Under the pieces are notes generated by a model. The model saw nothing but the letters and a program-made list of their open reading frames with translations. It was not told the DNA's origin and did no database searches. Made by a program: the position numbers and the translations under genes. From Bryum argenteum (taxonomy: Eukaryota > Streptophyta > Bryopsida > Bryales > Bryaceae), in assembly GCA_037043015.1 (NCBI GenBank), contig CM073323.1, positions 23,340,758-23,404,757 of the forward strand: a stretch of 64,000 nt of DNA, written 5' to 3'. Below are positions 1-64,000 of this stretch, in pieces (within the stretch, counting starts at the first letter, position 1; each line of letters starts with the position of its first letter).

Positions 1-1881
1 AAAGTACTACGACTCAAATGTTCGGTACGTGATTCTCCCGTCAGTTACTTTAAGACTTTTTCGATTCTTTATCGATCTTTGACTGGTGTTTGAGTTGCAG
101 ACTGATTCATCAGTTGACAAGTCCGGTGTTCTTCTCGACCTCGCTGGAAGGAGAGATCAGTCAAGGGCTGGCGAACATTCCGACCGACAGGCCGATAATG
201 CTCGTGGGCTACCACATGTTTCTGGGTATCGAGATTGGGGTGGTGGTGTCTGAAATTCTCAAAGAGAAGAACATTCTCCTTCGCGGTCTTGCGCACCCGG
301 GCGTTGTGGGACGGGAATACGAGGGCGAGAAGCAGCCTGACCCTGCGAATGGCGATTTGCTCCGCCTCTTTGGCGCCGTGCCTTCGTATGGCAGAACCAT
401 GTATAAGTTGCTGCAGCAGGGAAACTCGGTTCTTCTTTACCCCGGTGGCACCCGGGAGGCTCTGCACCGCAAGGTACCTACTGTCCCGATCTTTCAATGA
501 CTGTGAATTGTTGTGGTGGGGTGATTGTTGATCGAGGAATGTGTTCTGTACCAGGGCGAGGCGTACAAGTTGTTCTGGCCGGAGAGGTCTGAGTTTGTGC
601 AAATGGCGGTGCGACATGGAGTTACCATCATACCTTTCGGTGGAGTCGGCGAGGACGACTTCGTAAATGTAAGCTTCCTTGACTACCATCATCACCAATC
701 TTGCAAGAATTCATCACCATTACGTGAGAACAACGATAATGTGAGGACCAGGAAGTCATCACCATTCTTTTGAGTTGACATGCATGAATTGATCAGAACA
801 AGAGTATTGCTTTGCGATGATTGACCGTAAGTGGCGGACTGTGACAAAGATCGTGCTGGATCTTCACGACTTGAGGAGGTTTCCGGCTTTGCTGGATATG
901 GTCACGCCGAAGAACATGCCCATGCTGAGGTACTTCACCCGTCTCAAATCTTTTACATGAAGGGCAACTCCATTAAAATGGTGACATCAGCCACTTCCAA
1001 CCCAAAATGTCCCAAATTCACATGTTTCCAATCACTTTATATGAATATTCGAACCGTCCTAAACTCGCCGGAATAGTCTCGAAACAGTGCTGTAGCCTCG
1101 CCGACTGAACTCAGTTGCTGCTAGTCAACAAATTGGCGCTTGATTAACAGACCTTGCATCAACTCCCGGACTTTTGATACCTATCCTTCTGTCTATACTA
1201 GATTCGCTTGGAGCTTCGAGGTTAGGTCACCGAAATCTAATCTACTAGGTGCACCCTTTTGCTACATGACTGATTTGATGAGATCGATCACTGTAATATA
1301 TGCATAACTTGCAGGTAAGGCACTCCCCTTATTGTTGGATTCTCGACTCCTAATAGTTTCGATGGTGCGTGCAGGCAAGAATTGGGTGGGGAGCTAGCAG
1401 ACCAAGCCATGCACTTGCCGATCGCGATTCCCAAAGGCATAGGAAGGTTATACTTCAAAATGCAGAAGCCCATCGTAACAGCAGGGCGTGAGGAGGAGTT
1501 TCGGGATCGAGCCAAAGTCCAGGAGCTTTACATGCACGTCAAATCCGAAGTGGAGTCCGCCATGGAGTACCTCCAGGTTTGCACTCAAGCTCCAACTTAG
1601 CAAGGAAAAAACTTCTTTGCAAGAGAATTGTGTTCTTCCATCTTCACTTCCTACAATCAACGTAAATTGATTCTAGTATGATTTATAGAGTAATTTCATA
1701 GTCTTAGTCTCTCGAGTTTGAAGCTAAATCAGGTTTGGAGTTGTATTCTGAGTTATGGCTTCTTCTTTTTTTATGTGAGCAGAAGAAGAGGGAAGAGGAT
1801 CCCTACCGCTATTTCCTGCAACGAGCTTTGTACGAGTCACCATTAGGGCACAACAAGCAAGCACCTACTTTCAAACCTTGA
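1..1881 (+). CDS. Phytyl ester synthase / diacylglycerol acyltransferase-like protein, 3' part
   Basis: This is the C-terminal part of a plant PES/DGAT-like acyltransferase of the esterase/lipase/thioesterase family. Known members make phytyl esters and triacylglycerol in plastids during chlorophyll breakdown. Exons read at 1-24, 101-473, 555-668, 805-929, 1375-1576 and 1783-1881, all with GT/AG borders and compatible phases. The start of the 805 exon is the least certain. Visible motifs are the acyltransferase block VGYHMFLGIE (in place of the usual NH..LG), LYPGGTREALH, and the conserved tail with KSEVESAMEYLQ and EEDPYR. The stop is TGA at 1879. The N-terminal hydrolase half lies outside the window. 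The histidine of the usual NHxxxxD-like motif is present, but the preceding Asn reads Tyr. The family call is confident; substrate is inferred from family. Confidence 0.85.
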
Positions 1882-2639
1882 CAAAGATTTTAACCCCTAA
1901 AGTCGAGAAGAGCCTAGACCGGGTTGTTTTGCCTTTGGTCAGCCTTTGATTTAATATATTTAACCCGTATGAAGTTAAAAACTTTTGCGGGTTGTAGAGT
2001 CTTTCTATACCTTTCCGTGAAGTCATGTCATCCCTTATACTTTCCCAAATTGCACAAACTGCTATATATGCTCAATTATTATCAAACTCTGCACAAAATC
2101 AATGAGATCTCAAAAACTTCAAAAACTCACCAAAAATTGGGAATTTCCGTTTTTTCAAGGTTTTTTTTTTTTTTAATTTATTTAACGAGAAAATAAACTT
2201 TTAAGGCATGATCTCACCATTTTGATCTTCAATCGAATTATTCTTCACATGCCATGATCTCACCATTTTCAAGCATTTCTTTAGATTTTATAGGTTGCAT
2301 GAGGGTAAAAATAAAAAATTGTATAGACATGTTCATAGCTCTTATAAAATCAGTAGACATTTTCCATGGGCCGTTTGGAACTCATATAGTGATTTAGTTA
2401 TGATAATATTTCCAAAAACAATTTGTCAATAATCAAAAGTTTTTCTCCACATATGTAGGGTGTGAACACCAAAATTTGCAGTGAAAAAATTTAAAATTGA
2501 AATTTGACTTTGCAATTTGTTGCACATACACCTCTTAGTATAGGGAACACCTAATAAAAATCACAAACAAAAATGTCAATTTGAACACCTTCATCTAGCC
2601 TGCCCAAAATAGAAAAATGCCAATTTGGCTTTTCAGGAT
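1882..2639. other. Spacer downstream of the acyltransferase gene
   Basis: AT-rich sequence with a T-run near 2160-2175. A short phrase, 'catgatctcaccattttgatct', recurs about 45 bases apart near 2207-2262. No gene is supported. The only longer frame (1924-2196) is AT-rich and of unrecognisable composition. Confidence 0.5.
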
Positions 2640-3980
2640 AGTTAGGGGTTAACCCCTAAAGGCCCAAGAAAGCCGAAATGGCTTTTTGGGGATTCCGCAG
2701 GAAAAAAAGTCAGCTAACTTTGACCTTTATAATCTCAAAATTGGAAAAAAATTAACGGCTCAAATTTGACATATGAGTATAGGGTCAAGTTCACTTCAAG
2801 ATCCTACGGTTGGATCTTCCAATGAATGCTTAGATTGAGTTTTTTTGGGCCTGAAGTAGAAGAGGGTCCTTTGGGATAATTTAGACAATTTTGTATCAAG
2901 GGCCTTTAGGGGTTAACTCACTTGGGAAGAAGAATGTAAAGAGCCTTAGTTCAGCTTTACTCTTAAAATTGGTTTTTTGAGCTCACGAAAAACTACAAGC
3001 CTATTTTGCAACAAGGAAAATAAAATATTTTTTTCAACTTCGAATGTTATGATCTCACAATTGGTGAGGACTTTAAAAGCAAGATTTGGTACACACATAC
3101 ATGAACAAGTTAGGTACAAGATCTTACAATGACATACTTGAAATTATATCAGAAGTTGAAAAAGTTTCATCTTGCATTGAAAGAGGGTGGTTTTGAGGGC
3201 TTTTGGGAGTTTTGAGGCCCCTTTAGGGGTTAACTCCAAAATATTCGTGTAGACTAATATGGTCTTTTGCCATTTCAGGCAGCCTAGGTTTTTGTGTTAA
3301 TATCAATATTTTTGACTAAGAATTTTACTGAGTGTTACCTATACTACAAGGTGTGTGTGTGCAACAGATTGGAAAACCAAATTCCAATTCTAGAGTTTTT
3401 TAATGCAGATTCTAATTTTCACACTCTAGGTAGGCACAAAAAACTTTTCATTTTGACATTTTTTTAAAATTCTTATTTTTGGAAATATATCCATGACCAA
3501 ATCATCGTTTGAATTCCAAAGGGCCTTAAGACAAAATATTTACCAATACTACAAGGGCAGCCTCCAAACTTTATAAGGACAAGCTTCAAACTTTCTTAGA
3601 GATTTTAGTGAAGACTTTTGCACAAATTGTTTGAGTTCCAAAGGGCCTTAAGACAAAATGTTTACCAATACTACAAGGACAGCCTCCAAACTTTATAAGA
3701 GCAAGCTTCAAACTTTCTTAGAGATTTCAGTGAAGACTTTTGCACAAACTTTGGATGTTACGATCTTGCAATTGATAAACATCCAACGGTCAATTTTTGA
3801 ACCACTCACTAAAAACAAGCTTTACTATAAGATCTTACGGTTAGAATTCTAAAAATAGTTATAAAATCTGCTTCTTCCTCCCGGGAGTGCATAGAGGTAA
3901 AAAAATGGCAGTTTTGAGGTTTCAAGCTCCAAAAACACTTGAAGTTATTTAGGGGTTGAACCATCAGGATGCCCCAATAT
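2640..3980. repeat. Block of a dispersed repeat family (TTAACCCCTAAAGG family)
   Basis: Several diverged copies of one repeat lie here. Shared phrases are 'ggggttaacccctaaaggc' (2645), 'gatctcacaattg' following 'cgaatgtta' (3040), 'gatcttacggttagaa' (3830), and 'gagtttttttgggcctgaagtagaa' (2838). The same phrases recur near 7230-7480, 61755-62560 and 63655-63960. No coding frame, polymerase or terminal repeat could be seen, so the class is unknown. Copies are too diverged for the borders to be fixed by eye. Confidence 0.6.
3511..3749. repeat. Tandem duplication, 122-bp unit, two copies
   Basis: The unit starting 'gaattccaaagggccttaag' at 3511 is repeated from 3633 ('gagttccaaagggcc'), with only a few substitutions. 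Both units contain 'caatactacaag' and 'cttctagag'-type text ending in 'gacttttgcacaaa'. It lies inside the dispersed repeat block; a diverged related unit occurs near 62000. Confidence 0.85.
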
Positions 3981-3989
3981 AGAGGAGAC

Positions 3990-5447
3990 ATGCTTCAACG
4001 ATGTACTAGGGCATCGTGATTTTTGTTTCAATACTCGCATATGATAAGCATTCCTTACATTTTGAGAATTTCTTCTTGCGAAAGACATGTGATTTTGATC
4101 TCAATGTAAATTTTCTTGTTGATATGTGGTTGCAAAATTTAGCATATGAAAAAGAGAACATTGAGTTTCATAGTACAACCATAGGCTTTGTTTCTTTAAA
4201 TTTAGTCAAGCGCCTAGTACTTATATTCTCTAGATAATGTACTGAAAAGGTGTAATTTTTATGAGTTCAAGATAAAACATCTAGTTGACTAATTGCAATG
4301 GGGTTTCCTTTTTGCTAGTTCAATAAATCAAGAACTCAAAAAGCTTAAACATTGATAAAATGTCCAAAAATCTTATGTTGAAGTAGATGTTGATGGAAAC
4401 AAACTTCCGAAGATCTTATGTTGTATTAGTAGATGTTGATAGAAATAGGCAGCTTTCTTGTTGTTTATGTAGTATAAACTATATAGGGCATCCAATAGTA
4501 TTTATTATCTTTATAAGATTGATGACCTACACATTTAATGTGTTTAGTTGATTCATTGGTGGCATATATTTGTTTTTCTTAATATGTATGATGAGAATAA
4601 AGCAAAAGCTACATTTTTCTAGGTAAACATTGTTTTTGATAGATATATTTTTATTAATGTTTTCACGAAAAAATGGTAATTTCCAAAAGTGTATCCTAGC
4701 ATCTTCATTACCTTCTTAATTTTCAATTATTTAGATTCAAGGGGTAGATGTATGGAGGTTAAACCCTAAAACCCCAAGTGGTCTAGAGGAAAACTTAAAT
4801 GTGTTATAAAATATGCATTCCTTAACTCTGATGAATTTTTTCTCAGGACACAACATGAAGATCGAAATGCTCGAAACAAATCAATACAATAAAAAAAAGT
4901 AAAATAGTTACTGTAATAGTTACATCAATCGTTACTGTAAGGATTAATTTTATAATGAATTAAAGAGAGTAGAACTTTGAAAATCAATAGAAAACACACT
5001 TTTTATTATTGATGTAATTGAATAAAATAGCATATGACATGATAATATAGAGAAAGGCAACACATAACCTAAGAGAAACACTATTGGACTTCCAAAATAG
5101 TAAGTGATCCAACACAAAGGAAACCTTGCCCTTTTGTGTTTGAAGGCTTATTGTGAACAATCTATGAATCCAAACGAGGTTTTGTAAATCAGATGTGATT
5201 CTCATCTCACCAAACTTCTTGAAAGCATAAAATAAAAATCCAAGAAAAATCTCTTGTTACTGTGCTACAACTCCTCAAAATTTGGAATCGACCATAAAAT
5301 GGTTGATTGGGATCTTAGGAGTTAATGATGGCAAAGTGCATTGTAACTAGTTTTGAGTGAAGGGTTTCGGACTCATTACATTTTATTTGGTGGAGCTCAC
5401 ATTGCAAAAACTACATTTCCACCTTTCCAATAGTGTGGATATGGATA
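3990..5447. other. AT-rich spacer
   Basis: No gene is supported. A short imperfect duplication of 'atcttatgttg...agtagatgttgat' sits at about 4370-4445. The frames seen at 4016-4237 and 4984-5205 are AT-rich and resemble no protein I know. Confidence 0.5.
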
Positions 5448-5795
5448 GGCACAAGAAGCCTTGGCTTGGTAGTTAGGGCTCATGGCCCCTAGTGAGGAGG
5501 TCATGGGTTCTACTCTCCATACCGGCATGGTGCTCACCACCATAGCCCACCCAACCATGGTGGGGGGTTCTTAGACCTCATTGTATGGGTACCTCAAAGT
5601 TCTTCACGGGATACCATGTCGGGTATCTCTAAGGCACTAGAGGCTAGATAGGAACTAGCATAGTGTCCACCCTGAGAGGGGTTAGTAGTCCCGCCATTGG
5701 TGTGATGACCTCTAGGCATACATCCAAGGATAGGTTGCACAAACACTCTATTCAGACCAACCTCTAAATAGGTTGAAGTTTCACTTCTTCTAGAT
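5448..5795 (+). repeat. tRNA-derived SINE, full-length copy 1
   Basis: The head shows a tRNA-like pol III promoter: an A-box-like 'tggcttggtagttaggg' at 5462 and a B-box-like 'gggttctactc' about 44 bases on. A body of about 280 bases follows, with 'gggataccatgtcgggtatc' and 'ggggttagtagtc'. The body recurs at 6850-7030 (5'-truncated) and the whole element recurs on the minus strand at 62861-63150, where the A box reads closer to consensus (tggctcggtggttagg). Borders are approximate; no clear target duplication was seen. Confidence 0.75.
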
Positions 5796-5799
5796 ATGA

Positions 5800-6540
5800 A
5801 TCATTTTTGAAACTTTGGATAACTTTCTAATGTAGGATCTTGAGCTAACTCCAACGGAGCCATTTTCGGTCCTCCTTCGCCTTCGACCATGCGAGCACCA
5901 AGCACATGGATCACGAGGCAATCTTCCTATTGCTCGCCGAGAAGAATCATCCTGCTTTTAAGGATCCTTTACGACAACCAACCAGATTCGCCATAGCTTG
6001 CACACAACCCTGGACGAACGGAGGAAGAATATCTAGCCCTAAATCCTCCTGTCGGCGAAGAGAATGCTAGCCAAAACCACTTCTTTTTTAGCAGGCTACT
6101 CGCCCAACATTCCAAACAGAGGCTGTTAATGATGATTCACAACAGTAGGAACACAATTTGCAACCTAAAAGCTTGCCAAAAGGAGGTGTCGGCGTTAATA
6201 TAAAGTGGCACCGCAGCCCCTGTAAAGTTTTATATATATAGATATGTAGATCGTTGGCCAGGAGCTCGTTGAGGCTCTGGCAGCCATAATATCCTGGTTA
6301 TTGCGGTACAGGCCACCCTACCTATGAGCATCTGTTACCTCCACTACATTACTACTGTTAGTAATAAGAGCAATAGCCGGCCATGGTCTCTGTTTTGTTC
6401 TTTTAGGATAAAAGGAAGCCCCAAGCTTTGGTGTTAGTTATGACAGTCCATAAATCACATCTGGCTTGTAAGGCTACTCACTATTCACGTGTTGGGCCCC
6501 ATTGCTCCTGGAAATTACCACCCAGCCGTGCAGCTCAGCT
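5800..6540. other. Spacer, no gene recognised
   Basis: Mixed-composition sequence. Part of it (5840-6100) is less AT-rich than its surroundings, and a 'tatatatata' run sits near 6230. No reading frame with a recognisable product was found. Confidence 0.45.
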
Positions 6541-6555
6541 GCTCTCTCCAATAGT

Positions 6556-6629
6556 CCAATTTCCTTGGAGTTTTGCCCTCTCCAATTTCCTTGGAGTTTT
6601 GCCCTCTCCAATTTCCTTGGAGTTTTGCC
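6556..6629. repeat. 26-bp tandem repeat, about three copies
   Basis: The unit 'ccaatttccttggagttttg' plus 'ccctct' starts at 6556, 6582 and 6608, with almost no divergence. The small reading frames over it are products of the repeat. Confidence 0.9.
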
Positions 6630-6849
6630 AATTCTTGCTCTTGTAAATTTATCCTCATTTGAGATTTATTATGAATCAAAAATTTAAAAAAAAAACTTCT
6701 AATTCTTTCTTTCTTTTTTGAAACAATCAATTGATAAAAATACAGTTTATGAACCTAAGAAGTGAGCTACTTGGCAAGGGGAAACTTTTTGTACTTTGAC
6801 TGATGAACCTCATTGAGACTTGATTCTAAGTAACATGTTTCTACCCTTG

Positions 6850-7032
6850 GTTCTTTTGGGGGATACCACGTCGGGTATCTCAGAGGCACGAGTGGTTAGG
6901 TAGGAACTAGCATAGTGTTTACCTCGAGAGGGGTTAGTAGTCGTGCCATTGGTGTGATGACCTCCGGGCTTACATCCAAGGATAGGTTGACTAAACACTC
7001 TATTCAATAGGTTGGAGTTTCTTTTCTTCTTT
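6850..7032 (+). repeat. 5'-truncated SINE copy 2
   Basis: This matches the 3' half of the SINE at 5448-5795, from 'gggataccacgtcgggtatc' through 'ggttagtagtcgtgccattg' to 'aggttggagtttc'. The tRNA-like head is missing, as expected for 5' truncation during target-primed insertion. It also lacks about 15-20 bases near its 3' end that copy 1 has. Confidence 0.75.
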
Positions 7033-7224
7033 TTGCCACCCTTCTAAGGTAGCATGCCCACTGCTGAAATTTTCAAATGTATGAAGGCAATTCATCACTG
7101 TTCACTTTACTCTGAAAATAAATTGGTATATTGATATGCTCAAATTACCTAAACTTGATACTCTAACCAAATATGCAGCACTAGTTAGAAAATGATGTGT
7201 ATGATCCATCAAGGAAGCAAAAGG

Positions 7225-7490
7225 AGCCTCCTAATATTTTGAATGCTCATAGTCAACTTAGTTTTCTACGTGGAAAAAATATGGGAGACTGTTTGGATGA
7301 ACAATCTTCAAGTATCCGTTTGCACCATGTAGACAATGCCTCCTCGGCAAAGGCAATAGCTAAAAGAAAAAATCGGGAAATTTTAAAATTTTATGATCTC
7401 ACAAATAAAAAACATCCAACGATTGAAATTTGGACCCTACTTTTGATCAAGGTTAGGTACAAGGTGATTGGGGCCTCTCTTTAGCAGGAC
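7225..7490. repeat. Copy of the dispersed repeat family
   Basis: Shared with 62330-62560: 'gctcata..caactta.ttt.ctac.tgga', '..tgcaccatgtagacaatgcc', 'cggcaaag', then 'atgatctcacaa' and 'catccaac'. The open frame at 7197-7484 runs through it and is therefore probably fortuitous. Confidence 0.55.
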
Positions 7491-8671
7491 ACCAAATGTG
7501 GGGGGTTGCATAGACAGTCTATTGGGAAAAGAAAATGATCCTAGCCTTGCTAAATATGGTCTCTCTTGCGGCTCTAGTCATTCCGTCGAGAATGCTCTAA
7601 GTTACATTGAGCTTGATAATTGCCCCTATTTTTGTACATAATGGTTGCTAACATATATATACTTTGCTATGTGACATTAGTATGCAAAATGAAGAAGATT
7701 ATCCAACAACTAGTTGTAAGTCAACATAATAAAAGTGCCAATTCATTAATCTGATTTTAGAACTTTGAATGATTGGTAATTCAACACCTATGAATTACAT
7801 GAATACCACCTAGATGCATTGACACCGCCCAATGTTTAGCAAGGTGTTACCACAAGGCTCTGCAATGGTATATTCACCAAGAATGTCTCATTCCACCAAG
7901 CTTTGCAGAAATCCTAGTGAAGTAAGTCATTCAACTTGGTGAAATTACCACATTTTCCCACTGGGGGCTGCGTTTGGAAATAAGTGTTCCCAAGTGCATC
8001 TTAAATATTTATCTAAATACAACTTTACTACAAATAGGAGAATGTTAGTTGGATGATCTCCGAACCTTCTATATTATCTTCTGACACTGCGTAGTGGATG
8101 ACAAGGTGGATGAGGATATTCATCAGTGGTGATTTTCATCCGTGTCCAGAGGAAAAGGACAAGCCACACTTTTCACGTACTGGAAAGGGAGGTGCCGTCA
8201 AAGAAGAAGAAAACCGACTCATCGTCAGTCAGTCAAGCTGGAGGCGCCCTCAAGAATCGATTCAATACTCTCATAACACCCGCGCCGCCTGATCACATTC
8301 CATTATCATCTTGTTCCACTGCATGAAACCGCCCACTCCAATTACTGTAACTACAAAAAACTCGCATCTCATTGGTCCCATTGCATTTCAATCACTCAGA
8401 ACTATCCATACCTCACTCTGGCATTCATAATTTATCACCGGAAAAGGAATATACAAGTCCAGGGAATTGATGGGGTCCAGCTTACCAGCTTTAGAATGCA
8501 GAATATGTTACCCGAAAAGGTATATACAAGTCCAGAATGTTGTATGACAATTAATGGGGTCCAGCTTCTTTGTTGTGCAGCTCGGTCGTTCCGATCAGGT
8601 ACTGCCGTCACTTGCGAGATTGAGCCTCACATGCACTCAAGGTCATTATGACAGGAAGCGGGCGGAGATTG
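7491..8671. other. Spacer and upstream region of the S1-like gene
   Basis: No gene recognised. From about 8100 the sequence becomes less AT-rich toward the S1-like gene. A phrase like 'cggaaaaggaatatacaagtcc' recurs at about 8440 and 8510, together with 'ttgatggggtccagctt', a small local duplication that may lie in the promoter. Confidence 0.5.
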
Positions 8672-8680
8672 TATATAAAA
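8672..8680 (+). promoter_or_regulatory. TATA box of the S1-like gene
   Basis: A strong 'tatataaaa' element lies about 82 bases before the ATG at 8762, so transcription would start near 8705. No other TATA candidate is closer. Confidence 0.7.
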
Positions 8681-8761
8681 TGTGGTAATCCTTCACTGTT
8701 CCGCATCGCTCAGTCTTTCATTGCTTGGACTTGATTCTAGCGCCTGCGCTTGTCGGTAGAG

Positions 8762-9199
8762 ATGGATCATTTGGCTTTGATTGCGGCGTTTCTGATTCTG
8801 CCGTTGGGGATTCACGCGCAATCCTCTTCGGTGCAACTGATCAACTTGATGGGGGATCCGGTGACAGCAACCTGCGTTGCGGACAACATCAACCGGCCTG
8901 CTGCCGTGATAAGTCCCATGGGAACCGAGAGCTGGAACTTCGACGGCAATCTTTTATCTTCTGGGTGGACTTGCCACTTCGACTGGGAAGACTCCAGTGA
9001 TTGCGCCGGAGGACCCCCGTGTAAGCTCCACTCGCAGGATGTGAAGGTGTGGCAGGGCGCCATGAGTCACCGCAAGTTGGCCGGACCTGGTTTCGCCCTC
9101 ACTCCGTGCGCTAGCTGTGTTTGGCAGATCAAATTCGATGGCTTCTATCGAGCCGATCAGAAGGATCTCGTCTACGCTTTCGTCGCTGGCTGGAATTGA
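8762..9199 (+). CDS. S1/SPH-family (self-incompatibility protein S1-like) secreted protein
   Basis: A 145-residue protein read from the first in-frame ATG. Residues 1-20 form a hydrophobic signal peptide ending near GIHAQ. The mature part has the S1-family layout: an early strand (VQLINLMGD), an early Cys in TATCVAD, a central SWNFDG segment, WTCHFDW, and a later Cys pair in CASCVW followed by FDGFY. S1-family proteins are small secreted beta-sandwich proteins, known as stigmatic self-incompatibility factors in poppy but widespread and mostly uncharacterised elsewhere. Extra Cys residues (CHFDW..DCAGGPPC) are unusual. A donor just after the stop (GTAAGC at 9205) and an acceptor near 9330 suggest a 3'-UTR intron. 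The family call is by overall pattern only. Confidence 0.6.
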   Translation: MDHLALIAAFLILPLGIHAQSSSVQLINLMGDPVTATCVADNINRPAAVISPMGTESWNFDGNLLSSGWTCHFDWEDSSDCAGGPPCKLHSQDVKVWQGAMSHRKLAGPGFALTPCASCVWQIKFDGFYRADQKDLVYAFVAGWN

Positions 9200-10071
9200 T
9201 CGATGTAAGCAATCCAGCTTCGGAACTCTTGTGGCGATCCGATGATTTTCTGCTGACTGGCTTCACATTTTTTGAAGAAATTGTTCGATGGTTTTCTGAT
9301 GACTGTCGGTTGTTTGCTTCGTGGTGCAGGAATATGAAGGTACCGAGGCTCATGAATTGGTTTGGACAGTTTAGTGATTTTTTCGATTTCGTGTTTGTCA
9401 ACACGGCGTAATAGCTTAGAGTTTGTATAGTGTGATAGTTAGTTGGCTGCCTCCAGTGACGGACATTCCTTCAAAAGATTTTGAAGCCTCCTTAGCTTCA
9501 TCCTTTCGGTAGTTTCATTTAGTTAGTTTTGGGTGTTGTAATATGATTTCATATGTATATATTATTCTATGGTGCGGATTTCTACGACATTACAATGTGA
9601 GCAATTCCATTTGGTCTTAAAATGGACTCTTAAAGCGTGCTCTATGGCCGTTACAGTACAGGAATAGGTCGTCCATTTCAATGTGCAGCCGATCAATCCG
9701 AAAACCAACATGATAGATGTATCAAAAATTTCTTCATTACCGTAGATGGCATCCCTGTACAGAAACAATGCCTACATTTCTACTCTTTGTACAGCTAATT
9801 TGCCTTCAGCTAATAAATATCCCAGAAATTAACAATTATGTACAATTTCTATATTGAAAGGCGCTGCTCATCCTGCCATTGAAAGTAGGAGAGTGAATGA
9901 CATAGATATCGATCTACTTCATAAAATAAGTTACTGCAATATGGCTATTCTAGGCTGCAAAAGCTTCGGACTTCGCCCGATAACTACCAGCCACAAACAG
10001 AAGTGTATATCACAGATGGGTTGAGCATTGCCGCTTGAAACTTGGTTCCCGTTGCAAGCTTTACAACAATG
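9200..10071. other. 3' UTR of the S1-like gene and convergent spacer
   Basis: Holds a probable 3'-UTR intron (about 9205-9330) and the convergent 3' ends of the S1-like gene and the minus-strand lipase. Nothing else is recognised. Confidence 0.5.
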
Positions 10072-12532
10072 CTATACTTCGGTCTTGCAGTACCCCAAGG
10101 CCTGGCTAGCCAAGGAAGAATCCGAGTCACTATGTAAGGCCAGCACGTTGTCCACCGTTCTCAAGTAAACGCCATAATAATTTAAATGATCTGCAACACT
10201 GTTGCCTGAGACGGACCTGAAAACCATCACAGCAAATGAGCCTTGAGCCACCACAATCCAATGTAGTAGCTTCAAAAATTTGAGGAAAGAAGTTTAAAGA
10301 AAGAAAAGACGAGTGAAGCTTTGCAGAAAAAAGTCAGAAACCTAAACTCAAAAATGAGATATGAGTTTCACAATTTGTAGTTCCAAGCGTGATGTAAACC
10401 TGCTGCAGTAAGGGTCCTCTCCTGTGCTATCGCACATTTGCTCAAACTCGTATTGCAACCTATCTACAGAAATCTTAAAAAGCCACACCTGCCACGGTTA
10501 TACCCACGAATAGGTGCTTAATGCTATAAGATACATGAGAAGGCCTGAAACTTCTCTTTAATATGTACAACTACGCTCTTGAATGGCATCATACGTCAAT
10601 GTATAATACAGTGAATGAGTCTGTCAAAACATAATGGAGCCTTTCCAGTGAATGCGACTCCGAAGCAATTTTATATTGCATCACTACGTGCACTGATATA
10701 CATAGTTTGAATAAGCATTCATAGTGTTTCATACACTGGAGAATGAAGTTTAGAAATACCTCATTGGGGAAGTGGTGATAAGTCTTTTGGCCCAACATAG
10801 GATAAAACGGAGGCAAGTGCACAACCAAGTCGTGTGCATGCGTCACACGAATTGTCCGTGGAACAGTTGCAATGTAAAATGCTGCGAATGCTGCGTTTCC
10901 TAACCGAGGCTGTCCAAAAGTGTACACCTCAATATTCTTCGTCAAATAGTTGGCCTGAAACAACAAGAGTAGATATTATAAATCCCCTCGAGAGCGAGAA
11001 ACCATCTCATGAGCTTGACCCCAAAGTGTCATTCTGGACAATAGTGTCCAAACACGTATTCAAATTGCACTCCTCTTGATGCAGGGTACGTGATGTGCAT
11101 GATAGATCAATGGCAAACTTCTTTTGTATGGAGTCCATAATACAGTACACTATGGAGATGTACAATTAGAATTTTCATACTTGTTCTTGCTAAACAGAAA
11201 ATAACGAAGCAGCAACAGAGGGAGGAGATGCCATCACTTTTCAGTTGATCATGAAAGGACCGTATACACACCGTTAGGTCAAGCGCACAGAAAGCAGCCA
11301 TAGCTCCTCCCATTGAATGGCCAGTGATTGTGATCCCCAGTTCACTTCTCTCCTTCTGTATGCTTTGAACCGCAGTTACGATTTGTTCACGTAGTGTTGT
11401 GTTGTGATAAGCCGCATAAAATCCACGATGGACCTGGATTTCACAAGTGCATACCTCCTTTCAGGATTTCGAACAAGCTCAAACCAAACATTTAAAAATG
11501 AACAAAGTTGAGTTAATTGACCGACCATTGCATCAGAGACGCCGGGATAGTTTAGATCGAGCTCCTTGAAATACAAATCCTCCACCCAGTTCTTCATGCT
11601 GCCATTAAAAAAAGATTAACAATGTTAGGATCACGAAATTTTGATAAAGTTGCCTCCATCAATTGCATCAAGACTCAGCAATTGATAAGAAAACAACAAC
11701 TTTTGTTGGAGATGAGTGTAAACGGCCAGTATCGATAGCATACTACCTAGTTTTTTGAGTTCCACGAAACGCAACCACAATAGAATTCAGATTTTCCGCC
11801 ACCCCTACAAATGCCTGCACAAGCCAAGAGAATATTACATCTCTATGCTCAATAAGTGCCTAACATTCAAATAGATCTCAAAAGCTCGCAGCCAAAGACA
11901 CTATTCTCGTATCCATAAGAATGATATGATACCTGAAGACAGTGTTGCACGTCTACGACCAAAGTATGAATCTTGAAATCCTGTCAATGAGCACCGCTTC
12001 AGGGTTAACATGATAAAATCGCATAGGGAAACTTGTAACAGGGCAAACTCAAAAAATACAAAACATAAAAGCATATGTTGCGATACCTTATTGACTCCCT
12101 GACACCTAGAGCAATTCCAGGAAAGTAGTGAATTATCATCCACAATGTAGACCTGCAAGAAGTTCCAGATACGTTATATGATCCGGCATAGCTATTTCGA
12201 ACGCTGCTAGAGCTTCAAATTTGAAATTGGAAACGAAGATTTTTCACTCAGAAGTTAGATTCATACAGCAGATGCATATTCCACGAGAACAAGAGCTTTC
12301 GTCCTGTTGTAAAGCGTCTCATGCTTGTACACCCTATGCGTTCCTGCAAAAAAATATAAACACAGCTACATTGTCCAATTGCACCGTAATCTGTACACAA
12401 AATCCAAACTGAAAGTTGACTTCGAATTTGAACAGGTTGAAATTGATGCGAACCTCTTGGAATCGCCGCGCAAGATATAAGCAACAGAATTGGTACTAAA
12501 AGCAATAGTCTCTTCCAGACTGTGTCCTCCAT
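10072..12532 (-). CDS. Class-3 (fungal-type) lipase, secreted
   Basis: Ten exons on the minus strand: 12532-12454, 12343-12267, 12152-12087, 11980-11933, 11814-11747, 11598-11526, 11433-11272, 10954-10760, 10488-10400 and 10216-10072. All have GT-AG borders and together give 1002 bases, a 333-residue protein. An N-terminal hydrophobic signal segment (KRLLLLVPILLLISC) suggests entry to the secretory pathway. The lipase fold is clear: LVEYASAVYIVDD, VVAFRGTQ (oxyanion region), NWVEDLYF, the nucleophile elbow GHSMGGA with catalytic Ser, FGQPRLGN, a catalytic Asp in THAHDLVVHLPP, and a His in TYHHFP. Known relatives hydrolyse acylglycerols. The frame is intact. It diverges from the M23 gene. Confidence 0.93.
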
Positions 12533-13176
12533 TGTGGAACCCTAATCGATGCTACGAACATCGGCTGGATTACGATCAAGCGAAAGAGGGGGTTACTGCT
12601 CGATGTCGGTGCAGATTACTGTGAGCAATTGGTGGTTCAGGACTACCGAATTTTCATAATCAAGTGATCGCCGACATCATTAACGACGATTCTTAATGAA
12701 AACTCTGAATCTACGAGAAAATGATAAATCCGCGGCTCAATATAGCTCGCCCAATTGAACCTATCGTTGCTGCTCATCCCTTCAATTCCTTCACAAAATG
12801 TAAAGAATATACTAAAACCGCGTCAACGCGAATTACTCTACCTATCCGCACCTACTACCGACCCATCCCGCAGATTCGTGCTCATCACGAAACGAAACAG
12901 AGCTGTGTCTGAAGATTCTACACAGGACATCGAGCTCCGTCGACAGACGAACATTTCGCCGCTCTCGTCTGAAAAGTAACTTTTTCGTCGAACTGAGCCT
13001 TTTTCGTCCAGGTGGAGGAGCTTCTGCTTTAACCCGTCCCCGCCAATTCGAAGTTCATAGTCACTAAATTGGATTGCGACACTTGGGTCCATTCTGTCAC
13101 TATCATAAATCATGACGGAGTCGAATCGATGAGAGAATGTTGCAGTGAAGGAGAGTTTTGAGAGGAATTGGGCGCC
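12533..13176. promoter_or_regulatory. Shared divergent promoter region (lipase / M23 peptidase)
   Basis: These 644 bases separate the lipase start (minus strand) from the M23 peptidase start (plus strand), so they must hold both promoters. No canonical TATA box was seen for either. Reading frames that cross it overlap the M23 first exon in antisense and look fortuitous. Confidence 0.55.
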
Positions 13177-16060
13177 ATGGGCGTGACAGTGGCGTTCACC
13201 GATCGTTTCAAGATTGAAGAATTGGAGTATCGTAGCAGACACTCGCAATTTGAATACGAGTGCGTGAGTGGGAAACGTTCGAATGGATTCGCTCACATTG
13301 GGGAAGCTTTCAAGGGTTTCTCCGACAAGAGGCCGGAGGAGTTGCTGAAGCAAACGGAGCTTTTCTTGGGGTTAGGGCAGCAACGCGCCTTGAATGTGGA
13401 GCTCTCCTCGTGGACTCCTGCCAAGGGCGACACCATCGCCGTGCTTGTTTCAATTCATCCGCAACGGAGCTTCGTGGACAACATTCAACACTTCGTTTTC
13501 AGGTTCCTGCCCGTGCATTTCTCACTTTGAATGATCACATACAAATTCAAACCTGCTCGAAAGTCCCCAACCCTGTGATAAGCTACCATGAAACATGAAT
13601 GCATGCGCAGGATTTAAAAAGTTTCATTGTTTTTGAGATCTCAGGCATTAAAGTACATCGATCAGTAAGAAACCAGTATGAAATAAGATTTCTTGCACTA
13701 GCTTCGCTCTTTTGGAGAGTGATAAGGGTTTAATCAGCACATTGCGATGCAGGGAGTATCCTGTGATGAACTACTATGAATCAAGAATTTATGCATAGGA
13801 CTCAAAGACTTTTCGTTGATTTTGAGCCGATCTGTAAGTAACCAGCATGAAACAAGATTTTATGCACTGGATTCATTCTTTTGGGAAAGGATAACAATTC
13901 GATCAGCACATTGTGATGAAGATAGTATCCTGTATGAAACTATGAAACAAGAATACATGCACGAAATTGAAAGGCATTTCGTTGATCTTGAGCCGATCGG
14001 TAAGAAACTAACATGGAGCAAGATTTCATGCGCTAGATTCTTTCCTTTGGAGAATGATAAGAATGCGATCAGCACATTGCGATGCAAATAGTATTGAACT
14101 ACTATGGTACGAGAATTCATACACAGGATTCAACGACTTTTTGAATGATTTTGAGCCATAGAGCAAGATTTTATGCACTGGAGCCATTTGAAAACTTGTA
14201 CCAAGTTTGCAATTATGGATTGTTGTAGGAAGAAGAATGCGGGGCCAGAAAAGAGAGTGCAGGTTGTTTATGATGGGAGTGCGATTCCGGTGTTGCCTAC
14301 AGCGGCTGATAGCGAGCTTCTTCGAGCTTTGATTCCTACAACGCCCTTGACCACTCCTGGATCGCGAAGCTTGAAGGTGGAGGTGACGAAGGATGGCCGC
14401 CGTGACGCTTTTGAAGGATCCGTGGAGGTGATGGAGAAAGAGTTTCCCGTGGAGTCCATCTGGTTGCCCAAGACCAAGTCCAAGATTCGAGGTAAGCCCC
14501 TCCTTGCAATCACCGATCACTGATCACTGATCGAATCCTTATCAATCATCAAAAAATGAATCTAGTTCTTGTTTCTCACTGATCGATGTACTGAGGTCTC
14601 AAAATCAACGAAACTCATTGAATCCTGTGCATGATATCTTGTTTCGTGGTAGTTTATTACAGGTTTGGATTCAAGAATGTTGACAATTTGATGGCAAGTT
14701 CGAGAACTCTTGGAACAGATTTGAATTCTGTAACGTGAGAGGAAGTAGACCTGTTATGCTTGTGTACTATGAGAGAGTATTTTTGCTCAAGAGTGAGTGG
14801 TATAGACATTGTTAGGCTGAGATCACCTGCTACTTGAAGGTGAACCAAGAGTGTTGGAGTTATTGTTTGGATCAAGTTTTGGTATCACTCATTTTGATTA
14901 GTTGAAGGGGGATTATTCTAGGTACTGTCATGGAGAAGCAAAAGGTGGGTGCATTTCTTGGGACTGTGTCTGAGGAGCAAATGTGGAGTGGACCCTTTAT
15001 TCTACCTAGCGATGGCGAGATCACCACTGGCTATGGCTTACAACGCTACTACAATGGCGTGTTTGCTAACAAGTATGTACTGTTTCTACTTTCTTTGATT
15101 GGTTGTGGAACTGCATGGAATGGTTAATGAAGCTCAATAATGAAGACTAGGAAGTCTTAGTATGGCATGCTTATTTGGCATGTCGTTTCATGTGCTCATT
15201 TACAGTTCAAGAGTATTTGAGATTTTTAACGTGGTGTGTTTGTTAAAATTCTCACAGTTACTATCACCGGGGTGTTGATTATGGTGCTTGGGAGGGAGAT
15301 CCCGTGAAAGCTCCAGCAAATGCAAGGGTAATGCTGGTGGGGAAAGAGAAAGATGGCTTTGAAATTCATGGCAATTGTGTGGGCCTTGATCATGGCCATG
15401 GAGTGACAAGCCTAATGATGCATCTCAACTCCTCTTTTGTCAAGTAAGACCTCTACACCCCCACATCAACCAATTAAATCATGTATATCTTGAGGATTAT
15501 CTCCATTATTATTCAAGCAGAAGCGAGTGCATGCTTCAAGCAATTTCCTCAAATTTCAAAGATACCCTTGTGATCTCCCAAGACAAATTATTGTCCTCTA
15601 TGCTACATGTTGCGATGCAACCAGTGTGTTGTATCACATTTTTCTGTTGAAGCAGGAAGTGACTTCTTTGCCGGATTTGATATCTACTCCTCATGTGTGT
15701 CTTGGAACCGCTTGTTGTCATGTTTCATGTGAGCACTTTATTAATGATCAGTTTGTCCACAGGGAAGGAGAGATGGTGCAAGCAGGGCAAGTAATAGGCA
15801 CCGTTGGTGAGACAGGAATTGCAACCGGGCCACATCTGCACTGGTGAGCCTCCTCTATCCTCGCATCTCCTTCCTACTCTTCTTAATACATTCTCATCAG
15901 CTCGTATATTAAGAGTAGTTCTCCAAGAGTGTTCTGCTATTCCTCCATGATCCTTTATGAAGGTAGTATCAAGCTATCTACTTGAATTTGCAGGGGCTTG
16001 CATGTAAGAGGAGAAGCGGTCGATCCACATCCTTGGATGCAAGAGCAGAAGTGGATTTGA
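13177..16060 (+). CDS. M23 (LytM-type) metallopeptidase family protein
   Basis: Six exons: 13177-13502, 14229-14491, 14922-15072, 15258-15443, 15763-15843 and 15994-16060. They total 1074 bases and give 357 residues. The C-terminal half is an M23 peptidase domain with the zinc-site motif YYHRGVDYG (His and Asp), a central LDHGHGVTSLMMHL, GEMVQAGQVIG and GPHLHWGLHV (second His pair). The sequence resembles cyanobacterial M23 proteins. These enzymes cut peptidoglycan peptide cross-bridges, so a plausible role is remodelling of plastid peptidoglycan in a plant lineage that kept it. The N-terminus (MGVTVAFTDRF) does not look like a transit peptide, so plastid location is inferred. All metal ligands expected for the family are present. 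Confidence 0.9.
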
Positions 16061-17120
16061 CAGACGAGGTGTTTAGATCGGCGTTTACGTTATTTGTACC
16101 ATGTCTTCCGCTTATAAGCTTTGTCTTGCTGTAAACTAGTTGAGTGATCTATCAAGTAGTGTAGAAACTGAACGAGGATTGCGGAACATTTTTAAGTATT
16201 GGATGCTCTAAATCTTCCAACTCTTGATCATTTCACCTCGATTGTCTAACAATTCTGTAATAGTTCTCGCAGAACGTTTTAGTTTTGAGCTGACTGTATA
16301 TGCAAGAATGAATTTGTAGCACAATTTTTAACCCAGAAGCGAGTCGCCAAAGTTGTTTTAGAATCTAGTGTGGTAGAAATCTCAAACCAATCCGATAAGA
16401 CATGCAGTTTAGTGCAAAGGGTTTAATTTTGGACTCTTTTTCATTTGTGATATTTGAGATAATTTTCACTATTGTTAGGTGGGATGCTCGAAAATCATTG
16501 AGCACAAGGTATATTAGGTTTCCGAATTCAAATTTTTATGCACCAGTAGTGTACATTTGAGATTGTGCGGTTTTAGAAACACCCATTCCTCTCACTATGA
16601 GAATTCATCATTATTTCAATTGGTACAACCTCCTATATAATCCGCAAGTTTGCAAAACTTGTTTCTCTTGGTCACTCTTCAATGAGCTTGCGAGTATAAG
16701 ATTTGTGCAATTTTCAACATGTTGCTTCGACTTAAACTAAGATTTTTTTATTTTTATTTTTATTTTTTTTTTATTTTTTTTTAATTTTATTTTTCTTGTT
16801 TCTATCTACAAGAGATGGAATTGAACAACTTTCTATTTGGTAATTTATGTTCTAGATGGTTTGTTATTAGCATTATCACTTTCAACTGGAAATGACCGTA
16901 TTTCGGTATTTTTCTTGAATACTAATATACTAGGATTCCACAATCAATGAAGGCTCATAACTCCAATTTGATCATTACTTAGAATAAGTTTGAACAAAAT
17001 TGTATGGTAAAGTTCAACATGGCTTATTTTGATTATTTTTATGATACTTTACGAAAAAAAGAGGTTCTTGAACTAAAATAGATTTGAACATATAAGGGTT
17101 ATGCGAAGAGACCTTCGAAG
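16061..17120. other. Spacer downstream of the M23 gene
   Basis: 3' UTR of the M23 gene followed by AT-rich sequence with a long T-rich tract at 16744-16797. No gene is recognised. Confidence 0.5.
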
Positions 17121-17835
17121 TACGCGTTGAGGCTTAATATGGTGGGAGTTCGTGCTCCTAGGGTATGATGTTCATTTTACGATACATGTGTATGCACAAG
17201 AAGGTAATAGATTTTGACTAGTCAGATCTTCAAAACAACAATAAAGTTCAAAAGTTTGAACTTTGCTCTTCATAAAGCAATTTCAAGGCCTTACGAGGAG
17301 CAAATTTCAGGCCTTACGAGAAGCAAATTTCAGGCTTCACAAGCAATAGACTGGAGGCCTCACTAAACTTACGAAAATAAGATTGAAGCCATGATCATTT
17401 GCGATCTGATTCTCAATGCCAATCTAGCATCACTCTCTGAGTTTGCTTACACAATTCACGTCAATGGTGGAGAAGTGAAAAGGGGAAGGACCAAATATGT
17501 TGTAGATGTAGAGATTCCATAGAAAGAGAAGAAGACGGTGATAATAGGATGGACAAACCTATGTCGCAAAGGGGATAAAAGTAGCTAAGAAAGTTTACAA
17601 GCTAAATATAATATAAGAATTATTTATTTTGTAAATTGATCGATCAAATTAATTTTGATTGACATATATTCTTTTCTAATATAATAAAATTTTGTCTTCA
17701 ATTTCAGATGTGCTTATACAGTTAGATCGAACGTTTCCAAGGAAGCAATAACAGTGAAGGAATTGGAGAATTTAGCGTTACTTTAGCTACACATTTGAAT
17801 GAGTAAGCTCAATAACATTGTTCTTGTAACATGTA
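17121..17835 (+). repeat. Duplicated relic unit, copy A (uninterrupted)
   Basis: This stretch matches, with considerable divergence, two separated parts: 18150-18385 and 19640-20100. Shared phrases include 'gttcaaaa.ttt.aa.tttgct', 'gattctcaatgccaatctagcatcactct', 'ggtggagaagt.aaaa.gggaagg' and 'aagcaataacag'. A short frame starting ATGATCATT at about 17391 reads as an approximately 40-residue peptide, then stops; the equivalent in copy B has an extra stop. It looks like a decayed coding unit of unknown identity. Confidence 0.6.
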
Positions 17836-18149
17836 GTAAAAATTTCAAGGATTGAGTTAAGTCGTAATGTGTCAGGTATATTTCTATGATGTTCTCTCGT
17901 TGACGCGTTGCGGTTGAAAAGCCTGCTATATGTGACCTCGTCAGCAATATAGGTCGTATTGAAAATATGATCTATACTACGATACAATTAATTAACAATT
18001 TTGTGTGTGATTCACGTCGATATGTATAACCTTGAATATAGCTTTATGTTTTGGATGAAAGAATTTAAGGTTTTAAATCCTTATGATATGTTCTGAGAAC
18101 TTTTTAAATCAATATCTCATTGTTTTATTGAGACAATCATATATTGTTT

Positions 18150-20100
18150 ATTACGCAGAGATTGAAACTCAACATGATGAGGAGTTTGTGCTCCCGAATA
18201 AGGTGTTCATTTCAGGATATATATGCATGCACAGAAAGGTAATAGATTTTAATTAGTCACATCTTGAAAAATACATTAAAGTTCAAAAATTTAATTTTGC
18301 TTTCAATTCAGCAAATTTTAGAGCTTAAAAGGAGCAAATTTCAAACCTCACAAGGAACAGACTCAACGCCTCACAAGACTTTTGATGATAGTCTGATAAC
18401 ATCATTTAGAGTATTTGTATTTGTATGATTTTTTTCAATATACTTGATTGCAACAATGTTTGTCTTTTAAGCGAGATAGACTACTCTATTCAACCACAAA
18501 ACCTAACTTCAATATTTCTTGGTTAAAGTATAGTATTGATATTATAGTCGACTCCAATGAAAGTATCGACCGCAGGCGTAAAAGTAATGACATTTTCGGA
18601 AAAATACCATTTAAAAAATGCAGTCATTTTCTTATCCTCCGTCCACATGACACTTCCCCAAGTTTCCGAAAAAATATCATGGACTCCATTACCAAAATCA
18701 CTATAAAACACTTTAAATATTATGAACCATCTGCACCAGAGAATGATATTGTTACCTCGTCTACCTATAGATTGCAAAATCACATTTGGACCTAATGTTG
18801 GAGAAAATGAAGTTGTCTCGATGATGATGTCTGTAACAAAAATAATAGAATTTCTTGTAATCCATGAATCTTCGTTTATCGAAACTTTCAAAGCACAAGA
18901 AGCACACAAATACTTAAAGGCAATTAAACAACCATTTATCACAATTTAAATCCTGATCTATCATTGAAAGTCACTCAAATTAAGGGAGAGCAAAATCAAC
19001 GCCCCCTGCCACCTCAAACTCAATAATATTTTTGGTTTTTTCCTTTTGGATGGACCGAAGACTCAAGTCGTTCCTGAGCACTTCTCACAATTAGTTTGTT
19101 CTCTCCTAAACCAAATAATAAATACAACAGACGCTCGTGCGTATGATTCAATAAAGATTGCACTCCAAACATAAAAGACCAAGGCTTCATTTGAAGATCA
19201 ACTCATAAATTGATCAAAAACTGTTGCATACGCTACAGTAGTCCACTATAGAAAATTAAAATCAGTATGCGCAAACTGTTCAGAGGTTGAATTCAAACGT
19301 TTATGCATTATTTAAAATTGAAAATCTTCAGCATATTCAGTCAATTGTTGCAGTATCTGTAAAAAAAATTGTTACAAAACATCGTTTGAGTCATAACGTA
19401 AATTGTGATATTCCACTCGTACAAAGTGACACTAAAAATGAAGATGTTTGGTGTTTTGTCAAGAATGATACGTATGGGTCCCACCATTGTTAAGTTGTGC
19501 TGTGTGATCCCGGTATAAGAGGCCAATTCTACTCAACTGAGTCAATTGTTGCTGCTGGGTCCCACCAATTCATTCTCAAGCAATCACATATAGAAATACG
19601 GCGAATAGTTTGCAACTTCAGAAGAACTTATATTTTCGACAATCTTTATTCACGAAAATGAGATTGAAATGATAATCATTCGCGGTCCGATTTCCCGTGC
19701 CGATCTAGCATCACTCTAAGAGCCTGCATACACACTCCACATTAATGGTGAAGAAGTCAAAAAGGGAAGGCTCAAACATGCTGAAGATGTAATGATTTCT
19801 TAATAATAAGAGAAAATATTGATAATAGGTTGGACTAACCCATATCAAAAAAGAGTAAAACTCGCTAAGTAAGTTTACTAGCTAAATATAATGTGCAAAT
19901 TATTTGTTTTGCAAATTAATCAATCAAATTTATTTTGATAAACATGTGTTGTTTTCTAATATAATTAAATTTTGTCATGTATTGCGGATATGCTTAAACA
20001 GGTAGATCGGACGCTTCCAAATAAGCAATAACAGAGATCGAAATAGAGAATCGGGCGTTACGTTAAGTACGCGTTTGGATGCGTAAGCTCAGTAACATAT
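18150..20100 (+). repeat. Duplicated relic unit, copy B, split by about 1.25 kb
   Basis: The left part (18150-18385) and right part (19640-20100) match consecutive parts of copy A. The 1.25 kb between them (about 18390-19635) is absent from copy A, so it is either an insertion here or a deletion there. The middle segment has frames at 18448-18795 (+) and 18523-18942 (-), neither recognised. No clear terminal inverted repeat was seen at its edges. Confidence 0.5.
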
Positions 20101-20602
20101 TACTATTTCCTGGATATTACTCCGGAAGCTTCCTTTCGCCTGATATATATATAGGGCTGGATGATTTAGTTCGTCACTATTTTTAACATCAGTTGTACCT
20201 ACTCTTCCAATTATCAATGCTACCTTCCGTTGTTTTATTCCATTCATTTTGAGTCTTCTGTAGAGGATCCCCTCACTTCTTTTTTTATTGGTTTAATATA
20301 AAGATTAAAAATTGACACAACTTTTTGTGAGACTTAATTGTAGCCATATGATGCAAGAATATCCCCTTGACCATACAAAATATATAATCATACATATAAA
20401 ATATATATAGCGCTCACATGCCTCTGCTGCAGAGACTCAACAGCAGACCTCTTTTTATTACTATTGTCAGCAAAGCCAACAGGTGACAATTCGGAACGTT
20501 CATAATGGTTGACTGGCCGTTTGGTCTTTTGTTTAGTATAAATGTGGCTTAGAGTTAACAATGTTCATGAGGATGATGGAAGTCTATTTTCTGTCTTTTC
20601 AG

Positions 20603-20863
20603 GTCCATTAAACCTCTCAGGGTACAGCACCTCTTAAGCTCTTACTGAGGCGTCTGGGTATAACTACAACGAGTAAAGCTATTTATACCAAGGTTATCAG
20701 CAACAGCCTGCCCAGACTCCTTCATATAGTGATCCTGCTACAGCATATGGCCAACGACGCTACCAGCTGGCTTGTGCCCAACCTGTTTGCGGTGAATACT
20801 TGCATGCTCTGCCTGCTCAGGGTGATCAGCAAGTGTTTAGTCCGCAAGGCTATGCTGGTTAAG
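20603..20863 (+). pseudogene. C-terminal fragment of a KH-domain, FUSE-binding-like protein
   Basis: Preceded by a good acceptor (ttttcag at 20602). The frame reads SGY..., EASGYNYNE, then a stop (TAA at 20674), then GYQQQPAQTPSYSDPATAYG and a Gln/Pro/Tyr/Gly-rich tail ending QGYAG and TAA. This low-complexity Q/Y/A tail is typical of the last exon of plant KH-domain proteins related to far-upstream-element-binding proteins. In-frame stops and no KH domain upstream mark it as a relic or a captured last exon. The family call rests on composition only. Confidence 0.45.
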
Positions 20864-23800
20864 GATAACCTCAAACTAGGTAGGGCTTGAGAGTGAATTC
20901 ATGTATTTACTAGATTGTAAGCTTCTAGAATTTATAAAGCTTGGTTTGAAGTTTATGCCCTTTTTTGGTGTTACTTGAAGCTTAGTTTGTATGTAGGATG
21001 TATTTAACATTTTTCCTAGAGCTGATGAAGTTTGAATTATTAAATTTCTCTGGTTTGCTTTGAATTTGATGTTGTTTCAAATTTGTTAGTTAGAGCTACA
21101 TTTCTGTGTGGGATGTAATTAATTTCTCTATCTCAGGTGATGAAGTCTTAATTATTCTGTGGACAATTTGACCAAGTGTTGAAGTTTGATATGGTCATCT
21201 TTGGAGAGCATGATTTAGGGCAGAAAGGAGGAAACGTTTCCTATGTGCTTTTCAGAGGATATTTTTTGCGAGTGAGGTGGGAGAGGGGAGAGGGTGCTAG
21301 TATTTGTTCATGTTTTTCTTTTGCGCACAATAATGTCGACGATGGAGATTTTGGCTGCTTGTTTTACTGCAAGCCATGAGTTCAATGAAGAATTGTCTTC
21401 TTAGTATCTGTATGTGCTGTACAGGACTGACATTTTAAGTAAATATTTTTCAAGTTTACTTTCTTTTTGTCCCACAAGTCTCGGGTAAACCAAGGTACCT
21501 TAATATATATATTTTGTATGTATGATTATATATTTTGTATTATATGACCAAATATTGTACCATAGTATTCAATGTATTATATGACCAAATACAAAATATA
21601 TAGATGTAGGTAGGATGCAAAATAGTGTGACAAACTTTTAATGAAAGTTTTGATGCCTCATTGGCCTGACCCTTTTTTCCTTACCTCGTCCTTGTTACTA
21701 ACCATATTTTTTCTTCTCTGGTCCAGTCTATTGACATAGTTTTTATTCTCGCTTTTGATCTATTTTCATGGTCTCGGTATCATATCACCAAAGCGAAACT
21801 GAATTTTGTTCTAGTGTAGAAGCTAATTGAAGACACCCAACGAAGTTGGTGAGTTTTCTTAGGATTATGGTTTGAACCCAGAAAACTATCACTGGGGTGA
21901 TTTTGCTTATAAAAAAATGAACAAATATAACACATGAAGGAGAAATATTACTAAAAGGAAAAAACGTGTCGAAATGAAGAGGAATCACTTTGTAGCGGGT
22001 AACATGACGGCTTTTTGGATGGAAAGTTGAGAGTCCAAGTCATGGAATTGGATCTACAATATTTGGTGAACCATTTCGCTTCTTCCGCTCACTCATACAA
22101 CTTCTTTATCGTTTCTCATTTTTCAAAGCTTCTCTTTGCTTCCCATTTTGCAGAGGTGTCTTCTTCCTTTCTTTGCTCATTGCCATGGAGGGTAGAAGTT
22201 CTGAAAATGCTTACTTTCTTACACAAGAGAGTATGCAACAAATCAACAAGAAGATTGATAGAGAGGAGAATGAGGATGTGAGAGAAATTGAGGAAGCTGT
22301 GAAGAAAAAAGCGATCTCGAAGAGATCTGAAAAAAGATGATAAAGACGGAAGATGAAGACGAGGAAGACAAAAGATCAAGATAGAAAGACGAAGAAATCG
22401 AAATGCTGAGTGCACTGCGTGGAGAGATGGAGGATGATTTCAAGAGAAACAATAAAAAGCAAGGTAAGATTTTTCTCATGTAATGTTAGGGTTTCTTCTT
22501 GAATGAACAATTTCGATCATTCCTGCAAACTGTGTAATGTTGAGATGAAACATAGCGTGTAAGTTGTTAAAAGTGCAACATGTCCTCAACCAATAGTGCG
22601 GCAAAAGGATTGCAATAATAAATAAATCAAGAAACAAACAAATCGCTTAAATTTCCATGCCCAAGTCTTCCAAAATCTCCCATGCAAGTATGACAAGATT
22701 ATAACCAACCTAGTAGCAAGCAAACGATTGTATTCCAAGGTATCGAAATATGTGTGAAAAGAAGTGCAAAATTGTTCTTTTGTTTTCTTACAATTCCCAA
22801 GTGTACACAGTTTTCGTGATTCACGAAATTCGACACACTTTGAAATTTGAATAGGTACCAAATGTTGAAAATATAGTAACGCATTACAATCAATTGTTTT
22901 CAGAGGTTGAAAGGTTCATTAATTTGCATTTTGAATTTTCAAATGAATTTTGTTTGTGTAGAAATTATTTAGTACGGTTCCTTGAGCCTATTCTATCTTG
23001 GCTCCATTTCATCAGCAGATTCAATGAGCCATGATGTACAATTTTACAAAATTGTATTATAAAACTTGAGTTCATTGATTGATTGAAAACTCATATTGGT
23101 TCAAGTTTTGAATTTACTGCTTCAAGTTTCAAATTTGCTTGTTCAAATTTCGAATTTTCTATTTAAGTTTTAAAATTGGTTGATAATTCTGGAAGATGAA
23201 AGAGAGCGCATTAAACCCACCATGCGTCTCTTCCCGACCCAACATACAATTGTCAATGCGTTTAGAGATTAAGAGCTGAAGCGAATAAACTCTAAATATT
23301 ATAATTTCTAGAATATCTACCTACTAGCTTATGCTTTTGATAGGAAAATTAATGGGTTACCATTTCCTTGTGCTCGACGTGCTTTGCCATGTGGAAATTT
23401 TTCAAAATCACTTGTAGATTGCCACGAGTGGGTCCACCATTGACAGAATTCCTCATCGAGTATAATGCTTTGAAATGGAACTATAGTAATTACGATTATC
23501 CACAAGACTTTAGTCATTGTGTGTGTACATCAATCCATGTGGAAGAGCCATGCTGATGATGATTCAAAAGATTGTCTACCTTGATTCAGTTGTACACAAA
23601 TTTACTTGGGATGGTTGTCATACATGTAAATGATTGAGAGGGTTGGAGGTGATCTCTAGCTGAGAGATTCCTTTCTCTTCCGGTCTTGTGATGTTGCTCT
23701 TCTTATTGATTTCTTCAATGCTTTCAAAACACTCATTGATACTTATGGATATTATTGAGGAGATAATTATGTTTTGATGTTGCGCTTGTTGTTCTTGCGA

Positions 23801-25060
23801 TTGTTTGGTGCAGGAATTGACATATGGCAAAAGCTTCATGCTCGTCTTCTCTTCCAAATGCCTACTTTCAAGAAGACAACAGTAGCCATAAAGAAGAAGT
23901 TCAACAACTTCTTCAAGGTCTATAAGGAGGACAAACTAACAAACAATATTTGTGGTGAAAGCCGCCATAAATGCAAGTATTATGAGTAATTTGAGTGTTT
24001 GTTTTTCCCAAACTGGATCTATCTAAAAAAATATGAGTGCTTCAGATATCCGAAACAATCAGATGGACAAGTTGATTGACCTACTTTGAATCCATATCTC
24101 ATGATATGTTTTTGTGATCTATTTCTTTGTTCATAGGGACTATTCAAATTTGTATTTGGTTTTCAGTTTGGGATGATAATTCCTAGTAGTTAAGGATTGA
24201 TGCAAGTTGATGATATGGATCTACAAGGAGGATTTAAGAAACTTTGTATGTTTGTTGCAAGGTGTGGTCTTTTATAATCAATTGATTGTAGAGGTTGAAA
24301 AATTTATTTATTTGCATTTTGGGTTTCCAAATGAATGTCGTCTGTGTACAAATTGTGTGCTATGGCTCTTCACAGTCTTTTTTCTAAGTGACTAGGAGTA
24401 TTTCTATGCAATTTTTACCCTCATATGATTTGTAGACATCCAAAAATAATTGTTTTAACCCCTTCATTTAATCATCCATAACTGCAGTCAAGGTAACTTC
24501 ATCTTTCCTTCTAATTCCAAGAACTCGGGGACCCGTAGGTGGTTTTTGATTCCGAATCTTTGGTATATATGTACGCTTTAGAGAAAATGCTGGCAATTCA
24601 TCTATTGACTGAAATGCAGACAAATCATCCATTGTATAAATTATAGCCGAACTTTGTGGAGTGTTGTTACTCCAACTCCACTTGTATTTCCTATAAATGT
24701 TTGGGATGAAAGAGGCGATTGAGATGAGTTTTCTATAGACACATGTGATTCACATTGTGTCAATTTTTGAATATTGTTCCGAGGCCAACAAATGATTTTG
24801 TCCAAACACTCTCCCATTTTCCACATGTATAATTCATACACATGTGCATTTTCATTTCCAACACTTTTTATGGAGACTACTTCATCGGTTGCACATAAAG
24901 GCCGACTCCAATAATGCATCCCACGGGCATTTTTCTAATCACCCCGTATCAACTACAATCCCATCAATGTTAAGGAGAGTCACGTCCATCATCTTTTTTC
25001 AATTAATTCCAAAGGATGTCGTCAGAATGACCCTTTGTCTCTAATTTTAAATACCTCTTT
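20864..25060. other. Decayed, AT-rich region with unrecognised frames
   Basis: No intact gene recognised. A short highly charged frame starts with ATG at about 22184 (MEGRSSENAYFLTQES...) and ends in two stops near 22337. A segment at about 23850-23989 reads KKKFNNFFKVYKEDKLTNN, ending in a Cys/His-containing tail (GESRHKCKYYE), faintly like a Myb/trihelix-type DNA-binding segment found in plant transposon proteins. Other frames, such as minus 24641-24919, are unassigned. It may be an old transposon, but this is weak. Confidence 0.3.
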
Positions 25061-25079
25061 TTGCAATAAACCAATTTCA

Positions 25080-25735
25080 AAAGGAGTGCAAATTATAAAG
25101 AGAGGCGCCCACCCCCTCCCTTTGGTTAAACAAATCAAGTGCAAATTTTAAAAGAGGGTGGCCATGTTTCCACCCCCTTCAAATTCAAAAAAATTGTAGG
25201 TGTATAAATTTTAAAGGAGGTGGGCAAGTTTCCACCCCCCTTCAAATTTTAAAAAACAAATGCGTAAATTTTGAAGGGGGGTGGGCATGTTTTCACCCCT
25301 TTAAATTTAAAAAACAAAAGTATAAATTTTAAAAGGGGTGGGATGTTTCCACTCCCTTTACATTTTAAAAAATAAAAGTTTAAATTTTAAAGGAAGGTGG
25401 ACATGTTTCCACCCATATTCAAGTTTAATAAACAAAAGTGTAAATTTTAAAGGGGGGTGAGCATGTTTCCACCCCCCTTCAAATTCTACAAAACAAATGT
25501 GTAAATTTTAATGGGGGGGGGCATGTTTCCACCTCCTTTCAAATTTTAAAAAATAAAAGTGAAAATCTTAAAGAGTGGAAGGCCCACTTCTTTTAAATAA
25601 GGGGTTATAAATTAAAAATTATAAAAGAGAGTGGACATGTTCCCACCCCCTCCTTTATTGATTAAAAACAATCGAGTGCAAACTTTAAAGAGGGTGGGCA
25701 TGTTCCCACCCTCTTCAAATTTGAAAAGATATTAG
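25080..25735. repeat. Tandem array of about 60-bp hairpin-forming repeats, array 1
   Basis: About eleven diverged units of 58-61 bases. Each has a G-rich arm (ggggtgggcatg) followed by a C-rich arm (tttccacccccttc), so each unit can fold on itself, separated by 'aaattttaaaaaacaaaagt'. A single extra unit is at about 26575-26650. A related array lies at 29165-30060. These units lack coding frames. Confidence 0.9.
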
Positions 25736-25807
25736 AATTGCATGTAAAGAACAAAAGAGTAATGTGAGCTAAAAAGTAGGTAAGGGTAATTTCGATTTCG
25801 GTAATTT

Positions 25808-26335
25808 TTGATATTGTTGGATATCAAAAACGAATCTCCTATTAATCTTGTTGCCTCACAGAGCTTGATGTCGATGTTTTGCAGCATGGAAGAGTGCCTT
25901 TTGAAAGCAATGGAGTTGGAATGGAATCGAGAAATATTGTTTACGGAACCCGTGGAGATGGAGAATCGAGAAACATTGTCGATGGAACCAATGGAGATGA
26001 AATTTCAAGAAATATTGATCATGGAAGCCGAGGAGATGGAAAATCAAGAAAAAATGTCGGATATTGAAAACAAAACTCCAATTAATCTCGCTGCCCGACA
26101 GAACTTCATGTCGATATTTCCCAGCATAGAAGAGAGCCTTTCGGAAGCAAAGGAGATGGAGGGTCGAGAAATATCGTTTATAAATGCAGTGGAGATGGAG
26201 AATCAGGAAACATTAGTGATGGAACCCGTGGAGATGGAAAATAAGGATAGACCAGGGGAGAAGGAAAATCAGGAAACATTATTGATGGAACCGATGGAGA
26301 TAAAAAATCATAATTTCCTTCTCTTAATTTGTTAA
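25808..26335 (+). CDS. Hypothetical 175-residue Met/Glu-rich repeat protein
   Basis: An open frame made by internal duplication: the DNA from about 25816 is repeated from about 26056, each half starting near 'ccaattaatct' with PINLVASQSLMSMF in the first and PINLAARQNFMSIF in the second. Between and after them lie degenerate MENQETLxMEPMEM repeats. I do not recognise the family. It sits just after hairpin array 1, with no good TATA or splice evidence. It may be a real small protein or only an open repeat. Confidence 0.3.
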   Translation: MILLDIKNESPINLVASQSLMSMFCSMEECLLKAMELEWNREILFTEPVEMENRETLSMEPMEMKFQEILIMEAEEMENQEKMSDIENKTPINLAARQNFMSIFPSIEESLSEAKEMEGREISFINAVEMENQETLVMEPVEMENKDRPGEKENQETLLMEPMEIKNHNFLLLIC

Positions 26336-26574
26336 ACTGAAGTATGGATTACTTTTGGAAGGTAATTAATGTTTAATTTTCTATTCTTATTTTGTATATA
26401 TTTAATTTTTACTCGGAGTTGATAGTATAAGGTTTTTATTATCATATATCATTTACTTCAATTATAAATTTTTTTAGGATATACTTATACTTTAAGCGAT
26501 AATACTACAAACTTAGTAATGTTACTTACTTTTGAAGTCCCCATAATGGAGAATTTATGCATATGTAACTACCA

Positions 26575-26655
26575 CCTCTCCTTTTAAATGAAGAAAATCA
26601 AGTGCAAATTTTAAAAGAGGGTAAGCATGTTTCCAACCCCCACCCCTCTCTTGAA
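26575..26655. repeat. Single unit related to hairpin array 1
   Basis: Text 'caagtgcaaattttaaaagagggtaagcatgtttccaaccccc' matches a unit of the array at 25080-25735 and sits about 0.9 kb away from it, beyond the hypothetical repeat protein. Confidence 0.75.
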
Positions 26656-26659
26656 TTTC

Positions 26660-29160
26660 TACTTACATACTAAATTTCAATGGTTGATTCCTCTTCATTT
26701 GTGAGATCATAATGGTCAAAATATGCTGAATTTTCATCCTACGAGAACAAACAGAACCTATTTCTAGGTTTAATGAAAGGTATGGGTTACATTTATTTTA
26801 GAGATATAGAAGAATAGATATATGCCCTTTTTTTCAAATTAAACTATAATTATGATAAATTTAGAGATTAAATGTATGACTCACCTTTGATTAAATACCT
26901 TCTGTAGTGTTTGTGGAAGATGTCATGTAGTTCAATACAATATCTGCAAGTTTGTCACATCATGCTAAAAATCGTCACTCCACGATAGAAAAGAGGAATG
27001 GGAGGATTGACAACTTGCCTTTATATATGGTGAACCTTGGACGGCTCCTTTTCATTAGTAACCGCAATTTATTAAGTTAACTCAATTAAGTGAACCCTAA
27101 TATGTTTACCTTATGCTCGCAAACTCACGCACGGCGGCCTGCGAGCAACATGCTCTTGCGGTGGCCTGCGAGTAACAAGCTCTTACGGCAACGTGCAAGT
27201 AATATGCTCTTGCGGCAACCTGCGAGTAACATGCTCTTGCGTTGGCGGAACGAGAGGCCATGGTTGTCTCGTTGTCGCACTGTGAAGTCAAAGCAACGAT
27301 CATTTCCCCGTGTGCTCGCTTGCGTTGAGGCTAATATGTATGGGTTCATTGATTTGTTTGACAACGTTCTCTACAGAGGGATTCTTCGAAAGTCGTTCTT
27401 CCCGTCGATAGTATTCAGCCAGTTACCAAGATCGAAATCTTATATGTCAAATTTTTGAAAGAGGGGGTTGAGGTTCGAGGAGGTGTCAATAACAGGTTGA
27501 GAGATGAGATTAAGGGCATCGCGTGGGCCTTCGGGGGCATCATCTTCGTCCTTGTTTAGAGCACCGCCGGCATCTCAAGTCCCCTCTCTCCATAATTTCA
27601 TCACTTTCTTTGCAGATCATGTATGCTCTTGTGGGATCGAACTCATCGATACAACGTGGATCTTGTTTTGTGTATGTATCATTGCCGCTCTATCATAAAA
27701 TAAAGTTTACTAATTTTTCAGAGAGATGTGGTCACAGATTCTCAATCATTACTTTACTGATAGTAGGAAGCTCTTCATATGTTCAGCGACAAACCAGTCC
27801 AACCGAACGAATGTCCGTTATTGTGACGACAAACATGATAGAATGGACAATTCTTCTGTGCTACAATCTCATATGTTCATGAGCTTTTTCCAGAATCTTT
27901 TCATTCGTGTGGTTGATATTTCGGGATAGAAGGTCTTGGTAATTGTCATTTTCATACCCTTACTCAGATTGTCTGCCGATACTTAGATCGCTGTTATTGC
28001 TTCATTCTAAATCAAACTACTGGCCTTTCAAATAGATGTTTTTCGCAAGGAGTCTGTTAGTACTGAGATTATCATTTGGAGTAAGCTTAAGAGAGACAAT
28101 GTCCTGCTCGATTGCAGCTATGATATGTAATTTGCAAGGTTGTGACATTTTGACACATCAATAGCTAACATCTTCTATGCTTGCTGCAGATTCAAGCAAG
28201 CTTGAGTCGGAGTTGACAAACTAGTAAGCGACTTTGAGAGAACGAGCCAATAGTTGCTGCGATACTTTGTTCTCGAAGACAAGAGGCCTTTCTGTTAGTA
28301 TGTTTTTACTCCTAGTATCCAGACTATGTGCTGAGACTTCAACATTGTTCTAGTTGTTAACGCTTGTGGACGTTGGTAGGGTTTTCCAAGTCTCTCAGGT
28401 TGATGTAGCGAGGTTGAATCATTTGAGGTTTCTTAGCAGTTAAATGAGGACTCAGGTTAGACTAACTGCTTGTAGAGGGAGATTGAAAATGAGAGCTTCT
28501 TGATTCACTTACTGATGTCTGTGGTACATGCTGTCAGGTTCAAGCGAAGCTGAGTCCAGTTTGACGTGCTAGATACTGACAAGGCGATAGGGATTGATCA
28601 TGTGCTTGGAGATTAAATTGGTTTTACTTACAGTAAGTTTCTCACTTTGTATCGAGACTTATGTTGGAATTTTATATCGTGTCAAAATCGTTCTGGAAGT
28701 AGGCGTTCATAATTGCCTATCATTTTGTTTCACTAAAGAACATATGTAAGGTGTTCGTTGAACTGGATGCATGTGGATGTATATTTGCACGTAGTTATCC
28801 CCATAAAGTTCAGATGAGTAAGAAGCAATCACTTTCACGTAAAATTTTCATTTACTATGCCAGAAGACATTGAGAGGAAGAGGTTTGATATTAAGACAAC
28901 TCTATGTTCATTTTTTGCATTTTGTGATGTGATGTAGGGATATTGTTTGTGATGTACATCCCTTGGGAAGGACTTGAGTGATGCAAAACTTGGGAAGGAC
29001 TTTCAAGCCAAGCTTACTGATTTTGAAAGCAAGCTTATTGATTTTGAAGCCAAGCCTACTAATGTTCAAGCACAGTTAGTTCTTTCACCATTTTCAAGTG
29101 AATCTCGGTTCTTTCACTATGTTCCTACATCATTTTAAAGTGCATCTCGGTTCTTATAAG
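26660..29160. other. Region with no assigned gene
   Basis: Frames at 27090-27458 and 27523-27882 are not recognised; the first is partly a 27-bp minisatellite. From 28000 to 29100 the sequence has transcript-like composition but no long frame. A short duplication 'gcaagcttattgattttgaagccaagc' occurs near 29010-29065. Confidence 0.4.
27135..27245. repeat. 27-bp minisatellite, four copies
   Basis: Units of the form 'cctgcgagtaacatgctctt' plus 'gcggcaa' repeat four times with a few changes. The frames through it are repeat products on both strands. Confidence 0.85.
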
Positions 29161-29164
29161 TTTG

Positions 29165-30060
29165 GGATGGAGTGAGCACATGCCCACTTTTTTCATTTAG
29201 TTCAAATTTTCTAATGAGGTTGGAATGGGGTGAACACATGCCCACCCTCTTCATCAAGGTCAAATTTTTCTTATAAGGTTGGAATGGGGTACGCACATGC
29301 CCACCCTCTACATCAAAGTCAAATTTTTCTTACAAGTTTGAAATGGGGTGGGCACATGCTTACCCCCTTCTTTCAATTAAGTTTTTAATCTCACATTAGA
29401 AGGGGTGGGCACATACCCACCTCCTTCCTCAAGATCAAATTTTTCTTAGAAGTTTGGAATGGGATGGGCACATACCCACTTTCTTCCTCAAGGTCAAATT
29501 TTTCTTAGAAGTTTGGAATGGGGTGGGCACATGCCCACCCTCTTCATTAAATGTTTTTTTCATCTCTTTAGAAGCGGTTGTAACATGTTGTCCCCTTCTT
29601 CGATTTAATTTTTATTGTCACATTAGAAGGGGTTGTAACATGTTGTCCCCTTCTTCAAATTAATTTTTATCGTCACATTAGAAGGGGTTGTAACATGTTG
29701 TCCCCTTCTTCAATTTAATTTTTATCCTCACATTAGAAGGGGTTGTAACATGTTGTCTCCTTCTTCAATTTAATTTTTATCCTCACATTAGAAGGGGTTG
29801 TAACATGTTGTCCTCTTTTTTGATTTAATTTTTTATCGTCACATTAGAAGGGGGTGGGCACATACCCACACTCCCTTGATCAAAGTCAAATTTTTTTTAT
29901 AAGTTTGGATTGGTGGGCACATGCCCACCCCCTCCATGTATTTATTTTTTTCTTCACTTTTGGAGGGGTAAGTATATGCCCACATCCTTCATCAACTAGA
30001 GTTTTTTTTCTCTTAAATTTGGAAGAGAATGAGCACATCCATATTTGTGATGAATCAATT
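29165..30060. repeat. Tandem array of about 60-bp repeats, array 2
   Basis: Two alternating sub-families. Units around 29165-29560 and 29845-30060 carry 'ggggtgggcacatgcccacc', a self-complementary core. The middle (about 29565-29845) has five units with 'gaaggggttgtaacatgttg' followed by 'tccccttcttc'. Spacing is about 60 bases. The core resembles the hairpin core of array 1 (25080-25735), so the two arrays are probably related. Confidence 0.9.
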
Positions 30061-30339
30061 TCTTTTGCTTAATCTTGGAAATTTTTTTTGACATACTCAG
30101 CTCTATCAATTTGATTTTTCTCTGAGCTTTAGAAAAAGGTTGGCATCTATCTTGCCATAATAATGAATAAATATGGATGAATTTTTTATGTCCTAAAATT
30201 TCATGTGGCATGAGTCATTGGCAGGTGAAATGTAATTGGAGATGTTGGAAATATCAGTAGTTTTTTGAATTATGGGTGGTGGTTATCAAAGACCGTTAAA
30301 CACATAGTCTTATACATTTCGGACTTTCCGTGGAAACGA

Positions 30340-33300
30340 AATGGAATTTGGTGTAGAATGTCTCATAAGGTTGGAAGTGATTTGAAGGTTGTAGAGGTTT
30401 AATCATCTTCTGAAGATGAAGTATGTGAAATCATCATGCGTCACTCGAAACAAGATCCTCCTCTGAGTTACCTCATGAAGCAATGCAATATTATGAGGTT
30501 TGTGGACCTGACACCTATAAAATGTACGGGTTTGCCAAAAGTTGTTGAGTGGTGGGCAAAATTAAATGCTGCTTAGTAGAGTCTTTGCGAGAATTTATCT
30601 ATCGATGCTTCATTGCTTGATCAAGTTGAGCTTGAAAGATTGCGTATTCACATGACCGAATACAAACTGTATCTCAATGGAATTGGAAATGCACCAGAAA
30701 ATTTGCTTGAAATTGTAAAATTCGGGCATTCTTTATTGCTAATCTCCAAATTCGAAGAACGAGATGTTGAAGAATTTCGTACACTCGTTCCTCTTGTCAC
30801 TCCTATACAGAAAAAGAAGGGTTCACGGACTTCTACAACTCAACGCGACAACAATTTACAAACATTAAATGTTGCACTATCGTTGTATGATATTGAGGAA
30901 CACTCAGAACCATCTATTCACGTACGATCAAAAACAACCGACTTGTTTCTGTTGGGCAATCTTTGCATACAACGGCAAAGAACGATCTGATTCCCTTGCT
31001 TACTACCGATGAAGTTGAGATGCAATTCATATTTGGGAAGGACTTTTGTTTTACTGTGGAAATTGGAAAGTTGATACCACCCTCTGATCCGTTTGTAAAT
31101 TAACGGATTTTGAATATCCAAAATGCAGAATTTTTTTATCAATGGATGAAATCTCTTCATGTTTTGGAAATGCATATGTTGACATTACGGCCCATGGAGT
31201 ATGTAGCGCCTAAAAATGTCAATGGAGAAAACGTGCAGGCTTATGTTTTTAAAAACTGCAGAGATTTTCTTAAATGTATTAATGAAATACCTGGAAATAA
31301 GTTCGTAGAGAAAAGAGACGTGATTCTTCCACTCATTACTTGGGAACTGGTAGATGGGCAACATATTCTATATGCTTGTCAAGAATTGGCTTCATTGGAC
31401 CGTACGTGTGGGAATCTCTCTGAGGAAACCTTTAAAAAAATCTTTGTGCAATGCCGATACAAGTGGTGGTTTTTTATGAAAATTTCAAGTATCTTGTGGT
31501 TTCTAGTAAGCGAAATGAAGAATCTACTACGCAAAAATACCATAGTACAGTCGGAGAGACATTGGAAAAAATTCGAAGTGTTTGGACAAAATTCCAATGT
31601 CCAAGTCCCTTCGAAGATGAAGATATTGAGAAGAGGCGGCAATTTCTGCAATGTCTACCTAGCGTTACTCGTATGAAATCAGATATCAAGGACACCAATA
31701 TTATGTCAATGAAAAAATTGAACGTGACATATCGAGACTGGTTGTTTATTGCTACTGTATCAAGGACACCAATATTATGTCAATGAAAAAATTGAATGTG
31801 ACATATCGAGACTGGTTGTTTATTGCTACTGCATCAAGGACACAATGGACGGCAATGAAGACCATGTGTGATGCTTATGACCAAGGATTCACTTTCTATT
31901 GTGAAAAAGACAAAAAAGAAGAGCTCAAGACGAGTGGAAAGAAATCGACTACACATGAACGTAAACGGATGTCAATTGGTTGGTTAAAACCACTGAAAGG
32001 AACCAGTCCAATAGACTTTATTCAATTATGTGAAGCTGCAATTGTAGATTCAAGAGGCAAAGATCAAAGAATCTATTTTGATGCTCATCCGAATCTTTCT
32101 TTAACAAATTTGTTGCAAGCATGGTCAGAAAAGACCAAAATTTGTTTGGGAGTTCACAATACTTTGAAGTGGTTGGATGCAGAGGCTGCAGGTGGTGTTA
32201 CTGATGAGAGAAATTGGTTTATGAGGAGCGTTGAGAAATTTGGAGACAATCGAACCTTTGATTTTTTTGGAAGAGATGCGACAAATGAATTTCGGAAAAG
32301 TTGAGTGTCTGTAAAAGCTATAACCCGATTTGATACTATGTTGAAGAATGAGACATTTATCCCTACCAAGGTCTTCAATCATTTCACATTGATTATAGAA
32401 GGAAAATTGGGTTTTTTTTTGCAAGTGAGAAGGATTTTTTTTAAGAAATTGAGGGGTTGTGGAGTTTTGAGTTTGAGTATGTTGGACTGCAAGGTCGGAC
32501 TAGAAATAAAAGTAAAAGTTGGAGGTTGTTTATCTCAAGAAATACAAGGAAAATTTGCACACCTTGTGTTGTGGATGTTGGATTGTAGAAATGGGCCTAG
32601 TGGAGGTTTTTGGTCCGAGGAGGAATATAAAGACATAGTAAACATGATTGAGACTTGGATGTGTAATACAGAATGCTGGAACGCTATATTTATATTGCCA
32701 GCCGGAAAAACTGCAAAAGTTGTGATTCGTTTGCTAAATATTCCAGCAGAATCAGGTTGGACTATTATTACAGGTACTTATGTATTTGCTCCACAATCGG
32801 GCGCAAAAGGTCAAGTGATAGAAGGAGGGGTGGCTATAGTGGAAAATTATACACCAATGGGGCCCATTATTAATGTAATGCAATATCCTCAAACGGCCGA
32901 TGTGACGGAGAATTTTGCCGAAGGTGTGAAAATTTGTGGTTCAGTATTCATGGAGCCTACAGTTGGTTGAGACTTGTGTACAAAGTACCACAAGAACCGT
33001 TGCCCAAGGATTGTGCATGAGATTATCAAAATTTTATTTTCGTCATGAGAAATAGATGATTGTGGCTATTGGATTTACGCATATGACACACGGATTATAT
33101 GGTCAAACGAAAGAACTTGAACTATTTGAGCATGATGAAAATATGATAATATGGGTTCGAAGGTGGAAAGAAAAAGCAGTTGATGGGTTGGTTGGTGATG
33201 AAGGTGAAGAACCACTATGGAAGAATCCTCCGATGGGTCCAACTGGAGATTTCACCAAATCTGATGATGGTGATGACCATTCGGAGTCTACAACAGATTC

Positions 33301-33637
33301 TCATGGTTTTGAATATGAAGATAATGATAGACTTGGCGGTCCTCGAAAGAGAATGCGTATGGAAGTTTCATTATCTAAGGGGAAAGAAAAATTTGGAACA
33401 CATTTGAGTGAAGACAATGAGTCTATGGATTTTTCAAGTCCTAATACTTATCATGTTCCGCCCATGCAAGAAATATCACAACTGAACGAAGATGGCTATT
33501 ATTATAATGTCCTCTTAGATCGTTGGAATGACGGCATGACATGGTACATTCGGGAAGAAATTGCGAGTGATATTATAGGTGGAAAACCTACGTATAAGTA
33601 TATTGCTTCAGATATTCGAGAACTTCAAAACAAATAA
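30340..33637 (+). pseudogene. Decayed ParB-like domain / possible methyltransferase-like gene
   Basis: A long coding relic with shifts near 30950, 31450 and 31760, stops near 30571, 31100 and 32302, and further breaks up to 33056. It shows the ParB/sulfiredoxin-like order: VEIGKLIPPSDP near 31050, then VDGQHILYACQEL at about 31350, in place of the usual DGxHRxxAA. A mid region (TYRDWLFIATAS to about 32300) resembles no family I know. The C-terminal part (32580-33640) has EEEYKDIVNMIETW, a V-V-I-R and ITGTYVFAP segment, and TKELELFEHDENM, which can be lined up with the last methyltransferase-like motif of the 44.5-49.3 kb gene. ParB-like is moderate; methyltransferase is tentative. It appears intronless. 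Confidence 0.5.
31685..31832. repeat. 74-bp tandem duplication inside the ParB-like relic
   Basis: The unit starting 'atcaaggacaccaatatt' at 31685 is repeated exactly from 31759, with one difference (aacgtg versus aatgtg). 74 is not a multiple of three, so it shifts the frame; the upstream frame runs into copy 1 and the downstream frame out of copy 2. Confidence 0.95.
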
Positions 33638-35806
33638 TACCAGAGACTGCAACTGACGAGGGAAATTTGACAACAACGGAGGTGAATGAAGTAAATGCAA
33701 TTGTAATTACAACTACAAATTTTGCAGAGAATGCATTAATGCATCCATCTCTTCAAAACCCTTATAGTTTAGGGTTAGGCTTTTCTGAGTCTCGAGAATA
33801 AATTAGAAGAATCTGTTTCTTATAGTAGTATGTGATAAGAAGTGATTATAATGTTACTGATATATAAAAGACTTAAGAGAATGTGATGGTTTTGCTTCTC
33901 TTGTATATGTGCACCTTATAGAAAATGAATTGCATATATGAGTCAATTACTTTATATGGTTTGATGACATTAAATTTGTATTGTGCGAATTGAAGTAACT
34001 AGGAAGAAATGAATTTGGTTACAATACTGAGATTTCTTGTAAAATTCAACATGAAGCATTAACCCCTAAGGGTCCCTAGCTTTTTGGACGTGATATCATC
34101 ATTACTTTTGATGTTTTATAGATTTAAATGTGAGTAAGGTATAGAAATCTCAAGTGTTTAATCCAGTAACATAACTATTGTAGATCATATGTATGAATTT
34201 TGGGATCATTTGGCCATATAGATTGCAAGATCACAATGTTTTAGTGCTAAAAAGGATGCTAAACTTTTCCTATCAACAAAGTAAGAGGTGAAATTTGTTT
34301 TCAATATTGCGAAAATAAAACACCTTTGAATTATAAAGTAGTTCCAAATCATTGCATAAACACATTGGTACCAAAAATTCCTCATAAAAAATATATTCAT
34401 GTGAATTGTATCATTTTTATAAAAATTAGAATTCAAATGAAGATTTCTTATAGGTTATGCATTTATATACATGATATTGACAAGGAGAATGCAATATTCA
34501 TTCTATTTTGATGCATTATGCGAAATTCATGTTTTTAATATTGAAATCCATTTCCACATTCATTTCAAATTAAAAACTCATAGAATTGAGATTGTTTGTT
34601 GAAAACTTTCTTTTCATTAAGATTGACATGGTTTAATTTATGATTTATGATCTATATGAAATTACTTATGATTTACGTGTTTTTTTGAGAGTGTATGTAC
34701 TCCTACTCACCATGTATAATTAATGTTGATTATTCCTTTGTGTTTATTCTACGGATATGCATTAATTCTCAAAAAGATAATATAAAATAATCAAATTTTA
34801 GGTAAATTTAAAAATTCCAATATAGGTAGTGAAAATTAAATTTGGTTTATTTTTTCCATATGTACACACCTTTGCATTGCATGCCATTATGTTTGACGTC
34901 TTCAAACAAATAAAACTAGTATATACGAATGTGGGCTCTCTTTTACATCATATTGAACCAATGTTACAATTAACCCAAAACAATAGTGCACATGGCTATG
35001 TGCACTTTTTAACGAATCTAGTGTTCTATTTAGAATTATTTTTTCCTCAATTTGATTATTTAATCTTATTCTAGAGCAAATTTTACAAAAAATTGGAAAT
35101 AAAACATCTTTGCACATAACTTGAGCGCATGGAGAAACTAATGAGTTTCATGTGTACTATCACCACGTACCAAGGGAATAACTTCATAAAAGTAATGGTG
35201 TTATATACACAATAACTCTCTCTTTATGCTCTAAAGCAACTGCTCAAAGTCTAAGAGTGCAAAGAATATGACTGATTAGTTTCAATGGTTTGTGTTTCCA
35301 TAATAAACTCCACACAAATTGAATAAATAGATTTCCTAGTTCACCTCAATCAACGAGAAGCAATAAATTATTCGAAATTGAAAATTACAATATAAGAAAA
35401 ATCTGAATATAAACATATAATTACAAAATATACTTATCTTCATAAATCTAATTATACATCTTTATTATAATAGAATGTTTTCGATACTGCAATCCTACCC
35501 GCCACTTGCATGGGTAACAAATTGTTCAAAAGCGTATGAGCCAATAAGAGAGCTCAAAAAGCCCCTCAAAGCCGAAAGTTTCTAAATAAATTTTTCAAAA
35601 GGTTTGTCAATAAGTATACGAGCCAAGCCTAAAATAATAAGATGTAATATAAGAGAAAGTGAGAGGACAAGGGAGATGAAAGGACAAGGAAAACATGTGA
35701 ATTTTATACCTCCTTATGAATTTTAGCACATATTATTCTTACTTCATATTCATAATTACTACCTTTTAGGTTTTTGTGAGTGAGTCCGTAGGAGACAGGT
35801 ACATAC
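33638..35806. other. AT-rich spacer before the nested transposons
   Basis: No gene recognised. Frames at 34206-34436 and 34829-35074 are AT-rich and not convincing. Confidence 0.5.
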
Positions 35807-35808
35807 TA

Positions 35809-35836
35809 AGGTAGAAGTACCCATACCCAATAATGC
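35809..35836 (+). repeat. Left terminal inverted repeat of the pogo-like element
   Basis: Begins AGGTAGAAGTACC directly after TA at 35807. Pairs with the right end at about 53418-53445 with about 80-85 percent identity by eye. Confidence 0.85.
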
Positions 35837-36292
35837 CCCCATCCCCGAACACTAGACTGCTCAGCGCCCGCGCATGGCGTGACCAGAAACGGTTATTTTT
35901 ATCGGTCAATGAAAATCAGCATGATGACATAGTGGGACTGTAAAGGGCTGAAATGGGGCTACCGAAATGAGAATTAGCATGAACAGTGACAAAAATGACG
36001 CACATGAATTAGCCGTCATGGGCACCGTTGTCTGTTGGCTTACCATGATTAGACAGTTGGTTGGTGATATTGCTTGGGTGCGGTTGCTCAATTGTAAGTT
36101 AATGAAATTCATGAACAGAGTTAGTGGTTACTGGTTTCACATGTGCTTGAATTCCGGATCTGAATACTTGGAGATGGGAGAATAAGAAGGTGCACTTGAG
36201 GCATTCTCTTCACATGAACACACAGGCTTGTAGAATTTGAGATTGCAGTCATTGAATTTTGCATTTGCAAGCGTTTCCTTTGATTGTTCACC

Positions 36293-36465
36293 ATGGCATT
36301 GAGTCCACAGTCCACTAGTGAAGATGCATTGTTAGCATCAGATGAAGGCATACTCTATAACAACGCTTTGGTAGAAGATGAGAGAATGGGATCTGCTAGT
36401 GACAACTCTAGTGCGGAGGAGGAGCTGATTGGAGAACAAGCTCTCGATTATACTCAGTTCGAGAG
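36293..36465 (+). pseudogene. N-terminal part of the pogo-like element's ORF, interrupted by the MULE
   Basis: Starts at ATG 36293 (MALSPQSTSED...) and reads an acidic Ser/Glu-rich stretch to ALDYTQFE, where the nested MULE begins. The same frame picks up on the other side, at the second copy of the 9-base target duplication (50288), with the codons for F-E-R followed by VLEGGWRRRSGG and a stop at 50400-50402. This continuity across 13.8 kb is the best evidence for the nested insertion. A one-base shift then links toward the transposase frame at about 50415. Its role is unknown. Confidence 0.75.
36457..36465 (+). repeat. Target-site duplication, left copy
   Basis: GTTCGAGAG, identical to 50288-50296. 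The identity extends two more Gs into the element (11 bases in all), so the exact border within the G run is ambiguous. Length fits Mutator-like elements (8-11 bases). Confidence 0.8.
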
Positions 36466-36483
36466 GGGACGTTGCTACCGTGT

Positions 36484-36511
36484 GAGCGGTGAGCGGTGAG
36501 CGGTGAGCGGT
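36484..36511 (+). repeat. Subterminal GAGCGGT array, left end of the MULE
   Basis: Four perfect tandem heptamers (36484, 36491, 36498, 36505) sit 18 bases inside the left border. The right end carries the same heptamer in inverted orientation. Such arrays are candidate transposase-binding sites. Confidence 0.9.
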
Positions 36512-36933
36512 AAGATTTAGAATTTTTAGGGCTGAGTTTGTATTTTTAGTAAAAATATTTCTAAAAATAGTTATTTTTTTATAAAAAGAGAATAATTTTC
36601 GAATATTCTTGGGAATATTCGAATATTCTAGACTTATCACCGTGGATTTAATGACCCAAACCCGTGGAAATAAGGCTTAAATTCCCTGAATTTGTGAGAC
36701 TTGAGCTACAAAACTCGACAGTAAATCACAATTTTTTAAATGTGAAGAGGTTTTTAAGGTAATATTTCTAAGTGAATAGTACTCCGAGTTAGACAAATTG
36801 GCAAGGTTTGCTGTACATGTAGATACTAATATAATAATTTATAATAAGTTGAGAAAAAATATCACATATAGTGTGGAGCACCCAATCATAAGACTAACAT
36901 ATAGCGTATGTAGATGAGGAGATATAAGGCATT

Positions 36934-39900
36934 CTAATCTATAGCATGGTCTAGGATTCCTCCCTCCGTAATCTTCTTCACCTCGTTGAAACTAAGAGTG
37001 GCCGCGTGGATGAAGAGATCAGCATCCGGATCAAATTTGCAAACCAATACCGTGATGAAGTATAGGTGCTTGCACGGTCGATATGGATCTCTCCGTCCTA
37101 ACGAAGAAATTGTTTTCTTGAACACTGGGCATGAGCAATCCGGGAATTTACTAATTGAAAGTCTATAAACTGCATCCGAATCGGACTCCAAATCTATGAT
37201 ACACCCAAAACCAGGCTGCGGGATCATGGTCACCCTCAGAATTTTGGCCTGCATTGACGTGGCAGACTCAATATTCTTCATGTGCTTTGAAGTCATAGCT
37301 GGAATGCGTTTCATGTTCTTCGATCTTCTGGACCTAGGGAACACGTCCGGCTTCTCCGGGACTGGAATATGGGACAAGTCTCTTGGTGGGGCAGCATTAT
37401 TGAAAGTGCGGTTCGTAGGAAGCTGTTCTTTTTGTGGTAGTCGAAAGCCCGCATTCTCCAACGCCTCCATCTCATCACGTGTAAGGTTAGTCCCTATCTT
37501 TACAGGCCATATTGAAGGAATAGGGGGTCTGTCCTGGCTTAGAGAGAATGGTTCAATCCACTTGCGACGATGACCCTTCACACACCTCTCAATATCATCT
37601 GCACAAAAAAAGAACTGATCAATTTTTCTTGGCCCCTCTTGAGGGCGTTGCCATACTCCGGTGTAAGTTGGAGCTGCGGTCGCCTTCCCCTTCTGAATAA
37701 TTCGTGAGTCACATCTTTTTTTACTCTTTCGCATGATACCCCAACATGCCTTGGCAGAATTCTCCCTCAAACGGGCAATGTGCCACAGCCTCTCGTCTAC
37801 TTTAGTCTCCGAACAATGGTCACACGTTCAATACTAGGTCCAGCAAAAGTGGATGGTATTGTCCGTAACTCTTCAACTTCATCCTCCTCATGGATAGTAC
37901 TCAGATTTTCAGTACAAGCTCGGGTAACCCTTCTTCCAATTCGAGGACGTGAGTAGCTCAAGGTGTCAGGTCTGTGCGTTTCATCATCACTCAATCGGAA
38001 CATCGCCCTTACGTTTCTTGGATCCGAACACCTCGGCCCCCTCAAGGTGGGCGTCTCGGTACAAATCTTTTCCGCTCCCGGATAGTCGAAACGCCTTGTG
38101 AGGCCTGATGGATCGCCGGTTCGTTGAGCTTTATGGGCAAGACGAAGTAAGAGTTCTTCGGATGTTGGTCCACTACCACCCTTGCCACCTCCGTTGAAGT
38201 CGTGGTAACCGACAACTTGGAGGAAAGCACGAACATAATCATCAACAAATACACAACGCATGTCCCCACCCTTGTTGCCGGGGACGCTTGCAACCATTTG
38301 TTATGGATAGATTCCGCAAGGTTACATGAAGGCATCTCCGCCAACTCCTCTGCTGAATATTTATTTTCCTGCAAGGTGCAAAAACAAATGACTTAGTAAC
38401 AAAAAAGTTGATCACAATATCCATGGCGAGTTAGACTTGCGTCACAAAAAGTCCGATCTAAAAATAGATTATTATTATTTTTTAAATGATTAATATTGAT
38501 AAAGATTAAGAAAGCAGAATATTCTATACTAAAAAAGTAAATATATTTTACAGAATTATTAGACATCAATTCACGTGTATATAATAGCTACAATGGTGTG
38601 GACTCACCAATTCCATGAAGCCACCCCACTGCCTATATCGGAAATGCCAGAATGCAAGCCAGTGTTCGAGGTGACTTAATCCAACTTCGGAGGTGGCTTG
38701 CGCCGACGCCCACCACGCTCGGATCGCCCAGTATCTTGTCTCCGCCTCAGCCATGGTGCGTGCATCTTTGTATTGCTTACAAAGATGTCGATGTTGATCC
38801 TGCAACTCGTGCACGATGTACTGTTTGGTGTGTTTCTCTAGGGATTGCGTCCAATGGAAGTAGCAAGTCCGCTCGTGGCCTTCCATGGGCACTTTAGGGT
38901 CTCCGGAGCCATAAATGATCCGCACAGCGTTCCAGTTGGCCTGCGCACTGTCGGCCATGAACCCTTGAAACTGCGGCGCTTCCACTCCGTTCGCCTACGA
39001 CGTGGTTAAGATTCTTCCGAAGACGATTTGAGCATCCCCGTCTTGACCGAAATCACAAAGATGCAATAGTTAGAATGCGGCATTTTTGAGTCATAAACGT
39101 GGCATGCCATGGTCGTCCGAGCTTTGACACGCTTGACGCGGTCGAACATCATCCAAGCATGTGACAAGTCGCCCCCGGGGCTGATATTTACGAACAAGGT
39201 CAACACCGCTTCCGGGGCCGACCTCGGACATCTTGAAAATGAACACTTTGTCACTTTCATCTCCCTGGCCCGGGAACTGGTTACGTTGGATGTAAGCCCA
39301 GTTGCTGAGGCCTCGAAGTTTGGTGATCCCATCAAGAACACCGTATCTCAAGCAAGTGCTTAAAAGTGGTAATACGATTCCCGACGCCGGGAGAGTTCAC
39401 TTTTTTACACCGATCGAAGATAGGTTCTAGCTCCTGGAGGGTGAGCTTAGAGGTTACAGGGTCACCTTCTTCACGGAGAAGTAAGTTTCCGAGTAAGTCC
39501 TTGCTAGCCTCCATGACTATTTTGGATGTGGTAGCTTGTGGGTTACGTTCTACGTGCTCCTCTATTAACTCATCAATCATTTTACGTGCACATCTGTAGT
39601 CTCCGACTTTAACAGGGATGTTCGTGCGTATCGATATGCACACATGCCCTCTCTTGACTCTCTTCTCCGAATACGTAGAAAATTTTAGCAGGGCATAAAG
39701 CAACACAAATGGGAGGTTCTTTGCAGATCTTACAGACCAGTGATGACGAAGGAGGAGGCGCTTGGCCGACCGAGAAGGGGTCCTTGGTAAAGCCCTCGAA
39801 CTCCACCTCATTAACTTGTGATCTACGGTCAGGTCTTAGCAAGAATCCGCACTTGCCATTGTGGCATTGAAGATGACCTACACAGTTAGAGTAGCGGAAA

Positions 39901-40830
39901 GACAAACCGAGGTTGTTACTGATGTTAGTAGTCATTGTCCTGGTCCACACATGGCCGTCGTATCTTTTGTCCATCCCTTCCATAGATTTGGCTACCTTGG
40001 CAGCAGTAGTTGGTAGAATAGGAGGGAGAATGTAGAGGACATCACCATTGAAAGTGTGAGGCAGGAAAGAGACGCTATGAGTTCGGATGGAATGGAAATC
40101 TATTTTTTGAGTATAGTTTTGTTGCGAGACATACTACCTAGTCTACGGAGCGAGGAAAGAATGTTTTTGGGTTTTACGAATTTGGACGCGGGAAGAGAAA
40201 CGGGGGTGGTTCTAAGACTGTGTTCAGAACCTGAGGATGGAAGAGGCAGATTCGATGATATTCGACGGGACTTGATGGACGATTTTCTTTCATCTTCAGA
40301 TGAATCCGAAATATCGATTCGAACTTGGAGTCCGGGTTCGACTTTGACACGAGCAAGAACTGGTACGACAAAGGGAGATGGTAGAAGAACTACGGGGAGT
40401 GAGGAGGACGGTGGAGGCGTTCATGACGGACTCACAAACCATAGAGTCGATATCGACCGGGCGTAGCTTATACATTTTAGAGTGACTCTCTAGGTCGACC
40501 TGGTTCGACAAGGACGGAGTCTTCGGACAAGCCTAGTGTTTGGATCCAAGACATGTTTCTCTAACCACAGAGAGGACTCATCAAACCCAAAACGAATTGC
40601 TAGCCAAGACGGAGTGACTTCACCACTCCATCCACCCCCGGAGGAATGCGATATAGGGGACTTAAGTCTTCGACCTAATGGCAATGATGTCCGGCGGGAG
40701 GCAAGGCAAATGGAGGAAGCCATGTGGTACGGGGCGACGAAGACAACATCAACAAGTGCGCAATGAAAGAGAGTCCGAGGTGCGTTTTGAATGTTCAAAT
40801 ACAACAAATTGTCAGAGAATGTTTGCATAC
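36934..40830 (-). pseudogene. MULE transposase with SWIM zinc finger, decayed
   Basis: Read on the minus strand from about 40830 down. N-terminal pieces (40.8-40.2 kb) include PVDIDSMVCES. A zinc-rich DNA-binding block follows (39983-39609, CVGHLQCHNGKCGF and CKICKEPP), then GTDEHP-like HTHEHP text. The MULE catalytic core shows ACHVYDSK (first Asp) near 39100 and GFMADSAQANWNAVR (second Asp) near 38970, then ERTCYFHWTQSLEKH. A true intron lies at 38369-38607. Downstream are PSCNLAESIHNKWLQ, FVDDYVRAFLQVV and a C-terminal SWIM finger (CSCPVFKK...PCKHLYF) before the stop at 36934. Frame breaks near 39600, 39180, 38998 (stop), 38250 and 37790 show this copy is dead. Confidence 0.85.
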
Positions 40831-41164
40831 GTATTGAATACTTATTAAACGTAATTTCTTAAAGAAGACGTATATACCCGATACTGATTCGTGAGCATGA
40901 TGAATTGAAAGCACATTACCTATAATACTTAAATTAGCTGAACTGACATTATTGCATTAAATACTGACGATTAAAAATATTAGATTCGTTGATATATTAA
41001 GTAGGTGTAGAAGGTAAATTGACGGCCGCAGTCATTGTCAGAGATATAGTTGGATAATAGATGCATTCAGTAGTTAGCTTAGTAGGGGTTGTCAGACACG
41101 GTGAAAGCACGATGTTAGGGAATACGCGATGACTGATTAGGGTTTCTTAGCCGCATAGTGGAAC

Positions 41165-41173
41165 TTATATAAT
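41165..41173 (+). promoter_or_regulatory. Candidate TATA box for plus-strand MULE genes
   Basis: 'cttatataatgg' lies about 105 bases before an ATG at 41271 and about 140 before the ATG at 41309. It is oriented away from the minus-strand transposase, so the transposase and cargo may share a divergent promoter region (about 40830-41270). Confidence 0.45.
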
Positions 41174-41270
41174 GGAGTTCACACTCATAGATCGACCTCT
41201 TCAATTGCAGCTCGAGAAAGCTTGGGCTTGTTAAGTGCAACGTGACAGAAGTTATTTCATTGCAAGCAGC

Positions 41271-41932
41271 ATGGACGAGACCGCTAGCGGTAGTGAGAGA
41301 GAAAGGAAATGGGTCGAGGAAGGAAGAAGAAGCGGAGGGGTGGCACGAAGTTCACTAACTCTAAAGCACTGAGACGTAGTGCTTTGCGGAAGCGCGATGA
41401 GATAAGCTGTACTAGCGAAGATCAAGAGCCTGATGGGTACGATATCTTGATCGACGATGATGTGCTACCGCCATTTAGGCGGACTATTAAGATGCGATCG
41501 TTGAATCTCGACAGTGTCCCGGAGAGTCTCCCGACGGACGAAGCTGAAGAAGAGCCGGAGGAAGGGGCGTACAAGCGAGAATAGGACGTCTTTCGAGATT
41601 GATTGCGTGGATGGCGATGACCGGGGTGGGTGTAGACTCTACATATGAGGTAATGAAGTTCTGTATGTTATCAACTTGTGGATAATCGTGAATAATAAAC
41701 TAGACTCAAATATGTATATGGTTTAATATAAACATGTGATGACTTCAGGGACGTAGAGGATCGGAAGAGGAAGACAATCTATCTGGAGATCAAACAGTGG
41801 TGTTTGAGGAGATAAGAGTCAATGATTCGCACGAGAGAGCAGCGAAGCCTCTTCTCATCGGAAAACACATTATGATACAACTCGATGGATTTGACACAAG
41901 TGCGGAAAGAATTAGAGGAGGTACATGAGAAA
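41271..41932 (+). CDS. Small charged protein gene of the MULE (unknown)
   Basis: Two overlapping starts: ATG 41271 (MDETASGSERERK, 33 codons) and ATG 41309, which reads 91 residues: a basic head GRGRKKKRRGGTK, then PFRRTIKMRSLNLD and an acidic tail. A second exon-like block at about 41749-41930, with acceptor 'cttcag' and donor 'gaggtacat', reads acidic EEEDNLSGDQ and IMIQLDGFDTS. I do not recognise either part. They could be the first exons of the ParB-like gene 2.6 kb downstream or a separate accessory protein. The frame at 41309-41584 is intact. Confidence 0.4.
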
Positions 41933-42255
41933 CCTTACTTCTTGGTTTATTGGGAGGACTTAGGGTTGATTAATTATACAATCAACGAGAGTTCATTATT
42001 CGGTTCGATGTAGTATGCATTTTTGCTATGATATACTTTGAAGATATTTGTGCACTCAAGACAAGGTCAGTATTTTGTACTTGCGGGTGCTTGTATCTAT
42101 AGGTCCCAGTTACGTACATGAGGGTACTTAGTTTGTACTTCCGAAGAAAATGACTACTGCGAATAATATTGATGTTCTTTCCACTTTATGCCTATACTTA
42201 CGCCTGTGTAAAAAAATGAGTGATATCTCATGTGAATATGTAGCACAATTTTTAC
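41933..42255. other. Short spacer inside the MULE
   Basis: Between the small charged-protein gene and the minisatellite; no gene recognised. Confidence 0.5.
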
Positions 42256-43022
42256 GAACCGGGTAGGTACGGATGAGTAAGATCGGGCTGGGTACGGTCG
42301 GCTCGGGTAGGGTCAGTGTTCAAACCGAGTATTGGGAGGGTAATGACCGGGTAGGCCCACTGTTATGACCGGGAAGGCCCACTGTTATGACCGGGTAGGC
42401 CCACTGTTATGACCGGGTAAGGTCGGTGTATGTGCAAGGGTACCGGGAAGGACCGGGGTACGTACCATGTACCGGCGAGGGCCAGGGTTAGGACCGGGTA
42501 GAGCCGAACTAAGTACCAGTTCACCGGGCAAGACCGAAGTAAGTAGCAAGAACCGGGTTGGGCCAGGGTAAGGTCAGGGTAGGTCCGGGTAAGTACCATG
42601 GTACCGGGCAGGACCGAAGTAAGTAGCAAGTACCGGGTTGGGCCAGGGTAATGACCGGGTAGGGCCGTGGTAAGTACCAGGGTACCAGACAGGACCAAGG
42701 TATATACCATGTACCGGGTAGGCCAGAGTTAGGACCGATAAGATCCGGGGAAAGTGCAGGGTAGCGGGCAAGACCAAGGTATGTAACAAGTTCCGGGTAG
42801 GCCAGGGTCCGGACCGGCAAGGACCGGGGTATGTGCCAGGGTACCGGGCAGGACCAAGGTAGGTTCGATGTACGTGGTAGGCCAGAGTTCGGACCGGTAA
42901 GGGCCTGTTAACTGCCAGGTATACGGGAAGGCCAGGGTTAGGACCGGTGAGGGCCGGGATGCGCGCCAGGGAACCGGCAGGACCATGGTAGCTACGGGAT
43001 ACCGGGTAGGACCGGGTGTCAA
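42256..43022. repeat. GACCGGGTA-type minisatellite inside the MULE
   Basis: Starts with three near-perfect 22-bp units (gaccgggtaggcccactgttat at 42345, 42367 and 42389), then about eight diverged units of roughly 80 bases built from 'accgggcaggacc', 'aagtaccagggt' and 'gggccagggtta'. Composition (GC-rich, no TAA/TGA stops on some frames) creates long fortuitous frames on the minus strand. It lies between the two gene blocks of the element. Confidence 0.9.
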
Positions 43023-44563
43023 TAGGGAATCTCGCCGGACCGGTGGAGAAGGTGCGCCGATGGCAGTCCGCATTATTGGCTGTCGCGCATCGATCGTATC
43101 AGCAGTCCGCATTGAAGCCAGTTCCCCGTCCGCAGTCCGCCGTAGGAACGGCATTGGTCGCATTATCTTCACTTCCATCGGCGCGCTGCATTCTAGCTTC
43201 TAAGAGATCCATCGGAATCAAGTGGCACACCATCGTGCGCAACCCATTTACTGATGCGTTGTGGAGGCGATCCCTTCGGGGACGACGTTCGTGAATCTGG
43301 CCAGAGAATGGTCTCTCTGCCGCACTGGCGATGTTTCCAAAGGAGGATACGACAATCGGCATTCAATAATCCTAGCTGTTGATTCCCGATCTCTGTCGCC
43401 TTGCTCAGTGGGTAGTTGGAAGCGTGACATATTTAGAATTGATGAGGAATCTACGCTGACAAAAGCAGAATCGCTATGGCTGTTAGTGCTGAAAGCAGAA
43501 TGCCGAACTCACTGGAGAAATTGATGAATTTTTCCACACACTCGATTTTAGGACCGTTGTTGGTTTACTTGTGTGTTTTTCGAATTGAAGGAGAGAGGTG
43601 CTGAGTTCAGAGAGGAAGGAAAAATGGCGGACGAACTTTGCGAACAGAGAACTCTCATCGAGAGGAGGTGAAGTCGAACTGCAAGGAGAGAAGCAAGTTG
43701 TGCAGCCAGAAGAAGAGCAAATCATGAAGGATCAGCAGAATGTGAGTTCTCAATCATCGGAATCAAGTTTCTTTTCTTCCATTTACAGGACGGATCCATA
43801 TTGGGGCCAAACGATGAAGACTCGGGGCGGGTTAGAATTCTCCAACTCCAGAAGCATTAAGGTATGATCTACAGAAAACCCTACAGAGGACAAGTCAGTA
43901 TCAAATCCGACCATTTCATGTTATTTTTTGCTTCCCTGAATTTCTATCATACTTTTCTTGAGGATCTGTGCGTTTGTATTCAATCTATCAACGTGTTGTT
44001 GCGTTGGGCCATCTCGGGAATGCCCTGGCGTGATCCTCAAGCTTCCGCAGTGCAGGCCATCGGCAATGAAGCAAGAGGCTGAGCCCCTGGCATGAGCTCG
44101 GTGAACCGCCAGTGGCCGAGTCTCAGCCGTGTCGACTTGTCTGTGAGCCCGGCTAGCTTCTGAGCCTCAAAGGGGTCGGTGGTGTCGTGGTGACGGTCTC
44201 AAGGTTGCTGTAGCCCTGGGATTGTTGGGGGGTGGCACCTGCTGTTGACCCCGGTGTGGTGTTGGCTGATTGATGTTTTTTGAGAAGTGGTCGGATTCGC
44301 TCCAGACTTGCGTCGACGCAAGTCTGGAGCAAATCCGACCATTTCATGCTATTTTTTGCTTCATGGGGTATTCATCATATTTATCTTGAGGATCTGTGTG
44401 TTGGTCTATTATTTTTGGATTAAATGATCGTGCTTGCCTCCCTTAAGATGCTCTTTCGAGATGCGGGATTGTTGCTCCATTAAATCTCGAGTGCATAGTT
44501 TTACTTTTTATTTCATTTGTATAAGTATATTTTTCGTTCTAATAGTTTTCATTTCTATGGCAG
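43023..44563. other. Interior MULE region upstream of the cargo gene
   Basis: Holds an upstream frame with ATG 43624 (MADELCEQ...) that does not clearly join the cargo, a duplicated phrase ('aatccgaccatttcatg.tattttttgctt' through 'cttgaggatctgtg') at about 43908-43976 and about 44332-44400, and a long palindrome. It may hold the promoter and 5' exons of the cargo gene, but no start is certain. Confidence 0.4.
44289..44340. repeat. 52-bp near-perfect palindrome
   Basis: Two 26-base arms meet at 44314/44315, centre 'gcgtcgacgc', with one mismatch (ttcgctcc versus ggagcaaa). The right arm continues directly into the duplicated phrase 'aatccgaccatttcatg'. Confidence 0.95.
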
Positions 44564-47500
44564 GATGCACGAAAGCACGCACGTGTTGTTGAAGAAGAAG
44601 AATCGGACGCGGATAGCGATCTTTCCGCTTTGAGGGTCCATGTCCAAGCTTATGTAGAGTCTCGTCGATTAGCAATACCCCTGTCCGCTGTTCCCGAAAC
44701 GCCCTCTCCTGCAACTCCTGTCCGTTGTACTTTTAGTGACGGCGTTGATCGGATTGCACGAGGGACTTTCAAAAGACCGAATTATTATGCAGAGGCGAAG
44801 GCGCGTCGTGCCCAAGCGATAGCAATGGCTAGAATTGAACCACGTCGTTCACCACGACTTTCAACCAAATGTACATCGAAATGGATATATGCTTAGAGTA
44901 TATGAAATATATGTGAACCTGTGCCGTATGTGACAAATATATAAATCTAATGATATCTAATTTTCATTCTCATAATTTCTTATTTTCTTGTGCGATGTTG
45001 TACTTGGTTTTTGGATTGTCAGATGATAGCATGTGAAGTGCCTGACCTTCGAGATGGACAAGACGATTCTCTCACTCCAAACAATATAGCCATGTCGGCG
45101 CACGATGCCCATGGTGGGAGTCCCGATGATAACACGATTCAGGCATTACAACAAATTGTTGGAGTTCCAGACGATGCAGTGACAGCTGACATTCATCTCG
45201 GAACTGAAGATCTGCATTTACCGTCTCGAGACCATGACGGACTTCAGTCTTTTTCGGATGATGAAGAAACTACATTGCCAGGAGGTGTCAACGTTGGAAT
45301 CATTCACATGCCTCAACATTTGCAAAACAAGGACCCTGAGTGGAGTGCGAACGAGATGCGCATGCTCCACAAGAGTGATTCCATAGCTATCATCAACAAG
45401 GTTACGCTACAAACCTCACAAGAAGTCTCGTATGCTAATTCCGCTTTGCCGCCTCGTTTGTTATCCAAAGGTTCGCCCGATCTCAGAACAAGACGTCAGA
45501 AAACTTGAGAACGAGTTCAACAAGGGATACCGCGAAGGCGATCGGGTAATGTACGTGTCTCCCTTTGACAGAAAAGGCCGTGAAAAGATAGTTGACATTG
45601 AAGACGAACTCTGGAAGAACCCGCTTTGGAAAGCCGCAAATGAAGAGTTCGAGAGTACGCTGCGGATCGATCCGCATCTTTGTAACCTTTCGACAAATAT
45701 TTCTATGTCTACGAAGGTAACCACCGTGTTACAGCCTGGATGCGCCATATCGAGAGGTATCACAAGAATGATCCCTCGTGGTACATTTCGGTTGATTGCA
45801 TCGTACTCGATGCCCGTGGTGAGAGCAATCTCCTCCTCGATGCTATGAACGACATTAACTGGTAAGTGAATGTCGCATTTTTTTATAATAAATATCTTTC
45901 ATGATTTCGTCATATACCATTCCCCTAATCTTTTATTCTATGTTGTAGGTCCACCGAACATGATCACGTCGAAGATAGTTTATGTGCGAAACTCCAACGC
46001 ATGAGGAAGTTTGGCAAGTTGAAACTCAAGATTTCAAGGACCTCATCTCTCCCGAAGATTACAGGATCTCGTAAGAACGCCAAAGCAAAAAGGAGACTTG
46101 GTATCCCGTCACAATAGACGTTTTGTGAAATTCCTATACGCGGTAAGCTCACTACATATGAGCCGGACTCCTCTTCATCATTTTTTTATAAATCAACTTC
46201 TAATTTGTTTTCCGGTTGTCATATAGCGGAAGTTAGCGAAAACATCCGATGAAGCTGAAGCTACGTACTACGCCACGGTTCCAAAAGACAAACAAACTGG
46301 ACTCGTGTATGGAGTGCCATGGACAATGCAATCAAGGCTGAAATCAAGTCAATACGTGGGAAGAACTTTGACAAGATGGTCGTCATGGCAAATATCAAAT
46401 TGGGAAACAATTTGCGAAAGAGGTATTGATGGCTTGGTTCATCGTTTTACATTCAGATATTTTCATTTATGTTCTATTGCTCAAATCAAAACTGTGAGTC
46501 TGATGTGCAGATTAATTCTCATTACAGCCAAAACCTGAAACCCGACATGACGCTTGATCGCTTACACATGGTCGCCACTACCAATGTTAACTTTGATTTC
46601 AAAGCTAAGTGGTCGCAGTGGTGGAACTCATCAAACGAAGATCGACGTTCGATTCGCTTTCAAGATCGCCCCCTATGAAAGATAAAGCATTGGTTGCATT
46701 TCTACATCGTGCTTCTCTTTGGGGCGCAGGGTAACTTGCTTACATATTCCGGGATTACAAAATTTGAGTTTTTATGTTACTTGGAATATTAACGTATTTC
46801 CCGTATTCTCGGCTGAGCAATCACTAGAAAGTGAATTGCAGAACTGCAGACAACGAGAACCTCAACATTGAGTGGTCTAGTGTTGTCCAAAAGCCATCGG
46901 CCTATATCGAGAAGTGGAGGTTAATCTTATGGGAGAAGGCATTCGAAAACTATCTTGCTCCAAACGCAAGTCCAAAGTTCATTAAAGGCTCGGATCTTCG
47001 TAGAATTACCGGAGGCAAAGCTACAATTAAGCGGCTTGTATTCCGGTATGTATTCTTTTTCCTATAAAATTTTATAGATATTCCCGCAACATATTCAATT
47101 ACCCCTATCTAATTTGTTTACTTTCATTTAGGTACTTAAAACAAGAGCTCGTTGCCAAGGGAGCATTACCTTCGTTCTCCATTCCCATGGAATTTGAGGA
47201 CATTTCAAAGACGAATGATCCCCGCAGCTTTTTTTTCCTCGGTAACAAGAGCGGTTCACTAACTCTCAATTGACGACCGGTGGATGGTTCCTTGAGTGCG
47301 GCGACAACTACGTCTACAAGGAGGAGAAGCATCTCTTTCAAACCCGCTTCAAACCCACCGACTCAAGACCGATGGACATTGACGACGATGACGATGACGA
47401 CCTCTCCATTTTACCGTATGGACCGATCCAATCTCTTCTCCTTCTTCACCAGCCCAGCGCCCAAGTCTCGTGCAACCGGAGAAGCGACGCAATGCGGTTG

Positions 47501-49306
47501 CGGAACCCGTAGTGGATCTCCAAAGCAAGAATCGGAAGAAATCGCCCCTCCCGTAAGACATTGCAGAGCCGTAAGATGCCGATCGACTCGAGGCTTGGGC
47601 GGAAGCAACAAATGCGAATCGACGCAATGCAAGATCGACTCACTTTTCTACAGTGGACTTACGAATGCGGGATCCCCTCCTCAATCGCTCACCGTGGACC
47701 ATAACTCACAGCGAGCTCCCGTCGCATCGGCCGAACCATTGTTTCCAAACGCCCTCTTCCGAAACCCAATCACATTGGTAGCGGCTCGTCGTCAAAAATT
47801 TCGGTGACTCGCCAATCTATCTCGAGAAGGGCAACATTGGAGACTTGGTTCATCGATCGTCAAGACCGCAAAATGGGATTCGCAAATCCTCGATATCGTC
47901 GAGCACATTAGAAAGGTATTATTTCTTACATTAGTCATTTATAATCTCCTACTCATAAATCTTACTTGTAAATCTATTTGCCACTTTCTAATATTTGATT
48001 TGTATCTCGAGTTGGCAAAGACCGTAAGTACCGTGTTCGGCGATGGAGTATGAACCCAAGCATCCAGAATTGATCTCATTTTTGCGGATGCTCCCGAAAA
48101 CTTGCCTGTTCCGGTGTGTCTCCAACAAAATTCCATCCTGGAATCGGCGTGACAAAACCTACTTTGAGAGCCTCTTCGTGTTTGCCGCTTATCATTTGAC
48201 GGACGTTGGAGCCATACTTCTCATGCATCCAAAATGTCGTAGAATCGAGCGTACTCGATTCTCGAGTCCGCAACATATGGTTTTTCGCCTGTTCGAGACC
48301 GGTGGGGATATAATTCCCTTCCTATGGCCTCTACCGTACTCCAAACCGAAAGAGGTACGTAATGATTCCAATTTCAAATTTCACGATTCACGATTATTTC
48401 CGACTATGCTTCTATGTTAACGTATATTTACTTGTGTTTTTGCAGACTCACCGCTTCCACATCAAAGTCTATGTTCGTAAAGAGTATGTTTCAAGTTCCG
48501 CACTCGGCAAGTCGCACACGCATACGGGGGTGTGGCAATCGTACCTGATGAGGAAGACCACCTCAGTAACTTTGCAGAGAAAGAAACATTACGTTATCGT
48601 CCGGACGGTACGCCGTGGCGTGGCTCACGAGAGAAGGACCCCTCCTTCATTCAGTGTTTCGTTGATTGTCTCACGGACGACGGAGGTATAGTCTTCGATT
48701 GGAGCGCTAGTACAGGTAATGTTTCCGTAAACACTACATTCGAGTTTGTTTATACACACTTCGCTTTTCTAACGTGGGCTTCTGTTTTTGTAGGTGCATC
48801 TGTAATTGCTTGCGCGCGCTCCAACCGACACCTCATCGCCATGGAACCTGACGAAGAAATCTTTGATGGTGTGCTAGCCGATTACAAGAACGGTCCTCCC
48901 GGTGATGAAGAAAGTGGAGAATCTGCCCCTCCCGCGGATTATGACTCTGACGAACCGGTCGTGAAGAAGCCACGAAAGTTCATTGGTGCGTAATTCCATC
49001 TTGTATTCTTTTTCTGGATTTTTTATTTAGCACTTACAAATCTGTTGGACTGACTTTCTTTGCAATTTTAGGATCGCAGGTCTGAAGGAGCGATTGACTC
49101 GCAACGCTCATCTCTACAAGAGCCCTCCATCAAAATTCACCCTACCATCGTACGCTGAGCGACTTGCTCAAGAGTTTGTTCAAGCTCCATCTCCCATACT
49201 CTCTGACACTCCACGTCGACGTTATAGCAATAGTGTGCTTAAGTTTATAGACTTTGAGGCTGATCAGTGTGATCAGCACTTTAATGGTTCAACACCTTCT
49301 GCCTAG
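44564..49306 (+). pseudogene. ParB-like domain plus beta-class-like DNA methyltransferase gene, intron-containing, decayed
   Basis: Multi-exon coding region with clear splice pairs, for example 45861/45949, 46142/46227, 47045/47132 and 48715/48794. The first part is acidic. At 45460-45840 comes a ParB/Srx-like domain: RPISEQDVRKLENEF, then FYVYEGNHRVTAW (the ParB-type GxHRxxA motif). Unassigned exons follow (45.95-47.8 kb). A methyltransferase-like module then begins with IDLIFADAPE near 48070, where N4/N6 enzymes have (S/D)PP(Y/W), and ends with GGIVFDWSASTGASVI and ACARSNRHLIAMEPDEEIF, which matches the motif-I region (DxFxGxGTT, then an acidic E) of beta-class enzymes, in permuted order. 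Frame breaks at about 45465, 45685 and elsewhere, and degenerate catalytic residues, suggest a relic. Domain calls are by motif only. Confidence 0.5.
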
Positions 49307-50221
49307 AGTGTGATTTGTTTTCTGATAGGTACTGGACATGGTACTAGAGTATTCGTTTACCTCGATCTATTACTGCTATAGCATGTATTTGTGTTTTTCA
49401 ATATATATGGTTTTATATATTTATGTATTGTGATTATCGTTTATAGCTTAAGCTACACTAAGTGTTTCAAGTATCACTTTAAGTATCTCACTACAATGTA
49501 ATCTAAAGCCATGCTTGATCAGAATGAAGACGTCAGCCCTAATTTTGATGTAACTTCTTAAACTCCAGTTTCGATGCACCGGTGTATGTAAATGCTTAAG
49601 TTCTAAACTAAATGCAGACTAAAAGTTTGAGAAGGTCTTTTTTTATTTCCATTGGAGTGATTGATTTTTGCCAATGTTGGTAGGGGCTATAGTGCGGTGT
49701 TTGTATAGCTCGGGATAGCGACTTTAAGACGCAGTGCAAACGCTCAAACGAGGCCGAGGAGAATCGAACTCGGACCACCGCAATGCCACGTGAATGTCTT
49801 TTCGTACATCTTACAAGGAGACACGGAACGACGACGTGTAGTGATAATTTTCGGATAATATATGCCAAGCATTTACATATAATTCTAACAAGTGCAATAC
49901 GCTATTGATGACGTCGGCCCTAATTAGTCTCAGAAAGCTTATTGTTGATAAATTAAACTTATTGATTACCTAAATGGATCATCCCAAATTTCGGTTTATA
50001 TTTTGGATATGATTTGAATTGTGTTGGTTACACATGATGATGCTAGTCCATAATTTAATTAACTTTTATCTAAACTTACAAGTGTGGATAATTTTTGAAA
50101 TATTGTGTGACCTATGTCCACGGTTTTGGGTACTTTTATGCCTAAAAATGACCATTTCAAAAATTATAAACCACCCATTCCATGGTAATAGGGCCATTAA
50201 CTTTAAATTTTTTTTTTCCTT
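49307..50221. other. 3' region of the MULE
   Basis: After the cargo stop at 49306 no gene is seen. A reverse-strand B-box-like text (gagttcgattctcc) lies near 49757-49770, without a full tRNA. The last 500 bases are AT-rich up to the subterminal array. Confidence 0.5.
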
Positions 50222-50270
50222 ACCGCTCAAACTTTACCGCTCACCGCTCAGCGCTCACCGCTCAACGCTC
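50222..50270 (-). repeat. Subterminal GAGCGGT array, right end of the MULE
   Basis: On the plus strand as ACCGCTC: one unit at 50222, then after a 7-base spacer units at 50236, 50243, 50250 (AGCGCTC), 50257 and 50264 (AACGCTC). It is the inverted counterpart of the left array. Confidence 0.9.
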
Positions 50271-50287
50271 ACACCGGTGGTTTCCCC

Positions 50288-50296
50288 GTTCGAGAG
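50288..50296 (+). repeat. Target-site duplication, right copy
   Basis: GTTCGAGAG, the second copy of 36457-36465, next to the right end of the MULE. Confidence 0.8.
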
Positions 50297-50414
50297 GGTC
50301 CTCGAAGGTGGGTGGAGACGGAGAAGCGGAGGCACTCGCAGTGGAAGCGGGGGGCAGCAGTCGGTGTTGAACACAAGTACCGCACTCCAAAGAAGGCAAT
50401 GATATCGCACAGAG

Positions 50415-52593
50415 GCCAGTGCGACTGTTCACTAACAATCTTGCAGGTCGAAGTAGCAGTCGAGGAGGCGGGAGATTAGCAGCCTCTCGTTGTCGTCATC
50501 ACGCACAGCGGGACTCCTTGTCCGTGGAGGACATCACTGCAATCGGGTCCCGCACAGGACCAAAGGCTGCCTTGACCCGTCTTCTCCTCAAATGAGCCCA
50601 CAAGATGGAATCCTCGGCGAGGCCCTACGGCAGGCAAAGCTCGCACCGAGACGCAGCCTTCCTCAAAGAGAGCCGCACATCAGAACACCGCCTCGGCTGG
50701 AACGGAACCACAAATGCGAGTAGACGCCCTCGCGTTCGACGTACGAATGTGCAAGGGAAATGGACAAACAAACAATTACGGGCTGCAATGGACGCAGTTG
50801 ATGGAGGTATGAGTATGAAGAAGGCTTCAGATACTTTTCACATACCTTACTCATAATTTCGTGAATGGTGTTATGGCATTAGGACCAGTCGAAAAAGGGG
50901 GCCAACTGCAGTATTGACGCCACTAGAAGAAAAACAACTGGTTGATTACTGTCTACGAATGTGTGAGATAGGACAAGGTCTAACACCTTCTTTGTTGAGG
51001 CTCAAAGTATATGACATTACTAAATCTCGAGCTACTCCCTTCCGCGATGGCATTTCGGGGGGCGGCTGGATGCGTTGGTGGAGGCACCGTCATCCGGAGC
51101 TGACCCTACGAATGTCTCAAGCGCTTGAGACAGCACGTGCACAGGGCTTATGTGCAGAGAATGTGCAAAGTTTTTATGACAACCTCCGGAGCTTACTCAC
51201 CTTGCATGAGTATAGCGCAGACAGGATTTGGAATTGCAACGAGTCGGGTGCGCAAGCTGGGAGAAGTGGTAGAGGAGTTGTCATTGCTTGAAGAGGCGCC
51301 CGCCATGTCCATTCACTTATGCCAGACCAGCGAGAGTGGCTGAGCGTATTGGTCTGCGTAAATGCAGATGGAATTAGCATTCCATCTTTCTATGTTTTTC
51401 GAGGAACACGGTTCAGAGAAAATTACATTGAGAGATGTGAGCCCGGGGCTACTATGGCAATGCAACCCGGGGCTTGGATGACAACATACCTATTTAGTGC
51501 ATGGTTGTCACACTTTATTGAAAGTGTGCAAGGCGGTGGAGGGATTTCAGCTGAGCATAGGCACCTCCTCATACTCGACGGACATAATTCACATTGCACA
51601 GTGGATGTCGTACGCGAGGCACGGGCTGCAGGTCTGGACATCCTCACACTGCCGTCACATACATTACATGCCTTACAACCATTGGATGTTAGTGTTTTCA
51701 AGTCATTTAAACAAAATTTCAGGGCTTATAGAGATTTTTGGACGGCAAGGAACTTGTCTCAAGCTGCAACTAAGTCTACACTGGCTCGGTGGGTTCACTT
51801 GGTTTTGAGGAAAGCACTCACGGTGGATAATATAAGGAGCGGGTTCAGAGGCACCGGAATCTACCCTCTGAACCCAGAGGCAGTTGCGGCTCACCTGGCC
51901 CCTTCAACAATTTTTGGTGACTCCCCAGACACAGCTGCCGAGAGCTTAACCGCACTAGGCGATGAGCTTGGAGGGCTTGAGCGGAACGAGGAAGCAGCAA
52001 CGAATGAAAATCACAACCAGGTGGAAGAAGACTTACTGCCTGAGGTCATGGATGATGAGGCTCAGCAGCGGATGCAGAGGGAGTTTGACGAGCTTCCCGA
52101 CTCCAATGTCTCGCATTATTTCGTAGTTGCTGATCCTGCAGATACGAGCGAAGAAGCCCGTGAGATAACGGGCATTGAGAATGCAGAGAACGAGCCTCAG
52201 TCCATTACGAGGTTTTTAACTCTCCCTACCAACACAGCGCGAGCGACCTCACGACGAAGGGATCCGCTGTTAGATTTCACGAAGTCTATTATTCTCACGT
52301 CAGACGAGTACAGTGCCGCAGTCGAGAGACTTAACGACGCAAAACAATTAGTTGCGAGAGAAAAGGAAAGACTGCACACCGAAAAAGAGGAGTCTCGCCA
52401 GCGGAAGGCTGGAGAGAAAGAGGTCCGTGCTCCGGAAGTCGCCGACGCCAGAGCTCGCCGCGCAGAGGAAAAGGTACAGGCAGCGCGCTTGAAAGAGCTC
52501 CGAGCTACCGAAGCACAGCGGCGCGAGCGGCGAAAGCAGCAGAGAAGGCGAGGACTGCATCAATACGGCGCAGGGGCAGGGCGACTGAGATAA
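50415..52593 (+). pseudogene. pogo/Jerky-like DDE transposase, inactivated
   Basis: One frame from about 50415 to the stop at 52591-52593, with in-frame stops at 50593 (TGA), 50854 (TAA) and 51289 (TGA). A CENP-B-type helix-turn-helix region begins at GKWTNKQLRAAMDAV, with KKASDTFHIPYS and a second one near TPLEEKQLVDYCLRM. The DDE_1 catalytic domain shows IWNCNESG (the usual first Asp is Asn here), LLILDGHNSH (second Asp) and LQPLDVSVFKSFKQ (third Asp), then GTGIYPLNPEA. The C-terminus (52300-52590) is charged, Glu/Arg/Lys rich, probably coiled coil. The stops and Asn change make it inactive. The family is confident. Confidence 0.9.
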
Positions 52594-53417
52594 CGCAAGG
52601 GCGCCAATTCGATGAACAAGGCGAAGGTACTCCACAAATTCCAGTAGCACCGCAGGCCTCAGGTTCAGATGATTTCTCTTTCACTCCTCCAGGAGCTCTT
52701 CCAAATCCCTACTTCTCGTACGCATCACCATCTACGGGAATGCAACAGCCTTACTTCCTTCCATTCAATCATTTCGGCAACCGTGTGCTATCTATGTCGC
52801 CAAGCCCCCAATCTCAAAATTTTCTACAGCCTGTATCTCTCCAACAAACGCCTCACATTTTCCTCGGTCAAGGTTGGGCACCTGCAGAGGGGGGAGGAGG
52901 TGAACGCAGGAGGAGGGAGGGGGGGAGGGGGGGAGGGAAGAAAGAGCGGAAGGGAGCCGTTGCGGTTGAACCCGCCCAAAATCAGTATGGTACCAAGAGA
53001 GCCAGCGGTGCTGTGACTGAGTCCTCGCGAGCCAGGAACTAAGAGCGGAGGATGCTTACAAAAGGTGACAGCCTCACATGCACAGGAGCTACACACAATT
53101 AGAAATAGTCGACGTAGGATTTTGTTACTCATTCATTGCTTGCCTAGTAATCAAGTTGTCGACATGCTGGATGTGCATGGTATCTGTAATGGAATCAGGT
53201 TTTTTTTGGGACTGCAACTGCTCTGCGCATTGTTGGTAATGTCCGAACCTATATATCGGTTATGGGGTGTGATGCACTTTATCACATTTTGATTTTTATT
53301 AATTCAAATTTTACTCAATCAATTCTGAGAAAATCTCAGTCTTCCGGAACCTTATGTTTCCACAAACAAAAAATAACTCCCCCTTCATAACACAAGTGCA
53401 GCTATGCCCAAATGCTT
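52594..53417. other. 3' region of the pogo-like element
   Basis: Contains a G-rich tract (52890-52945) and a frame at 52669-53016 or 52740-53042 of unclear meaning, which may be a continued C-terminal tail of the transposase gene. No other gene recognised. Confidence 0.4.
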
Positions 53418-53445
53418 AAGTTATTAGGTATAGGTACCTCTACCT
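53418..53445 (-). repeat. Right terminal inverted repeat of the pogo-like element
   Basis: Plus-strand text 'attaggtataggtacctctacct' followed by TA at 53446. Its reverse complement pairs with the left end at 35809. Confidence 0.85.
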
Positions 53446-53447
53446 TA

Positions 53448-54468
53448 ATCCATATCTCTCTTTAAAATTTTCAATTTGGGCCCTCCAAGTGGCCTAAGGA
53501 CTTTATATACAACAAGGTCCACTCTATGACTCACTTTGCAAAGTAGAGCTTAAGTTAAGGCCCACTTCTAGTCCAAGTGGGCTCAACTCCAAATGGGCCC
53601 AACTCCAAATGGGCCCAACTCCAAATGCCCCTGAGCATGTAACCTTGCTTGCACTCAAGGTTTCAAGGTGCCATCGGTCCAACCCGATTCCCAGAACGCG
53701 GTCTTAGGACAGCCTTAGCGATAAGCCCTACCTAAGACCGCCCTATCTCAGACAAGGAATAATAATCCACACAAGTGTCCACCTCGCACATTCTCATTCG
53801 TCGATTACCTTTCTGGATTGTCGCAGACAGGATGTTAGGTTTCTCTCTTCTACGAAATCAACCCAAGAATTATTTTTTTGCTTGTTTGCGTGAATCTTCG
53901 AAGACTTCAGCAGCGATGTCGGTGTAGAATCGGATTCTGATCACCCACATTCGAAAAAGGTACAATTTTCCCATTTCAATCGGCTCCTGTTGCTACTTTT
54001 GGGTACATTCCTTCCTCGTGAGTTTTAGAGGAAGCTCGATTGAAACTATTTAGAGCGCCGATTCTGTTTGTCTAGCTCGGTGATGATTACTTTAAAGAAA
54101 TGTAGATAATTCCCACTGTGATTATATGTCTTGATGAATTAGGTTACTGTATCGAATACTTCCTTACCCCTATTTTAGGGTCTAAACTACAATGCAATCG
54201 TGCTTTTGAATACATGGGTACTGAACTAGTCGTGGTAGCAAGGAATCTGAGTTAAAGTAGGTATTTTATTCCAGTGTGTGCTTTCGGAAAAGGGATACTG
54301 TCGTCATTATACACAGGATACTAAGCTGCTGATATCTATTACTAGCCTAGAACCATGAGTGAGCAAGGTTGCCCTTTTTGACTTGAACAGATTCAACTTG
54401 CTTGAAGCATATGTGTGTAGATTGTTACTGATTTTGCCATTTATGGTTTGCAGGCGTTGATACAAAGA
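53448..54468. other. Spacer and 5' region of the 282-residue protein gene
   Basis: Contains a tandem 'ctccaaatgggcccaa' duplicate near 53589-53625. The 5' UTR of the next gene probably starts in the 53800-53950 stretch, with a 5'-UTR intron ending at the acceptor 'tttgcag' at 54453. No TATA box was fixed. Confidence 0.4.
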
Positions 54469-56133
54469 ATGGCCGCTACAAGTTCTCTACAGAGGATTGT
54501 TTCAGTGACATCAAGCAGCAGCAGCAGCAATGGGAAGGAGAATCTTCTCAAGTGCACGGTACAAAAATATATCAAGAATATTCGGTATTTGTTGTTGCCG
54601 CAGAGATATATTGACTGGTGCTGTTTCTGTTTTCAGGGCCATTCCATGGTTTGTGTGACAGACCTTGGATTTTCACGGAGTGTTACTTTCGGAGCCTTGG
54701 CTGCACTTAAAGCACCGACCCACTCAGTTGTAGGGTTAGGATCCTCTGTGAGGCCGTTGGTGCGAGCCTCCGTGCTTGCCGGTCCTGCTCTTGATATTGT
54801 CAGGGTCTGCGTTTTCTATGCTCTTGTGCAGACTGGTGTTGCTGTCCCTAGCTCCATTCTCCGAGGTACCATTCCAAGGCTCCAAGAAAATTAGTGTTTG
54901 TTGCTTTGCATCTCTCTTATGTTCACAGCTTGCTATTACAGTTATCCATCAGAATGTGGTGATCTTCGTAAAGTTAGTGTTGATGAATTTGAGACTGAGA
55001 GTTTGGTTTGTGCGACAGGTTCTGCAGATTTGGCAGACACCTCCGAACGACCGAAGTGGCTTGAGAGTTTGTTTGGGAAGGATGAAGGTAAGGCACATTA
55101 TTTTGCTCGTGTGCTCTTTATTGAAGGGTTTGTTGGATCAATGCTGAAAATGGGGTGAACTAGTTAGCAGGCAACTGAGTCTAAAAATGGACTATGAAGT
55201 AATTAGCATGTCGGTGTACTATTCTTTGCATTGATTAATTTGTATGGTTTGCGGGACGCTTGGTTATAACTGAATCACAACTAAGAGAGTACTTCGTATG
55301 TATTTATACCTTGTTTTTACTGAGGTGTTTTAGGTGTGAGAAAGCTACCTAGGCTTAGATTCTCTGAGTGCTTGAAGCTCTGAAACAAAAATCTTTGGTT
55401 GGTTGATCTTAGAGGCGGAGAAGGACAAGAATATCATAAAGCTGAGGCGAAACTGGAAAACAAGCACAAAAGGGACACTTACTCGCAAGTACCGCGCCGT
55501 TAACAAAGCTGAAGGTCGCAGAATTCTCAACGCCATCTGTTCAGTGCTCTCAGAGGATGACGACTTTGTGGAGCTTGGCACCCACAAGGTACCCATCTAC
55601 TCCACATTACATTAAATAGATTGCACAATACCTCATTTTAATATCATGCCACTCGGGACAGATTCACAACATTTCATTGTTACTTTGACCAGGGAGTTTT
55701 CAACAATAAGATGTTCCAGTTTTACCTGTATTTGTGTCATTTAGAATGCTAATTGGAACAGATCAAAGCATTTCTTCGTCACTTCGACCACGGAAATTCG
55801 AGAAGAGGATGTTTCAATCTTGTTCGTCTCTGTATTATTTTAGAATGCTACATGAGACAGATTTGTAGCATTGACCAGGGAGTCATAAGAATATTATGTT
55901 TTTGATTTGGAGTTTTTGGTTTTTGGTGGTTTTTGCAGGGATGTGCAGTGCGGCGTGAGAATGCACATGCGGAATCGGTGTGCTGCAAAAACGTGAGAGC
56001 CTTATTTGACGAGCTTCCCACTCCACATTTAGTGGTGGAGATCACTGTCTTTCCCAAGGGGCCCATCACTGATGGCCACTGGCAGAAAGCGGCAAAGCTA
56101 GAACAGGTTTTGAAGAAAGGGAATTCTATTTGA
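54469..56133 (+). CDS. Uncharacterised conserved plant-type protein, 282 residues
   Basis: Five exons: 54469-54558, 54637-54865, 54929-55087, 55413-55588 and 55939-56133, with GT-AG borders; the exons total 849 bases (282 residues plus stop). The N-terminus is Ser/Thr rich (MAATSSLQRIVSVTSSSSSS), like a plastid transit peptide. A hydrophobic stretch follows (GPALDIVRVCVFYALVQTG), then a charged central block (KLRRNWKTSTKGTLTRKY) and a C-terminal half with NAICSVLSEDDDFVE, CAVRRENAHAESVCC and TPHLVVEITVFPKGP. I could not name the family. A membrane-associated plastid protein is plausible, but that is inferred from the N-terminus only. Confidence 0.85.
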
Positions 56134-57075
56134 TTTTGTGCAGTTTCCCCTTTTTTCTTGATGCTTTCCGTGCAGCAGAAGAGACTGCTCCTGCACTATG
56201 TACATTGTGTGGAACTTTTGTTTTGATGCTTCATAAGTGAAAAATGCATGAGCGCCTGTTGAGTACGCATGCTTTTGATCACTGCAAACTGCTATGGTAC
56301 AAGAATCTAAACTTGGGCACCCCCATAATCGGGCAGCCTCCATTCTTCATCTTCTTGAGATCGCATATTCGTCACATGTACATTACCCTAAATATCATTT
56401 ACGAATTCGGCTGAGGGGCAGTTTTCCAATCAGATTTAAAAATTCAAACTTTGTGTGTGCACTCAAAAATGATCCGATTTCAAAACCGTAAAGTGTGTAG
56501 TAATCACATTGTAGTTCACTACATCCTCAACACATGCTTACACATTTATCAATGAAAAGAATTTGAAAGATTACGGGTACTCTGTACACTATTTATGAAT
56601 AAGTGATACCATTCTTTGCTTCGATTCAAATATTCATTCTAGCATGCAAATTTGAAAGGACTTTCCAAATTTGTTTGTTTGATACTAGAGCTTATTCTTG
56701 ATGCATGTGTATTGAATTTCAAAGTATTTATGACACAAAGAAAATTACTTGTATAAGCGCGGCAACGCTGCACGAGCATACTAGTCCACTTTAGGGGTTA
56801 GTAAGATCTAGTACAATGCTAGATCGACATCCTTCCCCAACCACCAACATTCTCTCCAAGCCCCTGCTCAAATGCTGACTCACATGGGTGGCACTTGGCA
56901 CTTTCTAGCAATGCCTTCACCTACTGTAGAATCATCACTCGGAACATTCCCTTCTCAACGCAATTGTCCTCTCACTTTCCCTTCACTCAGAAACCTTCTC
57001 TTTGCAGAAATACTCCAGATCTCTTGTCACTTTGATCCGTCTCCTTTGAATCGATCGCCAATTCCTGCAGCATTC
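56134..57075. other. Spacer between the 282-residue protein and GST genes
   Basis: Mixed AT-rich sequence; the GST 5' region starts near 56850. An in-frame upstream ATG at 56872 exists, but the conserved GST start is at 57076. Confidence 0.5.
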
Positions 57076-58381
57076 ATGGCGGACCAGTCTGGATTGAAGC
57101 TGTATGTTGACCTCCTATCGCAACCAGCTCGAGCGATCACCATCTTCTGCAGGTAAGCCACAATCTTCTAGCTAGCTAGCTTTTGTCACTGAAAGTAGAA
57201 GCTCATTGAATCACTGAGCTGAATCGTCACTGAAATTGGTTACATTCGTCTGATGCGGCATGCAGGGTGAACAAGATTGAGGCAGAAGAAATTTCCATTC
57301 AAGTGGCGAAAGGAGAATGTAGGACCGAGGAATTCAAACGTAAGATTATGCGACATTTTGTGACTGTAAGACGATGATGCTATTTTCCAGGAGTGTAGCT
57401 AACTGGGGGTTTTATCCTCTCAGGTATAAACCCAGCGTGTAAGGTTCCGACAATCGTTGATGATGGATTCAAGCTTCATGAGAGGTATGTATGCATCATT
57501 CTGCCCTCTTGAGATGCTCTTTGTTTGCCAAACCCTAATTGTTCTTTTGCCTTTTGCCTGTTTTGTTGTTGTACAGCCATGCAATTCTTCGCTACTTGGC
57601 AACGACACGCCATGTCGCAGACCACTGGTACCCTGAAGACCCTAAACGACGGGCGCTCATTGACAGCGTATTGGATTGGCATCACTTAAACCTTCGCCGA
57701 AATGCGTGTAAGTTCCTCGCTAGGATTGATTTTCCATTCTTTATATTCTTGAAGAATTCCGAACTCTTTTTTGTGGCACACTTTCGAGCTTTGCTTTCAA
57801 GTGTTGCTTTTATTGAATAGCTCATTGATTCGAGGATGTGATTCATGGATGTGTGCAGTTCTCATTGTGGTTCACCGAGTGATTTCCCTTTTGCCTGGCA
57901 TTCCGAAGGGGATATACCCTGAGCACAACGACGCTGTAGCCGAGGAGGCCAAAATTGGACTCGATCAAGCTCTCGAATACATCGAGACTGTGCTACTCAA
58001 GGGACCCAATCACTTTCTAGAAAATTCACAGGAGATTTCCATTGCCGACTTGAGCCTCGTCTGTGAGATTAAGCAGCTGCTGGTAGGATTTTCTTTCTCC
58101 ATAGAAAATCAGCTTTTCTCACCGAGTCGTGTCTTTTTCAATTGCAATGTGGTTTACAGTGGCAAGAAAAGTATTGAATTATCGATGTGCACTGTAATGT
58201 ACAGTGGCTAGAGAGCGGTGATCAAGAGGACTTGCTGGGGTCAAGGCCGCGTATCAAAGCGTGGGTGCAAGCAGTGGAAAATGCTACCAACCCAGATTTC
58301 AATCAAGTGCACAGTGGTCTGTATGCAATGGCTAAGAAGATCCACGACGGCAGGAAAGTTGCAGGACAATCCTCATTGTAA
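57076..58381 (+). CDS. Theta-class glutathione S-transferase
   Basis: Six exons: 57076-57152, 57266-57339, 57424-57484, 57577-57707, 57859-58082 and 58205-58381, adding to 744 bases (247 residues plus stop). The thioredoxin-fold N-domain has KLYVDLLSQPARAI, with the catalytic Ser expected for theta enzymes, then KVPTIVDDGFKLHESHAIL (the glutathione-binding P and E-S). The helical C-domain has DHWYPEDPKRRALIDSVLDWHH, ISIADLSLVCEIKQL and the tail DPDFN-like NPDFNQVHSGLY. Theta GSTs handle organic hydroperoxides and some halides with glutathione. The start ATG 57076 fits the plant family. A small internal duplication of 'tacagtggc' lies just before the last acceptor (58150 and 58200). Frame intact. 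Confidence 0.93.
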
Positions 58382-59313
58382 GCTAATCTCTTTAATCTAT
58401 GAAGTAAACGTTTAATAGTCGAAGCTTTGCTCTTTCTCGATCATGGTGAGCAAAGCTTTTCAAATGTCTGCCGTTTCTTACAGCTCGCTACTTGACGATC
58501 ATCATTTTCCGATTGCAATTTAAGCTGAATAAACTGGATATGTGATCATGTCTCCTACCCGGGCATTCAATGTGGCATTGAGTATCTTCAGAAACTGTAA
58601 CCTCCACAATCGGTTTCTCCAATTGCCTTTGAGCTGTCTCACTTGCATTTGGAGTGCTGCTAAGGCGTCACTCTCCGAACATTGACACCTCGATTGGCCA
58701 GTATACATGAGAATAGTTGCTCCCAGAATATCAAGACCCTGGTACTCGAATATCCTGCTTGAATTCTGGAGAAGGATGATCAGTGGTGTGAGTGGGTACC
58801 TCTTTGCCGAGAGTGACGAGCACCATTGATTCTTCTTCTTCAGGAGCAATCTCCGGTCAAATGGTTCGATTACAGCGAGACGATCTACTGAGTCATTAGC
58901 TTACGAGCTAGCGAACACAAACTATTGTCTGCAATCAAGTAACAGAGCTAAAGTTACTGAGTAGAAGTAAGCAATGGTGTAGCCTGGAGAATGAACGATG
59001 ATGGACGAGTACCTGTAAACAAAGCTCTCTGCCGACATGTGCTGAAGATCACCACCAACTCAATTCTGTTAGTCATGGAGCCAAAATGATTAGAGCCCTT
59101 CAAAAGCATCAACCGTGAGGCTAGCTAGGGTTATTCCAACACTACCTTCAGGAGCAAGATGAGCACGGGCAGTCAGTGACAACCTCACCATCGCCCCTGG
59201 CAACCTGAAATCCAATCCTGAAAGCCTTTGATAATCGAAACCCATGCATGTTTTCATTCTCTTATTGGATAGTCGGACATCACTTGCTTCTCTTGCTCCT
59301 ATCCTATACACAT
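58382..59313 (-). other. Possible minus-strand gene fragments (unrecognised)
   Basis: Exon-like pieces can be read on the minus strand: HMSAESFVYR near 59044-59013 (bounded by 'cttcag' and 'gtactc'), ATG 58828 MVLVTLGKE with a GT donor, and a piece ILLQNSSRIFEYQGLDILGA near 58760. None belongs to a family I recognise, and the joins are not forced. It may be a real small gene or chance. Confidence 0.2.
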
Positions 59314-61740
59314 GTGAACGAATGCAAAGTACTTCTTTTGGTTGTACGTGTAGTATTTGTGCATGCAGCTTCCGGTGCTTTGTGTGGGACCGACGTGTAC
59401 GGGCAATGGTTTGTGGTAGCTACCAAAGGAGGCACCGTGGAGACCCCTTTTGATGATTTTGAATTCAGAAATGGGGTCTGCAGCCCTAAAGTGCTGCATA
59501 GGCATACTCCTTGGGTCTGCAGCCCTAAGGTGCTGCATGGGCATACTCCTTGGCAATTTGAACCGATACATTGAAAACTAGGGGTTTCTATACCCCTCCC
59601 CCATCCTCCTTGGTAGCTGCTACAAATGATTACCTAACATGTACTAGTAAGCTGTTGAGGCTTCAATGCATGTTGTGGAATATATTATGAAAACAACCGA
59701 TTGTACATGTACAAGATGAAATGAGCAAGCAACAAGTTGATTTCGGCATCCGGGAAGGTGCATGGTGCTCCTCCTTCGATCAAAAAACCTCAAGCATCCA
59801 CATGAGCGTCCATTCTACCACTATGGGCATACACTTGGTGTAGAGGAAGACCACCTTTTTAAACTCATTAAGGAAAAACTCTACAGTGACCTTCCGCACC
59901 GCTATATTTGAAACCTATGAATAAATTATTTATTAAGTTCGATTTTGTGAAACCTAACCATAGGATCTTCTTCATAATTAGTCTACCCACCAAGTTTTAT
60001 TTAATTTTGCCATACAAATTCTGACATATATAGAGTCAAAATTTTAGTTTTTGTAAAAACAACATAACTTTTTTTGGAAGCAAATTGATCCGATTTCTCT
60101 CTCCTTTTGAGGTTAATACTGCTACTGCCTCTGTTATCTAAATATGAAGTTTTCTTACATAAAAATTTCATGTTTAAGATGAACTCATTCACCTGAGGAA
60201 GTGAGCTCAAATGAATTGAGTAGCAATTTCTAAAGATGAGTTACAGGTTATGATTCTTTTTTAAAGTAGCAATGGAACTTGTTTTTTTGGTAGTTGTAAC
60301 ATCTACCATCCATGGATATGTTTTATTTATTTATTTTTTAAGATTATATTCTAATTCTACCCAATTAATGTATCTATCAATTGACGGAAATACATACATG
60401 AACGAGAATAGTGTTCTACTTGGCAAATGCTGCTAGTGGAATCAGAGTACCAAACGAGGCTCAGTTCGAGGGCGGAAACGAGTGCCCGCCCGTTGTTCGA
60501 GGCGCGTCGTCCTGGACTCGGGGTTGCGTCGTTTTGGCCTCATGTCAGGACTGCTTCCGCAGAGGCAAGTTGCCCACTAAGTTTGGTGGGTCCGTGGTTC
60601 TGCGAGGGCGGACACTGCTTGGGAAAAAAGGTCCTGCCCATACTTCCGAAACCGATCCACATGGATGAACATTGAACGCGGATGCATCATCCGGTCTCCT
60701 GCGTGTAGGTAATGTCGGGGTAAATTCTCAGTCCTCGGTAAGTTTGACAGCTCAACGTCCGCTTGGGGTGGATTGGTGTTTACACTCGGGGTAGATGTAG
60801 TGATCTATAACCTGCTCGCTGACGTACTTATCTATAATCTTGAAGCTATGATATTGTCAACTAGAAGGTGACACAGTCGGCATCGGGGATGGAAGAAGCG
60901 GCAAGTGATCATCGAAAGGAAACACCGTCATGTTGTCGCTAGGCTTATCTTTCCTAGTACCATAGAGCCGCTTCACCATCCGGTCTGGCAGGAATTGAAG
61001 GTGCAAGCATTGCATGAAAGTGGACATGAGCGACAACAAGCGCATTCGGATTCTCGTGATCCGACTGAACACGACGATCTTCGCCCTCGTTCTGGGTGTC
61101 GTCATCGTCGTTGTCGATCTACCTGCGCCAGCGTCTTGGCTATCAACTTCTGCGCCAACGCATGACGCCTCTCCTCCTCTTCTTCCTTCGAACATGGAAC
61201 CCGAACCGCCTTTGGATCTACAACTACTCTCAACATCAAGCAGGCCGCCATGGATCTATTCATGTTTGTACTACTAATGCATCCTACCTGACCCCTTGAT
61301 GAATCAAGCAACTCATTGTTCCACTTTCAATGTTTGTTAGTTGCGTCTTTTCCTACAGATGTTGATCTAATATGCAATGTATGTAACGTGAACCGGCAAT
61401 AACGCGATGAACTCTGTTTTGGAGCATCGGAGATGATCGAACTTTTTCATTTTCTGTAGCCCGGGCAGCAATTTACACTACCCCAGAAGCTTCATCGCCA
61501 GACTATGTCAGGACGGGGTCCCACTACAGAGCATGGGTATGGCGTGCCGGGTCACGCTTGCCTTTTTCAGCATCCTCATTGGCCGGCCCATCTCATTGGT
61601 CGAAGGTTCTCGCCCTAACGACTCAAGCCACCCCTCTCGTCGCGCCCCCCCCCCCTCCCCCGTCACCCAAGACAGCATTCTACTAGTGTGCTTGAGGTGA
61701 GCCTTGTGTTCATGGTAAAAGTCACCTCCAAATTGTCAAA
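59314..61740. other. Spacer with no assigned gene
   Basis: The frame 60411-60668 has a CxxC and a short Gly-rich tail but is not recognised. Frames near 60905-61277 overlap in several phases and look fortuitous. A C-run occurs at 61645-61655. Confidence 0.4.
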
Positions 61741-62600
61741 AGGGCAAGTCCTTGCAATAGCTTAACCCCTAACGGTCCAGAAAATTGGAAATGGGGTTTT
61801 GTGATTTTAGGCAGCGTAGAGGGAAGGGGTTAAAAGTAATATTTTTGTATAAGATTTTTGCAAGGTGCTCCTTATACTACAAAGTGTTTATGGTAAAATG
61901 TGCAAAGCTAAATTCCAATTTAAATTCAGACTTCTTTTTTTTTTTTTTTTTTTTTTTTTTTTGGTTGGAATATGTTCATAACCAAATTATTATTCAAGTT
62001 CCAAAGTCTCCTAAGTCAAAAGGTTTGTCATTTCCACAAGGCCAGCCTCTACATATTACAAAAACAATCTTCACAATTTCTAATAAATCTGAATAATTTT
62101 TTACAACATTTATAAAAAATTGAGAATTTTTCTAATTTTTTCTTTCTTAGAATTCACAAACTCATGAAAGCACCTTCTCATTGCTCGGATCTTCTCAAGT
62201 CTCCAAAAATATCTTATGAAATGCATGTTTTCACTAAATTGTTGTTTTTAGACCTTCTTCTAGAAAATAAACTGCATGAATGTCAAAAAAGCGGAATGAT
62301 TCTCTAAAATTTTGCATGAGCATACCCAACTTGATTTCCTACATGGAAAAAAAATAATGAGAAAAAAAGCTTAGAGTAACAATCATAAAATCTCCCTTGG
62401 CACCATTTAGACTATGTCTTTCCGGCAAAGCCAAAAAGAATTTTTCGGTCAACTTTGAACGTTACGATCTTACAATCCATAAAGATTCAACAGTTAAAAA
62501 AAATTCTTGGTATTAGTTTAGGTAGTAAGGTTCAAGATATTACAGTTGAACATACAAATAGAAGTAAATTGAACCATACCTCAACTTGTACAAGGTGGTC
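61741..62600. repeat. Copy of the dispersed repeat family
   Basis: Carries 'taacccctaacgg' at 61764, 'ccaagg.cagcctct' at 62040, 'gtcaactttgaacgttacgatctta' at 62448 and 'ctatgtctttccggcaaag' at 62413. It includes a run of 28 Ts at 61935-61962. Matches the 2.6-4 kb and 7.2-7.5 kb blocks. Confidence 0.6.
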
Positions 62601-62860
62601 AAAAATTGTAGTTTTTCGATTTAGAGGTTCAACAAACGCGTATTTAGTACATATGCAAATTACAAGATGATAATATACACATACGTGGGCTGTGATGTCA
62701 TGTGGTTCGTAATTCTTCAAGTATTCTGATTGCTAGTGATTTGAAGAAATATCCAAATCTTTAAGAGTTGTACAATTTTCAGCTTTTTATATGTGTATGT
62801 ATGAGTGTAGAAATACCAAATTTGCTACTCATATCTTCCTTCTAACTAAAAGAAGAGAAA

Positions 62861-63150
62861 CTCCAACCTATGTAGAGGGCAGCCTGACTAGAGTGTTTGT
62901 TAGACCTATCCTTGGATGTATGTTCCGAGGTCATCACTAGTTACTACCTAGCCACTAGTGCCTTACAGATACCTGACATGGTATCCTCCCAAAGGGCTTT
63001 GAGGTACCTATACAACGACGTCCAAGAACCCTCCACCGTAGTTGGGTGGATCATGGTGGTAGCCACCACACTAGCATGGGAAATAGAGCCCACGACCTCC
63101 AATTGGGGGCCATGACCCCTAACCACCGAGCCAAGGCTTGTGGTGCCTTT
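62861..63150 (-). repeat. tRNA-derived SINE copy 3 (minus strand)
   Basis: The reverse complement shows the same head as copy 1, with a better A box (tggctcggtggttagg), then 'ggataccatgtcaggtatc' and the shared 3' body. It lies inside the second set of dispersed repeats. Confidence 0.75.
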
Positions 63151-63359
63151 CCCACTAGCCATTGGTTATACCATCAAAGGGTGTGCTCTCCACAAGAATA
63201 AAGTGCACCGCTTAGGAAATCTTGAATGGCTTTTTGGAGATTTGGTCGTCTTAAAAGAGGGTTTAAGGATCATTTTCGACATTTCAAACTTTTAATGAAA
63301 GTGGATAATTCAAGAAGCCTAGTTTAGAACTTCATTCTTATTTTATTTATTTTTTGAAA

Positions 63360-63380
63360 TAAATAATAATAATAATAATT
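63360..63380. repeat. AAT microsatellite
   Basis: A run of about six 'aat' units. Confidence 0.85.
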
Positions 63381-63654
63381 TATTGTATAGGGATTATAGA
63401 ATTTTGAGATTTAGAGCCTTCGACGGGCAGCAAAAGACTTTCCAATCCGAACAATTTTTTTGAGCTTTTTCGTGTTGAGAATAAAAACTTTATAACGTCA
63501 AGTATTTTGGTTATGTTTGGTTTTGAGGCCTTGGTCTTGCAAGAGGTAACTGTTTTTGTTCACCTTGGTCTCTTTGAAATTGGCATTGTTTCACCTCTAG
63601 AACCTCTCATCAAGGCATGATTCAAATTCATGTACACATGTGAATCACATCCCC

Positions 63655-64000
63655 AACTCTTAACCCCTAAAGATCTTTAAAACTCAAAAGCTTGTGAGGG
63701 TTCCAGCACAAAACAAATTTTAGTCAACTTTGTTGTTATAATCTCACAAATGAAAAATGAGTAAAGTAGTGAGTTAACTTTATATTCATGCTTTTGGATC
63801 CCTTAGATAATGCGTAGATTGAGCTTCTTGGTCGTGAAGTAGAATAAGGTTAGATATAATAATTTATACAATTTTGCATCAAGGATCTTTATATAGATAG
63901 ATGCCAACATGCCTTTCAAACGAGAGATCATAGGAAAGTTAGACAATTTTTGTAATCCCAAGTTAATCATATGGGAATTGCAATGGATTCCAAGCATGAA
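63655..64000. repeat. Copy of the dispersed repeat family, running off the window
   Basis: Shares 'cttaacccctaaag', 'gtcaactttg', 'ataatctcacaa', and 'gcgtagattgagcttcttgg' with the 2.6-3 kb block ('gcttagattgag...'). Confidence 0.55.

Follow-up and report, generated by a model that had tools for sequence, protein, structure and literature searches.

A decayed MULE-like transposon copy in Bryum argenteum with a ParB-like and methyltransferase-like cargo gene opposite its transposase

The window analysed here, a stretch of 64,000 nucleotides from contig CM073323.1 of the moss Bryum argenteum, holds a large element with inverted ends, a broken transposase gene on the minus strand and, on the plus strand, a long intron-containing cargo gene whose exons lie where the initial annotation had put them (ParB exon end at 45861). 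The features are listed below; all cargo exons were placed by exon transfer, further sources are given in brackets, and E1, E2 and E3 are three sister copies of the element.

36457..36467, no strand: left target site duplication GTTCGAGAGGG (exact 11-bp match with 50288-50298)
36468..50287, no strand: whole element, 13,820 bp (span between the target duplications)
36480..36525, plus: left inverted-repeat arm with GAGCGGT array (repeat and motif searches)
36934..40858, minus: MULE-like transposase gene, in broken pieces in the window copy (ORFs, sister copies)
Inside ORF 36934-37827, minus: C-terminal CxC..CxH SWIM-like motif (ORF translation)
41297..41584, plus: conserved coding stretch containing a basic cluster, RKKKRRGG; either a candidate 5' cargo exon or a small ORF of its own
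42343..42919, no strand: tandem-repeat arrays in the fast-changing centre of the element (TRF)
44546..44896, plus: open frame ending in a stop, matched in E2 and E3; either an exon further upstream or an independent ORF
45023..45861, plus: cargo exon 1, acidic N-terminus and predicted ParB/sulfiredoxin-fold domain, internally frameshifted in the window copy
45716..45739, plus: GNHRVTAW motif of the ParB-like domain (translation; genome codon pattern)
45949..46142, plus: cargo exon 2
46227..46422, plus: cargo exon 3
46511..46730, plus: cargo exon 4
46813..47045, plus: cargo exon 5
47132..47915, plus: cargo exon 6, acidic/low-complexity linker
48011..48354, plus: cargo exon 7, carrying the initial part of the methyltransferase-like domain (Ceratodon proteins)
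48072..48098, plus: DLIFADAPE, at catalytic motif IV, which is DPPY in active enzymes (profile alignment with phage methylases; genome counts)
48446..48715, plus: cargo exon 8, ending in DWSASTG, the intron-split motif I (profile alignment)
48794..48985, plus: cargo exon 9, rest of motif I and acidic E of LIAMEPDEE (profile alignment)
49080..49306, plus: cargo exon 10, C-terminal tail up to the stop (ORF, Ceratodon proteins)
50229..50274, minus: right inverted-repeat arm with GAGCGGT/GAGCGTT array (repeat and motif searches)
50288..50298, no strand: right target site duplication GTTCGAGAGGG (exact copy of 36457-36467)

The exact 11-bp duplication on both sides agrees with the 9-11 bp first proposed, and it sets the true start of the element at 36468, 2 bp inside the 36466 originally given; the end at 50287 is unchanged. 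The GAGCGGT inverted ends were also borne out: the two arms are 46 nt long with a complementarity of 83%, and GAGCGGTGAGCGG, allowing up to 2 mismatches, has 7 matches within the window versus 0.4 expected. In E1 a target duplication of about 10 bp with one mismatch was read by eye from the flanks, and an exact-word search there returned a chance 7-mer only. We call the element MULE-like on account of its ends, its 11-bp duplication and motifs picked out by eye in the transposase: a first D, a second D with CxxH, an E, and CxC..CxH, which we take to fit MULEs. Pfam returned no MULE domain in the transposase at E<=1, sister copy E1 included, and placed the SWIM zinc finger below threshold (E 0.43; 10.6 bits vs a cut-off of 19.6). 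Of the MULE/SWIM transposase initially annotated, the minus-strand gene and the MULE-like duplication and ends thus stand, and neither domain is confirmed by Pfam. Many sister copies of the transposase have open frames of about 738 aa, and its core differs between E1 and E2 by dN 0.013 and dS 0.245. Membership of a DNA-transposon superfamily other than MULE, as the Pfam results might suggest, is improbable, since the motifs, judged by eye, are MULE-like. That the described carrier of a ParB-methyltransferase gene is a Sola-1 element (PMC12477816) likewise favours a superfamily other than MULE, whereas the 11-bp duplication falls within the 8-11 bp reported for MULEs (PMC6446971). Terminal inverted repeats of MULEs are common, not universal, and commonly hundreds of bp long (PMC6446971), as against the short arms here.

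The element recurs in hundreds of copies in the moss genome. Its 21-bp end pattern has 435 and 396 (overlapping) genome matches, with 0 for the reversed control, and E1 aligns to both element halves, the main pieces at 85-88%. By comparison of places in the genome lists, many element copies contain both the transposase and the cargo gene. For the ends, 57 arrays from 100 listed matches were compared; for the genes, the set comprised 120 transposase places, 150 ParB places (150 of 1,087 candidates were scored) plus the window's own ParB exon, and 129 listed methyltransferase places. Among the matches listed, 28 of the 57 end arrays have no cargo match in place and 81 of the 120 transposase copies have no ParB exon in range. 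On C1:0-16 Mb, a right end fitting the end pattern accompanies 18 of 69 ParB exons. The shift control of end/cargo co-occurrence gave a mean of 1.5 and a maximum of 27 (the latter probably from a shift near zero). A pure assembly artefact was rejected because the same structure recurs at many loci. The window copy is best explained as a decayed member of a family of autonomous DNA transposons of MULE-like type. Ceratodon is the sole organism named among the homologue-search matches (the gene name of one relative, KC19_VG030900, points to the V chromosome), and its relatives suggest that more than one species has the arrangement.

The cargo copy in the window is a pseudogene, with indels breaking most exons, which corrects the first reading. 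The three sister copies all have flaws too: in E1 the frame is shifted over a short patch at motif IV, the exon-5 acceptor of E2 reads AA, not AG, and E3 carries a 1-bp change in exon 6. The exon structure is nevertheless common to E1-E3, the reading frame is continuous through the modelled exons in E1 and E2, and 6 of 14 plus-strand methyltransferase loci have no stop. In our model the ParB and methyltransferase parts would form a single protein with a length of about 1,100 residues or more; two separate genes are the alternative, because the three annotated Ceratodon proteins begin in exon 3, past the ParB part. The upstream stretch at 41297..41584 shows dS 0.47 and dN 0.15 between E1 and E2 by a simplified count.

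A ParB/sulfiredoxin-fold domain in cargo exon 1 is supported by the predicted structure of a relative (P0004), in line with the ParB-like domain first noticed. The GNHRVTAW codon pattern has 279 matches genome-wide, with 0 for the control. ParB partition proteins carry a CTP-binding box of the GERRxRA type and hydrolyse CTP; the position of this box reads EGNHR(V/L)TAW in most aligned relatives. Profile searches with the ParB family gave nothing useful against PDB and weak scattered matches only against Pfam, a tblastn search of phages with the ParB part gave 4 records (best E 0.2), and hhalign against phage methylases, as a negative comparison, gave a probability of 0.5%.

The permuted methyltransferase-like tail also held up, profile comparison supporting its derivation from the beta-class DNA amino-methyltransferases, in which motif IV precedes motif I. 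Against seven phage methylases hhalign gave E 9e-10 over 183 columns, a set chosen from the same query's matches, so that the motif-I match is favoured; the shuffle control, run for a shorter methyltransferase profile, supports homology. The motif-IV half alone reached a probability of only 5% (E 0.007), with a score of 23.0, where the highest of 200 shuffles scored 22.8. In Pfam PF01555, E2 scored 12.8 bits vs a cut-off of 26.7, the best E among 4 being 0.0024, and an NCBIfam search gave weak matches only. With the methyltransferase half, a PDB profile search ranked dynein light chain Tctex (E 0.018) above the N4C methyltransferase 8s9m (E 0.38) and DpnA (E 1); we took the Tctex match as chance and did not use this search as support. 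AlphaFold2 modelling of P0001, a Ceratodon protein containing the methyltransferase part, was unsuccessful (10 sequences, mean pLDDT 33). Both domains first proposed have support, ParB from structure and the methyltransferase from profiles, and the outcome named at first as a refutation, neither fold being present, did not arise.

The catalytic motif (D/N/S)PP(Y/F/W) of active beta-class enzymes is, however, replaced in every copy covered by the pattern searches. Among the matches listed, the DPPY position reads DAP in 98 of 100 and DTP in 2; genome-wide the loose form of motif IV has 228 matches and the DPP form 0. Relatives carry D(A/V)P(E/S) at this place, giving D(A/V/T)P(E/S) across copies and relatives. 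In motif I one glycine is replaced by S or A in the profile alignment. Still present are the D of DPPY, its second P and the acidic residue of LIALE. Of the DNA-modifying or DNA-binding accessory first suggested, the modifying role is doubtful because of these DAP/DTP readings and the lack of any DPP match. Altered motifs of this kind could still allow an unusual methylation.

The cargo exons are under purifying selection: dN/dS is 0.13-0.20 between diverged copies, 0.35 at dS 0.046 for the methyltransferase exons of E2 and E3, and 0.092 in the median for ParB exons at loci chosen by protein score. Being under selection and present in hundreds of copies, the cargo probably helps the element. 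Capture of host or bacterial DNA as a passive passenger in the Pack-MULE style, with no function for the element, might be read from the decay of the window copy and from stops or indels in some others, but the dN/dS between diverged copies, the exon structure shared by E1-E3, motif matches in the hundreds and the relatives in Ceratodon make it highly improbable, and we rejected it on the selection evidence.

As to function, we propose that the family moves by a DDE/SWIM-type transposase, and that the divergently transcribed accessory gene would supply a ParB/sulfiredoxin-fold domain, a middle region, a linker and a methyltransferase-derived domain. The ParB-like domain may bind the element's own DNA, at the GAGCGGT end arrays or the central tandem repeats, and the former methyltransferase may persist as a scaffold that binds DNA or SAM, not as a canonical methylase. 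Most likely the protein would aid persistence of the family, opposing host silencing as VANC does for VANDAL elements or serving as a transposition cofactor. This reading of the locus, a decayed MULE-like copy with a divergent ParB/pseudo-methyltransferase cargo acting in persistence, is our tentative preference, at a little under even chances. That the protein is solely a cofactor, binding the arrays at both ends to help assemble or choose them with no effect on silencing, seems somewhat unlikely: the two ends each carry arrays, which occur together with the cargo, and ParB proteins attach to repeated sites and spread along DNA, but these arrays may be binding sites for the transposase too. 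An active, divergent N4-cytosine or N6-adenine methyltransferase marking the transposon's own DNA is unlikely, given the altered motif IV in copies and relatives among the matches listed and the altered motif-I glycine. It could draw on the profile similarity over motif I and, weakly, motif IV, on the retained residues, on the purifying selection, and on the prediction of a DNA methyltransferase in Ectocarpus (PMC12477816). More speculative than our preferred reading, and doubtful, is the bolder proposition that land-plant transposons have made of a bacterial-type ParB-methyltransferase a non-methylating, sequence-guided anti-silencing shield with a pseudo-methyltransferase core, of separate origin from VANC and maintained in hundreds of copies.

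In either event, a pairing known from algal cargo is now seen in a MULE-like moss family, under purifying selection. With no canonical DPP among the 228 genome motif matches, carrying a methyltransferase has to be set apart from methylating. The role can be tested in a plant group whose genetics are workable; should the protein oppose silencing, this would be another way of achieving the effect of VANC.

Among known systems, the phage and bacterial beta-class DNA amino-methyltransferases (PF01555) share with the cargo the motif order and the profile similarity described above, but not the altered DPPY and motif-I glycine, the ParB-like partner or the setting in a eukaryotic transposon. Fungal DNA transposons encoding TET/JBP also carry a DNA-modification-related accessory enzyme, there a dioxygenase acting on methylated bases and not a methyltransferase relative (PMC12730594). 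Arabidopsis VANDAL MULEs with VANC resemble the moss element in having a non-transposase accessory gene in a MULE and fast-diverging noncoding regions of tandem repeats (PMC10398659); VANC is anti-silencing, here only a candidate role, and the retrieved text of PMC10398659 mentions ParB 0 times. VANC-type anti-silencing involves binding to an element's own noncoding repeats and removal of silent marks; what the moss element shows of this is a repeat-rich, diverging centre, and such divergence is no specific sign of anti-silencing. The literature listings searched gave no moss or MULE case of a ParB-methyltransferase accessory gene, yet the pairing is not without precedent: the brown-algal Sola1-1_Ec32 has a gene with ParB and DNA methyltransferase domains on the strand opposite its transposase, and further cases in green and red algae are cited there (PMC12477816). 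The Ectocarpus protein is predicted to form N4mC or N6mA, and the algal proteins are proposed to mark the transposon's own DNA (PMC12477816). Both are giant DNA transposons with ParB-like and DNA methyltransferase domain types on the strand opposite the transposase, about 1,100 aa in the alga (PMC12477816) and of similar length in the single-protein model here; the likeness is one of description. That element belongs to superfamily Sola-1 in an alga (PMC12477816), whereas the present one is MULE-like in a moss with its catalytic motif replaced.

The window spans C3:23340758-23404757 in a genome of 258.8 Mb and 25 contigs; the element within it is flanked on both sides by an 11-bp target duplication, GTTCGAGAGGG. 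The initial annotation had placed it at 36466..50287, between inverted ends with GAGCGGT arrays and target duplications of 9-11 bp: the ends and the duplication are borne out (arms of 46 nt, 83% complementary, with GAGCGGT at a frequency well beyond chance), as is the right border, while the duplication moves the left border to 36468. The principal features are:

36468-50287, whole element, 13,820 bp, bounded by the flanking target duplications
36934-40858, minus strand, transposase gene, in pieces
41297-41584, plus strand, conserved coding stretch with a basic cluster
Plus strand, opposite to the transposase gene, cargo gene (ParB-like exon 1, methyltransferase-like exons 7-9)
C1:287300-302000, sister copy E1, with borders as in the window element

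Both halves of the window element align to E1 (main pieces 85-88%), whose target duplication, judged by eye, is 10 bp with one mismatch. Read by eye, the transposase has regions around a first D, a second D (with CxxH after it), and an E, together with a CxC..CxH motif at its C-terminus, as MULEs do. Pfam gives SWIM alone, below threshold, and finds no MULE domain in the transposase; the MULE assignment therefore rests on the duplication length and the by-eye motifs. A genome-wide search for the transposase core gave 1,346 candidates, 120 of which were scored and listed (85-100% identity), many with open frames near 738 aa.

The element's genes and ends often travel together, as judged from divergent-pair counts and end-array placement above shifted controls. 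Among the matches listed, at least 39 of the 120 transposase copies have a divergent ParB exon at 3-16 kb, at least 47 are linked to cargo when methyltransferase exons are counted too, and two have cargo in the wrong arrangement (shifted-position control for the linkage: mean 0.57, maximum 4). Many other copies among these matches hold both genes. In C1:0-16.06 Mb, 29 of 57 end arrays among the matches listed stand where the cargo predicts (shifted control mean 1.5), and of the 69 ParB exons there, 18 have a pattern-bearing right end (12 at 4.2-4.7 kb, six at 5.4-6.3 kb), seven a left end, and four both. Several element lineages are suggested by the codon pattern of the ParB exon, which genome-wide takes no fewer than three nucleotide forms (GGTAACCAC.., GGGAATCAT.., GGCAATCAC..).

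The exon edges of the cargo gene were set by eye on sister copy E3, and alignment then located them in sisters E1 and E2 and in the window copy. AG and GT are present at all internal edges in E1 and E3, and E2 has AA at one acceptor; none of these three copies is flawless, and in the window most exons are broken. Three annotated proteins of the moss Ceratodon purpureus (P0001-P0003) share 51-53% identity with the model from exon 3 through the stop and are without the ParB exons, so the union of ParB and methyltransferase parts in a single protein is a model. Ceratodon is the sole organism named among the relatives found (one search scored 7,999 candidates), so the element's host, too, is probably a moss; a ParB-domain relative in Ceratodon, KC19_VG030900 (P0018), lies on a 110.5-Mb record and has a gene name indicative of the V sex chromosome. 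An open frame at 44546-44896 (plus strand), acidic at its start and ending in an RRSPRLS type, has counterparts in E2 and E3 and a stop immediately before the ParB exon.

For exons 1-5, dN/dS is 0.194 (E1-E2), 0.135 (E1-E3), and 0.157 (E2-E3); for exons 7-9 it is 0.200 (E1-E2) and 0.353 (E2-E3, at a dS of only 0.046). ParB-exon loci (25 of 30) give a median of 0.092 over 268 of 276 pairs, a value biased by the choice of loci. Since E2 and E3 are strongly diverged in exons 1-5 (dS 0.54) and hardly in exons 7-9 (dS 0.05), exchange between these copies is suggested.

The methyltransferase-like tail of the initial annotation finds support as to ancestry, through PHROG DNA methyltransferase phrog_3008 and phage profiles at motif I; motif IV by itself is marginal, and its catalytic residues are altered. 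Phrog_3008 matches all four members of the cargo alignment A1 (best E 2.5e-5) and three of the seven rows of alignment A5. Pfam N6_N4_Mtase matches the same four at E<=1 (best 0.0024), with E2 at 12.8 bits, below the cut-off of 26.7. Against phages, tblastn returned 294 records at E<=10 (best 2e-3); 11 of the 15 listed bear methylase or methyltransferase names, the others being unannotated, gp10, or hypothetical. Seven proteins from these matches formed the comparison set, so the motif-I match of the four-row moss profile (53 columns, E 1e-6, score 51.6; maximum 25.6 in 100 shuffles, 18 for the reversed set) is favoured by selection, a bias of which the PHROG match is free. An eight-row profile aligns over 183 columns (E 9e-10) and places GIDLIIADAPEG opposite the DxPY motif; the motif-IV half on its own (probability 5%) barely exceeds chance, scoring 23.0 where the best of 200 shuffles reached 22.8.

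On the best reading, the cargo product would be a transposon-encoded DNA-binding accessory protein, its ParB-like domain supplying DNA or partner binding and its methyltransferase-derived domain kept for a purpose other than canonical amino-methylation. The relatives read D-A/V-P-E/S at the four catalytic positions; a loose motif-IV pattern has 228 genome matches (98 DAP and two DTP among the 100 listed), and the DPP form has none, in patterns that hold neighbouring residues fixed and so miss copies divergent there. An active divergent methylase comes third among the candidate roles we consider. A transposition cofactor ranks second, and for the accessory protein we would put anti-silencing first. 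There is an algal precedent: PMC12477816 reports a gene with ParB and DNA methyltransferase parts, opposite in strand to the transposase, in a brown-algal Sola-1 transposon, and cites green and red algal cases. The open-licence literature searched yielded no moss or MULE example of such cargo.

The element is inserted beside another transposase ORF (51292-52590, plus strand, about 1 kb to its right; Pfam DDE_1, E 3.7e-22), which looks pogo/Tigger-like and in which an HTH-like stretch, seen by eye, precedes DDE_1. Consecutive open frames at 30960-33634 (plus strand), with a VDGQHILYA stretch and DCRNGPSGGFW..AIFILPA, resemble by eye another ParB-like/methyltransferase-like arrangement, distinct from that of the cargo gene; neither Pfam nor PHROGs gave such a match for them. 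Tandem arrays of 55-60-bp units lie at 25137-25721 and 29151-29853, some units with GGGGTGGGCA...CCCACCC-type inverted motifs. Left of the E3 cargo gene (C6:17906000-17915900), long open frames resemble by eye a Ty3/Gypsy-type retrotransposon.

Between the coding regions lies a centre, its limits chosen by us, in which the four copies share just 26-320 bp per pair (blastn). Tandem repeats, which differ between copies, cover 20% of it in the window, 47% in E1, 25% in E2, and 73% in E3; the cargo genes of the same copies hold 0-30 bp of such repeats. The stretch at 41297-41584 may be a 5' exon of the cargo gene, in which case the repeat-rich centre would be intronic. The target regions of VANC in Arabidopsis VANDAL elements are rapidly diverging tandem repeats, according to PMC10398659, and the repeat-rich, diverging noncoding centre described here bears a likeness to them that is suggestive only.
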